In this document: positions 1 through 64,000 of the stretch, one piece after another
Numbering within the stretch: position 1 is the stretch's first letter
How the letters are laid out: every line of letters begins with the position of its first letter
Program-made: the position numbers and the translations under genes
Source: Glandiceps talaboti
Taxonomy: Eukaryota; Hemichordata; Enteropneusta; Spengelidae
Length of the DNA stretch: 64,000 bases
Reading direction: 5' to 3'
Assembly: GCF_964340395.1 (NCBI RefSeq)
Contig: NC_135566.1
Span: 15,297,001 to 15,361,000, forward strand
Notes under the pieces: generated by a model
The model's input: the letters and a program-made list of their open reading frames with translations, nothing else
Databases searched by the model: none
What the model was told of the DNA's origin: nothing

Positions 1-23
1 ATGCTTTACAATATTTAGTACAG

Positions 24-149
24 ATAGATGCATTTGATGATGCTGAGGAGGGAAATAGTTTAATTTCACTGGTTTTAGATAGAAAGAAAGACAAGTCTTG
101 CCTCACATCTTCAGACTCTAGTGAGTCTGAGAGTGAAACTCAAGAATAG
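24..149 (+). CDS. Probable last coding exon of an unidentified upstream gene (partial)
   Basis: A splice-acceptor-like stretch (ATTTAGTACAG) ends at base 23 and is followed by 42 open codons closing with TAG at 147-149. The peptide starts [12 protein letters not shown], carries a basic KKDK patch, and ends in a serine/acidic tail ([13 protein letters not shown]), a composition common at the C-terminus of nuclear proteins and of casein kinase 2 targets. The preceding exons lie left of the window, so the family cannot be named. A (TA)n array starts 40 bases after the stop, so the 3' UTR is short or runs through the repeat. The call rests on the acceptor, the open frame and the composition only. 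Confidence 0.45.
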
Positions 150-187
150 TGTCAAGGAAAGAAATAAAACACCTATCTAAATCAGGT

Positions 188-464
<277 letters not shown>

Positions 465-540
465 CATATATATATATATCCTTGATGGTAATTACACACT
501 GAACCTGTTTCCACAGTACTAAAATGTATGTATGTATGTA

Positions 541-557
541 TACATATGTGTGTGTGT

Positions 558-633
<76 letters not shown>
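541..633. repeat. (GT)n microsatellite
   Basis: A nearly pure TG/GT run, interrupted once near 558. Confidence 0.95.
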
Positions 634-635
<2 letters not shown>

Positions 636-771
636 CCTATTCGGGATAAACATTTTGTTTGTTATCCCTATCGGTATAAACGGATACAATTTTATTTAAG
701 ATAATTTAAAATTCTCTTCCAACGCGTATACTGAAAAAAAAATGAGGTCTCTGAGAGCATGTACATGTAGG

Positions 772-801
772 CATAGACCCTCCACCAGTGGAGGGTCTAT
801 G
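772..801. other. 30-bp near-perfect palindrome
   Basis: Two 14-bp arms (CATAGACCCTCCAC and its complement) are separated by two bases. It lies about 470 bases upstream of the MIF start codon. It could be a paired protein-binding site or a relic of a small inverted element. Confidence 0.6.
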
Positions 802-1266
802 ATGTAAGTCAAACCTATAGGACCATGAACGTACATACATAAAATTCGTGATTGAAATAAAATTTGACAATGCATGGTGACAGCCAACACCTTGACATTC
901 ATTCTAAATAAATCTAACTGCTATGTCAAGAGGGATGCGTGTGACTAATGACGTCCAAATAATCGCAAACCTGCTATGTTGTCGGAACCCACTTCCATGC
1001 ATTCAATTATCCACCAAACACTTTCAGCTATTGTATTGTCGCCCATAATCAGTCAAAAAAAATAACACCATTCTGTAACATTATATATAGTCCGTGTTCG
1101 AGGCTAGGTGCGTGACACTCCGACCCTGACTCCGACCTTGCATTATCCCTGTGATATCCAGTGCCATTGTGAACGATCGTGCATATAAAACTGGTGCATA
1201 CCACTTTGTACATACGTACAACCACCCAATTACATTGTAAAGACAATCAGCACAGTTGACTTCAAC

Positions 1267-3424
1267 ATGCCCACCCTCCAGATATTTACAAGTCTGTCGA
1301 AAGATAAAATTCCAGATGACTTGTATGTTAACTGCTGCAAGATAATTGCAGAGTTGCTTGATAAACCCGAAAAGGTGAGTCTCCTATATCAATTTACTAA
1401 AAGCAACCCGTGCGTTTAGCTGCGTAATGGGTAAACATACAATGTTTGTTATGGGGAAACTTGTGTTTGCAGTTTCACAAGCTGAGATTTGTGTTATAGG
1501 GTGAATCACAGACAAAGACTTAATACTTGTTTGTTGGTTAATAATATGCCATATCTAAAAGTGATCTAAACAAATATTGTCAAAAACATTGACCCAGATG
1601 TAAAATTGTCATGAACGCGTAGCGCGTAGCCTTGGTTGAGACATGACGCTGTTTATGCATGTCGCCAGAGATCAAATTTTTAATCGAGATACTAGTAGCG
1701 CATTTTGTTTAATAACATTTAGAGGTTTTCGTTTTCCATACGTATTAAACATAAGAAAATGACTACATTTTTTTGCGTTACTACATCTACCCAAGTTCAA
1801 AGTTCAATACATTTGATTCGTTCGTTGAGCACAGTTATATGAGTTAATATTCTGCTCGATGCTCCTGTCTTAACAAAGTAAACTATTTTCAAGATGGGTT
1901 GTACATCCATAGTACAATGGATATCCATCCTTCAAGCTTCTTTTAACGTTTGTGATATAATGTACATTTTTTGACCAAAAATATTCATTTATAACGTAAT
2001 AGTAGATCAAATGACTTTCAAATGACATTACATGTCCATGTTACACCTCCATGGTTCAGGTTGAGCCTCGAGCTGATCATAGCGCCACCTAGAGGTCAGT
2101 TGTAACTATGGACTTTGTCTTCATCATGAGGATTGTCGATCCCGAGATTGAAAGTGTAATGTTAAAAAAGTTGAAAAGCTTGTGCATTAACAAAGCCTTC
2201 GTTACTCAGTATAAATGTATGAATTTCCTCATAATATGAATGTAGCACTCACATAGTTGTAGTCAATGTGATAATTTTGTGGTGTTTTTCTTATGTCAAT
2301 TGAATCCAGAATATCATGATCCATGTGGATGTTGATCAACACATGTCTTATGCCGGTACTTGTGATCCATGTGCCTTTATGGTATTATCCAGTATTGGCA
2401 GACTGGGACGAGATAAAAATAAAGAGTGCTCTGAGAGAATCATGCGATACATAACTGACGCTCTAGGAATACCTGGAGATAGGTAATTATGTTTGAGGCG
2501 CATTTTGTTTAATATGTTTAATATTAATATTGCCAAGAAATACATAAGTGAAAATTATTGAAAATCCCATAGTCTCGGTTACCCAGACTCTTGCCGCAGG
2601 GGGCTCTGCCTACAAGACCACCCCAAATGAGTGTCTGGGTAACCGAGACTAGAAATCCCATCAACTCAAATTATACATATACAATGATTCTTTAGTAGTC
2701 ACTTGTGACTTGCAGTAGTATTGTCAAAATGTTCAAAATTACCATTACTTTTCCCATTTTTTCCTAGCTATTACTTGCACTGGTATAATTATGTTATTCT
2801 CCAATATTTTTCCTCAAAGTATTTGTGACCTAAGGGTTAATTGTCACTACTCGTCTAGCAACTCGTAGTGACAAAGCCCCTTAGGTTTCTCATATTTTCC
2901 TTGCTTGAATGAAGACAAATATTGGGGTATAACATCTAAATGTCATACTCACAAGCCAGAGAGAGTATTAATTTTTCCACTGATGCAACAAAAAATAATA
3001 CTTACGCGGTGCTGTAAAAGAGGCTGTGGTTTACGATAATGAAGCTATGTATAAAATAAGAACTTGTGTGTTTACATAGGTGACATACAACACTATACAT
3101 AAGATGAAGAGATTGGCAGTATACATCTCTACTCATAAATTACCACTATTAAGTTCAATGGTGTGAGTGTGTGTGTGCATCAAGCTACAAATCCAGCATC
3201 GAGAATTAACTGTGTGCTCAACAAAGACAAACTAACAATCAATAAGCCATTGCGTGATCCTAGAATCCTATAGTGAACATTTAAGTAAGTCTTTCTTGTA
3301 AACCTAGATGATGTTTTTGAATTCCCAAATCTATTCTTCTTTTTTCTACAGGATGTATCTGCAATTCCGAAATATGGATGCTGAAAATGTTGGGTACAAT
3401 TACACGACCAAGGCATTCATGTAG
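1267..3424 (+). CDS. MIF: Macrophage migration inhibitory factor (MIF), three exons
   Basis: MIF is a small homotrimeric cytokine with keto-enol tautomerase activity. Coding exons are 1267-1374 (108 nt), 2310-2482 (173 nt) and 3352-3424, joined at GT-AG sites in phases 0 and 2, and give 117 residues against about 115 in vertebrates. Exon lengths 108 and 173 and both phases match the human gene. The protein begins MPTLQIFTS, so the catalytic N-terminal proline is present. The residue matching Lys32 lies in LLDKPEK. The CXXC redox motif is present as CDPC, followed by SSIGRLG as in the family. There is no signal peptide, as expected for MIF. The last codons (KAFM, stop) lie in the first unit of a minisatellite. 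Intron 2 carries an 83-bp MITE. Confidence 0.95.
2562..2660. mobile_element. 83-bp MITE with 8-bp target duplication, in MIF intron 2
   Basis: The element spans 2570-2652. Its 19-bp terminal inverted repeats (TAGTCTCGGTTACCCAGAC and its complement, 2570-2588 and 2633-2651) match perfectly. The 8-bp direct repeat AAATCCCA lies on both sides (2562-2569 and 2653-2660). Perfect TIRs plus an 8-bp duplication point to a young non-autonomous element of hAT-like type. The superfamily is inferred from duplication length only. Confidence 0.8.
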
Positions 3425-3739
3425 GAATGGTTCCAACAACATTAGCAAGGCATTCATATAGGAATTGCACACTATCAAGGCATTTATGTAAAGAATGATA
3501 ATACACCATGAAGGAATTCATCAGTGTAGTAATAGGAGTGGTTTTAATTATGATATCAGGGCATTTATGTAGGGGTGGTTTTGTATCAGGGCATTCATGT
3601 AGGGGGTGGTTTTATCTATAATATCAGGGCATTCACATAGTGGTTGGTTTAATTTAACTACAATATCTGGGACAATATCAGGGCATTCATGTAGGGATGG
3701 GTTTAACTATAATACTAAGGCATTCATGTAGGAACAGTG
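3405..3739. repeat. Minisatellite starting inside the last MIF codons
   Basis: About nine degenerate units, each holding a core like GGCATTCATGTAGGAATGG (near 3412, 3447, 3477, 3511, 3558, 3588, 3626, 3680 and 3717), with spacing of about 30-54 bases. Later units start with AGGGCATTCATGTAGGG and are joined by TTTAATTATAATATC-type spacers. The first core holds the final MIF codons GCATTCATG and the TAG stop. Confidence 0.85.
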
Positions 3740-3799
3740 TATTGCACAGACACGACTACTTTGTTCTTAAACATCATTCAATGTGATTGATGGTCAAGG

Positions 3800-4085
3800 T
3801 AGTGAGTTTAGAGTCACCAAGTTGCTGGTTTCAGCCATGCTGCCACCATCTGTTCCTGATATGTCAATAGTCCTTGGGCAAGATTTGAACCATGATTGTA
3901 TCCCAGGCAATCCAGCTGTATAATTGGGGACCTGGTAGGATAGAGGTTGCAATGTGAAGGATTTAATCCTAAGTGCTTATAGAGGCTGCAGTGGACTGTA
4001 TGCTCCCCAGGGACTCGAGTTATAGGGCTGTTGTCCTGATATAGGTCTATGCCAGGGTAATAGTTTTTTTCAGTGCTATGATCAC
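3800..4085 (-). repeat. SINE-like dispersed repeat, copy A
   Basis: On the minus strand this segment contains ACCTCTATCCTACCAGGTCC, TATACAGCTGGATTG and GGTTCAAATCTTGCCCAAGG. The same blocks occur in the same order at 58440-58700 on the plus strand. Similar text (a CTACCAGGTCCC block, an ACAGCTGG block, then TTGCCCAAGGAC) is typical of short interspersed repeats in many marine invertebrate genomes. GGTTCAAATC resembles a pol III box B, but no tRNA fold was found. Confidence 0.6.
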
Positions 4086-4786
4086 AACATCTTTTATACA
4101 AAGCACTTTAAAGATATATACTATTATTACAGTAATTCAGTATAGTTACGCAAAAAAAAGAAGAATTGTTTGTGGTCAGCATGCGCATCACTTAAAATAC
4201 CCCCACATCAAACTTTTTTGTGTGTGTGTTTGTCCAGCCCATGCAGTCTGCATTGAAACACAAAAATAACCCTACCTACATTAATTGCTACTTCAGTGGA
4301 GACAACTGTAGAGTCAATCATTAACAAACAAACGACATCTGCCCCTACATACACAATTGCTCTAAAGTACTTAACATAAAAAGAACTTTAACTGTCATAA
4401 GTAGTAGATTGAGCAACAGATTTGTTGAGAATTAAAAGAATAATTTGCATCGTCACACCACCTCAGACAACATACCCTGACCAGAAACAATTCTTTTTAT
4501 TTTTTGGCCTTATGGTAATTTCTTTATTGTAAAAATAACCTGCAAGTACTTCAAGATGCACACCAATTACAAAGTACTGGATTTATAGACAAGAAATTGT
4601 AGAAATCAACTTTACATAACCTATGCATTTGCTAGAGGCTGCTTGAAGTACCACTAGTACGACTGAGTAATCTGTTTTTTAAATCATATATTTGTACAAA
4701 CTTCAGCTGCAACTTTTTTATTGGCAAGTCAAAATATTCTGCTAGCATAATGTGGGGATGTATGGAGAACTTCAGCACATCAGTAA

Positions 4787-4925
<139 letters not shown>

Positions 4926-4984
4926 AAGTCAGTGGTAAGATTTATCCGTAGTACAGTGCTCGATACGTCTGCACGCAGAGCGGA

Positions 4985-5148
4985 ATATATGTTGAGGGTA
5001 GAAGAAAATCAAGTCGGGTTTTTCGTCTCTACAAGCCTGTTTCGTGAGTAAATCACTCATTGATGTACATCAACATCTCCTGACGAGTGATTTACTCACG
5101 AAACAGGCTTGTAGAGACGAAAAACCCAACTTGATTTTCTTCTACCCT

Positions 5149-5158
<10 letters not shown>
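4985..5158. mobile_element. Near-perfect 74-bp fold-back between two TA arrays
   Basis: Arms 4985-5058 and 5085-5158 are complementary over 74 bases with one mismatch (5015 against 5128). The 26-base loop contains the palindrome TTGATGTACATCAA. The outer ends run straight into TA repeats on the right and close to them on the left. This is the structure of a snap-back MITE inserted in a TA-rich target; no protein is encoded. Confidence 0.75.

Positions 5159-5243
<85 letters not shown>
5153..5243. repeat. (TA)n microsatellite
   Basis: A pure TA run of about 90 bases directly after the fold-back. Confidence 0.95.
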
Positions 5244-5247
<4 letters not shown>

Positions 5248-5249
5248 CA

Positions 5250-8200
5250 TGTATATATAATTTGGTGCATCAGTGCAGCAAGGACATAGCAGATACAATT
5301 GCATAGCAGATATGACCTTCCCTTACTGAACTGACGCAACCATATACATGCTGTAATGTATTTGTCCAATTGAAAATAAAGATCAAGTTGCTTCACAAAC
5401 ACAATGTGGTACATGTTAACATTATAATTTTAAATTTTTCTTTTATATTTCATCTAGTGTTTTTACTGATTTTAGGGTTGAATCATGTAGAACTTGCATA
5501 CTGTCCTATGCATTGGGATAGTATTGGGTTTGGGAAATTGATAAAATGGCTGGGGAACATGGGGTAGATTTCACCTACTTTCGTCACGAATATACACAAA
5601 GCAAATGCACATTTCACATTAGAAACACATCCTCTATCATATTCTCAGAGAATTTCAGTGTGTAAGATAGCTTTTCGTAGGTTCTTTAACAAACACTTAC
5701 CTATAAACACAACATAATCATGGAACTGCATTCTTTCCCAAGAATTTTACTCCTTCCAACTGGGAAATAAATAGTACAAAAGGAAGTGCATCTGATGGTC
5801 ATAATAATGTGTGGTAACACAACTGTCCATCAACATAAGAAGGAAATATGAGATCCCAAAAGTGCAATCATCCTTCAGATCTAAAAGGGCCATCAATAAG
5901 TTTATATATTCCCAATAGGGAACTTGTAAACCCACCATGTTGAATGTTGCATCATGGGAAATGTGATAATAAAATACTAATCAATCAGTATTGTAAACAA
6001 TATTGTCACATTGTTTATAACCATGAATGATCAATTCATAGTTACCCTGACCATTGTGGGAGGTTTATTTCATCGGTAGCGACAGATAACATATTACGAT
6101 AACCACAGATAATCCCATAGTCCTTTGCGTCTGAACATGATCAGTTTGGATTGCAAATTCCCTATTCCTTCTCCTTATATTGCATGGTAGGTATAAACCT
6201 GCAGGAGCTGTAATTGGGGTAGTATTTGTTTCAATCAGACAAACCAACACTATATTGACAGAAAATTGTTAAAATACCAATAATTAGACATTGTACATAT
6301 CAGTTTGAGGTCTGTTTTATCTATCAGTAGTACATGTACGTAGTGTACCTGGCCCGTTAAGTTGAAATTATGATTCATTATTATGAACCAAGAATCAATA
6401 GGCCTTTCCAAAATTTGACATGGTGGTGCTCTACTTCCTGTCTATGTGTACCTTGGGAGTATACATGGTATACATGGTATAGGTTACTTGGTTAATCATA
6501 GAACACTGCTGCTTTCCTCGATATCTGAACAGTACAAAAAACATCCCTGATCTGCACTTCTACAGAATACCATGAGACAAAACTCTTTAAGAAAACAACA
6601 CAATGAGATGACACCCCCAATTTGAGTGAGGGCGCTGTATTCTCAATTTCCTGTTTGCAGTCTGCAATGGCCTATTGTTTGATTGGATATATTGCTACAA
6701 ACTGTGTGTACAGCTACACAAGAATGTTTACCTACAGGTGATTCAATACTGTTCAGAGTGTACTAAATTACAACTAAGTCATTACATCTAATTAAAACAT
6801 TTTTGAAAAAAAACATTCCAGTTGCTGCTAGTACAACTTTAACCTCTATCACTCACGTTTTCTCTTTGTGATGTGATTATATATTTTAATGAACAAGAAT
6901 CCATATGCACATGAATAAAACAATGTGAATCTCAACATTCCAAACAAATCAGACATACTCGTTTTGTCAGAGGGAGAAAGTATTTTTTTTATTGTGTTGA
7001 TCAACGAATGCAACATTCCTTCCTTATCTGCTTTCCAACACTAGATCTTCACCTAAAAGACTTATTTGTTGAAATAAAAGCGAAGTAGATCACAACTTAC
7101 AGTGTACCACTTTTCTCTGACAACTATTACATTATCTCCCCTCGCAAATCGAGCTGGTCTAGTTTCCTATACGTGTTATGATCACTACAATCTTCTCCCG
7201 TGTATAGTCAAAGTGATTACTTTCAGCATAAGAATCTGTGTTTACCCCCAGCAGTGTTGATGTAAACGTGATGACTGTATAGCATCCCCACATTATTTAC
7301 TTTCAGACTGAAATTGGAGTTAGGTAAACATTACATTCTAAATTCCAGTGATAATCAAAGCAGTTGTACTAACTGACTATTAATGGACAACTGTCTGAAT
7401 GAAGTAACCAATTACAACTGCATGTCAGTGTGCGATAGATTACTACTGACATGCACTGTTCAGCCTTTCCCCAAGGAGGCAGTTTTAGCCAGATTATCAG
7501 TGAAATTCATCACTTTGACTATATGTAGAGAAGATAGTGATCACAGAGAACAGGTATTGGATCTAGACTTAAACCAAACAAACATCCTCATTGGTATTGA
7601 TGGGATGAACCATGATGCACTGGGGGAGGGTAAGGTCGTCAACACAAATAATTTTCCATCTAGATCATAATTGTTGGATTTTTTAAATTCACATTTTCTA
7701 TATTACATGTTGGTTTTATTGTTGTAAATAAGAAGGGCTGGTGTAGAATGAATACAAGGTATGAATCCCAAGATGTTATATTTTAAAAGTTACCAAATCA
7801 CAGAAACTAGTATTATGATGTGTTAGCTAAAAGACTCCATTAGGTAAAATTGAGTTGTTAATTCAAATGATGGATTGTTTTCGAGTTCAAATTCTATCAA
7901 TAGAATTCATCTTGTCATTCCATGTGTATTTTGTTAACAGACTTGATGTACACAGTCGCTCACCATATTGCTGTGTATCTTGACTTTGAACTTGTACTTG
8001 TAGCTAGAAAACAGCCATACTGGTCAAAACGTGCACCATACACAATATTGATGATATTGGTAAACTGCACCATCCAATTTGTGACATCAGCATGTTTGTC
8101 TGTATGCAAGTACTAACACAGCATGGCATACCAACAGTGGTTTACTTGCTAAATAAATGCCGAGTCATCAAAGACCACTCAAACACATGAAGAGCTATAG

Positions 8201-8420
8201 CCACCACATCATCATACTACCAACACAGATATATACCCAACTAATTTTTTAATAACACGAATATTACACAACGCATGCAGCTAACACCGAATTTGTTTTT
8301 TGAGCTGTTACATCTGATGTTGGTTATACATAAATATATCCACTTTTCTCCCCAATTTCAATAAAAATTCAACCCCGAAGTGATTCCTCCCTTATTTTAC
8401 TGTTAAAACTTTATACAGTT
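5250..8420. other. Intergenic region between MIF and aldolase, no gene seen
   Basis: No exon with splice sites and recognisable coding content was found on either strand. The segment 7150-7500 is an old copy of the element at 43478-43864: both share a GATTACTACTGAC block and a related block around TAAAC(A/G)TGATGA. The rest is AT-rich sequence with no structure I can name. Confidence 0.5.
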
Positions 8421-8425
8421 TCCTC

Positions 8426-8431
8426 TTTATT
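8426..8431 (-). terminator. Probable aldolase polyadenylation signal
   Basis: AATAAA on the minus strand, about 320 bases downstream of the aldolase stop codon. It is the first canonical signal seen in that direction. Confidence 0.5.
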
Positions 8432-8751
8432 TAAATTCATGTATTTTTTTTTTATCAGTCTCTTCACTTCCTTTTCTGAACTGCTACTCTCTTTAATAAT
8501 TGCCAACATAATTTCTTTTAAAGAGTGCAAATGTCTATTTCACAACATCACACACAAACTAGTAATTGTTCACATTTTATATTTAAGATGATCAACCGTG
8601 CCCAGGATAGTGTGTTATTAGTTCAAATTATCAGCAGCAAGCCAAATATGGGCAACTGTACACAATGTATTATCTACAAAATTCTTGACGTATCACTATC
8701 ATACGTTGATGATCTTATTGCTGACAATGAAGCATGCACTTGGATTGATTT

Positions 8752-9013
8752 TTAATAAGCGTGGTTGGCAACATAGAGGGATTCTCCAGCACTCAGACTG
8801 CTCACTCCACCTTCGTACTTGCCGAGAGAAGCGGTACCATTAGCCTGAAGAAAGGACATCATAACAATCTGGTTAGATGGATGGATGGATGTGTGACAGT
8901 GTGTGTGTGTGCCTGTATATATATGTATATACATGTATGCATATATGTGTATGTATGTAATTGTATGTATGTATGTATGTATGTATGTATGTATGTATGT
9001 ATGTATGTATGTA

Positions 9014-9052
<39 letters not shown>

Positions 9053-12000
9053 ATGTATGATGTACATACATACATACGTATGCATGCATGCATGCATGTA
9101 TGTATGTATATATGCATGCATGTACATATATGTATGAATGTATGTATGTACATCGGGTGCATGCATATATGTATGTGTATATGGACGTATGTACGTACAT
9201 CATATAGCACATGTAGTTGTCGGTCTTGGACTACTGTTTGACGACATATGTTGCTGTTTGATTATACATGATAACCTTGCAGATATACACAACTTTTAAA
9301 TACAAAGTAGCATGGTATCTCAAAAGCCCAGAAAATCTACATTACAGATATCCTGAAGAGCAACAGATCTATATATATAAATTTCCATCTTATTCATTGA
9401 TATGGGCTGTACTACAACTTGTAATACTTGCCTTGGCTCTCTTCAACAGCTCAGCTTGACCAGCTTTGATACAATCAGTCTTGCCTCCCCATGCCTTCAG
9501 TACACTGGCTTGAAGAGCACGGCCATAGGAGAAAGTGAGTGCCCATGGTTTCTTGCCTGGCCACTTGTTGATGGCATCCAGATTGATGGAGGCATCCTCC
9601 TCAGACTGGCCACCAGACAAGAAGGTGATACCTATATATCAGAAAACAACACTGAATGAAGTCTGACTTCTTGAAGTTTTTTCTATGTTTAGTAGCATCC
9701 CAGATGTTTTCTATGCAACATTTTTTTGTGAGGACACTTTCTTGTAATTAACAAAACATATTCATGTCTATCTGAAGGAAATAAGCACTTAGGGTTCACG
9801 AATATTCAATGTTCATCTAATCCATATTCATGGATGCTAAGATCCATGAGGCAATGGTATACCACTCAAAGAACAAAAGAGATGAAAAAAGAGTTTCAAT
9901 TTGATATTTCTTGCCAACCGAGCAAAATTTATGGGATACAAAATCATAAAATGACTCCAGAACCCAAAGTTTATGACAATAGCTTTATTTCCTGGTGTGG
10001 TGTTCCCCTTAAATGTTATTACAATTATTGTCTTTATAGTTTGCTCGCCTCTATGTTTCACCAAGTACATTATTTTATCAAAAAGTTTAGTAGTCTGTTG
10101 ATCTGTTTTAATACGACAATCTGTCATTTTGTTGACTTTAAATCAGGCAAAAAAAAAAAAACCTGTGATATTTCATGAGATATGTACAGACATCGCTGGG
10201 GAAAGAAAACGTGCATGAATGCCACGAAGACAAAGAATTTCTTATCTTTTTGTTATAAATGCTAAAGAAAATGTTTAGGGTTGGAGGCTTAAACTAGGGT
10301 CGGTCAGGCTATCAGATACACACTCAATTTATTTTCAATTGGCCTTAGAAGTTTGATTTTTACAACTAGTCTTGGCTGTGTAATTGTATCAGAGAGTGAG
10401 ACATGCTTTGAGATTACCGAAGGAAGAAACGCTAACCTGGAACGGCAGCAGGTACAGTACGTTGCAGGGCTGTCACTGTGGCATATGCAATGTCCTGTGG
10501 TGAGTATTTGGTAGTGCAGCTGTGTCCCTGTGTTACCATGTTGGGTTTAAGTAAAGTGCCTTCCAAGAAAATGTGGTGGTCGCTCAGTGCCTTGTAGACA
10601 GCAGCCAAAACCTTCTCAGTCTCATACTGGCATCTACGTAAATCATGTTCGCCATCAGGCAAGATCTCGGGTTCAACAATGGGCACAAGGCCGTTCTGTA
10701 ACAAACAAACAATAAATCATAATATCAACGACACTTAAATATTTAACAAATACACTCAGTATATAGTTTGATAAGCTGACAGGTTTGACTGCAAACTGTT
10801 AGTCTTGTTCACTTTATAACAGACAGCACTGATTATGTTTATAAAGTGAGTATACACTGTAGCATTGATGTAGTAGGTGACGGTGGACCAGTGGGCCCTC
10901 TAAGCAAATTTGATGTGCCATTGACACACACAATCCCTAGTGACACACCAAAATTTGGTGTTCCCCTATCTCTTACTATGTGGTGACTCAAAGGAAATGC
11001 CAGTTTTTATCATTTTGACTCACAACAACAAAATTTGGCTATCATTTGAGGACACACTGATCAGTACATACAAAGTGAAGGAGACAAATGCCTTACCTGT
11101 TGGCAAATGGAAGCATAACGTGCCAGAACATTAGCGTTCTCAATTATTGCCAGGTTTGATGGTGTGTATTGTTGGATCTTGAGGACACAGCGCCACTTGG
11201 CGAACTGAGCGCCATCTTTCTTGTACTGTGCACAGCGCTCTGCAAGTCCATCCAGACCCTGAGTTGTACATTCATTGGTGGTACCAGCCAATGGTACAAC
11301 ACCCTTGTCAACCTGTAGTGAGAATACCAGGACAGTCATTTAGTTCAATAGTGGACAGATTGAAATTTTACTCATTTCTGATTAACCGTTCCAAAGTAAC
11401 TACATTTTAATTGTCTCATTTATTCTTGGAACCATAAACAAGATATTTTCCATCCGTTGATTAGAAATTTACTCTTCATAATAACTTGTACAAACTATAA
11501 GAGGTTCATTGACAGAAGTAAAAGAACTTTCCAGGAGCTTTTTGACAGTTTGAAACATTTTTAGAAGATTTTAAGGCCGGCCAACTGATGTCATTTTCTA
11601 GTTCTAGGGAGTTTTCTTTTAACAGATCTAATCAACAAACAGCAATTTGACTCACCACATCAGAACATTTGGTGAAAGCATTGGTGAACTACCAGTACTA
11701 GTATTTCTTGGTGCAAAATATAGTTAAATTTATGAACATAGATTATTTTGGCAACAGAAATTTTTTGACACTTTATGGCTAAATGTTTCAGAATATTTCA
11801 TTTTTTGAAAAGGTGTTTCACTGATTAAATTAAATATTTTCCAGGACTTTCAGGATTGATTTAAAATTCCCAAACTTTCAAGGACTTCTGACCAGCCAAG
11901 TATGAATGAACACTTACGATACACATTAGGATTTTCCATACATTAATGTCTGGAATCAAACTTTCAAGAACGTTTGAACAGCCAAGCATGAACCCTTATG

Positions 12001-13233
12001 GTACACATCAGTGTGATAAGGTTGTATTTGCTATAAAAAGTGTATAGCAGATAACACCTTAATATCGCACTGACCCTGACGTGACAATTAGGATTTTCCA
12101 TACCTTAATGCCTGGAATCATTCCCTTCTTCTTCAAGACTTCAGTAAATAAGACACCATTGTCGTCTTTCTGGTAGAAGGTTTCGTGGTACATAATAACA
12201 CCACTGATGTTTTCAGTCACAGCATTGTCAGCAGAGAATAACAACTGACGGTAAAGGCGACGATTCTCTTCAACATTTTCACAGTTGATGGCAGAGAAAC
12301 GTTTGCCCATTGTACCTAAAATCAAAACAAAAATATACAGTTATTCTTGATGCATGAATCTAACAGTTTCACATCCTGATCATTGCCCATTCAACTTAGA
12401 TTTGATTTTAAAAATTCAAAAGATTCCAAACTTTGAAAAAAAATCTGAAAGGAAAGAAAGCCTTTATCACACAAAAAGCCACTTTCTCCAAAACCTAAAA
12501 AATGCAAACTCCAAGCAAAAAGGTCAGAAAACACAAAGGTTTGTGGCGATACCTCATTTTGCCCTGAACCTTTACACTTTTAGAGTTTTCCTCAATCTCT
12601 TCTTGGGAAACAGTAATTATGAATAAAACAGGCAGATCTTACTGTCATATGATACAGCAGTCATCCCTAACATGCCCATTTGACATGCTAATGATAGACA
12701 ACAATTTCTTGTGACACCAAAATTTGGTCTTCCCCTATCTTTTACTATGTGTTGCCTATTTGACATGCCACTCAGGTGAGGCAATTTCTCGTGACACACC
12801 ATAAATTTAGTATGTGGCGACTCGGAAGAACAACTATTTTTCTCATCATTTTGACCCTCAACAAAGATGTTTTTCTTTCATCAAAGGACAGACTGATGTG
12901 GGGACTCATGATAAGAAACCAATTTTTTAAAAATAATATTTTGATTGAAAACTTCATAAAACAATGTTTTATTTTCATATTATATTAAAGGGCACGCTGA
13001 TGTGATGACTTAGCAATAAATCATTTTGATCAAAAACAAAAATATTAATTTATTAGAAGGTATATTACTGTATATTAATAAATTGTAACCAGAGAGGTGA
13101 GACATGACTGTGTCAGCTTACCTGTGCTCTCATCTGCAGCAAGGATGCCTTTTCCTGGGGCAACAATGGCATTGGCAATGTCTGCCAACTCCTTCTGTTG
13201 TTCTCTGGTCAAGTATTGTGGACAACAAGACAT
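8752..13233 (-). CDS. ALDO: Class I fructose-bisphosphate aldolase, six coding exons, complete
   Basis: The enzyme cleaves fructose-1,6-bisphosphate into DHAP and glyceraldehyde-3-phosphate in cytosolic glycolysis. Coding exons on the minus strand: 13233-13122, 12315-12104, 11312-11097, 10695-10437, 9631-9432 and 8844-8752. They join in frame to 363 residues, against 364 for human ALDOA. Active-site residues are present (numbered with Met1): Asp34 in ILAADEST, Lys108 in PGIKVDKG, Lys147 in FAKWRC, Glu188 in IVEPEIL, the Schiff-base Lys230 in LLKPNMV, and the C-terminal Tyr in NHAY. Intron 5 uses a GC donor (AAG|GCAAGT); the only nearby GT breaks the frame. A short 5' UTR (13234-13252) follows an acceptor, so the first exon lies upstream. 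Vertebrate-type isoform (A, B or C) is not implied. Confidence 0.97.
8872..9185. repeat. Compound microsatellite (GGAT, GT, ATGT, GCAT) in aldolase intron 5
   Basis: Runs of GGAT, TGTG, ATGT (8949-9018), GT (9018-9051) and mixed ATGC/ATGT tetranucleotides start about 30 bases inside the intron from exon 6. Several long open frames of Cys-Met-Tyr-Val or His-Thr repeats here are artefacts. Confidence 0.93.
10130..10360. repeat. Dispersed repeat family 'AGGGTCGG', copy 1
   Basis: Contains a poly-A run, GATATGTACAGACATCGCTG, AATTTCTTATCTTTTTGTT and ACTAGGGTCGGTCAGG. The same ordered blocks recur at 25480-25810 (ACTAGGGTCGGTCGGG) and 29320-29640 (TTTAGGGTCGGCAG). No coding capacity is seen. Confidence 0.65.
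10890..11070. repeat. Intronic repeat shared with 12650-13010
   Basis: CCAAAATTTGGTGTTCCCCT, CTTACTATGTGGTGACTC and a GACACACTGAT block recur in order in aldolase intron 1 near 12715-12910 (two degenerate copies). This is local duplication within the aldolase gene. Confidence 0.6.
11926..11962 (-). pseudogene. Decayed copy of the aldolase exon 2 donor junction
   Basis: ATTAGGATTTTCCATACATT, then AATGTCTGGAATCA, repeats the genuine exon 2/intron 2 boundary at 12088-12121 with a few changes. In the relic the last exon base and several codons differ, so the reading PGIK is lost. It lies about 150 bases inside the intron. Confidence 0.6.
12650..13010. repeat. Two degenerate copies of the 10890-11070 intronic repeat
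   Basis: The motifs GACATGC, AATTTCT(T/C)GTGACAC and ACTATG(T) recur near 12680 and 12780, followed by a GACAGACTGATG or CACGCTGATG block. They lie in aldolase intron 1, between coding exons 1 and 2. Confidence 0.5.
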
Positions 13234-13299
13234 CTTGACTGTTTATGTAGGTCTGTAAGATACAACAGTAAGTAAGTTAGATTCTTAGAAAAAGATGTG

Positions 13300-13347
13300 C
13301 ATGTGGTGGTGGTGGTGGTGGTGGTGATGGTGATGGGGGGGGGGGGG
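13300..13347. repeat. (GGT)n followed by a G-run
   Basis: GGT repeats (13303-13326) followed by GATGGTGATGG and a run of about eleven G. It lies about 50 bases upstream of the acceptor of the aldolase start-codon exon. Confidence 0.9.
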
Positions 13348-16300
13348 TGTTCCACACATAAATTATATGTATTTGTGTAGTTCTTCAGTTCAAAATCACA
13401 GTGTAACAAATATAATTATGGTTGGTGTTATATGGGAATTGAATGGACAACACAGGTATGAGAAAACTGACAGCTACATGTATATTATCAACTTAAATAG
13501 TACATTTTACTTCATCTGTGATGCATCAAACTGGTCACTGAACTCGAAGTGAAACTGCATATTGTATATCATATATGTACAAATGTATAGCCTACAGGAT
13601 GTCTACTCTGACTGAATAGACAAAAAAATTATATGTTCATTTTTATTGTCATTTGGAAAACTATAACTATCAGTTATTTCCACATTCCATGATCAATAAG
13701 CATTTGAAAATTAGACCAAGAATGATTTTATTTTCACTTTTTAAAACAATATTCTGTGCTTTTCTACATGCTAAAACATCAAATAGTCATATTACGTAAT
13801 GTGAAAGTTTGATTTGAGAAGGACAACATTATCATGTCAAAAGAACATGACAGATTGATTTACAGTCACGTATTTGACAGTTCCTGATAGAGGTCAATGC
13901 CCTTCAATCAACCATGATATATTTTACATGTATCGGGCAACAGACATCATTCCGACCCAACTGACATTTTATTGAGCAACAAATTGTGAAAATAATTTTT
14001 CATGTACATGTATTACTATTTCGGCAAAAGACATGATTGTTCTACAACTGATATTGTACATACAATGTAAAGGAATTATGAAAATAATTTCATATGCATC
14101 ATCCAACAGACACTTCAACATACCAAGAAATTTGACATTTCAAACAACTGAATTGTGAAAATAATTTTACATGTACCAGGCACAGCCAACATTCCACAAC
14201 TGACATTTTAAGCAAATGGCATTATGAAGATAATTTACAATTACATCAATCTTGTTAGAAATGATGAGTACGCTTATGAGTGAATATCAAATTTTCCAGT
14301 CCTCAGTTATTCCAAAGGAACTCTACACCATTCTCAGTAATAGTTTCAACTTTGTTACATCTGGAGCACTGTGTTGTCCCTTCTGAAGAATTTAAAGTTG
14401 ACTGACTTTAGCATGTAACTTTATAAAAATAGACTTCAAATAACTCATAAATTGATAATTGATATATGTGGGATGAAGCTCAGTCCTGTGGGGAGATGTT
14501 GGTGGTAGCCTGGGGTCCTAGCAGAGACCACGTGGATTAGTACATGTAGTAATAATACTTGCACATATACATGTATATGGTCTCGGTATTTGACCTACAG
14601 TATGGGGAAGCACAATGTCTTACAATTCGCTGCCCATTTAGTATTTCACATTCAACAAATACAAGTAGCAATTTGTGTTTTATTTTGGATATTTATGAAA
14701 TAGTTGAACCTTCTTTGGCAAAATGTCAGCTACTAAGACATAATCCAGAGGCCAGAATACATTCCTTACATGAACAGCAATCTTGTCATTTCAGATGATG
14801 GTAATGATACCCTGAAACAGTCGGACAGTGTAAAACATGGCCTGAAAGATTATCTGCAGCAATGTGGAAAAAATCCTCATGTGAGCTATTTCTTGAGATT
14901 CCTCATAACATGTACATTTCCAACAATCAAGACATCTTGATTTATTGTGTTATTATAGAACCATAATCTTAACCACTATCTGGCGAATCCCGATTACGCC
15001 ATCATGAAATATTGATCTACGAGTGTCTGGGCTGCAGCCAGCCAGCCAGTCAGACAGATAACATTACATGTGTGACAGTGAAGCTGCACTACATTGTGTA
15101 GTGTTAGGTCCAATTAATTTGACATGTGTTGCTGTACTTTTATTAAAAAGTTTACTGGACCCTCAAATTACATATGTACTACCCTTACTTTAAAAGAGGT
15201 GTGTTGAGATTTACGACGCAATTTCTAAACGTACTACACATGTGGGAAACACTTTGACTATTCCTATGAAATCAAAGTTTATGTCTAGAATTTATGAAGT
15301 ACCGATAGAACAACAAGAACCTACATGTATGATAGTTGTATGAACATCATACAAAACATGTAACACTTTGTAATGCATAGGCCATCAGTAGCCTCCAGAC
15401 CTGTAAATCTCTATTGAAATTCAATTACCGGTATATGAATGGCTAAAACATGTCATCTTCAAATTTCAATTTCATGTTAACAAAGCACTTCACGTATGAA
15501 ATGGAATATTTTTTACAAATAAATTATATTCTTAAATTACTACAACTGCAATTTTTGGTAGTTATTACAACAGCATATATTCATTTCATTTAGCAATAAA
15601 CGACATACAACCCACGCATGACCTTTCTACCATGAACTCCACAAGAGAATATTAAACACATCACATACTAATAGCATAAAATTATCTGAGATGATATTGA
15701 TGAAGATGGAATATTTATTGCCAAAAGATTGTTTTTTCTTCAAAATATCACCATCTGTTTGTTAAACAAGTACTGAATAACAATTTTTTTAAAGACTTTA
15801 AATCACAACTATTAGAACGCAGCCAGTATTTGAAAATTTAAAAATTAAATAATTACAGAGTTACAGAATTTGAAATAATGCCCCCTCTACCACCATTGTT
15901 GTATGTATTTTGCACATTTCATGTTGGAGCACACACAAAAGGGAAAATTGCTCACACTTATGGCCACTCACATGGCTTTATAAAATAATACAAAAGAGCA
16001 AAATCTCCTTCAAAGGATAATGAAAGATAACATCTCTGTCAAATAATCAACACATTAACTTATATTCAAACACAACTTGTCGTCTTTGCAATTTTTCAAA
16101 GACTACATGATGGCATAAAACACGCATGTGTTCCTTTGAAATCATAGTCACTTTCACTTGGCTAGTTATCTGCTATCTGAGGAAGCAATCTGTATTCTCA
16201 ATGTCTTGGGAGGCCAGAAAGGAAAGGTAAATTTTGTGTCTATAAGATACGCTAGGAGGCTCACTATTCCAGATAATTTATAACTATTACCATACTTTTA

Positions 16301-17717
16301 TTTGTTCCTGTTATCAAAAGATTCCCATAAAGAATAATTTTTACAGATTACCACACACTCACAAACATAATTTCTCACCTCTTTATGTTATTTTAAAGTC
16401 TGAAGTATGTCTATAGAATTTAAATGTTGCATCTCTCTGGTATGTTACACTGAATGTTACATGTAGCCTCATGCAAGACAATCTGTAGGTGGAATTCCAG
16501 TGTACAGAATTCTAATTTATATTGAAACAGATCAGGTGACTCCCCAATCGGTCAAAAGCTGAATCTACATTTCAACAGGTACATGTAAACTAAACTACAA
16601 ATCATATAAAATGTCCAGATATCTTTATTCTTTACAGTAAAATAAATATTAAAATTTCAAAGTTCATGGACTTTGCATCAGGTCTGTTTGTCAGTATGGA
16701 GGGATATAATCATGCAGTGAAGTCATGGATGAAGCTACATGTACAAATGTACATGCACCACAGATTAGCTGAGAATTCTCTGTACCTGCAATAACATTTC
16801 ACCTCATGCTAGAGGGTCAAAATAGAACAAGAAGGTTGACTTATTCTCATGTGAGCCTATAGTAATGCATCTGAAGCATGTGGCGTGAAAGTTATGGTGT
16901 TGACATAGAAACTGAATGTATGTTATTTTTATGCTGCACCTAGGCAGTAATATCATATTTTCAATTATAAGAATGTCGCTATGTAAAATGTACTTCAAGA
17001 CAACTTTACCTGTACATGTACATTCAAGAAGTATTTCAGGTACCGAGAATTGAAGTTAGGCAAGTACATTAAATGTGTACACTGGGTTTTACTTTCATGT
17101 TTGTAATGTTTTTGTCACAGTTGTACATTTTGTATATGCACAGTTTGAATATCAAAGTATACACTTTGAAAACACTGAAAATATACTAAATTCAGTCATG
17201 TGAGCGGGTTTTTTAAGTCAATAGATATCTTTGTTAGGAATCAAATCCCAGTGAACTAATGTTTTTGCATTCTAAATCAATCACTATACATACCTATCAA
17301 AATGCAACGACTACAATACATTTATAATAGCAATGTAGTTGTGTTTAATATGTCTATAACAAATGCTGGGCTTGAATTGAACTTTTAAGCTGGGTAGTTA
17401 GATTTTGCTAATTGAACTGTTTCAGATACAAATTTCTATTGATGTTAAATATTTGCAGAAGAGATCTAGTGATTTCTCATATTTCAATTGATACAAATAT
17501 AATAATAGCAAAAGTAACAAATTTCAATAATACTGTATTATGTGTCATCTTGTGTGAAATATTACTCAACGCCATAGAAATCACTCACAGGTTTACACTT
17601 TGGTGCATCATTCATTTCATTTGCAAATATTTCAGGAATTAATGAAAAATCCCCTTAAAAACTCAACTTGTACCTCCTTGGCTCAATGGCTAATTAACAA
17701 GTTTCATATGAAATGAC

Positions 17718-17870
17718 AAGAACTTGCTCCCAATTGAGGTTGAATTTAAAACCTTTCATTTCTACTTTTCAGCCCTGCACAAAGGACCTTCACCAGGAAT
17801 CTAAATACAAATAAAATATCAGTCCATAATAAAAGGTTTTAAATTCAACCTCATCGGGAGCAAGTTCTTT
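17718..17870. repeat. Hairpin with 39-bp arms
   Basis: AAGAACTTGCTCCC...GAATTTAAAACCTTT at 17718-17756 is complementary to 17832-17870, with a small mismatch block in the middle. The loop is about 75 bases. It is consistent with a small inverted-repeat element. Confidence 0.65.
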
Positions 17871-19578
17871 TATATCTTACATTTAAGTTATTTTATACTG
17901 GACTCATACCTATCACTTCAAGTTCTAGCCTCCCCAAGAAGTGTACATTCTCCTGTACATAATGAAACTGTTTTTGCAGCAAACTCATCAGTATTTTCAT
18001 ACCGAAATGAAGTGTATCAATACCATGAAATTAATATAACTGTCCACGTACTACCACTTTAATAGTATGATTATTTTTAGAAGACAGTTTCATCTTATAA
18101 TCTATAAATCTGACCAGAGGCAGACAACCTAGCTTGACCCAAATGACCTCCAGACTAGTTATGTATCAGCTGACATCATTATTCTCCTCTAGGGATGAAG
18201 CCAGTGGCAGTGTAGTTACTGACATCTTGTACATGTATGTATGATCTCCAAAAAACTACACTGTAATTTACTGTGATTTCAAAATATCCACTGATCTTGT
18301 GAATGTTATATGTGGCTTGTAAAACTAACAAACAAAACTAAAGGTACATGTGCACAATATACATTTTTTTTGTATGCTAAAGAAAGTGGAAACTCAAACT
18401 TAGCAAAATCCTAGGACATATACTCATTATATACATGTACACACCATTAAGAATTATAATAATACTTTATTTATTTACCTCTCACTATTATTGTTGTTTG
18501 TTCTTTTTTTGTTCTGTGAGTGCCTGATACTTACATCTGACACAATACCATAGTTCTCACTCAAAGAATCATCAATGAGAATGTGTCTGATGCCAAAACT
18601 TACAGGTACAGTATCTCAGAACACTCTGTTCGAAAAGAGCTCAAGAAAAGGGCGCAGATGATGATGTTATTGTTATTATTTGGTGTTTCTGTTTGTTTCA
18701 GTTTCAAATGTCAAGTGTTATATTGTACGACTGATTCTGGTTGGCTACACTTTAGTATGAGATTTGGTATGAAAACTCCTATAGTATTGTGTCAGATATA
18801 CACATGTACATGTAGGTATCACACTCACAGAACTTATAAAAAGATCAAACGAAATAAAAGTAAGAGGTGACAAAGAAATCACTGCCAAGTTCCTACATCA
18901 GATTTTAATCAGATTGTTTGTACCTGGTGAATACAAAACTATACCTGGTGAATACACAGCTAGTATAAATATCCCAGGATAAGAACAATCACATACCATT
19001 GTCTTGTACATTTCATATTCTATGGCACAGTATTGAAACATTATATAACCATCCACAACATGCATTTTTTTGGTTCTCACAGAACATACATTTCAAAGGG
19101 ACAAACTAATAATCATTTTCATAAACATATTTAATTCATTCCTTCACATGTGTTTGTTCTGAACCTATTGATACATGTATGATGATTTGAAATATATTGA
19201 ATTCATTTACGACAATGACAATATACATGTCAGTGATCATACAAGTTATTCTTTTACACTTATAAAATGCCCCAACATGCATTTTTTGGTTCGCATTGAA
19301 CATGTTTCCTTTAAAGGATTGAAAGTGATAATAAATGTCAGAGATACATTTAAATCTTGCACATGTTTTTGTGTAAATAAGGTTTTTAAATCAATAACAT
19401 TTGATATTCATTAACTTGGAAAGCTTCTTTTTGGTTTCCAGTGATTTCTATGTTATCTTGCATGTGTACAAAAAGTTGATGCAAAGCTTGAAGTACATTG
19501 AGTTTCCATCTGATACTGACATTGTACAATTTACCATGTTTGGAAATATAAACTTGATCATATTATTTCAGCCATCTT

Positions 19579-19950
19579 GTTAAAGTGGCCATAAGATGAG
19601 AATACGATATGCATACATATATTTTGGATTTTCAATTTATAAAATGATTTCATCTTGGCTTCCTACATGAAAAATCAGAGTGAAACAACATGGACAAAGT
19701 CTGTGCCACAACTCAAAACATTGCAAAAAGCTAAACATGAGTAAAAAAAGAAAGAAAGGTACATTATTGAAAAATAACAAACATTTTACACATTTATCAG
19801 TCTTTTGCAATTTATTTGAGTTACAAACAAGGACTTGGCATATGTTGTTGTTTCATATTGATGTTTCAGTAGGATCCCATAATAAAATTGTTTTAAACTT
19901 TAAAAATCCAAAATAAATACCCAATCCTCATCTATATGGCCACTTTAATG
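19579..19950. mobile_element. Imperfect fold-back MITE, about 370 bp
   Basis: The ends GTTAAAGTGGCCATAAGATG and its near-complement CATCTATATGGCCACTTTAA define long diverged inverted repeats. Both arms hold TTTTGGATTTT and a GGCTTCCTAC-like block. One arm recurs at 62391-62520 in the pescadillo gene, so this is a family. Confidence 0.65.
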
Positions 19951-22900
19951 CAGAACATACTTTGCATACTAGGAAGTACGAACATTGAGTTTTACTTAAC
20001 CCAAAATTTTGAAATATTCAATTCAATTAAAAAATGTTACTGTCTGCATATAATTCCATTTAGCTTGTCTTTGTAATTCTACAGTGTATTTAGACTTGAC
20101 AATAATTTTCAGTGAAGTATACTTTGACTTGAGGTGCAGTTTCTCCTATATACACGTAGACCATCATGACCTGTCCGAATTCACTAGAATATTCTTGTTT
20201 GTTTCAAATAACATTATTCATGCATGACATCATGCCTCAACCAGCCAATCAGAACACTAGGAAATGACACACCCTTTACATACCCCTTAACCAGTAATAC
20301 ATCATTGACAGGGTCTATTGTTCTGTCACAGCTTGTTTTCCTCTATACCTGACTTGTGATCACACCACACTGGGAAAACAAGTTAACAATTGTCTACATG
20401 CATGTCTAATAAGGGCACTCTTTGAACAAACAACCATGGAAAATTTCCAACCTAGAAATTTCGTGATTCATCACCCTACCAAAACATATTACATACAATT
20501 AAGGACATGTTTATTATCTTATCTTATACAAGATGTAACAGCACAGAATTATGTGAAAGAATGTTTGTGTTGGCCACGTCACTAATCATGATAAACTCAG
20601 TACAAAGTCCTTACAGTACACTGATTAGCATATTCCATTTTCCCACTCTATGGGCAAAGGAAGCAAGCAGTTAACCCCAAGGTACATTACATAGAATGAA
20701 ATACTACTTTACGATTCAAGTCATGAAAAATGACTTCAGTGAAACCATTTAGATGTTAGATTTTACAGAACTCCGTCTAAGTTGAATGTTCACTGACCTT
20801 TACATTCTAATTTGTAATCTGCCAGTCAGACATTAATAGTACATAGCTTGGCAGTTAGTATATATATAAATCTCACAAATTTGCATTAGACAAATTAAGC
20901 TACCAGTGTTTCATTTCACATTGGCTTGTCACCAGCTGACTTGGACAATCCTCCTACACACCCCTAATATCTACCAATCACAGCACTGCTGGTACCACTA
21001 CCACCTATTGTGAACAGTATTGGGGCCACCAAGGAGATTTCACTTGAAAGATGAAATATGCCACAGTACGCTGTTCCATGTAACTACACTGTATAGCATT
21101 AGTACAACTTATACAAGGAAGTAATTATTTTAGGGAAGGGTTATTGTGCAAGCCATGAGTACAAAACAAGAAATACCAGATTTGCTAAAAGGAAGACAAA
21201 GTACCAGAAATCAAAGAGCATTCCTTAAAACAAGGACACACCTACCTACACACACACACACACACACACTAACAATATTACTGGTACATAATTAAGTCGA
21301 GCAACGATGATGTGGCACTTTGTTGGTGTAAACAAGTGACAAAAATATCTTCAGTTTTTCTGCATTTCTGAACCCATGATGCATTCTAAAATTCAGACAT
21401 CTGATATGTTCGCTACAATCTCTGATAACTGAAATAATATCTATGGGGAATGACCTTTTCAAGCAAACCTGGTCAATGCCCTTGGTTTACCGATTTATTG
21501 CACGTAAAATTTGCCTACGGAAGCCTACTTGCTGTTTACCATACACACAGAATGAGGTGTGATACAAAGACTTTCACTCTTATTGGTCAATTCTGATATA
21601 TAACAAAGGCAAGCCCTTGAGTACAGCATAAGAGCATGAACAATGGTCTCTTGGGTCACAAATGGATATAAAGAAAATCTTTCCTGGGTCCAGAACTTTT
21701 TAGGTCTGTGTGAAAGACTAACTCCGAGCATTGTGTAATGGCTAATGCACAGATGTGATAATACAAATTTCAATGACTTCATCTTTATTCACTGAAAACA
21801 TATTTCTTTAAGTTTAAAGGTTGGAAACCTTGCTATGCTTTAAAGCGTCACCCTCTAATTACCTTTTGTAATCAGAGCTTAGGAACGGCTTTGTATTTGA
21901 CCCGTGTTGCCATGCTAATGTTACTGGGGTCTCTACATTCTGTTCTTAGTCCCTGAGAATTGGTGTACATGCTTTAGCCATGTTAGAAATTCCTGTAGCC
22001 CATACATGGAAAGATGACCTTCTGTGAGTAGACAAGTAACCCCTATCTGACTCTTCTGAGTGGATCAATACTTACATGTCTAAGTATTGGTTACTGAGCT
22101 ATATTGACCTTCAAATGACCTAAGACGCATGACAATTTTTTTAATGTCACCTTCAATATACACTATATTGTGATAGCATGAAAGGCACAGAGCATTCAAT
22201 AGAATGGTAAATTAAATACTAGCTTTATTATCTCAATAATAGATCCATGGTATACATGTAGCATGGACAGTGGGCCACAACATTCTTTTTAAACTGCCTG
22301 GCACGGATATATTACAATGCAAAGCTATGTGCTTACATACATTTAAATATGTATCTCGATAATTATCATAAAAGAGATTTTGTAAATTTGGTACATGTAA
22401 AACTGTTTTTGATGCATGCAAAACAGTTTTTCCCCAGATTTCTGTTTATAACTTACAAACTCATGAACGACAACCAAATACGCCAGCAGTAAATATATCA
22501 GAATTGTATTATTCAGATATTTTACAATTCTGGTATTTACTCGTGCATGCAACCTGCTATTCATTTGTCGCCGTAAGCCTAAAGTCGTTCACGATCGCCC
22601 CTGTTCGAAGGAACGACGGACGTGGCACACTACATGTATTATTCGACCACGGATATCTTTGAGGAGACAATCTACTTGTACTATCGTACAATTTTTCTTA
22701 TTTTCACATCATGAAGGAAGGTGCACTAGGCACATGACAAGATATATATGTAAATATGCACTGCTTCATTGCTTTAGGTGTAAAACTCAACCGGTGTGAG
22801 ATTGTGAGCACATAATCACGAATAACATAATCCACCGCTTACTAATACGTTCGCCGTGCCTGGCCGACTACGTGACAGACTGAATGGCGAACCTTTGAAC

Positions 22901-23058
22901 TCGGCGTCTGCGCTGCAGATTGCCAGTCGACAAAATTACTGTGAAAAATCACCCTCAAACTTGAGATATTTGCAATTTTCGGCTGACATTTACACGACAA
23001 CATGTACATATATAAGAACGATAACAAATAGTAATTGTGAAGTTCAAAAGTAACTTAC

Positions 23059-23135
23059 CACTGGATAGATTTACAGAGAGCTTGACTAGCACTTGCCACA
23101 CACAGCTAAACCCAAGGCAGGAGGACACAATTTGC
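23059..23135 (-). other. Probable non-coding first exon of aldolase
   Basis: On the minus strand CCAGTG|GTAAGT at 23059/23058 is a strong donor. The aldolase start-codon exon begins with an acceptor and only 19 bases of 5' UTR, so an upstream exon is required. The sequence beyond is richer in CpG. The exon's 5' limit is a guess; transcript evidence is absent. Confidence 0.5.
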
Positions 23136-23200
23136 ATAAGACGTCACAATTGCCTCGGTCTGACGTTGCGATACGACGCCCTCATACTACGTTTTCATTG
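23130..23200 (-). promoter_or_regulatory. Candidate aldolase promoter with octamer and CRE-like motifs
   Basis: Just upstream of the inferred first exon, the minus strand reads TGTGACGTCTTATGCAAAT. That is a CRE-like TGACGTC next to a perfect octamer ATGCAAAT (23130-23137). CpG dinucleotides are more frequent here than in the introns. The assignment is inference from position and motif match. Confidence 0.35.
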
Positions 23201-23820
23201 TTTGTTCGTTTTCATAGACCTATACGTCACATTTATATTACACTCATTAGAATCGCTAACTGTTTGTAAGTCGCTATTTTTATTTGGTTCGATATAAAGT
23301 ACACAGATTTAAAAAAAAAAAAAAAAAAAACAATATCCATTTTTGACTTTAGTAAGATGATGTAATTATTACAAAATAATGCTTTCACATTCAATGCACG
23401 ACTTGGTTGATTTTTATTATCATGGACATAGCACAACTTCAGTAAAAGATAAACTTAGCTTTGGAAACATTCCTATTAAACATAAAAACACTATTCATTA
23501 TTGTAAGTGCTGCTCTGATTGGCTGGATTTCTATACGTACACCTGTACTGTAGTAATATTTAAAGGTCGTTTGTCATTATAGCCAACACGTCGCAATTTG
23601 GGTGTGGCAGAACATGTACACGTTTCAAAAGACAGCAAGCCAAGCCTATTAGTTCAAAGTACTAATTTTGAGTCAGTCGGACATGCAAATATAATTCATG
23701 TAATTAGACGGCATAAATATAATTGAAATGTATTTTCCGTTTGCATTTCCTCGTTCGTTCGTTATTCATTTGTCGGTTATACAGCGTTCTTATAGGACGC
23801 TACAATGAACAGCAGTTACA

Positions 23821-24270
23821 CACAGGGAGCTCAGGCTCAACACAAACAAGTAAACACACAAACAAACGAATAAATAAGTAAACAAACAAACAAACAAACA
23901 AACAAACAAACAAACAAACAAAAACAAATAAACAGGTAAACAAACAAAAACAAACAAAATAAACCGACAAATGAGTAGATACATACATGAGTAAACGACA
24001 ACAAACCAACGTACAAACACACATACTACCACCCCCCACCCACCCCGCATTAGTCACATTTGGAAATTTGCGGGAGAGGGGGGGTAGTGTTTGTTTGTTC
24101 GTTGGTTTGTTGTCGTTTACTCATATATGTATCTACTCATTTGTACGGTTTATTTTGTTTGTGTTTGTTTGTTTGTTTGTCTGTTTACTTGTTTATTCGT
24201 TTGTCTGTGTTTACTTGTTTGTTTGTATTTGTACTTGTAAACAAAACTAACTGAGCCTGAGCTCCCTGTG
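23821..24270. mobile_element. 450-bp fold-back element built of CAAA/TTTG repeats
   Basis: Perfect 19-bp ends (CACAGGGAGCTCAGGCTCA at 23821-23839, complement at 24252-24270). The arms are rich in CAAA on the left and TTTG on the right and pair over about 180 bases, including TAAACGACAACAAACCAACG. The centre is G/C-rich. Phe-Val-Cys-Leu open frames here are artefacts of the repeats. Confidence 0.8.
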
Positions 24271-24712
24271 ATTAAAGACTTTGAACTTTATAACAATGTG
24301 TCTCTGAAGTAGCTTGAGTGATCGGACAGGAAGTGACAGAGGTAGGACTAGTAAATCCTACAATTATATTTTACAAATGTTGATAAAAACACAAACCATG
24401 ACAAAACATTCACTATATGTAAATGATTAATTTGTAAGTATATCCATCACATGTAGTGCGGATAGTGTTCGCAGATTCTCAGAAACTATGACATATACAG
24501 TAATTGATACCAATGATATCATTTGGACACCCCTGTAAAGTAAAAGTGTGTAACAAAATATGCTATATTGTAATATTGAACCATTTGGTTCTCACTTTTG
24601 GCAAGAAGAGTATTCAAACAGCAGGACTATAACATCTTTCCAATAACCATACACATGGCATAGTATAGTCTTGAAGCTTTCTATGGCTTCGAACCTCTTT
24701 GATCGCCCCCCC

Positions 24713-24850
<138 letters not shown>

Positions 24851-25479
24851 CATCTCTCATCTAGCCAAATGGCTATAATCAAGAGAAAATCTAGCTTGAC
24901 CACACGGTAACAAAAGTAGTAATCCATCATACATTTCATTATACACCGACAGGTATGAAATGGATAATTAATTCAAGAAAAACATGATCCTGATATACAA
25001 ATTATGTTTACATCATAACGCCACCTTAAAGTTTGAATGTAAGTCACATGTCGATGTGATAATGTCATCACACTGCATGATTTAAATACAGCTACTGGTG
25101 GTAACTTAAAATTTAGCATGGAATGTTGTTCTACATACATTCATTCATTTGACTAGATGTGAGGGAGAGATTGAAGAGAACCAAACCATGGAGATAGCCT
25201 CTAGACTATGCAGAGTAAGGATGCAGATTAAATGTAATAAGAGTTACCCATCAACAAAAAATGAAACAGTTTATTCCTTTGGTTAATATTTAAGATTTAT
25301 TTAATATATTCCTCCAGGCTTACCCTGTTTTCCTTTCCAACACAAAATTTGAAAACTATACACCCATCACACTTTAGCAAAAGGTAAAATTGATTATTAT
25401 GCATTTACTTACAAGTGAATGTCATCTGAAGTAAAAACTTTGAATTTAAAGTATTCTTAAAATGAAACCTGCTTAGGCA

Positions 25480-25810
25480 AAATAAAAAAATAAGTTTGTT
25501 TCCGATAGCATGACTTCAGAAAATAGGGTAGGTAGGTCAGAATTTTACTTCATTTTACTTCAAATTTTTAAAAATTACTTCGACCCCGAGTTAAAATACT
25601 TGTCGGTCACAATACTTCAGACAGAATTTTGATGTGTAAAATAAGTAAATGAAGACAAATTATAGTAGACGAACACATTATGCAGATTGTACTGTTCTAG
25701 ACCAAAACCTTGTTTTTCTCTGAGATACGATTTTTAAGTTGAGGGTTGGGGGCTTCAACTAGGGTCGGTCGGGTTATCTGAAACACACTATATTTTTTAA
25801 TTTGGCCTTA
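25480..25810. repeat. Dispersed repeat family 'AGGGTCGG', copy 2
   Basis: Shares TTCCGATA, CAGAAAATAGGGTAGGTAGG and ACTAGGGTCGGTCGGG with copy 3 (29320-29640) and its tail with copy 1 (10130-10360). Confidence 0.65.
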
Positions 25811-25934
25811 GGTATGGATCTAGTCAGATATTTCAATTCTTCTTGTACTCAATATTACTACTGATATATCTGCAGTAGAACTTCACTTCTCAATCTACTC
25901 TTTATATTCTTACAGCTTAAGAAAACACAGGGTT

Positions 25935-26045
25935 TACTAGCCTAGAGACTTGGCTATGTGACTTGACATGCTGGTTTGACAGTTCTAGTATATATAGCAC
26001 AGAAGCTGCTTGACTATATAACTTGACAGTATATTCTGGTAAAGG
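25935..26045 (-). repeat. Two units of the 47-bp satellite seen at 55005-55290, inverted
   Basis: On the minus strand CATGTCAAGTCACATAGCCA and AAGTCTCTAGGCTA match the unit consensus of the array between PISD and pescadillo, 29 kb away. Confidence 0.6.
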
Positions 26046-26333
26046 ACATTACTTTCAAGCCAAGCTTCCAAATTCTTTTGAACTATCTAAATGTTTACAA
26101 AAACAAGATTGAAATTTGTGACTGGAAATTGATAAAGTATGTGAACACACATGAAGATCACATGACTACCATGTGACTACCACATGATATGCCCTTGGTA
26201 AGAATTACAAATATTTAATTATCCAATCAGCCACTGTCAAGGTTGAATGAACACTTCACTATGGAAATTTAAACATGGTAATAGCAATAGAGTTTCTGCA
26301 TACACATCTCATGGTTGACTGCTTCTGTGTTTT

Positions 26334-27571
26334 TTACTGGGTAGGTGGAAATCCAACATCAACCTTTGGTAAATCATGAAATATGACTCTCATTCTGTTG
26401 ATAAGATAAAAAAAAAAGGTATGATAAAGGTCATACATGGCGACACTGTCCTGAGAAAATATTGACATACAATGTATAACTGTTAGTCAGCTCAGTACAC
26501 TAGTTGACATTTGACATTTGGTTAACATTTGACCTAAGACTAAAGCTGACTAGACATCTTTCAGATTTGTATCAACTTTTAAAATCATGTGATACTTCCA
26601 TGGTTAAACTGGTTATTACTCCTACCTTTTTCTTAAATACAAAGATGTATATACATGTACTTGCACTTAGCAAATATATGTACATTTTTGACCAAGGATT
26701 TGAAAACATATATTTCTCCTTGGAATGTAATTGGAATTTTATGATGAAAAATATGATCTCATGTATTAAACCTCTACAGCCTGACACTGAAGAGGATTTA
26801 GGGTGTAATTACAGAGAGTTACAGAAACCAAGTCATTAAAGGGTTAATTACATTTATACTTTGGAAAAGCACTCCATTCATATCAGTGGAGATTTTAAGT
26901 AAGGATAAACACATGATAAGAAGGTTATTACTAGTTTTTGGGGTGTTCGTGGATGAGAAATAGTAAGAATCATAGCCACCATTCCTACCTTCATGAACAC
27001 TTTAATTCTATAACCATCACCATCATCCAATTCACCACTAACCCTTACCTGCCACATGCAAGTCCCGTTTTCTCAGAAAGAAATTGAAATATCTCCTTCG
27101 AGTACTCCTGGTTTTTATCAGCAGGTCTGAACTTTTCAAAAGAACTCAGATAAAATGTTAGAGATGGCTCAAAACTTCCACTCAAAATAATTCGTTTATT
27201 GCTGAGAAGTGTCACTTGGACTCTCTGTTGAAAAAATATATAAATATTTTCTTTTTAATGAATACATGAAAATCTGGTTTAACAATACAGTAAATATGGC
27301 AATATTTTAGCTTTTCCTATCCATTGCACTGAGTTGTATTCTGAACACTTTTGACGAATCTGCCCCCTTTTCTGACAAATAATTCACAATGTACACCAGT
27401 GCAGTATGTACACTGTCAAATTACGACATGCAACAAGCGACCTGTTCAAGCCTGGACAATTACCTCTTCAGGTTTATCTAGTATTTTAGCAATCAACGCC
27501 GAAGTTTCCTTTAAAAACTCATCGGAGAACTTCTCATCTGGCAAACTTGTGGTAATTGTACACAGTGGCAT
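26334..27571 (-). CDS. DDT: MIF-superfamily tautomerase, D-dopachrome tautomerase type
   Basis: Three coding exons on the minus strand: 27571-27464 (108 nt), 27224-27049 (176 nt) and 26394-26334 (61 nt), GT-AG, phases 0 and 2, giving 114 residues. The intron positions equal those of the MIF gene at 1267-3424. It starts MPLCTITTS, so the catalytic proline is kept. The ILDKPEE and ILSGSFEPS stretches resemble D-dopachrome tautomerase more than MIF. The MIF CXXC motif is missing: the matching stretch reads FEPS. The end is R-MRVIFHDLP...FPPTQ. Likely role: cytosolic or secreted tautomerase of the MIF-2 type. Orthology to vertebrate DDT is likely but not proven; it could be a lineage-specific MIF duplicate. 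Confidence 0.88.
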
Positions 27572-27952
27572 CTTTCACGGGTTGTCAGACAATCAAACGG
27601 TACTGTGAACGTGACCGGGCTTCTTGCAGATGCTGGGGTCGTGTCTGTGCTGCAGCTGTCACCATGTGTGTGTCAGCTGACAACGTTGAGTTTAAAGGCC
27701 ACTGGATCATTCCTTATAATCACGATAATAGTGGACGAAGCATAACATTGCATGGGCGATTATTTTTATAACATTTATTATTTTTTCACAAAAAAATTCA
27801 AATTTATATTAATATGAAAGAAATTAACAAAAGAATGTGTTACTATAATTGCGATTTGATATAGAAATGCATGTAACTCTTCGTTTTATTTTGAGCCCAT
27901 CCATAAAAAATGGATTAAGCCGGAGAGGTCACTTTGCGTTCACAAATTCAAG
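27572..27952. promoter_or_regulatory. Shared divergent promoter interval, DDT-like / PISD
   Basis: The two start codons face away from each other over 381 bases with no other exon between. Such head-to-head spacing often reflects a bidirectional promoter. No TATA box is evident near either start. A TISU-like element covers the PISD start (27949-27960). Confidence 0.45.
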
Positions 27953-27960
27953 ATGGCGCT
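27949..27960 (+). promoter_or_regulatory. TISU/YY1-like start context of mitochondrial PISD
   Basis: TCAAGATGGCGCTG covers the start codon and matches the core AAGATGGCG of the TISU element (translation initiator of short 5' UTR), which is also a YY1 site. It is common in genes for mitochondrial proteins and suggests a very short 5' UTR. Confidence 0.5.
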
Positions 27961-30900
27961 GTCCTCTGTAATCACGCGTGGTATTACAAGGTAAGAGTTT
28001 CGTTTCATTACACATAACGTGTCCTCACTTCCAGTAACAGTTGACTCCTTCGCAAACTTCGCGAATAAAATAAACAAAGGCAAAAACATTTGAAATTCTT
28101 TGAAAAGAAGTTGGTGACGTTACCTGTGTGACTAACAATGCACACTAGATCATAGCTGGACTGTTCGTTCGTATAATACTACTAATACTGTATTAAACTT
28201 GTGAAACTTTTGATATATTATCGTTCGATGTTTCGTAACTGCTCTGATAAACTTGAACTGGCAACGATAGATCGGAAGACCTCAAATCGGTACTACGTGT
28301 GATCTACGTCGGATTTTATCAGTTCAGAAATAAGTCTCTGAAGGGAAACGATATGCAATTTTCCTGTTGTCTGTGTTGAGGGCGGTCATTCAACGCATAG
28401 ATCTATGATCAAAGTTCAACACATTTGACTACAAATCCTAAGTTATGTTTATATAATAAAACTTTAAAAAAAATAAAAGGGAAAACTATTCCTGTAATCG
28501 TGGCCAGGATCTCCCAGGATAGTTACAATACGATTACTTTATTGTCAACAGAATGCATACAATTTCAAAATTAAAAGAAAAAAGTTTTGAAATTTTTCAC
28601 CAAGGTTGTGCACATGCTCCTGACAACTATAGTAGTAGTAGCTGTGGAGTGTGGAAACTTTTCAGTATTTGATAGTTTTGATTGATAATTTGTATTTAAG
28701 TTGTAACATTCTTTGTGACATTACTGATGTTCTTTAATAGGAATGCCGTGTATCAAGGATATTGCTGTGAAGCTTTTCATATTTTAAGACCTCCAAATAT
28801 CCTGGGTCATGTCATCAGGAAGAATTGTAATAACAAAATATATCTTAATACACATAATTCTGTCCGGTTCAGCAGCAGAGGTGAGTACATTATGAATGTT
28901 TCTTACTTTGTAAAGTTGTCATGTAAAAATTGTTTATTGCCATTCAGATATCGGACAGAGTCTAGTCTGATAACATTGCATATATCCAAGGTCTAACACA
29001 GTGCTACTTCTTCATCAGTTTCTGCTTCCAGTCAAAAGTAACGCTGCTATCAGTAGGAGCCATATTGGCTGTGTCACTGCATTTGTAATATCAAAACATA
29101 AACATGTGTGTTTGCTGTCATACCATGCACGAGCAAGGTTCAACAAAAAAATATGGAATATATACTCCGGTCATTCTGTGTCACAACAACACTCATCTAT
29201 GTCACAACAATGCATGTCTACATCATTAGTTCTGCTGTGTTTGAAATATGAGTCAAAATGTTCAAAATTACCTTTACTTTCGCCATTTTCTAATCATCTG
29301 ATAAGGCAAAGAAAAAAATAATAAATTGTGTGTTTCCGATACGGTGGCCTCAGAAAATAGAGTAGGTAGGTCAGGATGATATTTTATTTTTAATTGTTGT
29401 TATTTTTGAAAAAGATTGCTTCAGTCCAAAAACAAACAAAATGTTTGTCAGAATACCCCTTCTGTGATAGTTTGATGAACTATGTACAGACATCACTGAT
29501 GGGGAAAGAAAACAGATGTACATGAAGGTCAAGAAGACTGAGAATTTCTTATCTTTTTGTTTTGAATGTTTATAAAAATGTTTAGGGTCGGCAGCTTATC
29601 AGAAACATAGTTTCTTTTTGCATAATCTAAATTATGCTTATAATATTTGGGAAGGAATAAAATAACATTGATTTAGCACTATATTTATGGTGGTCTCTTA
29701 TCACAGAAGAGTCCAAGTTTATGAGAAAAAAATGATGTGTGTTTACACTGTAGTAGTAGTTGAGTGCATATCACCATCTTAATTACAAGTTTAATTTGTA
29801 TCGCAGTCAACAAATCAGAAATTAGATGAGGTCGGCTGGTTGCGATATGTACAGTATTGTTGTGTGGGAACTTTCAGACATATCATGAATACAAGAGTGA
29901 CATGACAAGTATTGGAGAGCCAATATTATTTGAACCGTTCAAAAATGAAAAAAGAATTGTTGTGAAGGAAGACTTTTCATTGTTTCAAATCAGACTCTTA
30001 CTATCTTTCAAATCCATCTAGATTCAAGAAATTCTTCAAGTTGGACATTTCGATCCTATTCCAGTGTCAGGAATTATTTGTCTTCCCTGAAATGGGTGCC
30101 TATTCCGTTGGGTGTAGGCTTTGCTTACATCTGTTATCAACAGTTTGGACATATCAAAGAAAGAGAAAGGAGAAAGATCCAAGGAATACAACATCCGGAA
30201 GAACTGTTGGCCTCAGATTTTCAGGTAAGATCGTGTAATAATTATGTAATTCACTTGAACATAGACACAAGGGTCCCAAGTTGAAATTGGGATTACTTGT
30301 AGGTGACACTGGGACGAGTTGAAATTGGGACAAAGTGAATCGCAATCTGTTTGTACACAAGCAATTTCAGTGGTTGAAATCAAGATAATATAAGTTACTA
30401 AACGTTGGCGATGCAACCAAAAGAGTGATTTTGTATCAAAACAGCCCTTCTTTTACAGTGGAAGTCTATGAGATATGGTTATATAATGTTTCCTAAACAT
30501 TTGGCCAAAGTTTATGGGATGTTCCATCATCCCGTAGGGGTGTTTTCATGTTTGAAGTGTGTTTCTCTCACTGTATGTGTATGTCAGACATTGGATTTCA
30601 GTTTTGTGCACATTGCCATTGGCAGTATTTTTGAGTATTTTCTCAACCATAAAGTAGTCACTAAGAAATAAATTTTTACCACATTATTCATGCACACAAA
30701 GGTAATATGACACATTTCAAATAGTTGACAAATACAAATACAAAAGATACAAAACAATATTATACAAAACACTTCTTTGAATGAATGAATGAAGGAATGA
30801 ATTACATGGAAGATGTTTATGAATAGAAAGTGGTTTTGGAAATGTCAGCAAATCTTTACAATTTGTGTACAATACAATATAAGCCATACTGCTGGTGATG

Positions 30901-33900
30901 TTGATGTCTATTTTGAATCTGTACATGTGTAAGGTCAATGACCCTCAAGGATGAAAACCGCAACCAGTTTCCATGCTTTCTTGCATGCCTTTCACAATGA
31001 AAATACTGAAATTATACACAATACACACATCTTTACTTTGAACACAGTTACCAAGGTTACTGATATACTTCAAGCTATGTCAGTCTATGTTATGGTTCTT
31101 CATGATATATGGTGGCTCTCACCAATATCTATCTCCTTGAAGGTCAATAAGCCGTTTTTCGTCTCACAGCAGACCTCACAAAATCCCGCGTGAGCCTTTG
31201 CATTCATACCAACAACTTGAGGGTGGTCAAGCTGAAAGTGTCAAATGCTTAGCAACATTATTGTTCTCAACATCATTGCACATGGCCAAGGTGAAAGCTT
31301 GACTATGATCACATGTTTGACAACCGTTGTTGTTAGGCATATTTGCATATCTCATGCGATCTGCAAGGAGATGTAAAATCCCTTATTGGGATGTCTTCGT
31401 TTTCTCTCCTTCAGTATTTCTCATCTGCTCCATTTCATTGTTGGTAGGGTTGGAGAAACTCATCAAACTACTCAGACCCAAGGTTTGTTATAATGCCTTT
31501 GATTGGGCATGGGGGAAAATGTCACAAAGTGGTAACATCTTAGAAATTGGTACATTGTTAGAGAGTAGTGCAGACCAACAACTTTCATCTCCTCAGTCTT
31601 ACTACCCCACACTTCTAGGCTGACTGACACTGTCTGACAAAAGTATCTTGATTGACATTTCAACACTGGGCCATCATGATAACTATTCAATACGCCAGAT
31701 ATCAGAAAAACACAAGATCGTACAGTTTGGCCACTAGGAGTGCTGTTTCGAGGCTGACTAAGCATACATGTGGGCATATGGGTTTTCTGGTTTTCGTGTG
31801 AAATGCATGTTAATTTTATGAAACATATATGGTTATGTTCATTATAGGACCACATATAAAAAAATACATGTTTGCAATTTTTATCTTCAAAATTAGTTTG
31901 AGGGGGCTAAAATAAAATTTGGCCCCAAGACCCTATTCTTAACAATTGGTTAGGCAATGAAAACCCATGAATCCATGATTATAGTCAACTTCCATTGATA
32001 TGGCCTTAGCAACAGCCAACAATGCCAGTATATTTTGCAAAGATAACAACATTTTTGGTTAGTCAGGCAAAAAAAAATATCAAAACATGTATGCAAATAT
32101 GCCTATGAACAAGACCATGTCCATAGCAACAGTCAGAACATTATGTATATTGTAAAGATAACAGTAATTGGTAGGTATATGTAAGGGCAGCCTGAATTCT
32201 GTTTCTCATGACCCAAACGACCCTAAATGTCTTCAATGAGATGAAAAAAATTTAAATTGACGCCCTCTATGGCAGGGTTAGGAAACCCATGAGTGCGTAT
32301 CTGAATGAAAATTATTGTTTATCGCTGAAATTCAATAAAAGAAACAGTTCAAATGTTCCTTCTGACTTTACTTGTCATTCAGAATATTAAAATATGATTA
32401 TGAATTGAAAGTATCACCAACAAGTACTCATAAACTTACTATTTTTAAAAACAATTATTTTTAATTGTTAACAGACTCACAGACCAATCATTTTAAAGGT
32501 TTTACAATGGCAAACATAGAATTAAGGGCAGTATGTGGATAAACATGCAAAAATGGACAATGTTTTCCAAAGCTACGTTTTGTTTATTGATGTAGTAACT
32601 AATGGATATGCAATATCATTTGTGGGAGCACAGAATTTTTCTTTCGACAAGGCGTGAAGGAGCAGCAATATAAAGTTTGGCCTTTACTGAAGGCATTCAG
32701 TTTACACCTGGTATAAACATATTTTTGATCAATAGCGTAGCATCAATTGAATCGTTACTATACAAAGTTATGTATTCGACTGAATAGACCCAATCATTTG
32801 TATTCAAAACTATCGTCTAGTCTCTCACGGCATTATGTTGTATGCATTGTCTACGTTTCTACTAGTATAGCTATTTGGTTGGCGTTACATGTCAAGTGAA
32901 AGGAACAACGTGAATAGACGTGTTCTCCGCTGTTACATTTGATTACGTTATTTCATCGAAATTCTAAAATAAAACAGAATAAAGGACAATGTAGTACAAA
33001 ATAAAGATGATAAATTCAGTATCTGAAGAATATCTTTTCTAATATTTCAAAGGAACAATATGAATATATGCATATTTAGTTTAGTTATTCATCGTGAAGG
33101 TACTCTTACATTCGATTACGCAACGAAATTCCTCTTGGTCAGTCATGAATAAAGGTTGAAAGTAACAGCAGAGACGCATTCCAATGTACCACCCAACCCC
33201 AACCACCAACCCACCAGAAAATAGCATCTTTAATCAAATTTTATTGCATTGTTAGCTATCATTCCACGTGTTTTAGTACTCAAAGAAAATCTGACATTCA
33301 AATCCTCAACGTAAACAACATGGAAAATACCCTTCTACATCTTTTGGTAATTCTCATACACAAATAACCTTTATTGCTGGGAATAAGTAGTCACATGCCA
33401 ACTTGATGACTAAGTCTATCTCATTTTGACACCATTGCAAAGTGGAAATTAATAAGCACTCATGCCTTTAACAACGATTCATTTACTTTTTAATATTATA
33501 TTTCTACAGAACGTAGAGGGAGAACTGCATACAGAACAAATAACAAAAACGTTCTAAAGTAGCTGCTATATTGACTTTTTTCATTGCTCTAGACAGTATC
33601 TCAATTGGTCAAAAGTGGGGGTAAAACATTCTAAAGGTTTCTAAAGGTGTTTTACTGAGTGATGTTTCTTTTCTATCTAATATTTGCAAGACGTCCAATT
33701 TATGTAACTTGTATGCTAATATTGAGAGGTAAAATTTCAAATTTTGCGTAGACCTAAACTTGGACTCTATATCCTGTGTAGAATGTACCTGTCCAGGATT
33801 CAATACTACATGTGTAGATACGTATTAAAACCAGATGCCAGATCTGAAAAGGAATATTTTTAACGTGTGTATGTACACTTGATAACAAGTCACATCAATA

Positions 33901-36900
33901 CGCCGAAATTGGTCAAAAGGACATATCATTTGGCAAGGGTAGTTCTATACAATAAATGAATGCCTTTATTGTAGTCACAATAACCCTTTCTGGCAAACTG
34001 TTCCAAATGTCTATGACATATTGACTGGAAAAAATATTTACGTATATCCAATCTGGATTAAAATAATTACTAAGTAATTACAATGATTTAATTGGTGTAG
34101 TAATAACAATAACCCTTTCTGGTAAACTTCCAAATGTTTACAACATGTCGACTGAAAAAATATTTTGGTATATCCAATCTGGATCTGTCTTTAAATCATT
34201 TCAATCTATATCCTCTTGTTGTCGAAGTAGATACTTTGAAAAATACAACTGGATCATGGCGAATATGTAAATGGAAAAGTTTATACACTTCAAGCAAATC
34301 AGCTCTAATTCATCTAGTTTCTAAAGTTGTCAGTTTCAATATGCGTAACTGTCCTCATAATTCGAGCCACCAAGCTGCGGAATCATCCTGGTGAACCGAC
34401 GCTGCACTTTTTCCAAAAATGTAATATTCCTATTCGTATATATGTGGGGAAGACACTGGGGAAGCATAGTCAAGGTGTAGACTTACTAGTGCTTTAAAAG
34501 ATAAAAACCAACCAGAGTATTCATAGTAACTGAAATAATTCATGGTTGGCGTACATTTTTGAAAGAATAGCAATCAGCAACATCAAAGAATACAGGAAAT
34601 CAAATACACAGGTAGCATCATACATAATATGCAAATGATATGCAAATAAAGAAACCATAATTTATAATATTGTGATTAAAATGCAAAATTATACAACTGT
34701 CTACAAGATTATAGTCTACAGGATGCCCATTAGTACATTTATACAGATATAAAGCAATCGTACAGTTCACATATTTTAATTTGCCATCAAAATATACAGA
34801 CAAATCATGATTTTACATCATTTATGAAATTGCTGCAAAAATTACCCTTAATATTGAAATAAAAATTGCCAACATATATTTTTTAATTGCTCAGATGATG
34901 GGGAACACAATGAGATACGTTGGCAAAAATTAACCTGAATTTCACACGAAACCCCAAAATCTGCCATATGCCCCCGCATGAGGCCTTGAGGACCATGATC
35001 GATGAGTCCTGGTATACACTCACTCCTTTGAAAAAATCATCACTTCCCCAGTATCAGTATTTCACTGCAAAAGTTGGTGACATCGTCAACCAGTGAAAGC
35101 ATTCTGCTAACTTAGATAGAAGTGTTAAGCCTGACAGAACTTTCCCTGAAAATGGCATGAAGGTGACAGTACTGCAGTAGGAAAAAAGGAAAAAGCAAGA
35201 TTTTGGTTATATTCTCGATTTCTTACAATCTCTTCCTTCAAGTCAGAATTAGTAAGAGGAGCTGTAAAAAATGTGATGTGCACTGTACCTACCCAAACTC
35301 GAACAATTTAAAGTATTGAAATTTGAATGCAGAAGTTAATTTTAGTGCCGTACTTTTACACTGGTGTATCTTGTTGGATATTAATTTGTCATTCTCCAAT
35401 GCTCCAAGTCACTATGCATGTCACTTGTATTGCGCCCTCTGTTGATGACATTTCAACAGGTTTATTATTGAGTGACTGGCCCGTGAGAGCTTTTATCATC
35501 GTATTTCGCCGCTTCACCTCAAAGGCGTGACTGTCTGTACCAACCGCTCTCTGTTATGGATGTTTTAGGTTAAATATATACGGAATTCTCCGTCTAAATT
35601 GTCCAAAAATCCTATGAAATAAATAACCGTCAAAATGGAAGAGTGGTTACCAATTGAGTACATTTTCCCTGATCTGTGGACGGTGACGGCAACGCTAACA
35701 AGCCTACTACCAACCTTTCTGGTGCTAAAGCTATGGAATTTTTGGGAATGGTCTCGTCTCCAGGTTCGTTAGTACACCCTTTCTTCATAGTCCTCCGTTC
35801 AGCACACCTATTAATTGGCGCACAATATTTGAATGTTAGTGTAAATGAAATCGACGTTTTACATGCGGCTGTTAAACGTGATATAATGTAGTTTTGCATC
35901 GTATTAAATGTCAACTTGGATAATGTATTTTCGACACCTGAATAATTTATTATGTTGTGTGTGTGAATGGATTATTCACAGTTACTATCACCGACTAGAT
36001 TCACGTATATTTTACTCGGAAATACCAGTTTCGTTTGTTCGGCGTGTAAGAAACACACCATGCATTATTGAGAGAGAAGACTGTTGAAATTTCTATGTGT
36101 AAATGGGTAAGAGCAAAGAAATGAAACTACTATCGTAAGATTATGGGGCGCGGTCATGTTCTTGAAAATTATGACATTGTCAATGAGATGTCTCGAAAAT
36201 TTTCACCGGTTAGATGTACGCGCTTGAGCAGACAATGTCATTATACTTGGCCTTGGTATTATTCTAATTTATGTTCTGGTGCAGACATAGTATTATCCTC
36301 AAAAATGTAATTACTACGAGACACAGACACACGTCAGTGTAGTGTTGTCAGTCCACGATCCGACAACTCGTAGCATGTCACCCGGTCTTCAGGAGTACAG
36401 GGGGATATTTCGCTCAATATTTTGTCATTTGTTAATTTTATGTTATTTGTAGCGTGGAATCCATTTCTGCGTTATTACGCTCTACTCTTATTTTCTACGG
36501 CGCCAATACCACGATGATGAAAGCAGAATTCTAAGTAATATCCTGGGTGTAGTGTTGTACTTGTAGCCAACAATCAGGGTTGGCTTAGCATAACGCGTGG
36601 TTATTTTGACGCATTTTTGAAGTTTGTTGACTTCTTGATGTCAAGGGAACAAAGTCCTGTCTGAAAGGGTGGTTGTATGGCTTCTTGAACAGTTTTGTTT
36701 CACGGACTTGCTCACATGGTCTGAATTATTTTTGTGATAAACAGCATTTAGAATGTTGTACTTTTCACAATAATATTTGTGAAAAAAAATGCCTTTTTTA
36801 CTTTTTTACTCGTGTGATTTTAACAGTGTCACACATTTCGAAATGTGAGAAATATTGTTTGGTCAAATCATGTGAATAGGGTAAATTTATTTTTTGGGAA

Positions 36901-39900
36901 AAGAGGATTTTCTTTTTTGTGATTGTCTAGATTTAACTTTGTATTACTTTTCTTGGTGTTACTATCTCAAGAAACTCAACACTTAAGAAAGAGCTTCTTG
37001 AGATAGTAACACCAGGTCTAGTCACTGAGACATTGGGTTTCACTGACTGACTGCCATCTTACAAAGGTAAAGAAAACCCCAATTTTTCCCTACTACATGT
37101 ATAACCTCTCCCCAAATGACCAGTCCCACATAACATTTCTAAGACATCATATACTGTACAAATATGTGGAACAATAGAATCCTCTTGTCAGCTCCACTAT
37201 TTACATAGCCTAAATCCTTCCCTTGGTTATTTTCAACACTCAACAAGTTAGATTTAAAAAGTCAGCTAGAGTTTATGCCCCCCCCCCTCCCAACTCTTCA
37301 TTAAAGAAAACTATTAAATTCAAAAGTCTAAATGACTATTGAGAGGATATATAGCCAAAGTCAACCAAGTGAAAAATCCAGACTACTATGTACTGTTTTG
37401 GGGAAAGCGTCTGGGCTCATTTTAAGGGAAACAGCATACCTGTCAGCAGTGGTACCATTCATTATAACGGTTGGCTGATCTGGAACTATACAAGATTTAC
37501 TAGCCTATACATACCATGAAAACTTTACTTTTATACCATTTCTGCTGGTGCTCCATTCCTACAATGAAATCACAATACAAATACTCATTCAAGGCTTCCA
37601 CTGTCCAGTTTGTCTTTTTGTTTTTTGAATTAGGAAATACCTTCAAAGCCGTACTCATTTAGTGGGAAAAATGAAAATATTTCAAGTGTTCTCTCCTAAT
37701 AATAATTCAAACTGTCATAATCATAAGATGTTAATAACAGTATGAAATATTGAATTACTTCAATAAACTACTTAAAGGTCCATGTAAAGATATCAAAGAG
37801 GTGAAAATTAACAATGTGTATGAGTGGATATTAACAATTGTGCTGTTAACCTTTGTTCTTATGTCCTTTTAGTAGAGGTTAAAACACATCTGATGTTCTC
37901 AACACATTAATCTTTAGACTTTGTACTTTGAGAAATCATTATCAGCTGTAAAATAAATGTTTTTTATTGAAATTTCCATTCTTGAATGTTTATGTAAAAA
38001 TTTATGGTTTTATACTTTGTTGTGAAAAAATACTATTATTGACCTTGTATACATGTAATTCATTCCAGTGACTAGATTTAACTAGTCCACCATTGTGGGC
38101 TTTTGATTTTGTATGCTAAATCACCTTACTTCATATTTAAATAATTGTCTACGTTTCTACTAGTATAGCTATTTGGTTGGAGTTACATGTCAATTCAAGG
38201 GAACAACATGAATAGATGTGTTCTCCGCTGTTACATTTGATTACGTTATTTCATCGAAATTCTAAAATAAAACAGGATAAAGGACAATGTAGCATAAAAT
38301 AAAGATGATAGATTCAGTATCTGAAGAATATCTTTTCTAATATTTCAAAGGAACAATATGAATATATACATATTTAGTTTAGTTATTCAGCGTGGAGGCA
38401 CTCTTACATTCGATTACGCAACGAACTTCCTCTTGGTCAGTCATGAATAAAGGTTGAAAGTAACAGCAGAGATGCATTCTAATGTACCACCCAACCCCAA
38501 CCACCAACTCACCAGAAAATAGTATCTTAAATCAAATTTTATTGCATTGTTAGCCATCATTCCAAGTTTTTTATTACTCAAATAAAATCTGACATTCAAA
38601 TCCTCAACATAAACAACATGGAATGTACCCTTCTACATCTTTTGGTAATTCTCATACACAAATAACCTTTATTGCTGGGAATAAGTAGTCACATGCCAAC
38701 TTGATGACTAAGTCTATCTCATTTTGACACCATTGCAAAGTGGGAAATTAATGAGCACTCATGAAATGCCTTTAACAACGATTCATTTACTTTTTAACAT
38801 GATATTTCTACAGAACATAGAGGGAGAACTGAATACAGAACAAATAACAAAAACATTCTAAAGTAGCTGCCATATTGACTTTTTCCATTGCTCTAGAATG
38901 TATCTCAATTGGTCAAAAGTGGGGGTGAAACATTCTGAAGGTTTCTAAAATGTGTTTTACTGAGTGATGTTTCTTTTCTATCTAATATTTGCAGGAGATC
39001 CAATTTATGTAACTTGTATGCTAATATTGAGGTAAAATTTCTAATTTTGTGTAGACCTAAACTTGGACTCTATATCCTGTGTAGAATGTACCTGTCCAGC
39101 ATTCAATACTACATGTGTAGATACATATTAAAACCAGATGCCAGATCTGAAAAGGAATATTTTTAATGTGTGTATGTACACTTGATAACAAGCGACTTCT
39201 GTCGTTTAGATTTCAAAATCAGTTCAAGAGAATTCGAAAAGGACCGTACGCAAGCGGAGTTGCTAAACTACAAACTCCACGATCACATCTATTGTAAGTA
39301 TTCATTGCAGATTTGAATGTCGTGTACTAGGACATGTTTTGTTGTATTGTCATGTGTGATGGCGATTTTTTGCCCAAAACTCAACATATAATCTATACAC
39401 TGAAAGTTTATTTTTAGGACCAGACAGACTATTACGTTGCATTATATAAGCTTACACTCAAATGTTATGTTACAACATGACAAACTTTCACAGACACAGA
39501 CAAACCGATAAAAGAGTCGCGTGAACCACAGACAAGTACATGTGTGTGCATGAACAGAGGGGCGCGCCCGGTGTTGTTTTTGTACCAATATTTGTCAGTT
39601 TGATAGTGATAAGAAGTAGACTTTTTTTCGTTCTGATCACAGGCGTTTCTATATAACTCCTGCAATGGTAGTATATGTACGAATATACAGCGTCAAAATG
39701 ATTTAATGTGTATGTGTACATATAATGGGAATATTGATTAACGTTCAGTATATGCAGTTGTCATGGGGAGGGTCATGTTTTACAAAATGGGACAAAGGGG
39801 AGGGTCACTTTTTACGAATGGAGAATGGGGGAGGGTCATGTTTTTCTTAACAGACCATGTGTGATTTCCTCCGCCCCCTGTAAATATTGAAGGCTCCCTA

Positions 39901-42900
39901 AACCAACCAGAGTATTCATAGTAACTGAAATAATTCATGGTTGGCATACATTTTTGAAAGAATAGCAATCAGCAACATCAAACAATACAGGAAATCAAAT
40001 AAACCTGAAGCATCATACATAATATGCAAATGATATGCAAATAAATAAGCCAGAATTTATAATATTGTGATTAAAATGCAAAATTATACAACAGTCTACA
40101 AGTTTATCGTCTACAGAATGCCCATAAGTACATTTATACAGATATAAAGCAATTGTACAGTTCACATATTTTAATTTGCCATCAATATACAGACAAATCA
40201 TGATTTTACATCATTTATGAAATTGCTGCAAAAATTACCCTTAATATTGAAATAAAAATTGCCAACATATATTTTTTAATTGCTCAGATGATGGGGAACA
40301 CAATGAGATATGTTGGCAAAAATTAACATGAATTTCACACGAAACCCAAAAATCTGCCATATGCCCCCGCACTACTATCTATGATCAAACAAAACAAAAT
40401 AACTGTAGGCATAATACACTTTACATTCAATCCTCAAGTTCACTGTTATCACCACAAAACAGGTGAATAAAGAAGTCAGTTCAATTCAATAATTATAATA
40501 TAGACTATTTGATTTTTTTTTTCAAACTACCTAAATTTCAATGTCTCACTCTCAGTATTCACAAATAAAATTTGACATGTTTTCTGTTAATGAATCATGC
40601 ATGTTGTTGCTCTTATATTTCAAAAAAAAAATTTTATGCATTATTCTAAAGTGAAGTCAACCTATCAAATAGTACAGCTAGGAGCTTGATACACTGAGGG
40701 TTGAGTCTATATATCTCGAGGTCAAAGATTGTGTTCAGTTTTATACTTGGCTTTTTGATGATCTGGACTGTCATCTTGCCCCCACAGAGAATACTTGTTC
40801 AAGATAATCCAGCACTGAGCAGTAACTGATTAAGATAGGTCACCTTCCACAAAGGGCAATGTAGAAACTTGTTCATGTTTTAGGAAATTTGTAACCTTGG
40901 AAAGGGCATTGAACTATTAATTCTTATCTGTTGAAAATATACATAGTATCTCTTCTGCTTTTGAGGCAGCTTGTTGTAAATGTTTTTTGGGCCTGATGTC
41001 TTTCCTACTAAAAAAATTAGATTATGTATAATTATTTTAGAACTATATATGTGGTCTTTCAAGTTAACCCAGCAGACTGACAGGCAACCAATGAACCATA
41101 CGACATACAAGTTATTTAAAAAAATGATGGTGTCTTTATCTGAGGTTTAAACAATTTTTTTTTTTAAAAACACCAATAATTTTTATACATATATTTTCTA
41201 AAATCCCAGGGAAGAAGGGAATTCAGTTTGTTTGAAACTGAGATTTATTCTCTGACTTTGTAGTGAAGTATCAGGCATTATGGCATGTTACAACTGTTGC
41301 CTGTTGTGTGTATCTCATTAAGTATGCAGTCAGCATGTTGCGAAACATGGGGTGAGTTGTGACATCACACATCTCCTGATGTTTCAGATTTACCCACAAT
41401 GCATAGAAACAGGAACCGAGCACGTCGGGCTGTTCCATTTTAGTATGGCCGAGGAAGCATAGATCAGTGAGGGACATAATGGACTTTGGAATTGAACACG
41501 CTAGGAATGAATGATTTTGATGCTTTTTGATGCTTTTGATTTCGATGCAGGGTCAAACTAGTTGTTGTAGGGAAAGAATATATTAAAGTATAAAGGTCAT
41601 CACAGGTTATGAAATGTTGTTTGTTTGTAAAATGATGTGTAGGGGAATACAATTGTATGCTAATGAGCTGTAGCAAAACATATCGGGAGTACAGTACAGG
41701 CATATACATCTCTTTTCTATATATATCAGTATTTACGTTATTCAAGCGTCAACCTCGACTGAACCACCGTCATTTAATCATGCGTCATTGAGGATTATTT
41801 TTAGTTGTGAAGTTATTATATAATTGTACACAGAATTCATATTTCTCAGTAGTTGTTGTTGACAGTTTATATCCTGTGGACTATTTTGTAGTGTGGAATT
41901 ATCATACAATATGAAAATTCTAAAGAAGCAGTTGTCGTCTGCTGTCAGACTCTGCGGTAGGATGACTCCCAAAAGATTGAAATTGCCCAAAAAGTTTAAA
42001 TTTAGTTCTTCGGTGCTGAAATTTCCAATGAAACGGTTGACAAAGTGGAGATCTAAAATTGGCAAACGTCTGCCTCTCACAACAGCACAGTTACAGTTGT
42101 TGTTGCTGTTAAGGACAGCACCTAGTCGCCAGAGGGTAAGATGGCAAAAATTTTCAGTGTAAATTTTTTTGTGTTTATTTGTAACTTTGTTTTGGGAAAT
42201 TACAGCAAGTTGTATTATTATGTAGTAAATATGCAAATTTTGCTTTGCTTATTTCTTTCTATGTTTCACTTGTATATTTTGTTTATCTTTTTTTTCATCG
42301 ACAGATCAACTTGTACAGAAAAATTCCTCTTCGTTTTACATCACGCCTTTGGGGCCAAGTGAACAATGTAGAAGTACCACAGTGGTTGAGGACACCAATC
42401 TATCAACTTTATGTCTGGTTATTTAATTGTAATATCTCTGAAGCTGCAATAGAAGATCTACAGTATTATAAAAATTTACAAGAATTTTTTCGCAGACAAC
42501 TGAAGCCAAGTGTTCGACCATTAGACAAAGAACACAGTGTTGTAAGTACCATAATTTTTATTCTGTGTATTAATTTGGTTGCCAGACTCCTCTTACTCCA
42601 TGTGCTAATATGATATCAAATCATCTCTATAAAGAGAGATCATGAGAGTTGATGCCCCAGATAGCACTAGACTAGATTCTCCTGTACATGACAAGTGTCT
42701 TAAAATGAAATATGGTCCAGGGGTGTCCCTGTTCATAATTTTGGGTAGGCTAGATGCTATCCGTGGCTTTGAATCTTACTATTGAATATAGTTTAGTATC
42801 TTGGATTGGTGTGGAGCCGAGAGTGTTATTGAAAGAAAAAAATGGGATTGTTAATTTCTTGACTCAAAAAAGTAAAATGTGTATTTTGAGTGGTCAAGTA

Positions 42901-45900
42901 CGTATTTAAAAATTTAGATATTGACCATGATGTGTCATATCAAAATAGGACCTTGTGGTAATTGCTTGACTCTAAAAGTAAAAAAATAATAAATTTTGAA
43001 TGATATGAAAATATGATGGTGGACAAGTTTTTAGAAGGGAGTATATTGTTATTGTGTGACTCACAATATATTGAACAGGATATTGTCCGTCATTAGATCT
43101 TTGAACCCAGTACAGATTTAGTTCTATAGCTGTCAGATAGGTCAAAGGTCAAGAACTACCTAAATACAGTCCTTAAATATAACTGATAAGAAGTTTATTG
43201 ATTACAGATAACGATATTTGTATCATATTTATTTTGAAAACATAAACTACATGGTATATAAATATAGAGAATTGTTTTTTTTATAAAAATGGACTTTTAG
43301 GTTTGGCATTTGACATCACAAATTTGTAAGGATGAATTTTACTGATTAAATTTTTAATATTAATATTAATATAGTTTTGTGAATGTTGAAGCTTTTCATT
43401 TGTCATTTGGACATATCAAGTACTTATAAAGTAATAAAAGTATGTGTGAAATAATCTTAGCCATGCTTGCATACAGATAGTCTAGTTCCTGATGGACTGT
43501 ATTCCGTACTATGTTATCTGCATACTATACCATCTAGTCAATCCCGTTACTCTCGCACAGAATTCTGTGCTCCCCCCAACAGCATTCATATAAACATGAT
43601 GATGTTGTCTCGTCCCCACATGATTTTAGTTTAAACAGACAGGAGGTGGTTAGACATTTTCATATCATATCAGTCCTAGATCCTAGAGACATAAGAAAGA
43701 TGACGACAGCCTGTTAATTTGTGATGGATTACTACTGACGTGTGCCGTTCACCCTTCGCCCACCGTGGGGTTGAACCACAATTAACGCCTTGAGTAATGG
43801 GATTGACTAGACAGTATAGTATGATGATAACTGTATGGAATACAGTCTGTCAGAAACTAGACTAGCACTGTAGCAGACAGAGTGAGTTAGGACTTGATTC
43901 TGACAATCCCCTTGTCCTTTCTCTGACTGCAAATAAATAGGCACTAAACCTGGACTTGCTAGCAATGCAAGTAACTAAAGAATTTACTGGTCCAGCAGCA
44001 AAAAATTAAGTGATAAATCAACTGTCTAATTGCCACAACTACAATAGTCCCAGCTATAGCCTGAAATCCATACAAATGAAAGTTTTGAATCTGTTATTTC
44101 CCTATTACAACTATAAGTTGGGGAAACCAAAATTCAAAATCCCTAATTGTCCAGATTCTAGGCTATCCATGCCATGATGTCCGCAAATCTTTAGTGACAA
44201 CGTCAGAATTATGTACTGTACTCCGTCTGCTAGACTGTAAGATGCATCGTGCCATTCCGCCATCTCTCTGTCACAGGTGTACCATGCAGACTGTTCATCT
44301 ACAAGCAGGACTGTAATTATATTTGAGAATTGTCGGACATTTTGTTTTGTAAACACAATGTATCATCAGTTTCAGACACCTCATGATCTATCATAAGACC
44401 TATTGCAATAATATTGACTGTACTAAGTGGCGTAATCATCAAGGAATTGAATTATGATTGTAGCATACCAAAGGTTGATTTCATTACCTAAAAATAACTT
44501 GTATAACCTTGTGAAAGTTTACCATTCACTAAAACCATGGTCTGTAAGATATAGACGTTGCGTGCACTCACTAAGTTAATAAACCTGAGAGGGCTGAACA
44601 ACACAACATATCTTAGTCGATAAAAAAACATTGACCTACCATATAGTATATACTCTGAAACGTAAACCTCAGTACTATGACCCCTCTTATAGTGATCATT
44701 CCATTACAACAAACATGTTTTCAGATACCCTAAACTTTTACAACCAGTAACACTGAAGTAAAGCACTTTCTCTATGTGCTACACTCATTTATATAGCATT
44801 CATATCAAGTGTAAAAGTATACTCTTTCAATTTGTATATTTACAAGCCTAGCATGTGGCCTTTCTAATATGGTCAATTAGCAAATGAAACACTTGATATG
44901 GATGCTATAAACAAGTGTGGTACATACAGAAAACGCTTTACTTTGGTGGTATGGGTTGTATATCCCATAGAGTATAATATGCTTCACTAAAACAAATATT
45001 TCATAACTCCTCCCCACCGCACCTTTTTCCCATGTCGTAAACTTAATCAATGCGAGTTCGTCAAATCATTAAAATGTACGATCATTTCTGGTTGTGACAA
45101 CAACCACCAAATGGGAAAGAAGTCTATCGATTTCAGAAATTTGTGATCACCAAAAAGACTTATGAAAAGATTTATGAATCCATAAAATAAGGTTTTTGTA
45201 GCATTCAAGTAGTTGTTTATTCATTTACTGTGCAACATTCCATTCTCAGGCCATGCGATCTAATTGAAATCATGCTGGATATAATACTATAAATAAATAC
45301 TCAAGTTGTGTTCAAAATAAAGGTGTTGGCGTACAAGTAACATATAAACAAAGCATGTAACTTGCAGAATTTAACCTCGGAGTACAATACATAGAGGAGG
45401 AAGCTCTCATGTTTTATTCTGGAGGAGGAAGCTCACATGTTTTATTCTGGAGGAGGAAGCTCACATGTATTATTCTGGAGGAAGCTCTCATGTTTTATTC
45501 TGGAGGAAGCTCTCATGTTTTATTCTGGAGGAGGAAGCTCTCATGTTTTATTCTTGGGTTAGGAAGCACAATATCAAATCAGTACAAGATATGTATGTTA
45601 TAGTATGTAGATGCTTGAACATTTTATATGTCAATAACCTCACATGGTTTATCACTTGGCACTAAAAAAAACAGAGAAAAAACCTTACATTGCATTGGAA
45701 AGAATCAGAAAAGCACAAGTGTTACCAAGTGTACCACAAGACATTGATTGTTATTGATATATCATGTGTTTCTCAAGAAAGAGAAAATTCTGGAATATTA
45801 CAAAAGAGGTGGTGGTAGTGGGAGGGGGGTGGGGGTGGGGGGGGGGTGGTTGGCCCCTTGCCATGTCTGCCTCCTACCTACGTGCATGAGCCTGGAATGG

Positions 45901-48900
45901 CACCACTTCTCGAAGTCACGCTAACCGTCTAATGCTGTAGCCAATCAAATGACTCCCAAACTTGTAACCAATCACTGGTCATGAAAACCCCACCACACGA
46001 GATTACATCAACATCACTGTGGCATCACCTTGCCACTTATTTTACTTCATTTGTATCCAAAAGAACAAAACTTCAAAAGCCTCTCTAAGGCTCAACATAG
46101 CTACATTAGTGCGGGGGCATATGGCAGATTTTTGGGTTTCGTGTGAAATTCATGTTAATTTTTGCCAACATATCTCATTGTGTTCCCCATCATTTGAGCA
46201 ATTAAAAAATATATGTTGGCAATTTTTATTTCAATATTAAGGGTAATTTTTGCAGCAATTTCATAAATGATGTAAAATCATGGTTTTTCTGTATATTGAT
46301 GGCAAATTAAAATATGTGAACTGTACGATTGCTTTATATCTGTATAAATGTACTTATGGGCATCCTGTAGACGATAAACTTGTAGACGGTTGTATAATTT
46401 TGTATTTTAATCACAATATTATAAATTCTGGCTTATTTATTTGCATATTATGTATGATGCTTCAGGTTTATTTGATTTCCTGTATTGTTTGATGTTGCTG
46501 ATTGCTATTCTTTCAAAAATGTATGCCAACCATGAATTATTTCAGTTACTATGAATACTCTGGTTGGTTTAGGGAGCCTTCAGTATTTACAGGGGGCGGA
46601 GGAAATCACACATGGTCTGAAAAACATGACCCTCCCCCATTCTCCATTCGTAAAAAGTGACCCTCCCCTTTGTCCCATTTTGTAAAACATGACCCTCCCC
46701 ATGACAACTGCATATACTGAACGTTAATCAATATTCCCATTATATGTATACATACACATTAAATCATTTTGACGCTGTATATTTGTACATATACTACCAT
46801 TGCAGGAGTTATATAGAAACGCCTGTGATCAGAACGAAAAAAGTCTACTTCTTATCACTATCAAACTGACAAATATTGGTACAAAAACAACACTGGGCGC
46901 GCCCCTCTGTTGTAGGTTCATGCACATACATGTACTTGTCTGTGGTTCACGCGACTCTTTTATCAGTTTGTCTGTGTCTGTGAAAGTTTGTCATGTTGTA
47001 ACATAACATTTGAGTGTAACCTTATATAATGCAACGTAATAGTCTGTCTGGTCCTAAAAATAAACTTTCAGTGTATAGATTATATGTTGAGTTTTGGGCG
47101 AAAAATCGCCAACACACATGACAATACAACAAAACATATACTAGTACACGACATTCAAATCTGCAATGAATACTTACAACAGATGTGTCTCTGCTGTTAC
47201 TTTCAACCTTTATTCATGACTGACCAAGAGGAAGTTCGTTGCGTAATCGAATGTAAGAGTGCCTTCACGCTGAATAACTAAACTAAATATGTATAATATT
47301 CATATTGTTCCTTTGAAATATTAGAAAAGATATTCTTCAGATACTGAATTTATCATCTTTATTTTATGCTACATTGTCCTTTATCCTGTTTTATTTTAGA
47401 ATTTCGATGAAATAACGTAATCAAATGTAACAGCGGAGAACACGTCTATTCATGTTGTTCTCTTGAATTGACATGTAACTCCAACCAAATAGCTATACTA
47501 GTAGAAACGTAGACAATGCATACGACATAATGGCGTGAGTGAGAGACTAGACAGTAGTTTTGAATAAAAATCATTGGGTCTATTCACTCGAATACATAAC
47601 TTTGTATAGTAACGATTCAATTGATGCTATGCTATTGATCAAAAATATGTTTATATCAGATGTAAACCGAATGCCTTGAATAAAGGCAAAACTTTAGATT
47701 GCTGTTCCTTCACGCCTTGTCGAAAGAAAAATTCTGTGCTACCAGACATGATATTGCATATCCATTAGTTACTACATCAATAAATAAAACGAAGCTTTGG
47801 AGCTTATTGTTCATATCCTCTTCTGTAAAATTTGAGTTTGGATCAATGGAAGTTGACTATAATCACATGGATTCATGGGTTTTCATTGCCTAACCAATGG
47901 TTAAGAATAGGGTCTTGGGGCCTCATTTTATTTTTAGCCCCCTAAGACTAATTTTGAAGATAAAAATTGCCAACATGTATTTTTTTATATGTGGTCCTAT
48001 AATGAACGTAACCATATATGTTTCATAAAATTAACATGCATTTCACACGAAAACCCATATGCCCCCTGCACTACATTAACCATGCCCACAAAAACAATAT
48101 TTTCACACTTTTCTGCGAACCGCTAGAAAATATTATGTGATTCTTGAATAGGGGTATATGTATGTCTAATTGTGAATGTAGTTGTCAGTCAGTAAGATGT
48201 ACAGCCTTTTTAACTAAGGGGGTATTTGTTTGTACACCAAAAACTACAAGTTGGGATAAAAACAGGATTAACCAGCTCCAGAAACTGAACAGTTGTATAT
48301 TGGTTTTCTTCCAGGTCAGTCCTGCAGATGGTAAAGTACTACATTTTGGTAAAGTAGTACGAAGTCATGTGGAACAAGTAAAAGGTGTAACTTATTCATT
48401 GAAAGTATTCCTAGGACCAAATACCTGGACAAACAATAATGACAAGGCAGCATCTAACTATATGTCAGACATGGAAGTAAGTACCAATCAATCTTAACAT
48501 GTATTCATAAGACTAATTTTTCAAGATATGCAATGTACATATAAGTCTGCCATTTTTCTGTCTGGTACATTTTCAACCTCCATACTTCACCTGGTACCAC
48601 AAATTCATATTCTTTGTATGCACAAAGAGTATGTCGGTAGCCATTAATTTGCCTCATCAGTATACGTCATATTCAAACCCCCCAGTGTGTACTTGGATGT
48701 CTCCAAACAATAGAAACTAATCAGCATAACAATAGGTTATGTTCATATTCAAATCAGCCGATATGCTTTGAGAAAACCCTATGGTGGTAAACTCTGAATT
48801 TGCATCAATTGCAATTTCTCTAATCAGTAAACTTGTGGTTGTTTTATTAAGACTGGAAACAAGATCCAAGACCTCAGTTAAGTTTCTTACATATATATAT

Positions 48901-50427
48901 GTTTTTGTTTTCTTCATAGGTGTCAGATGAAGCTTACCAGGAGTCAGTCACTGTTCAACCAGGCAATAGCTTATATCATTGTATAGTGTACTTAGCACCT
49001 GGTGACTACCATAGATTTCATTCTCCTGTTGATTGGACTGTAGCTTATAGGAGACACTTCCCTGGTAAGTAATAAAACAATAGCTTATATCATTGTATAG
49101 TATACACTATAGCATATAGAAGACACTTCCCTGGTAAATAATGAAGTAGGCATCAGTCAGTTCCAAGATGGCGTAATATTCATGACTATTTATTTGAAGG
49201 TAGTAAGTACTAAGGAGTCATTGAATATTCATTGCTCAAATAATACATACCTGTGTCTGCTAAGTCACATGATGATACTTGGTGTGTATAGCATATTGCA
49301 GTTGTAAGAATTTGTATAAACCAGCAGGATAACAAGGTAGTTTTAATTGCATATCTACTAATTACACTACTCGTTACTTGTTTCATTCTATAGGTGAACT
49401 GTTTTCAGTGTCTCCAGGCATTGCTAGATGGATCAAAGGGCTATTTAATTACAATGAGAGAGTTGTTCTCTATGGTCAATGGAAGCATGGCTTCTTTTCA
49501 ATGGCAGCAGTAGGTGCAACCAATGTAGGCTCCATTAAAATATACTGTGATAAGGTTAGTATATGAATTATGGTCATCAACATTTTCAAAAGTGAAAGCA
49601 TCGAAATCCAGTGTTCCCTTGAAAATCTGTTGTTGAATGAAGCTGTGTGTGCATGCGTGTGTGTGAAACTTTATGAAGACAGTAACATTGTGTAACCTTT
49701 GACCTTTGAAAGATGAGGTTATTGACCTGTAATGCTGATTGAAAATTTTCCACACATCACACAGACTGCACAACCAAATCAATATCTTATGAAACAAAGG
49801 TAAACACTTGAACATAATCAAGAATGACCAGTACCCCAGGTACCATCACATGTCATGTACATATGCATCATATTATGAAATAAAGGTAAACAAATGATCT
49901 GCTCAGCCAAATCTTTGTGAAAATGGCTGCAGTTTATGGGAATGAAGGTACTTTTTGTCCATAACAGTCAAAGTCATGTTATTTGCAGGAATGCAGGTAA
50001 ATTTCACCTACAAGTACAAGAATACGTACCATCATTGATTAATTATAATGGTAGCACTGACACATAATCTAGTTTACAATACAGGGTGAGCTAGCTAAAA
50101 TGGTCATAACACTGAATTTGCATATTACATTTGCATATACATCATTGACAGGCTCTGATTGGTTGTTGTGATCTGATGTTCTGTTTGGTTATCTTGTAGG
50201 ATCTGTCAACCAATATGGTAGGTAAATTTGACAAGAATACATTCCATGATAAAAACCTAACTTGTCAACACCGAGAAGAAGGTATCCCGATGAAGAAAGG
50301 AGAAAATCTAGGTGAATTCAATCTTGGTTCTACAATTGTGTTGATATTTGAAGCACCAAAAGATTTTGACTTCACTATTGAATCAGGACAGAAAATACGC
50401 TTTGGAGAAAAACTCGGCAATCTGTGA
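27953..50427 (+). CDS. PISD: Phosphatidylserine decarboxylase proenzyme (PISD), mitochondrial form
   Basis: The enzyme makes phosphatidylethanolamine from phosphatidylserine in the inner mitochondrial membrane. Exons: 27953-27990, 28741-28880, 30022-30224, 42305-42541, 48315-48476, 48920-49064, 49394-49554 and 50200-50427. All are GT-AG and in frame, giving 437 residues. The first three exons give a 127-residue leader rich in Arg/Ser with a membrane segment near 84-101 ([15 protein letters not shown]), then KERERRK, like the human mitochondrial leader. The catalytic body follows: Asp in VSPADGK, His in GDYHRFHSP, and the LGST self-cleavage motif at 404-407, where Ser406 becomes the pyruvoyl group. 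The 12-kb third intron carries two alternative first exons and two transposon copies. A partial repeat of exon 6 follows that exon. Confidence 0.96.
29130..29290 (+). repeat. Dispersed repeat shared with 54160-54310
   Basis: CATGCACGAGCAAGGTTCAA, TATGGAATATATACTC, TGTGTTTGAAATATGAGT and AAATGTTCAAAATTACC recur in inverted order near 54165-54310. Part of it also occurs near 2725 in MIF intron 2. It lies in PISD intron 2. Confidence 0.55.
29320..29640. repeat. Dispersed repeat family 'AGGGTCGG', copy 3
   Basis: TTCCGATACGGTGGCCTCAG, AATAGAGTAGGTAGGTCAGG and AAATGTTTAGGGTCGG blocks in the same order as copies 1 and 2. It lies in PISD intron 2. Confidence 0.65.
31769..34978. mobile_element. TIR transposon family T, copy 1 (PISD intron 3)
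   Basis: The left end reads TGTGGGCATATGGGTTTT; the right end is the complement of TGCGGGGGCATATGGCAG. The body matches copy 3 (inverted) and copy 2 over long stretches. Near 31995-32165 it contains about 1.5 units of the 114-bp motif also found in the element at 55500-56495. The part corresponding to 39195-39900 of copy 2 is replaced by a non-LTR retrotransposon fragment. No target duplication could be recognised. No transposase is encoded. Confidence 0.75.
33905..34400 (-). pseudogene. Decayed C-terminal end of a non-LTR retrotransposon reverse transcriptase
   Basis: Minus-strand fragments read FTRMIPQL, then [10 protein letters not shown], then [25 protein letters not shown] and VVNIW. 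These are the usual order of C-terminal motifs of CR1/L2/jockey-type LINE polymerases. Stops and frameshifts interrupt them. The last ~100 bases are present twice (around 33960-34050 and 34095-34200). The fragment is inserted inside transposon copy 1. Confidence 0.7.
35635..35763 (+). CDS. PISD: Candidate alternative first exon of PISD with a membrane anchor (exon 1b)
   Basis: An ATG in good context (CAAAATGG) opens 43 codons that end exactly in phase 0 at CAG|GTTCGT. This is the phase needed to join PISD exon 4 at 42305. The peptide starts [11 protein letters not shown], has a hydrophobic segment at about 14-34 ([20 protein letters not shown]), and ends [10 protein letters not shown]. Joined to the common exons it would give 353 residues. 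Two tiny upstream ORFs (ATGGATGTTTTAGGTTAA near 35555 and ATGAAATAA near 35614) precede it. The donor is weaker than its neighbours'. Alternatively it could be the first exon of an unrelated nested gene; no other plus-strand exon in the intron fits its phase as well. Confidence 0.5.
36954..37014. other. Perfect 20-bp stem, 21-base loop
   Basis: TGGTGTTACTATCTCAAGAA (36954-36973) is fully complementary to 36995-37014. It lies in PISD intron 3. It resembles a small fold-back; the stem is short for a microRNA precursor. Confidence 0.5.
38144..40372. mobile_element. TIR transposon family T, copy 2, left-truncated
   Basis: It begins abruptly at ATTGTCTACGTTTC, which corresponds to 32848 inside copy 1, and ends with CCATATGCCCCCGCAC as copy 1 does. 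Identity to copy 1 is high over 38144-39190 and 39900-40370. The middle (39195-39900) is shared with copy 3 instead. It contains three tandem GGGAGGGTCA(T/C)-type units near 39765-39842. Confidence 0.75.
39191..39293 (+). other. Exon-like segment within transposon copy 2
   Basis: CTTCTGTCGTTTAG resembles an acceptor. It is followed by about 84 bases open in two frames and a strong donor, CTATT|GTAAGT. One frame reads [15 protein letters not shown], which looks protein-like but is not recognised. Copy 3 keeps the donor side but lacks the rest. It may be a captured cellular exon or part of a lost transposon gene. Its phase does not allow joining to PISD exon 4. Confidence 0.3.
41911..42135 (+). 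CDS. PISD: Candidate alternative first exon of PISD, basic N-terminus (exon 1c)
   Basis: ATG at 41911 opens 75 codons ending in phase 0 at CAGAGG|GTAAGA, 169 bases before common exon 4. The peptide has no Asp or Glu and about 22 Lys/Arg, with a hydrophobic stretch LQLLLLL near the end ([17 protein letters not shown]...LRTAPSRQR). Joined to exons 4-8 it gives 385 residues, close to the 375-residue human form whose alternative N-terminus targets lipid droplets. An upstream in-frame GTG at 41893 was not taken as the start. No splice acceptor fits before the ATG, so it behaves as a first exon with its own promoter. A strongly basic leader could also target mitochondria. Confidence 0.65.
43478..43864. 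mobile_element. Fold-back element with about 78-bp inverted ends
   Basis: The left end TAGTCTAGTTCCTGATGGAC and the right end (complement of CTAGTTTCTGACAGAC) continue as imperfect arms through GTCAATCCCGTTACTC / GAGTAATGGGATTGAC. The 387-bp element encodes nothing. An older copy of its interior is at 7150-7500. Confidence 0.7.
44740..44960. mobile_element. Palindromic MITE family P, copy 1 (PISD intron 4)
   Basis: Inverted arms start TACAACCAGTAACACTGAAG and end with the complement of TACAACCCATACCACCAAAG. Inner parts hold ATATCAAG and GTATACT blocks. The same element, reversed, lies at 59152-59372 in a pescadillo intron. Confidence 0.75.
45393..45555. repeat. Minisatellite, unit 25-28 bp, about six copies
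   Basis: The unit GGAGGAAGCTCTCATG plus TTTTATTCT alternates between 28-bp (with an extra GGA) and 25-bp forms. Repetitive open frames across it (SHVLFW) are artefacts. Confidence 0.9.
46101..48078. mobile_element. TIR transposon family T, copy 3, complete and inverted
   Basis: The element spans 46109-48070. The left end is GTGCGGGGGCATATGG; the right end is the complement of TGCAGGGGGCATATGG. The 8-bp direct repeat CTACATTA is exactly on both sides (46101-46108 and 48071-48078), which proves insertion. The element is non-coding (1.96 kb) and lies in PISD intron 4. Compared with copy 2 it lacks the part corresponding to 38475-39285. An 8-bp duplication and short TIRs suggest the hAT group. 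Confidence 0.88.
49075..49145 (+). pseudogene. Partial tandem copy of PISD exon 6
   Basis: Ten bases after the exon 6 donor the sequence repeats AATAGCTTATATCATTGTAT and then AGAAGACACTTCCCTGGTAA. These are the start and end of the second half of exon 6, with about 50 bases missing between. The copied donor has changed from GTAAGT to GTAAAT. It is an exon-duplication relic, not a usable exon. Confidence 0.75.
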
Positions 50428-51262
50428 AACAACCAAGAGAACTCAGAACTATACTTACACACAAAAAAGCAATATTGGCGGAAGAAGATTGAGCTTTGTT
50501 TGATGGGATTTGAGATTGGCATTGGAGTAGTGGGTTATGTTGATAATGCTGCAACTCTAGTGTACCAAAGAAAATACCCAACTCAACAGTAACGGCTATA
50601 TGTAAATTGCCACCAGCTGTTTATTTTGTAACCTGCATCTTTCTCCGACGTCCTTGCATACTCTATGACTTCTTTTTAACTTTAGACTACTTGCCTCCTG
50701 CAATCCAAAGTTACTCAACAAGAGAGTAAGAATAACAGATACATAGTGTTAATTTAAAATTAAATCTATTTCGGCCATCTTGGGTTTCTGCTTAATTTGA
50801 ATATCAAATACCCATGCGAAGTCGTACTCTAATTTTGTATTTAATTTCCAAATTAATCTCAAGACAAATATAGGTACTTGTGAAGGTTGTGACCCATGAC
50901 CTTACTATGAATCCTGGGTAAATCCAAGATGGCTGAAAAAAAGTGGGCAGAGACGATTCCATGACATAATATTATGAAAAGTTGAGTGCAAAAAGGTCCT
51001 GTAAACAGACCACACAGCTAAGCAGTGTATTAATCATGAAAAATTTTCACATAAATTATATCGAAATGAAATTAATAATGTAGAATGTTGACCTTCAAAA
51101 ATTGTAAAGTGCAAAATATTATATTATATTCCAACATCTGAACTCATTACCTTCAAAGTTGAGGTTTCAGATATCACTTTCTTTCCAAAATGTTAAAGTA
51201 CTGAGTAATAACTTGTGTATTCCATACGGGACAAGATCCTGGTAAATTTGGTCAAACCAATT

Positions 51263-51341
51263 GAATAAATATTGAAATGTCCCAGACATGAAGAGATTAG
51301 TGAAACCAAATTCTTACTGAAATATTCTGTACCTGAATAAA
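51263..51341 (+). terminator. Candidate PISD polyadenylation signals
   Basis: AATAAA at 51263-51268 and again at 51336-51341, about 840-910 bases after the PISD stop codon. The interval 50428-51260 looks like 3' UTR with no other gene. Confidence 0.4.
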
Positions 51342-51824
51342 GATATTCGGTTAAAATTATGAGGAAGTATTGTTGAATGATTCACGATTTGACAAATGTG
51401 TCAATTTATGTTCTCTTCAGACCTCAACTCATGCATTGATACTACATGTACTCTGGCAATCAAGGGCTTGGTACGCCGAGATACAAACTAAAATTATTGT
51501 TGTCAGTATGGTGGATTTGACAAGTGGGTAACTGTGGTGCCAATATGTCACACCAGTAGTTTTAGTTGAGTATAATCCTAGTACACTAAACCTTGACTGC
51601 CAGAGTAGTATTTCTTTGAAATCATTTTTAATGGTAAACGGCATAAATCAATTCTCTATTGTTAAGTTCCTAATTTCGAAAGCTAAACAACCACTTTTCT
51701 GTACGGGCTAGATTGTGCAACTTTCAGTTGATCGGTACCTTGTCTTATGTATTTTAAATTTTGCTTGTAATAACGTCTGGTTTGGCAAGCAAAGTGATAA
51801 AAAGAACAGCTTATTTAGTGATGA

Positions 51825-51935
51825 TGGCACAATGTCACACAAGCTCAATAAACAAACTTCATTCATTTTGGGGGGGGGGGGGGTCTGGCATCAGTACGAT
51901 TGCTGAACTTCATTTTCACACTTCTAATCAAATTT
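51825..51935. repeat. Dispersed repeat shared with 61515-61605
   Basis: CACACAAGCTCAATAAACAA, CTTCATTCATTTTGGG and CGATTGCTGAACTTCATTTT recur in order at 61515-61605 in a pescadillo intron. Confidence 0.6.
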
Positions 51936-52287
51936 CGAAACTTTTCATGCCTTCAATGATAACAGGTTCTGTATTTACCACCAAGATGTTGAGAAGTTGA
52001 TTTAAATTTACTTCTAATGTGAGATACAGTGCTGGGTTTCCAGTAGTATTTTAATGTGTTTACCATCATGTTTTTACATTGCATCGATCATAGTGGTGTG
52101 ACCGCTACAATTTTAATCATGGCTTACATCATATGTAAATGTGCTGATGTTGCACTTGTGAATGGTTGTTTAGGGGGAGGGGGAGGGGTGATTCTCCTAA
52201 AGGAACGAAAGTAGTGTATTGAGCTTGTGTGGGATTGTCCCTTTGCTGCTTAACAGATGTCAATTTTATTTAGTAATATTTGCAAGT

Positions 52288-52496
52288 TTAAATGTTGGGG
52301 GGTATGTCTTCAGTGAAGGCTTGTCTTAACAGGGTTAATTTGATAGGAAGTTTCTGAATCTGGTCATATACAGCAGTAGCAGTGGAATAACCTTTGGTGC
52401 CATTCAGACCAGCAATATATGTAATACTCTTGAAACCTGGCCAGAAAACTTGCTCTGTCAAAACAGATTGGCATGCAGACATGTCATTTTGGGTGC
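52288..52496 (-). CDS. Unidentified exon-like ORF, possible C-terminal exon
   Basis: On the minus strand TTTTTTTTCTGTAG is a good acceptor and is followed by 68 codons and TAA. The peptide (TQNDMSACQSVLTEQ ... YIAGLNGTKGYS ... LRQAFTEDIPPNI) has even composition and looks like a real protein, but I do not recognise it. No clear upstream exon was found before the pescadillo 3' end. It may be a gene fragment. Confidence 0.3.
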
Positions 52497-53150
52497 CTAC
52501 AGAAAAAAAATATTCATATATATGTGAACAAAAATAAATAGCCAGGGAGATATCAAAAAGAAAATATCCAGGAACATTTTTCAATTTTGTAGAAAGAATG
52601 TTGAATAATGATCAGTTTGATTTAAAACATTTGCTTGAAATTGAACCTTCAATTTTTGGATTATAATTTTTAAAAAATAAAATTAATAATCATTGCAACA
52701 GCGTGTTCTTTATTTATCATGTGTGTGGCCTTTCCTTTCCGAGAATCCAAACTTGTTGATGGGGAGAATACATGAAGGCTTTACCAAGTCAAATATTTTA
52801 AAGTTGAAAAAGATTCCCAAAGTAGTGTAAGAGTTTTGATTTCTCTGTAGAAGTTTCATTTACTTGTATACAACTTACAAGCATGTACAATGCACACCCA
52901 CATCACTTACATTACACTTTTTTGGCCACTTATTGCATAGCTTTATCTGTCAATACTGTGTTTCGCAAGGGTGTCACATAGCCCAAAATACCATGTTGAT
53001 TGCTGAGCAGTGCATTCATCATGACTTCCTAACGTTATCATAATTTCTATTACAGTGCTTCCAATCGAAGTATGAACGATGAAGTACTACTTTTTGATAC
53101 TTGCCTGGATGCATTGATGTAGATTTAGCTGTAATAGTAACAACATTGTC

Positions 53151-53955
53151 TACTCAGCAGCAGAGTTGAATTACAGTTTACTTTGACAGTGCTGCCGAAC
53201 GGGCACACAATGTTCACTGTTGCAAATAAACCTGGTGTATTGGTAGATATCATGGCTAGATTACAGAGTGATGTATTAGACAACAAACCTTGGTAACAGT
53301 AAGAGGCACCAAATTTGAAATTTGTTATGATTGAAGTTATCAGTGATGACATCTTTGATCTGACGCTACTAAATTCTGTACAAAGACACAGACCTACTTT
53401 GTTAATGTATCAATATGTTGCAGTAGTTTGTCAGACTTTGATTGGAAACACTGTAACTTGGTCAGCCGATGAAACCCTTCCTCAGAAATGGCAAATGTTC
53501 ACTGACTTCAAGTACTCCAGATTCTTTGTAGTTACTATGTTTGTTGGCTAAGTTCATTTGAAGTATGAAGGGATGTAGTAACAACTTTCTTCAAAGGTTT
53601 CCACAAAGAGAACATCTCCATAGTATTACTAGGTGAGTGATATTTATTACTTACGAAGTGAATCAACCATGCCACATTATAACAAGAGTGAACAAGACTG
53701 ACAGTTTTCAATCCGAAGCATTCATCTTCTCAAACTGTCCTATGTACCAGTCAAATGCTTGTGGATTTTGAAAATGCTATACTCTTCACAAACTTATTTG
53801 AATGTGAAATGCAAATTACACTTCCTGCTGGTCAGCTAAATCAACAGCTAATATGGAGGGTTTCCATTCCAGAAAACAAGAGTTTGGCAGTCCCTCTTCA
53901 GAGTTCAAAAGTTGTTGACAAAGGTCAAAGGTCTTGTTTGGTACCAAGCTTGTAA
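53151..53955 (+). pseudogene. Cluster of coding-like fragments, unidentified
   Basis: The plus strand holds a run LPNGHTMFTVANKPGVLVDI after an acceptor-like CTACTCAG (53151-53278, TAA), then a frame-shifted VRGTKFEICYD, then a frame to 53551 with TWSADETLPQKWQ, and finally 53806-53955 with LPAGQLNQQLIWRVSIPENK. Stops and frame changes between them suggest a decayed coding copy. The family is not recognised. Confidence 0.3.
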
Positions 53956-54159
53956 CCATTAAACACTGTTGGTATATGCTACTACTGTAGTTCTACCCAT
54001 GTCCAACATGTTAGTTGTTACTAATCCATCCATTCAAAGCATACTGCACAATTTTGCCAACAAACACTTCAAATAACATTTATTTTTTGGGTACATTTTT
54101 TTTGTCATATAAAAGTTTTAAACCAGAATGATAGGAAATTCTCAATAGTTGATACCCCT

Positions 54160-54310
54160 AGATCATATTTTGAACATTTTAACTCATATTTCAAACACAG
54201 CAGAACCAGTGACTTAGACATGTGTTGTTGTGACATAGAACGACCACCAGAGTATATATTCCATATTTTTTGTTCAACTTGACTTGTGCATGGGTTAATA
54301 TACCTGTTGT
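54160..54310 (-). repeat. Dispersed repeat, inverted partner of 29130-29290
   Basis: GAGTATATATTCCATATTTT and CATATTTCAAACACAGCAGA are complements of blocks in PISD intron 2. Confidence 0.55.
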
Positions 54311-55004
54311 TTGTATAGATAGTATATATAGAAACAAAGTATATTATTTCAATAGTATACAGGCCCTTATAGACATATATATATACATATAGATAGCCAT
54401 TAGTTTAAAATATTTCTTTACCCATACATATTTTGTGTTTATTTATTAATATGTAACAGTTCCTGGGGTCCTTGTGGTAGCACTGACCAGCAAAACACAT
54501 TTTTTCAACATGTTTTTTCATTTTAATTTAATATAGGGATCTAATTTATAGAAATGACCTGTTATATTAACTTTTTGGCAGGAAATTTGATAAGACCCTG
54601 TTAAAGCAAGTACACCAAATAGACACCAAGGTGATGTGATAGAACCTTATCTTATACAAGGTCTTCCTTCACTTGTTCAAATACTCAACTGGAGTGAAGG
54701 AAAAAAATTGTTTATTTTTGTCAGGTCACACGAAAAAAAAATGAGGACACATGTCTTTGTATGAGATAATGGTATTTAATATATTGTATCTGTTACTTTA
54801 CAATCAAAAGATAACACAGAATCTCAGTTGCCCGGTAAAAATTCTAGAATCCATAAGATGGTGACGACTTGGCCAAAAACTTTCACATGATCACTAAAAG
54901 TGAAAATACATTTTGATGAGCCCTATGTTGAAAAATGTTAGCTACTGTTATAGGTGTCTGTCAGTCAAGACACTATCTGGTTTGAAAATGTTGGCCACCA
55001 GAAC

Positions 55005-55290
55005 ATATACTGTCAAGCCAGTATGTCAAGTCAGATAGCTATGGGCTATAATGTCAAGCCAGTATGTCAAGTTAGCTGGCCAAGTCTGTGGGCTATACTG
55101 TCAAACCAGTATGTCAAGTCAGATAGCCAAGTCTCTAGGCTATACTGTCATGAAGTCAGTATGTCATGTCAGATAGCCAAGTCTCTAGGCTATACTGTCA
55201 AGCCAGTATGTCAAGTCAGATAGCCAAGTCTCTGGGCTATATACTGTCAAGCCAGTATGTCAAGTCAGATATCCAAGTCTTTGGGCTATG
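55005..55290. repeat. Satellite-like tandem array, unit about 47 bp, six copies
   Basis: The unit is approximately GTCAAGCCAGTATGTCAAGT + CAGATAGCCAAGTCTCTGGG + CTATACT. Unit ends often read GGCTATACT. It lies between the PISD and pescadillo 3' ends, about 50 bases beyond the pescadillo stop, so it may be part of that 3' UTR. Related units occur at 25935-26045. Confidence 0.88.
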
Positions 55291-55343
55291 TTTAGGTGTA
55301 TATGTAGAATGATGCAGGTAGAATGGAAACTCCTTGGAGTTGT

Positions 55344-58300
55344 TTAATCAGAAGCTTTTGTCTTTGTTTTTTTCTTCATCTCCTTGTCATATTGTTTCCT
55401 CTTCTCTGTCAGCTTTCTTGCCTGCAAATACATTGAAACACAAAATTATTCAGATTTCTTCTATAAAGCATGGTGTATCTGCTGACTTGATACCTTGTTT
55501 TTAGCACAACTGAACTTGTTCAGTAGTGCTATAGGGATCGCCCGGTGTCTGTCTGTCTGTCTGTGTGTGTGTGTGTGTGTGTGTGGATGTGTGTGTGTGT
55601 GTGTAAACAACTTAAAGTCAAAAACCGCTGAACCTATTGCCATGATATTTGGTGGGTCCATTACCTTGGGTGTCTAGTTGGGAAATTGTTCAAATCAAAA
55701 TGATCGCATCACAGGTGTGTGATTTGGGTCCAAAAATGTGATTTTTGGTCAAAAACTTATATCTCAAAAAGTACGTTGTCACTGAGTCTGAAACTTGGTG
55801 AGATGTTTCTGAAAGTGTTATTCTGCAGATTTTCTTCAAAACATTGAGAAAATTGGCCCTAGCGACCATGACCACACCCTTAGCAACAACCAAATGGCAG
55901 TATATTTTGGTCAAATAAAAGCATCATCTGGTAGGCAAATGAGTAAACATTCAAAAAATGTATGCAAATACCCTAGCAACCATGACCACGCCCATAGTAA
56001 CAGCCAAACGGTCGTGTATTTCACAAAGATAACAACAGGGATTAGTAGACAATTGAATAAACAATCAAAAAATGTATGTAAATTTGCCTAGCAACAAGAC
56101 CACGTCCCTAGCAACAGCCAAATAATAACGTATATTGCAAAGATAACAACAGGAATAGAAAGACAAATGAATAAACATTCAAAAAATGTATGCAAATGTG
56201 CCTAGCAACAAGACCACGCCCATAGCAACAGCCAAATGATCACATATATTGCAAAGATAACAACAGGGATTAATAGACAATTGAATAAACATTCAAAAAA
56301 TGTATGCAAATATATCTAACAACATGACCACGCCCAAAGCAACAGCCAAATGATAGCATATATCATAAAGATAGCAACATGGTTGGATAGGCTACTGGAT
56401 AGTCATTCAACAAATGAACACTTCTTGTTAGCATGGACTACCATATGGATAAACATTTTAAAAAACTGTACAGTTGTGCTACAACGCCATTGGCGGTATT
56501 TTTCAATTTTCTCATCTACATTCTTCCTATTCCAGACTTGATTGAAATGGAGAACCTCAAAAATGAAACCACTGTTGCCACTATCTCATTTTTTCTGTTT
56601 TTCTCTTCAATTTTTTTAGGTGTCGAAGTACATTATGTTGTCATACATTTGTAAATATTTTGAACAGATAATAGTTCAAAGTGTGAATATTTTGGCCTCA
56701 TGATAGTTCAGAGTTCAAAGGTCAACAAACTTTTGTACGCATACATCAAAACTCGTTGTTTTTGTTTTTGATAGACAGCTGCCAGAAAAGACATCTTCCA
56801 GTCAATGATATGTATCAACATAGTGATCTCCCGAAAACACAGGTGACTCAGAAAGTGCTGATTTTAAAATCAGTGAAAACAGGATCTGAGTCTCCTATCA
56901 TAGCTGTACAAATTCTATCATGGCTGACGACATTCATACAAGGCTGGTTGCCACGACAGTACAAGGCAAGGCTGGATGTGAAGACAGTAGCCTGTCTACA
57001 GTGCTGATGTGTGTGACTGATAGCTTACAAGCTTCTGTAGTGAGAAGCATATAGAGCTATCAGAGTCACTGACCAGAGCTGTAGACAGACAGTTTTCAAT
57101 ATTAGTCTTCAAACTTGCATAAATTCTGTTCCATCATATCATATCAGTTTTAGGTTCACTCACTGTCAGAACAGCACAATTTTACAAAAACCAGTCTAAA
57201 TGTACGGTAATCAGTTTGAATTAAGTAAAATCTCCTACACTGTATATACATATTGATGCAAGCTCATCTGTGGAAGTTACTGTATCAAGATAAAACTTAA
57301 ACTTTTGAAACACTACACACATTTGATAATTAGTGACAGTAAAACTGATTCCAGTGATGAGTCATGTGACCAACCCAGAACACCAGACTGGTGAACAAGT
57401 CAACAGGTGTGGACGAACACTTCAGTTTTAATTTCACTAATTATCAATTGCGTGTAGTGCTTCGAAAGGTTAAGTTCTATCTTGATACAGTGCATACATG
57501 TCATAACTTCTACTTTAAGCATCCACTTATCACATCACATGTTTAACACACACAGCTGAGTGTACCCACACAGCATCAACAGTATCTAATTATGAAATTG
57601 AAATGACTTATTGTAACTTTATAACTTACAATGCCTAGTTTGCCTGTACCACAAACATAGTACACACTAACAATACAAACCACATGAAATCAGTAGTTTA
57701 GAAAAAAACAAATCATGGTGTTACCGAGGAAACAAATATTTGTAAACTGCCAGCGAGCATTACTAATTGATCACAGACTTGTTACGTCATTTTATCACAT
57801 TATATCACCATGAATTTTGCATATTTTCAATGATTAACAATCGAATGAAGCACACAAAAAAAGTTTTTAAAAAGATTTTAAACATTAACAAAAAAATTGT
57901 GACCATAGTGGTCACAATTTTTTTTGTTAATGTTGAACGGCTTTATACCAAAAAGTGAGATAAGTAAAGAACTGATATTATCTATTTTAACTGAGAGAGG
58001 TGTCATTTTGAAGGTGCTACAATTAGACACTTAAAAAGAAACACAAAATTTCTCCTGATGTGCATATTGTCTGTTCATGTACTATCAGTCATCTATGTTG
58101 AACTTGAAATTTTAGCCTTTGGTCAAAGTCTAGATGTTATCATCCTTTCTAGGTCAACAAACAAACAAATACATTTGATACAATGTAACCTTTCCAAGGT
58201 CAACTGTAAAGTCTAAACAATGGATATTGGAATACAGAATGAATGGCAAAGTCATTGAAATTTATTTCCCAGCCTGCACTGCAACCATATGGCACATAAT

Positions 58301-61300
58301 CCTTTCACCCTCATTTCCTTTCCATCACCAATAATTGTTCCCCTATTTTAATGCCATTTTTTTGTGATTTTAAATTTTTGTAAAGCACTTTCCAAAACTA
58401 TAATCAAGTGCTTTACAATTATTACCCCTGGTATTGATCTATAAAAGCACAACAGCCCTTGATATCTTGTTCTTCAACTCCATGGAGAATATACTTTATT
58501 AATTGCAGCCTCTGGAGTGCATATAATTACATCCTTTACATAGTAACCTCTATCCTACCAGATCCCCAAATTATACAGCTAGGTTGACTACAGCAGAATG
58601 GTGGTTCAAATTTTGCCCTAGGACTTTAGCCATTCAGAAATAAATGGCAGCGGTTTGACCTGAACATGTAACTTGTACATTTCAAGTTAGCCACTCTAAC
58701 AATTCGACCAACACAACTCCACAAAACATATTATGACATCAAACTTACCTGTTTAGACTTAAGTTTCCTTTTAAACATGATTTTGTCGTAAAGACGTTTC
58801 TTTTTCTTCGGAATCATCATGACAGCTAGCCGTTTCTCCTCTTGTTGTAGTCGGATACTTTCCATGGTTGGATTACCAATCTCCACTTCACCAGCTTTCA
58901 CTGACAAACTACTACTGTCTGTAGCCTACGATGAAAAAAAAATTATCACATTTCAAAATTTAATTTTTCAAACTCTACAACTGAATTTGGCATGTATGAA
59001 CACTGTTGATACTTTTTGTTATTAAACACAGCAGTAAGAATGACTGAAATATACAGTTGCCCTTGGTCAAAATTTTTCATTTTTGTCAGCGATGATAATT
59101 CCTGTTTACTCAAGAGAGAGTTCATTTTTGGGTAGATATTTAGCATTCTTTTACAACCCATAACACCAAAGTAAAGTGCTTTCTGTATATACCACAATCA
59201 TTTATAGCATCCATATCAAGCATAAAAGTATACTGTTTCATTTGCTAATTGACCATATTAGAAAGGCCACATGCTAGGCTTGTGAATAAACCAATTGAAA
59301 TACTTTTACATTTGATATGAATGCTATAAAAGAGTGTAGCACAAAGAGAAAGCACTTTACTTCAGTGTTACTTCAAGCAAATTTACAACATTTGGCAAAC
59401 AAACATGACAAACTTTTACCTCCAGTTTCCTCTTCCTTTTCTCATTTTTGGATTTCTTCGTCACTTCAACTTTCTCTTCTTCTTTTTCTTCCTTCTCATC
59501 TTCCTCCATGTCTTCTTCATCTTCATCTTCATCTTCCTCATCATCTTCTTCTTCTTCTTCTTCATCTTCCTCCTCTTCTTCATCTGAAGAATCTTCTTTC
59601 TCAATTTCTACAAATATTAAAAGATGGTCAACAACTTCAATTTTTTTTGGGGGGGGCAACATCTGGAGAAATTTCTCAAATTCTACAAATAAATAATCAA
59701 CAACTTTGACATTTTTATTCACGATCAGAAATGTTTCTTCTTCGTATGGATCATAGCATGTGTTATAATTTCATATTCCACAAAACTTGAAAGTGAATGG
59801 CTACACTAATACCAGGCTCTGTATCCAGTATTTGAAAATGATATTAAATTCCTCAAATTGCAATAATTCAATGGTATATGAAACACAAATGACTGAACAT
59901 CAAAAAATCACAACTGTAGTAAACTTATTTACAGGAGACAGTGTCAAAATTTTGAGACACAAACACAAAGTTTATATTTTCACCTGGTTGAAGTCCTCTC
60001 TGTCTGTCCAGCAGTGCTTGTTTTTCTGGTGGTATGTAGTCACCTTCTTGTTCCTCTACAAATGGTGACAGATGAGGAGGGAGAACGACACCAGGAAAGT
60101 AGTCTTCCACTGGTAGTAACATTCCAGCATTAACACTGTCATAGATCCACTGTGGTTGGATGTAGTATCTGATACAAGTAAAATATGGTAGAATATCTAC
60201 TCAGTATTGTACTGATCATAAAATTATTTGCAATGAGTGACTTCTGATATGTTTTTCCTTTTGCCGATGAATATTTTAGTAAAAAATGTGTCCAATACTA
60301 ATCAGTGTTTTTGTTAAGGGTGGTAAGTAGGTAAAATATACCAGAGTTCCAATGTCATTTTACCTGGGTTCCCAAACAATATTTCCATAAACTCTATAGG
60401 GAAACACTGCAATTTTTATCCCTTTCTCCCTTTCTGTTACTGGGGTTCCCCAACCATAGCAAAAACACTTACTAGGTACCTTGGTTCTAAATGTGATATT
60501 ATCTTTAAGTTTTAGTTCACACCTCTACTAAGAATTTTTTGATGCTATGTACTGGCAAACAGTTTTGAAACTATCAAGGCATCAAATATACATTTAACAG
60601 TTCCAAACACGGAGAAAAAGATCTTGAGTAGTTCTAAAATATTGAATTTTGTAGATTTATGAGTTTACAAACCTTGAAAGGAACTGTTTATCTTGTTTAG
60701 GTCTATCAACAAGTTGATGTGTTATGCTCTCATCAGATTCATCAAATGTAGCACCCATGTACAGTGATTTATTCCATGAAACTTTCCCGCCCAAACACCT
60801 GGATATAAAAAATGCACAAAATGAAAATATCACTCAGCACAAAAGATCATCACAATGTATACTGCATTCTTCTCTTGTAATATCTTCCAGAAATTAAAAA
60901 AAGACTTGTGTATGAAAATTTGACTACTGTACTTTGTGATGTTTGCATGGCAGTCAACAAAGTGCATTAATAAAACTAGTCAACTCTACATGTACATTCC
61001 TTCTTATCATCTTTATTCTTCTATCATTGATAGGTTATCTTGCTGAAACTTTAAAAGAAGGCAACACAAGTATATAAAAGGGGCTTTCCTGAACTTGCAG
61101 CTGAACCAAGTACTTAATTTGGAAGTGCTCCCTCTATAATCACTTGATATATGGACTTGTGAGGGCGCACTTTCTCTGGCGCCCAAAGATGAATTCCGTT
61201 ATCATCTTCTGTTCAGCTTCAAGCACTGAACATTCAAAGGCACATTATTCCACACTATTCAAAATTAGAATTGAAGTATCTAACTTGCCTTATGACAAAT

Positions 61301-63940
61301 GAAACAGATTCTCTGGGAACTTCTCTTGATATAAAGACTTTACAATTTGAAAACAAAACCTCAAGTTTCTTCAATCTCTCTTCTTCTTGTTTGGCCTTCT
61401 CTATCATCTCTGGATCTTCAGACTGAAAGGGAATCAATTCCATGACCTTTGACCTCATCCATACATCACATGGGCAGCAACATTTACTTACATAATATTA
61501 GGGACAGTCACACGATATCACACAAGCTCAATGAACGAACTTCTTTCATTTCGGGTAAAGGGGTCTAGTGTCAATGCGATTGCTGAACTTCATTTTCTAA
61601 CCAAATATTGATAACTTAGCCTATACAAAGTTGTTTATTTGAGGTTGTGTGATATTGTGCAATCATCCCTTAACCTGTAAATTTGATCACTATGTGGATT
61701 ATGGTTTTTTTCACAGCAATATTCAACATACTAACAGTATGTTCGATATAATAATGATAATAATAATAGAAATTTATATAGCGGCTTATATCCACAGAGA
61801 CAGTGATCAGAGCCGTATCAAACACTCATAAAAAATACAAAAAACTAAAATGGTGACATAAAAATACTTTGATGAAAAATAAATTCACAAACCTCAAACT
61901 TGAAACTACTATCCAACACCTCAATGAAAAAGCAAACCTATGTATCTGAAATTCAGAACGTTCAAATATTGGGTGGCATTGCCATTTAACCAAAAAAATA
62001 TATCTGGTGTTGCCTCTACATACATCAAATATAAAATCTCACGACTGACTTTTCCCCTCCCCTGTTATAAATGGATACTACTTTCAAACTTACCCCTCCA
62101 GCTGGAAATTCATCTCCTATCACTTCTTCATCTCCAGCATCCTTAGCAACTGTTGCCAAGGACTGTGACAAAGCAGATAATCTCTCTTCCGTATCTTCTG
62201 TTTCTAGGCAATATGACTTGTCTTCATCTGTCCTCCCTGCACCTTCTGCTAATGCCAACTATAACAACAGATATATGACATCACTAACGCTAATAAAACT
62301 AACTGGTCTATGTGAGAGATTGGCATTCTATTTCAAGACTTTTATCTTTAAAATAGAAATGAGTATTTTAAATTTTAATTTTAAAGTGCCATATTGATGA
62401 GGACTGGGCATTTATTTTGGATTTTTAATTTATAAAACAATTTTATCATGGCTTCCTACTTGAAATATCAATGTGAAACTATGCCAAGTCCTTGTTTGTA
62501 ACTCAATAAATTGCATGACAGTCACAAACCATTAGCGGTCCAAGTGCAACAAACCCACGGGCTTGCCTGATGAAAACGGGTGTCATAAAAGTTGTTTGCA
62601 TCTCTAAAGCTGTTTGTAGTGTTACTTATAATAGCCTAATAAATTGATAACAACTGATATAAGACGGAGATAAGGTTTGCCTCAATTGCAGTCCATGCAG
62701 ATGGCCGAATAGAGGTTTTACAGCTGTTTACTTGTGTTATATAAGAGCCCATCATCACATGTGTAAATATTGGTACTCTTTGATAACAAGTCCACTTGCT
62801 TGGCTAATGGCTTGTCCCAGTAATGGTAAAAGATTAAATAGATGTGTACAATCTTAAAATTGTACAATAACAAACTTTTTACAAATTTTTAAACTTTTTT
62901 GCAATGTATTGAGTTACAAACACAAGACTCTGTCAATGTTTTATGCCCACTTTCCATATAAGTTCAATTTCAGTTACAAACAAATTTCCAGTTCCCCTGG
63001 CAATTCATGTACATGCATCGAAGTCATACAACTGTTCTTATCAAACCATGAAATGAACTTGAATACAAGTCTCTGTACTTTCAACATGCTGTGTCAAGTG
63101 TTATTAATCCCTGTGTGTAGCAAGTTCTGTTTGTCAATGCTTGCCTGTCAGTTGTTGTACCAATATACAGGTGGTGACAGTGCATATGTAGACTCAAACT
63201 AGCAACAGGTTCATATTGTTGTACAATGCTGTGTTTAATACTCACCTTTGGAGGGTAGTGGAGATTCAGAGTATGATATAATCTAAAATTTATGAATCCC
63301 AATAATGTGACATAAAATCTAACAAATGTACCCATGACCTTGAAGTCAACATCGCCTGGATTCTGTGAATGGAAACAACAATGTCAATAGTTAAGAGCTA
63401 AGAGTGTGTTCTACAGTTGTAATTCAACATATATTTTCAGTGATCTTCCTAGACAAGGTAACAGAGCAGAAAAGTGCCATACATGAGTGACCAGTACCAG
63501 TTGCAGAAGGGCAAAACTGCCTTCCTGGTGGACAACCTGTCACTGCAGTAATAGTCATAGCCAGCCACAGGCAAGCAACAATGATTCTCTGGCAGACAAA
63601 CATGATTACAATATTTATTTTTCATTTTTTCTTCTTCTGTGAAGTGACTATGAGCATTGTCATGGATATATGGTGTTATATATAAATGATTTTATTATTA
63701 TATTATTATCACAACCGATACTATAGCTAGCAATAGGAGTCATCATTGCAATGATAAAGTTTTGAAATAGCTGTTATACTGTACATGTGCTCATGTACAT
63801 GTGTATATAATCACAGACAAATCTCTAGAAGACACACACAAAAAACTTACTTCATAACCAAACCGATGTGGTGTTATCCATGTCAGTGTTTGGCCCTGTA
63901 CCTCAGCTTGGTAGTATATGCCTTTAATTGATATAAACAC
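55344..63940 (-). CDS. PES1: Pescadillo homolog (PES1), nine exons, 5' end beyond window
   Basis: Pescadillo is the PES1 subunit of the nucleolar PeBoW complex and is needed for 28S/5.8S rRNA processing and 60S assembly. Exons on the minus strand: 63940-63851, 63362-63246, 62258-62094, 61422-61289, 60798-60673, 60168-59984, 59607-59420, 58925-58749 and 55421-55344. They join in frame to 419 residues plus stop. Human PES1 has 588, so about the first 170-200 residues are outside. The end of the Pescadillo_N domain ([29 protein letters not shown]) is followed by a BRCT domain at about 145-235 of the fragment ([35 protein letters not shown]). Then come a Glu/Asp tract, a Lys-rich stretch ([19 protein letters not shown]) and a basic tail. 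The intron after exon 61422-61289 has a GC donor. Confidence 0.95.
55500..56495. mobile_element. TIR element with internal 114-bp tandem array
   Basis: The ends share an inverted TAGCACAACTG (55501-55511 and its complement near 56468-56480). After a GTCT/GT-rich head the element holds about 4.6 units of a 114-bp repeat. Each unit contains CCTAGCAAC.A.GACCACGCCC, AACAGCCAAA and GATAACAACAGG. Units start near 55859, 55973, 56088, 56202 and 56316. The same unit occurs at 31995-32165. Non-coding; it lies in the last pescadillo intron. Confidence 0.75.
57278..57493. mobile_element. Imperfect fold-back, about 215 bp
   Basis: TACTGTATCAAGATAAAACTTA and the complement of TTAAGTTCTATCTTGATACAG pair at the ends. 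The inner blocks AACACTACACACA / TGCGTGTAGTG and TAATTAGTGA / TCACTAATTA pair as well. It resembles a diverged MITE. Confidence 0.65.
57881..57934. other. Near-perfect hairpin with 25-bp stem and 3-base loop
   Basis: AACATTAACAAAAAAATTGT + GACCA pairs with TGGTC + ACAATTTTTTTTGTTAATGTT, with one extra T in the right arm. It lies in the last pescadillo intron, with no coding content. Confidence 0.7.
58375..58720 (+). repeat. SINE-like dispersed repeat, copy B
   Basis: Contains CCTCTATCCTACCAGATCCC, TATACAGCTAGGTTGAC and GGTTCAAATTTTGCCCTAGG, matching copy A (3800-4085). It starts with a short TAAAGCACTTTCC / AAGTGCTTTA hairpin, often seen at one end of such repeats. Confidence 0.6.
59152..59372. 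mobile_element. Palindromic MITE family P, copy 2
   Basis: Inverted relative to 44740-44960. It begins TACAACCCATAACACCAAAG and ends in the complement of AAGTAACACTGAAGTAAAG. It lies in a pescadillo intron about 50 bases from the donor of the acidic exon. Confidence 0.75.
61515..61605. repeat. Partner of the dispersed repeat at 51825-51935
   Basis: CACACAAGCTCAATGAACGA and GCGATTGCTGAACTTCATTT match that repeat in the same orientation. Confidence 0.6.
62391..62520. repeat. Half copy of the 19579-19950 fold-back family
   Basis: TATTGATGAGGACTGGGCAT, TTATTTTGGATTTTTAA and GCCAAGTCCTTGTTTGTAAC match the complement of the right arm of that element. Confidence 0.6.
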
Positions 63941-64000
63941 CTGATGACAACAAATATGATAACAGTCAATGACAACATACCCATGTATCCAAACGGTCAA

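Follow-up and report, generated by a model that had tools for sequence, protein, structure and literature searches.

We identified a complete PISD gene of eight exons on the + strand of a 64,000-nucleotide stretch of the Glandiceps talaboti genome (the window). We moderately favor a model, read from its sequence, in which this single-copy gene would carry three alternative sets of first exons, each spliced to the acceptor of exon 4. One set consists of exons 1 to 3, and the other two are the single candidate exons B and C within intron 3 (12,080 bases, between exons 3 and 4). The features, by position in the window, are as follows.

27953..27990, + strand: PISD exon 1, start of the mitochondrial-type leader, within the CpG-rich block 27401-28660
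28741..28880, + strand: PISD exon 2, leader
30022..30224, + strand: PISD exon 3, leader with membrane segment; phase 0 end, donor CAG/GTAAGA
35201..36860, no strand: CpG-rich block, candidate promoter region of exon B; 58 CpG, observed/expected 0.99
35635..35763, + strand: candidate alternative first exon B; 43-aa leader, donor CAG/GTTCGT
41817..41851, + strand: candidate promoter of exon C; TATA box TATATAAT (41817) and Inr TCAGTA (A+1 at 41848)
41911..42135, + strand: candidate alternative first exon C; 75-aa leader, net charge +22, donor AGG/GTAAGA
42305..42541, + strand: PISD exon 4, the first common exon; phase 0 start
48315..48476, + strand: PISD exon 5
48920..49064, + strand: PISD exon 6
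49394..49554, + strand: PISD exon 7
50200..50427, + strand: PISD exon 8, containing the stop and the LGST autocleavage motif

The common body matches PF02666 (PS_Dcarbxylase) over profile positions 1-197 of 198 (E 4.2e-59). When the whole 590-Mb genome (47 contigs) was searched with this profile, all four scored candidates matched, each lying within exons 5 to 8 of this PISD gene, and no second PSD gene was found by that search. Of 20 contigs examined for length, 19 measure 21-36 Mb. The leader encoded by exons 1 to 3 is a mitochondrial leader with a membrane segment and resembles the human PISD-M leader. Pfam searches with each leader joined to exon 4 (exons 1 to 3, B, or C) returned no family at E up to 1. 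A MIF-like gene lies head-to-head with PISD exon 1.

The mitochondrial contig has the gene order ND1-ND2-COI-COII-ATP6-COIII, where COI was assigned by family search and the remaining genes are those that we take, from their sequences, to be ND1, ND2, COII, ATP6 and COIII. COI has ATA at conserved Ile sites. No AAA codon occurs in the COI gene body or in the frames of ND1, ND2 (a 227-codon stretch), COII, ATP6 and COIII; a 685-codon ND5-like mitochondrial frame contains two. Compared with what is known of hemichordate mtDNA, these features indicate an enteropneust hemichordate rather than an echinoderm.

The first-pass annotation had reported three different N-termini leading onto one catalytic body, and its ATGs, frames and exon ends all proved correct. 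Exon 3 (ending at 30224), exon B (35763) and exon C (42135) each end in phase 0 at a GT donor, and exon 4 begins in phase 0 at 42305, so that leaders of 127 (exons 1 to 3), 43 (B) and 75 (C) residues are all in frame with it. The conceptual isoforms of 437, 353 and 385 residues, respectively, are each open to the stop at 50427. The boundary between exons 3 and 4 (residue 127/128 of the window protein) aligns exactly with human residues 107/108. In-frame stops occur just upstream of both candidate exons, at 35620 for B and 41860 for C. We rejected the possibility that either is a cassette exon between exons 3 and 4, as no in-frame acceptor-like site (pyrimidine fraction at least 0.7) was found from 400 bases before to 120 bases past the ATG. 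A transposon origin was also rejected; each exon has a single match in the genome, and the repeats found in intron 3 fall outside both.

Chance expectation was assessed using ATG-initiated ORFs of at least 40 codons that end at a phase-0 donor scoring at least 6. In intron 3 this filter retains B and C alone on the + strand and one candidate on the minus strand. Control loci (19 loci totaling 190 kb, scored on both strands and with genes included) predict 0.95 B-type and 0.064 C-type candidates per such intron, and Markov simulations predict 0.40 and 0.010. By ORF and donor alone exon B is at chance level, and the test says little for it because 0.40-0.95 B-type candidates are expected per such intron. 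A chance origin of exon C is unlikely by the same measure. Codon usage supports neither exon: null ORFs score as high as B in 226 of 672 cases and as high as C in 47 of 140. The scores are -3.9 bits for B and -5.4 for C, in a test of low power because true PISD exons span -24.3 to +3.4 bits (held-out exons 4 to 8, -2.7 to +3.4; exons 1 to 3, -24.3). Frame 2 of B and of C outscored frame 0, with stops in frame 2 skipped in scoring.

Taken singly, exon B is probably used as a PISD leader. What raises it above the ORF and donor expectation is its CpG-rich block and its start context, CAAAATGG, which is a strong Kozak sequence. The mean CpG observed/expected ratio of 500-base windows is 0.40, and for CpG content the 500 bases around the B ATG rank at percentile 98 in the window and 95.8 in the genome sample. 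Six CpG-rich blocks occur in the 64-kb window; one holds exon B and another holds exon 1, whose CpG level is at the 96th percentile of the window and the 91st of the genome sample. Two others, both within intron 3, overlap with copies of transposons, and the remaining two precede the PISD gene. Such blocks mark promoters only loosely: they span approximately 26% of the control sample (49.6 kb in 190 kb), and the presence of one does not establish a promoter. In a joint test, a good Kozak context, a donor of at least 6, at least 40 codons and a position inside a CpG-rich block were all demanded. Three candidates were found in 2 x 49.56 kb of blocks, corresponding to about 0.05 expected for the 1.66-kb block of exon B. 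The same test without the CpG-block requirement gave nine candidates in 380 kb of strand.

The leader encoded by exon B had been described as a short anchor with a 20-residue hydrophobic stretch. An uncharged stretch is indeed present, although its longest run is 18 residues (14-31). This core contains a central proline (LLP) and lies 10 residues from the junction, and a single-sequence model predicts one helix over residues 12-42 (mean pLDDT 86.5). The flanks have charges of -4 (N-terminal) and +1 (C-terminal), and the 15 common residues that follow carry +4. The hydrophobicity of the leader is ordinary (p 0.11; equalled by 124 of 523 genomic ORFs), and the donor GTTCGT is weak, with a score of 6.3 that is comparable with those of exon 4 (5.6) and exon 7 (7.7). 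These last two properties, together with the 0.4-0.95 B-type candidates expected per intron and the abundance of CpG blocks in the sample, are what would be seen if only two forms existed, from exons 1 to 3 and exon C, with B a chance ORF in a CpG block that serves as an enhancer or marks where another transcript starts. We regard this reading as unlikely, given the strong start context, the joint expectation of about 0.05, the predicted helix and the hydropathy match to the human lipid-droplet segment described below.

Use of exon C as a PISD leader is, taken singly, likely. The first-pass annotation called this leader acid-free and rich in lysine and arginine, and it has 22 K/R and no D/E in 75 residues. 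This composition is non-random. Among 20,000 random ORFs matched for composition, and likewise among 115 ORFs from the genome, no case attains a net charge of +22 (the genomic maximum is 11). When this DNA is read in its other five frames, K/R number 3 to 10. The lack of acids alone is less telling, being found in 0.27% of random ORFs and in 17 of the 115 genomic ORFs, of which those listed are mostly simple repeats. The N-terminus is amphipathic and basic (moment 0.57) and looks like a mitochondrial presequence, and a 14-residue uncharged run lies near the junction. The predicted structure of the leader alone is of low confidence (mean pLDDT 63.1).

Exon C also has a strong donor (score 9.0) and is preceded by the TATA box and Inr, which are spaced 31 nt apart with the Inr A+1 63 nt before the ATG. 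Outside the window, two such pairs were counted in 380 kb of sampled strand, or about 0.001 per 200 bases, a rarity figure that is weakened because the pattern was chosen after seeing the sequence. Within the window there is one further pair on the + strand (40708/40737) and none on the minus strand. A sigma-70 promoter scan is not meaningful for an animal. It is the composition and the TATA/Inr pair that raise exon C above the ORF and donor expectation. Were C instead an accidental ORF lying shortly before exon 4, the gene would have two forms only, from exons 1 to 3 and exon B. This would agree with the absence of a CpG block (a 500-base interval around the ATG contains 12 CpG and ranks at the 73rd percentile of the sample), with a start context that lacks G at +4 and with one minus-strand frame that is also open across the exon. 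However, a charge of +22 without acids lies outside every null tried, and with the TATA/Inr pair and the strong donor it makes a chance origin improbable.

It is equally hard to credit that only the mitochondrial form is made and that both B and C are accidental ORFs; the codon test and the lack of homology to the human lipid-droplet leader would fit, but independent signals are found at both exons. Least probable of all is that B or C codes for another transcript (a nested gene or a short alternative protein) or has some use other than as a PISD first exon, since, although promoter-type blocks can serve other transcripts, the phase in which both exons end is the only one compatible with exon 4, both have in-frame stops upstream and no in-frame acceptor-like site, and no similar sequence was found elsewhere in the genome.

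The balance of probability thus favors the alternative PISD leaders being real. In the three-leader model, each first-exon set would start from its own start site and use the same acceptor, that of exon 4; we infer the transcription of exons B and C, their splicing to exon 4 and the cellular sites of their products. Exons 1 to 3 would give a mitochondrial inner-membrane form. Exon B would give a short form with one helix, an uncharged core, an acidic N-terminal flank and a basic C-terminal side. By the positive-inside rule, the catalytic domain of the B form would be cytosolic, on the ER and possibly on lipid droplets, making it a putative functional counterpart of vertebrate PISD-LD. Exon C, from its candidate TATA/Inr promoter, would give a strongly basic, acid-free, presequence-like leader followed by a short hydrophobic stretch. 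Promoter choice would then set the site at which phosphatidylserine is converted to phosphatidylethanolamine. Where this lipid is synthesized matters for the shape of mitochondria and the storage of fat. The complete picture, three PISD forms in a non-vertebrate deuterostome that include a cytosol-facing ER or lipid-droplet form and a basic-leader form under a TATA promoter, is a tentative one.

Among known systems, bacterial PSD shares the common body with the gene described here. The body aligns with PDB 6l06, which we take to be E. coli PSD; the alignment starts 11 residues before exon 4, and exon 4 begins close to the N-terminus of the bacterial enzyme. We know of no organelle-targeting leader on the bacterial enzyme. 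Yeast Psd1 is like the proposal made here for PISD in that one PSD serves two organelles. To our knowledge, its sorting does not involve alternative first exons. Placement of Psd1 at the ER or mitochondria follows metabolic state (PMC7938800, introduction).

The closest parallel is vertebrate PISD. As set out by Kumar et al. 2021 (PMC7938800), one gene yields PISD-M and PISD-LD by a leader swap, and the LD form is dated to fishes as its first appearance. Residues 36-103 make up the human LD determinant; they include a proline-rich hydrophobic segment (47-63) and an amphipathic helix (70-93) that extends into the common part, and the LD leader alone also directs GFP to mitochondria (PMC7938800). 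In the literature searched, PISD-LD was found only in that paper, and no paper was found that treats hemichordates and phosphatidylserine decarboxylase together. No alternative first exon of an invertebrate PISD was seen in the titles and abstract openings among the matches listed.

Vertebrates have one PSD gene, and one was found in G. talaboti; the candidate leaders here would join the common body at the residue where the human leaders do (107/108), and in both an amphipathic helix begins the common part (moment 0.42 in human, 0.45 here). However, vertebrates have one alternative leader, whereas there are two candidates here. The most hydrophobic 17 residues end 9, 10 and 5 residues before the junction in human LD, B and C, respectively. 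The short proline-containing hydrophobic segment near the junction that is a PISD-LD trait is present in B and, over 14 residues, in part in C. When anchored at the junction, the hydropathy of B tracks the human LD segment (r 0.71, shuffle p 0.027) and that of C does not (r 0.12, p 0.39). Exon B differs from human LD in its acidic N-terminus and its prediction as one helix. Exon C is far more basic (net charge +22 versus +11) and is like human LD only in length (75 versus 73 residues), in its few acids and in its short hydrophobic run near the junction.

Homology between either candidate leader and the human LD leader was rejected, as local, global and junction-anchored comparisons gave nothing significant (lowest p 0.23, for B in the global comparison); local similarity to the human sequence had p 0.80 for B and 0.69 for C against shuffles. 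The first-pass annotation had inferred that alternative promoter use for sorting this enzyme is old and that this lineage may have a third form, an interpretation that is partly supported. The shared swap junction, with two further candidate leaders, suggests a hinge that predates the individual leaders, with targeting leaders replaceable around a fixed core. If the model is true, leader swapping at the same exon boundary would date to the deuterostome ancestor or earlier rather than to fishes, and the published fish origin would be challenged. This type of arrangement is known from vertebrates; what is new here is the conserved hinge and the candidate three-leader version in an invertebrate deuterostome.

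The gene for phosphatidylserine decarboxylase (PISD) likely shares a bidirectional promoter with its neighbor, as the two genes start head-to-head within one CpG-rich block. The MIF-like gene begins on the minus strand at a point approximately 380 bases upstream of PISD exon 1 (27953), which it faces. The longest CpG-rich block in the window, with 70 CpG, is found at 22161-24240 and may serve as the distal promoter for an aldolase gene on the minus strand, the first coding exon of which lies close to 13.2 kb. The genes neighboring PISD are as follows:

27571, minus strand: start of a gene presumed to be MIF-like
10432-13240, minus strand: exons (ORFs) of what we take to be a fructose-bisphosphate aldolase gene
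59357-62258, minus strand: exons (ORFs) of a presumably pescadillo-like gene

Directly following the CpG-rich block of exon B, a candidate alternative first exon of PISD within intron 3, there is a short near-palindrome (36954-37014, 84% inverted self-match) that could form a hairpin. The plus strand of intron 3 also carries a further TATA+Inr pair, a promoter-type pattern, at 40708-40737, and no first exon matching this pair was found on that strand of the intron.

In the mitochondrial contig of the same genome assembly (C40; 51,222 bases), a unit of 15,435 bases is repeated in tandem about 3.3 times, and this repetition is probably an assembly artefact.

Several copies of a single repeat, mostly matching one another at 93-98%, lie in PISD introns 3 and 4:

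32846-33889, intron 3, direct orientation
34505-34978, intron 3, direct orientation
38144-39192, intron 3, direct orientation
39284-40374, intron 3, direct orientation
46107-48055, intron 4, copy region inverted relative to the intron 3 copies

Intron 4 additionally contains a minisatellite-like run (45392-45560) with units close to GGAGGAAGCTCTCATGTTTTATTCT. For the repeat listed above, weaker inverted matches (about 77%) connect 31772-31895 with its ends near 34973 and 40366, which suggests a DNA transposon bearing terminal inverted repeats.
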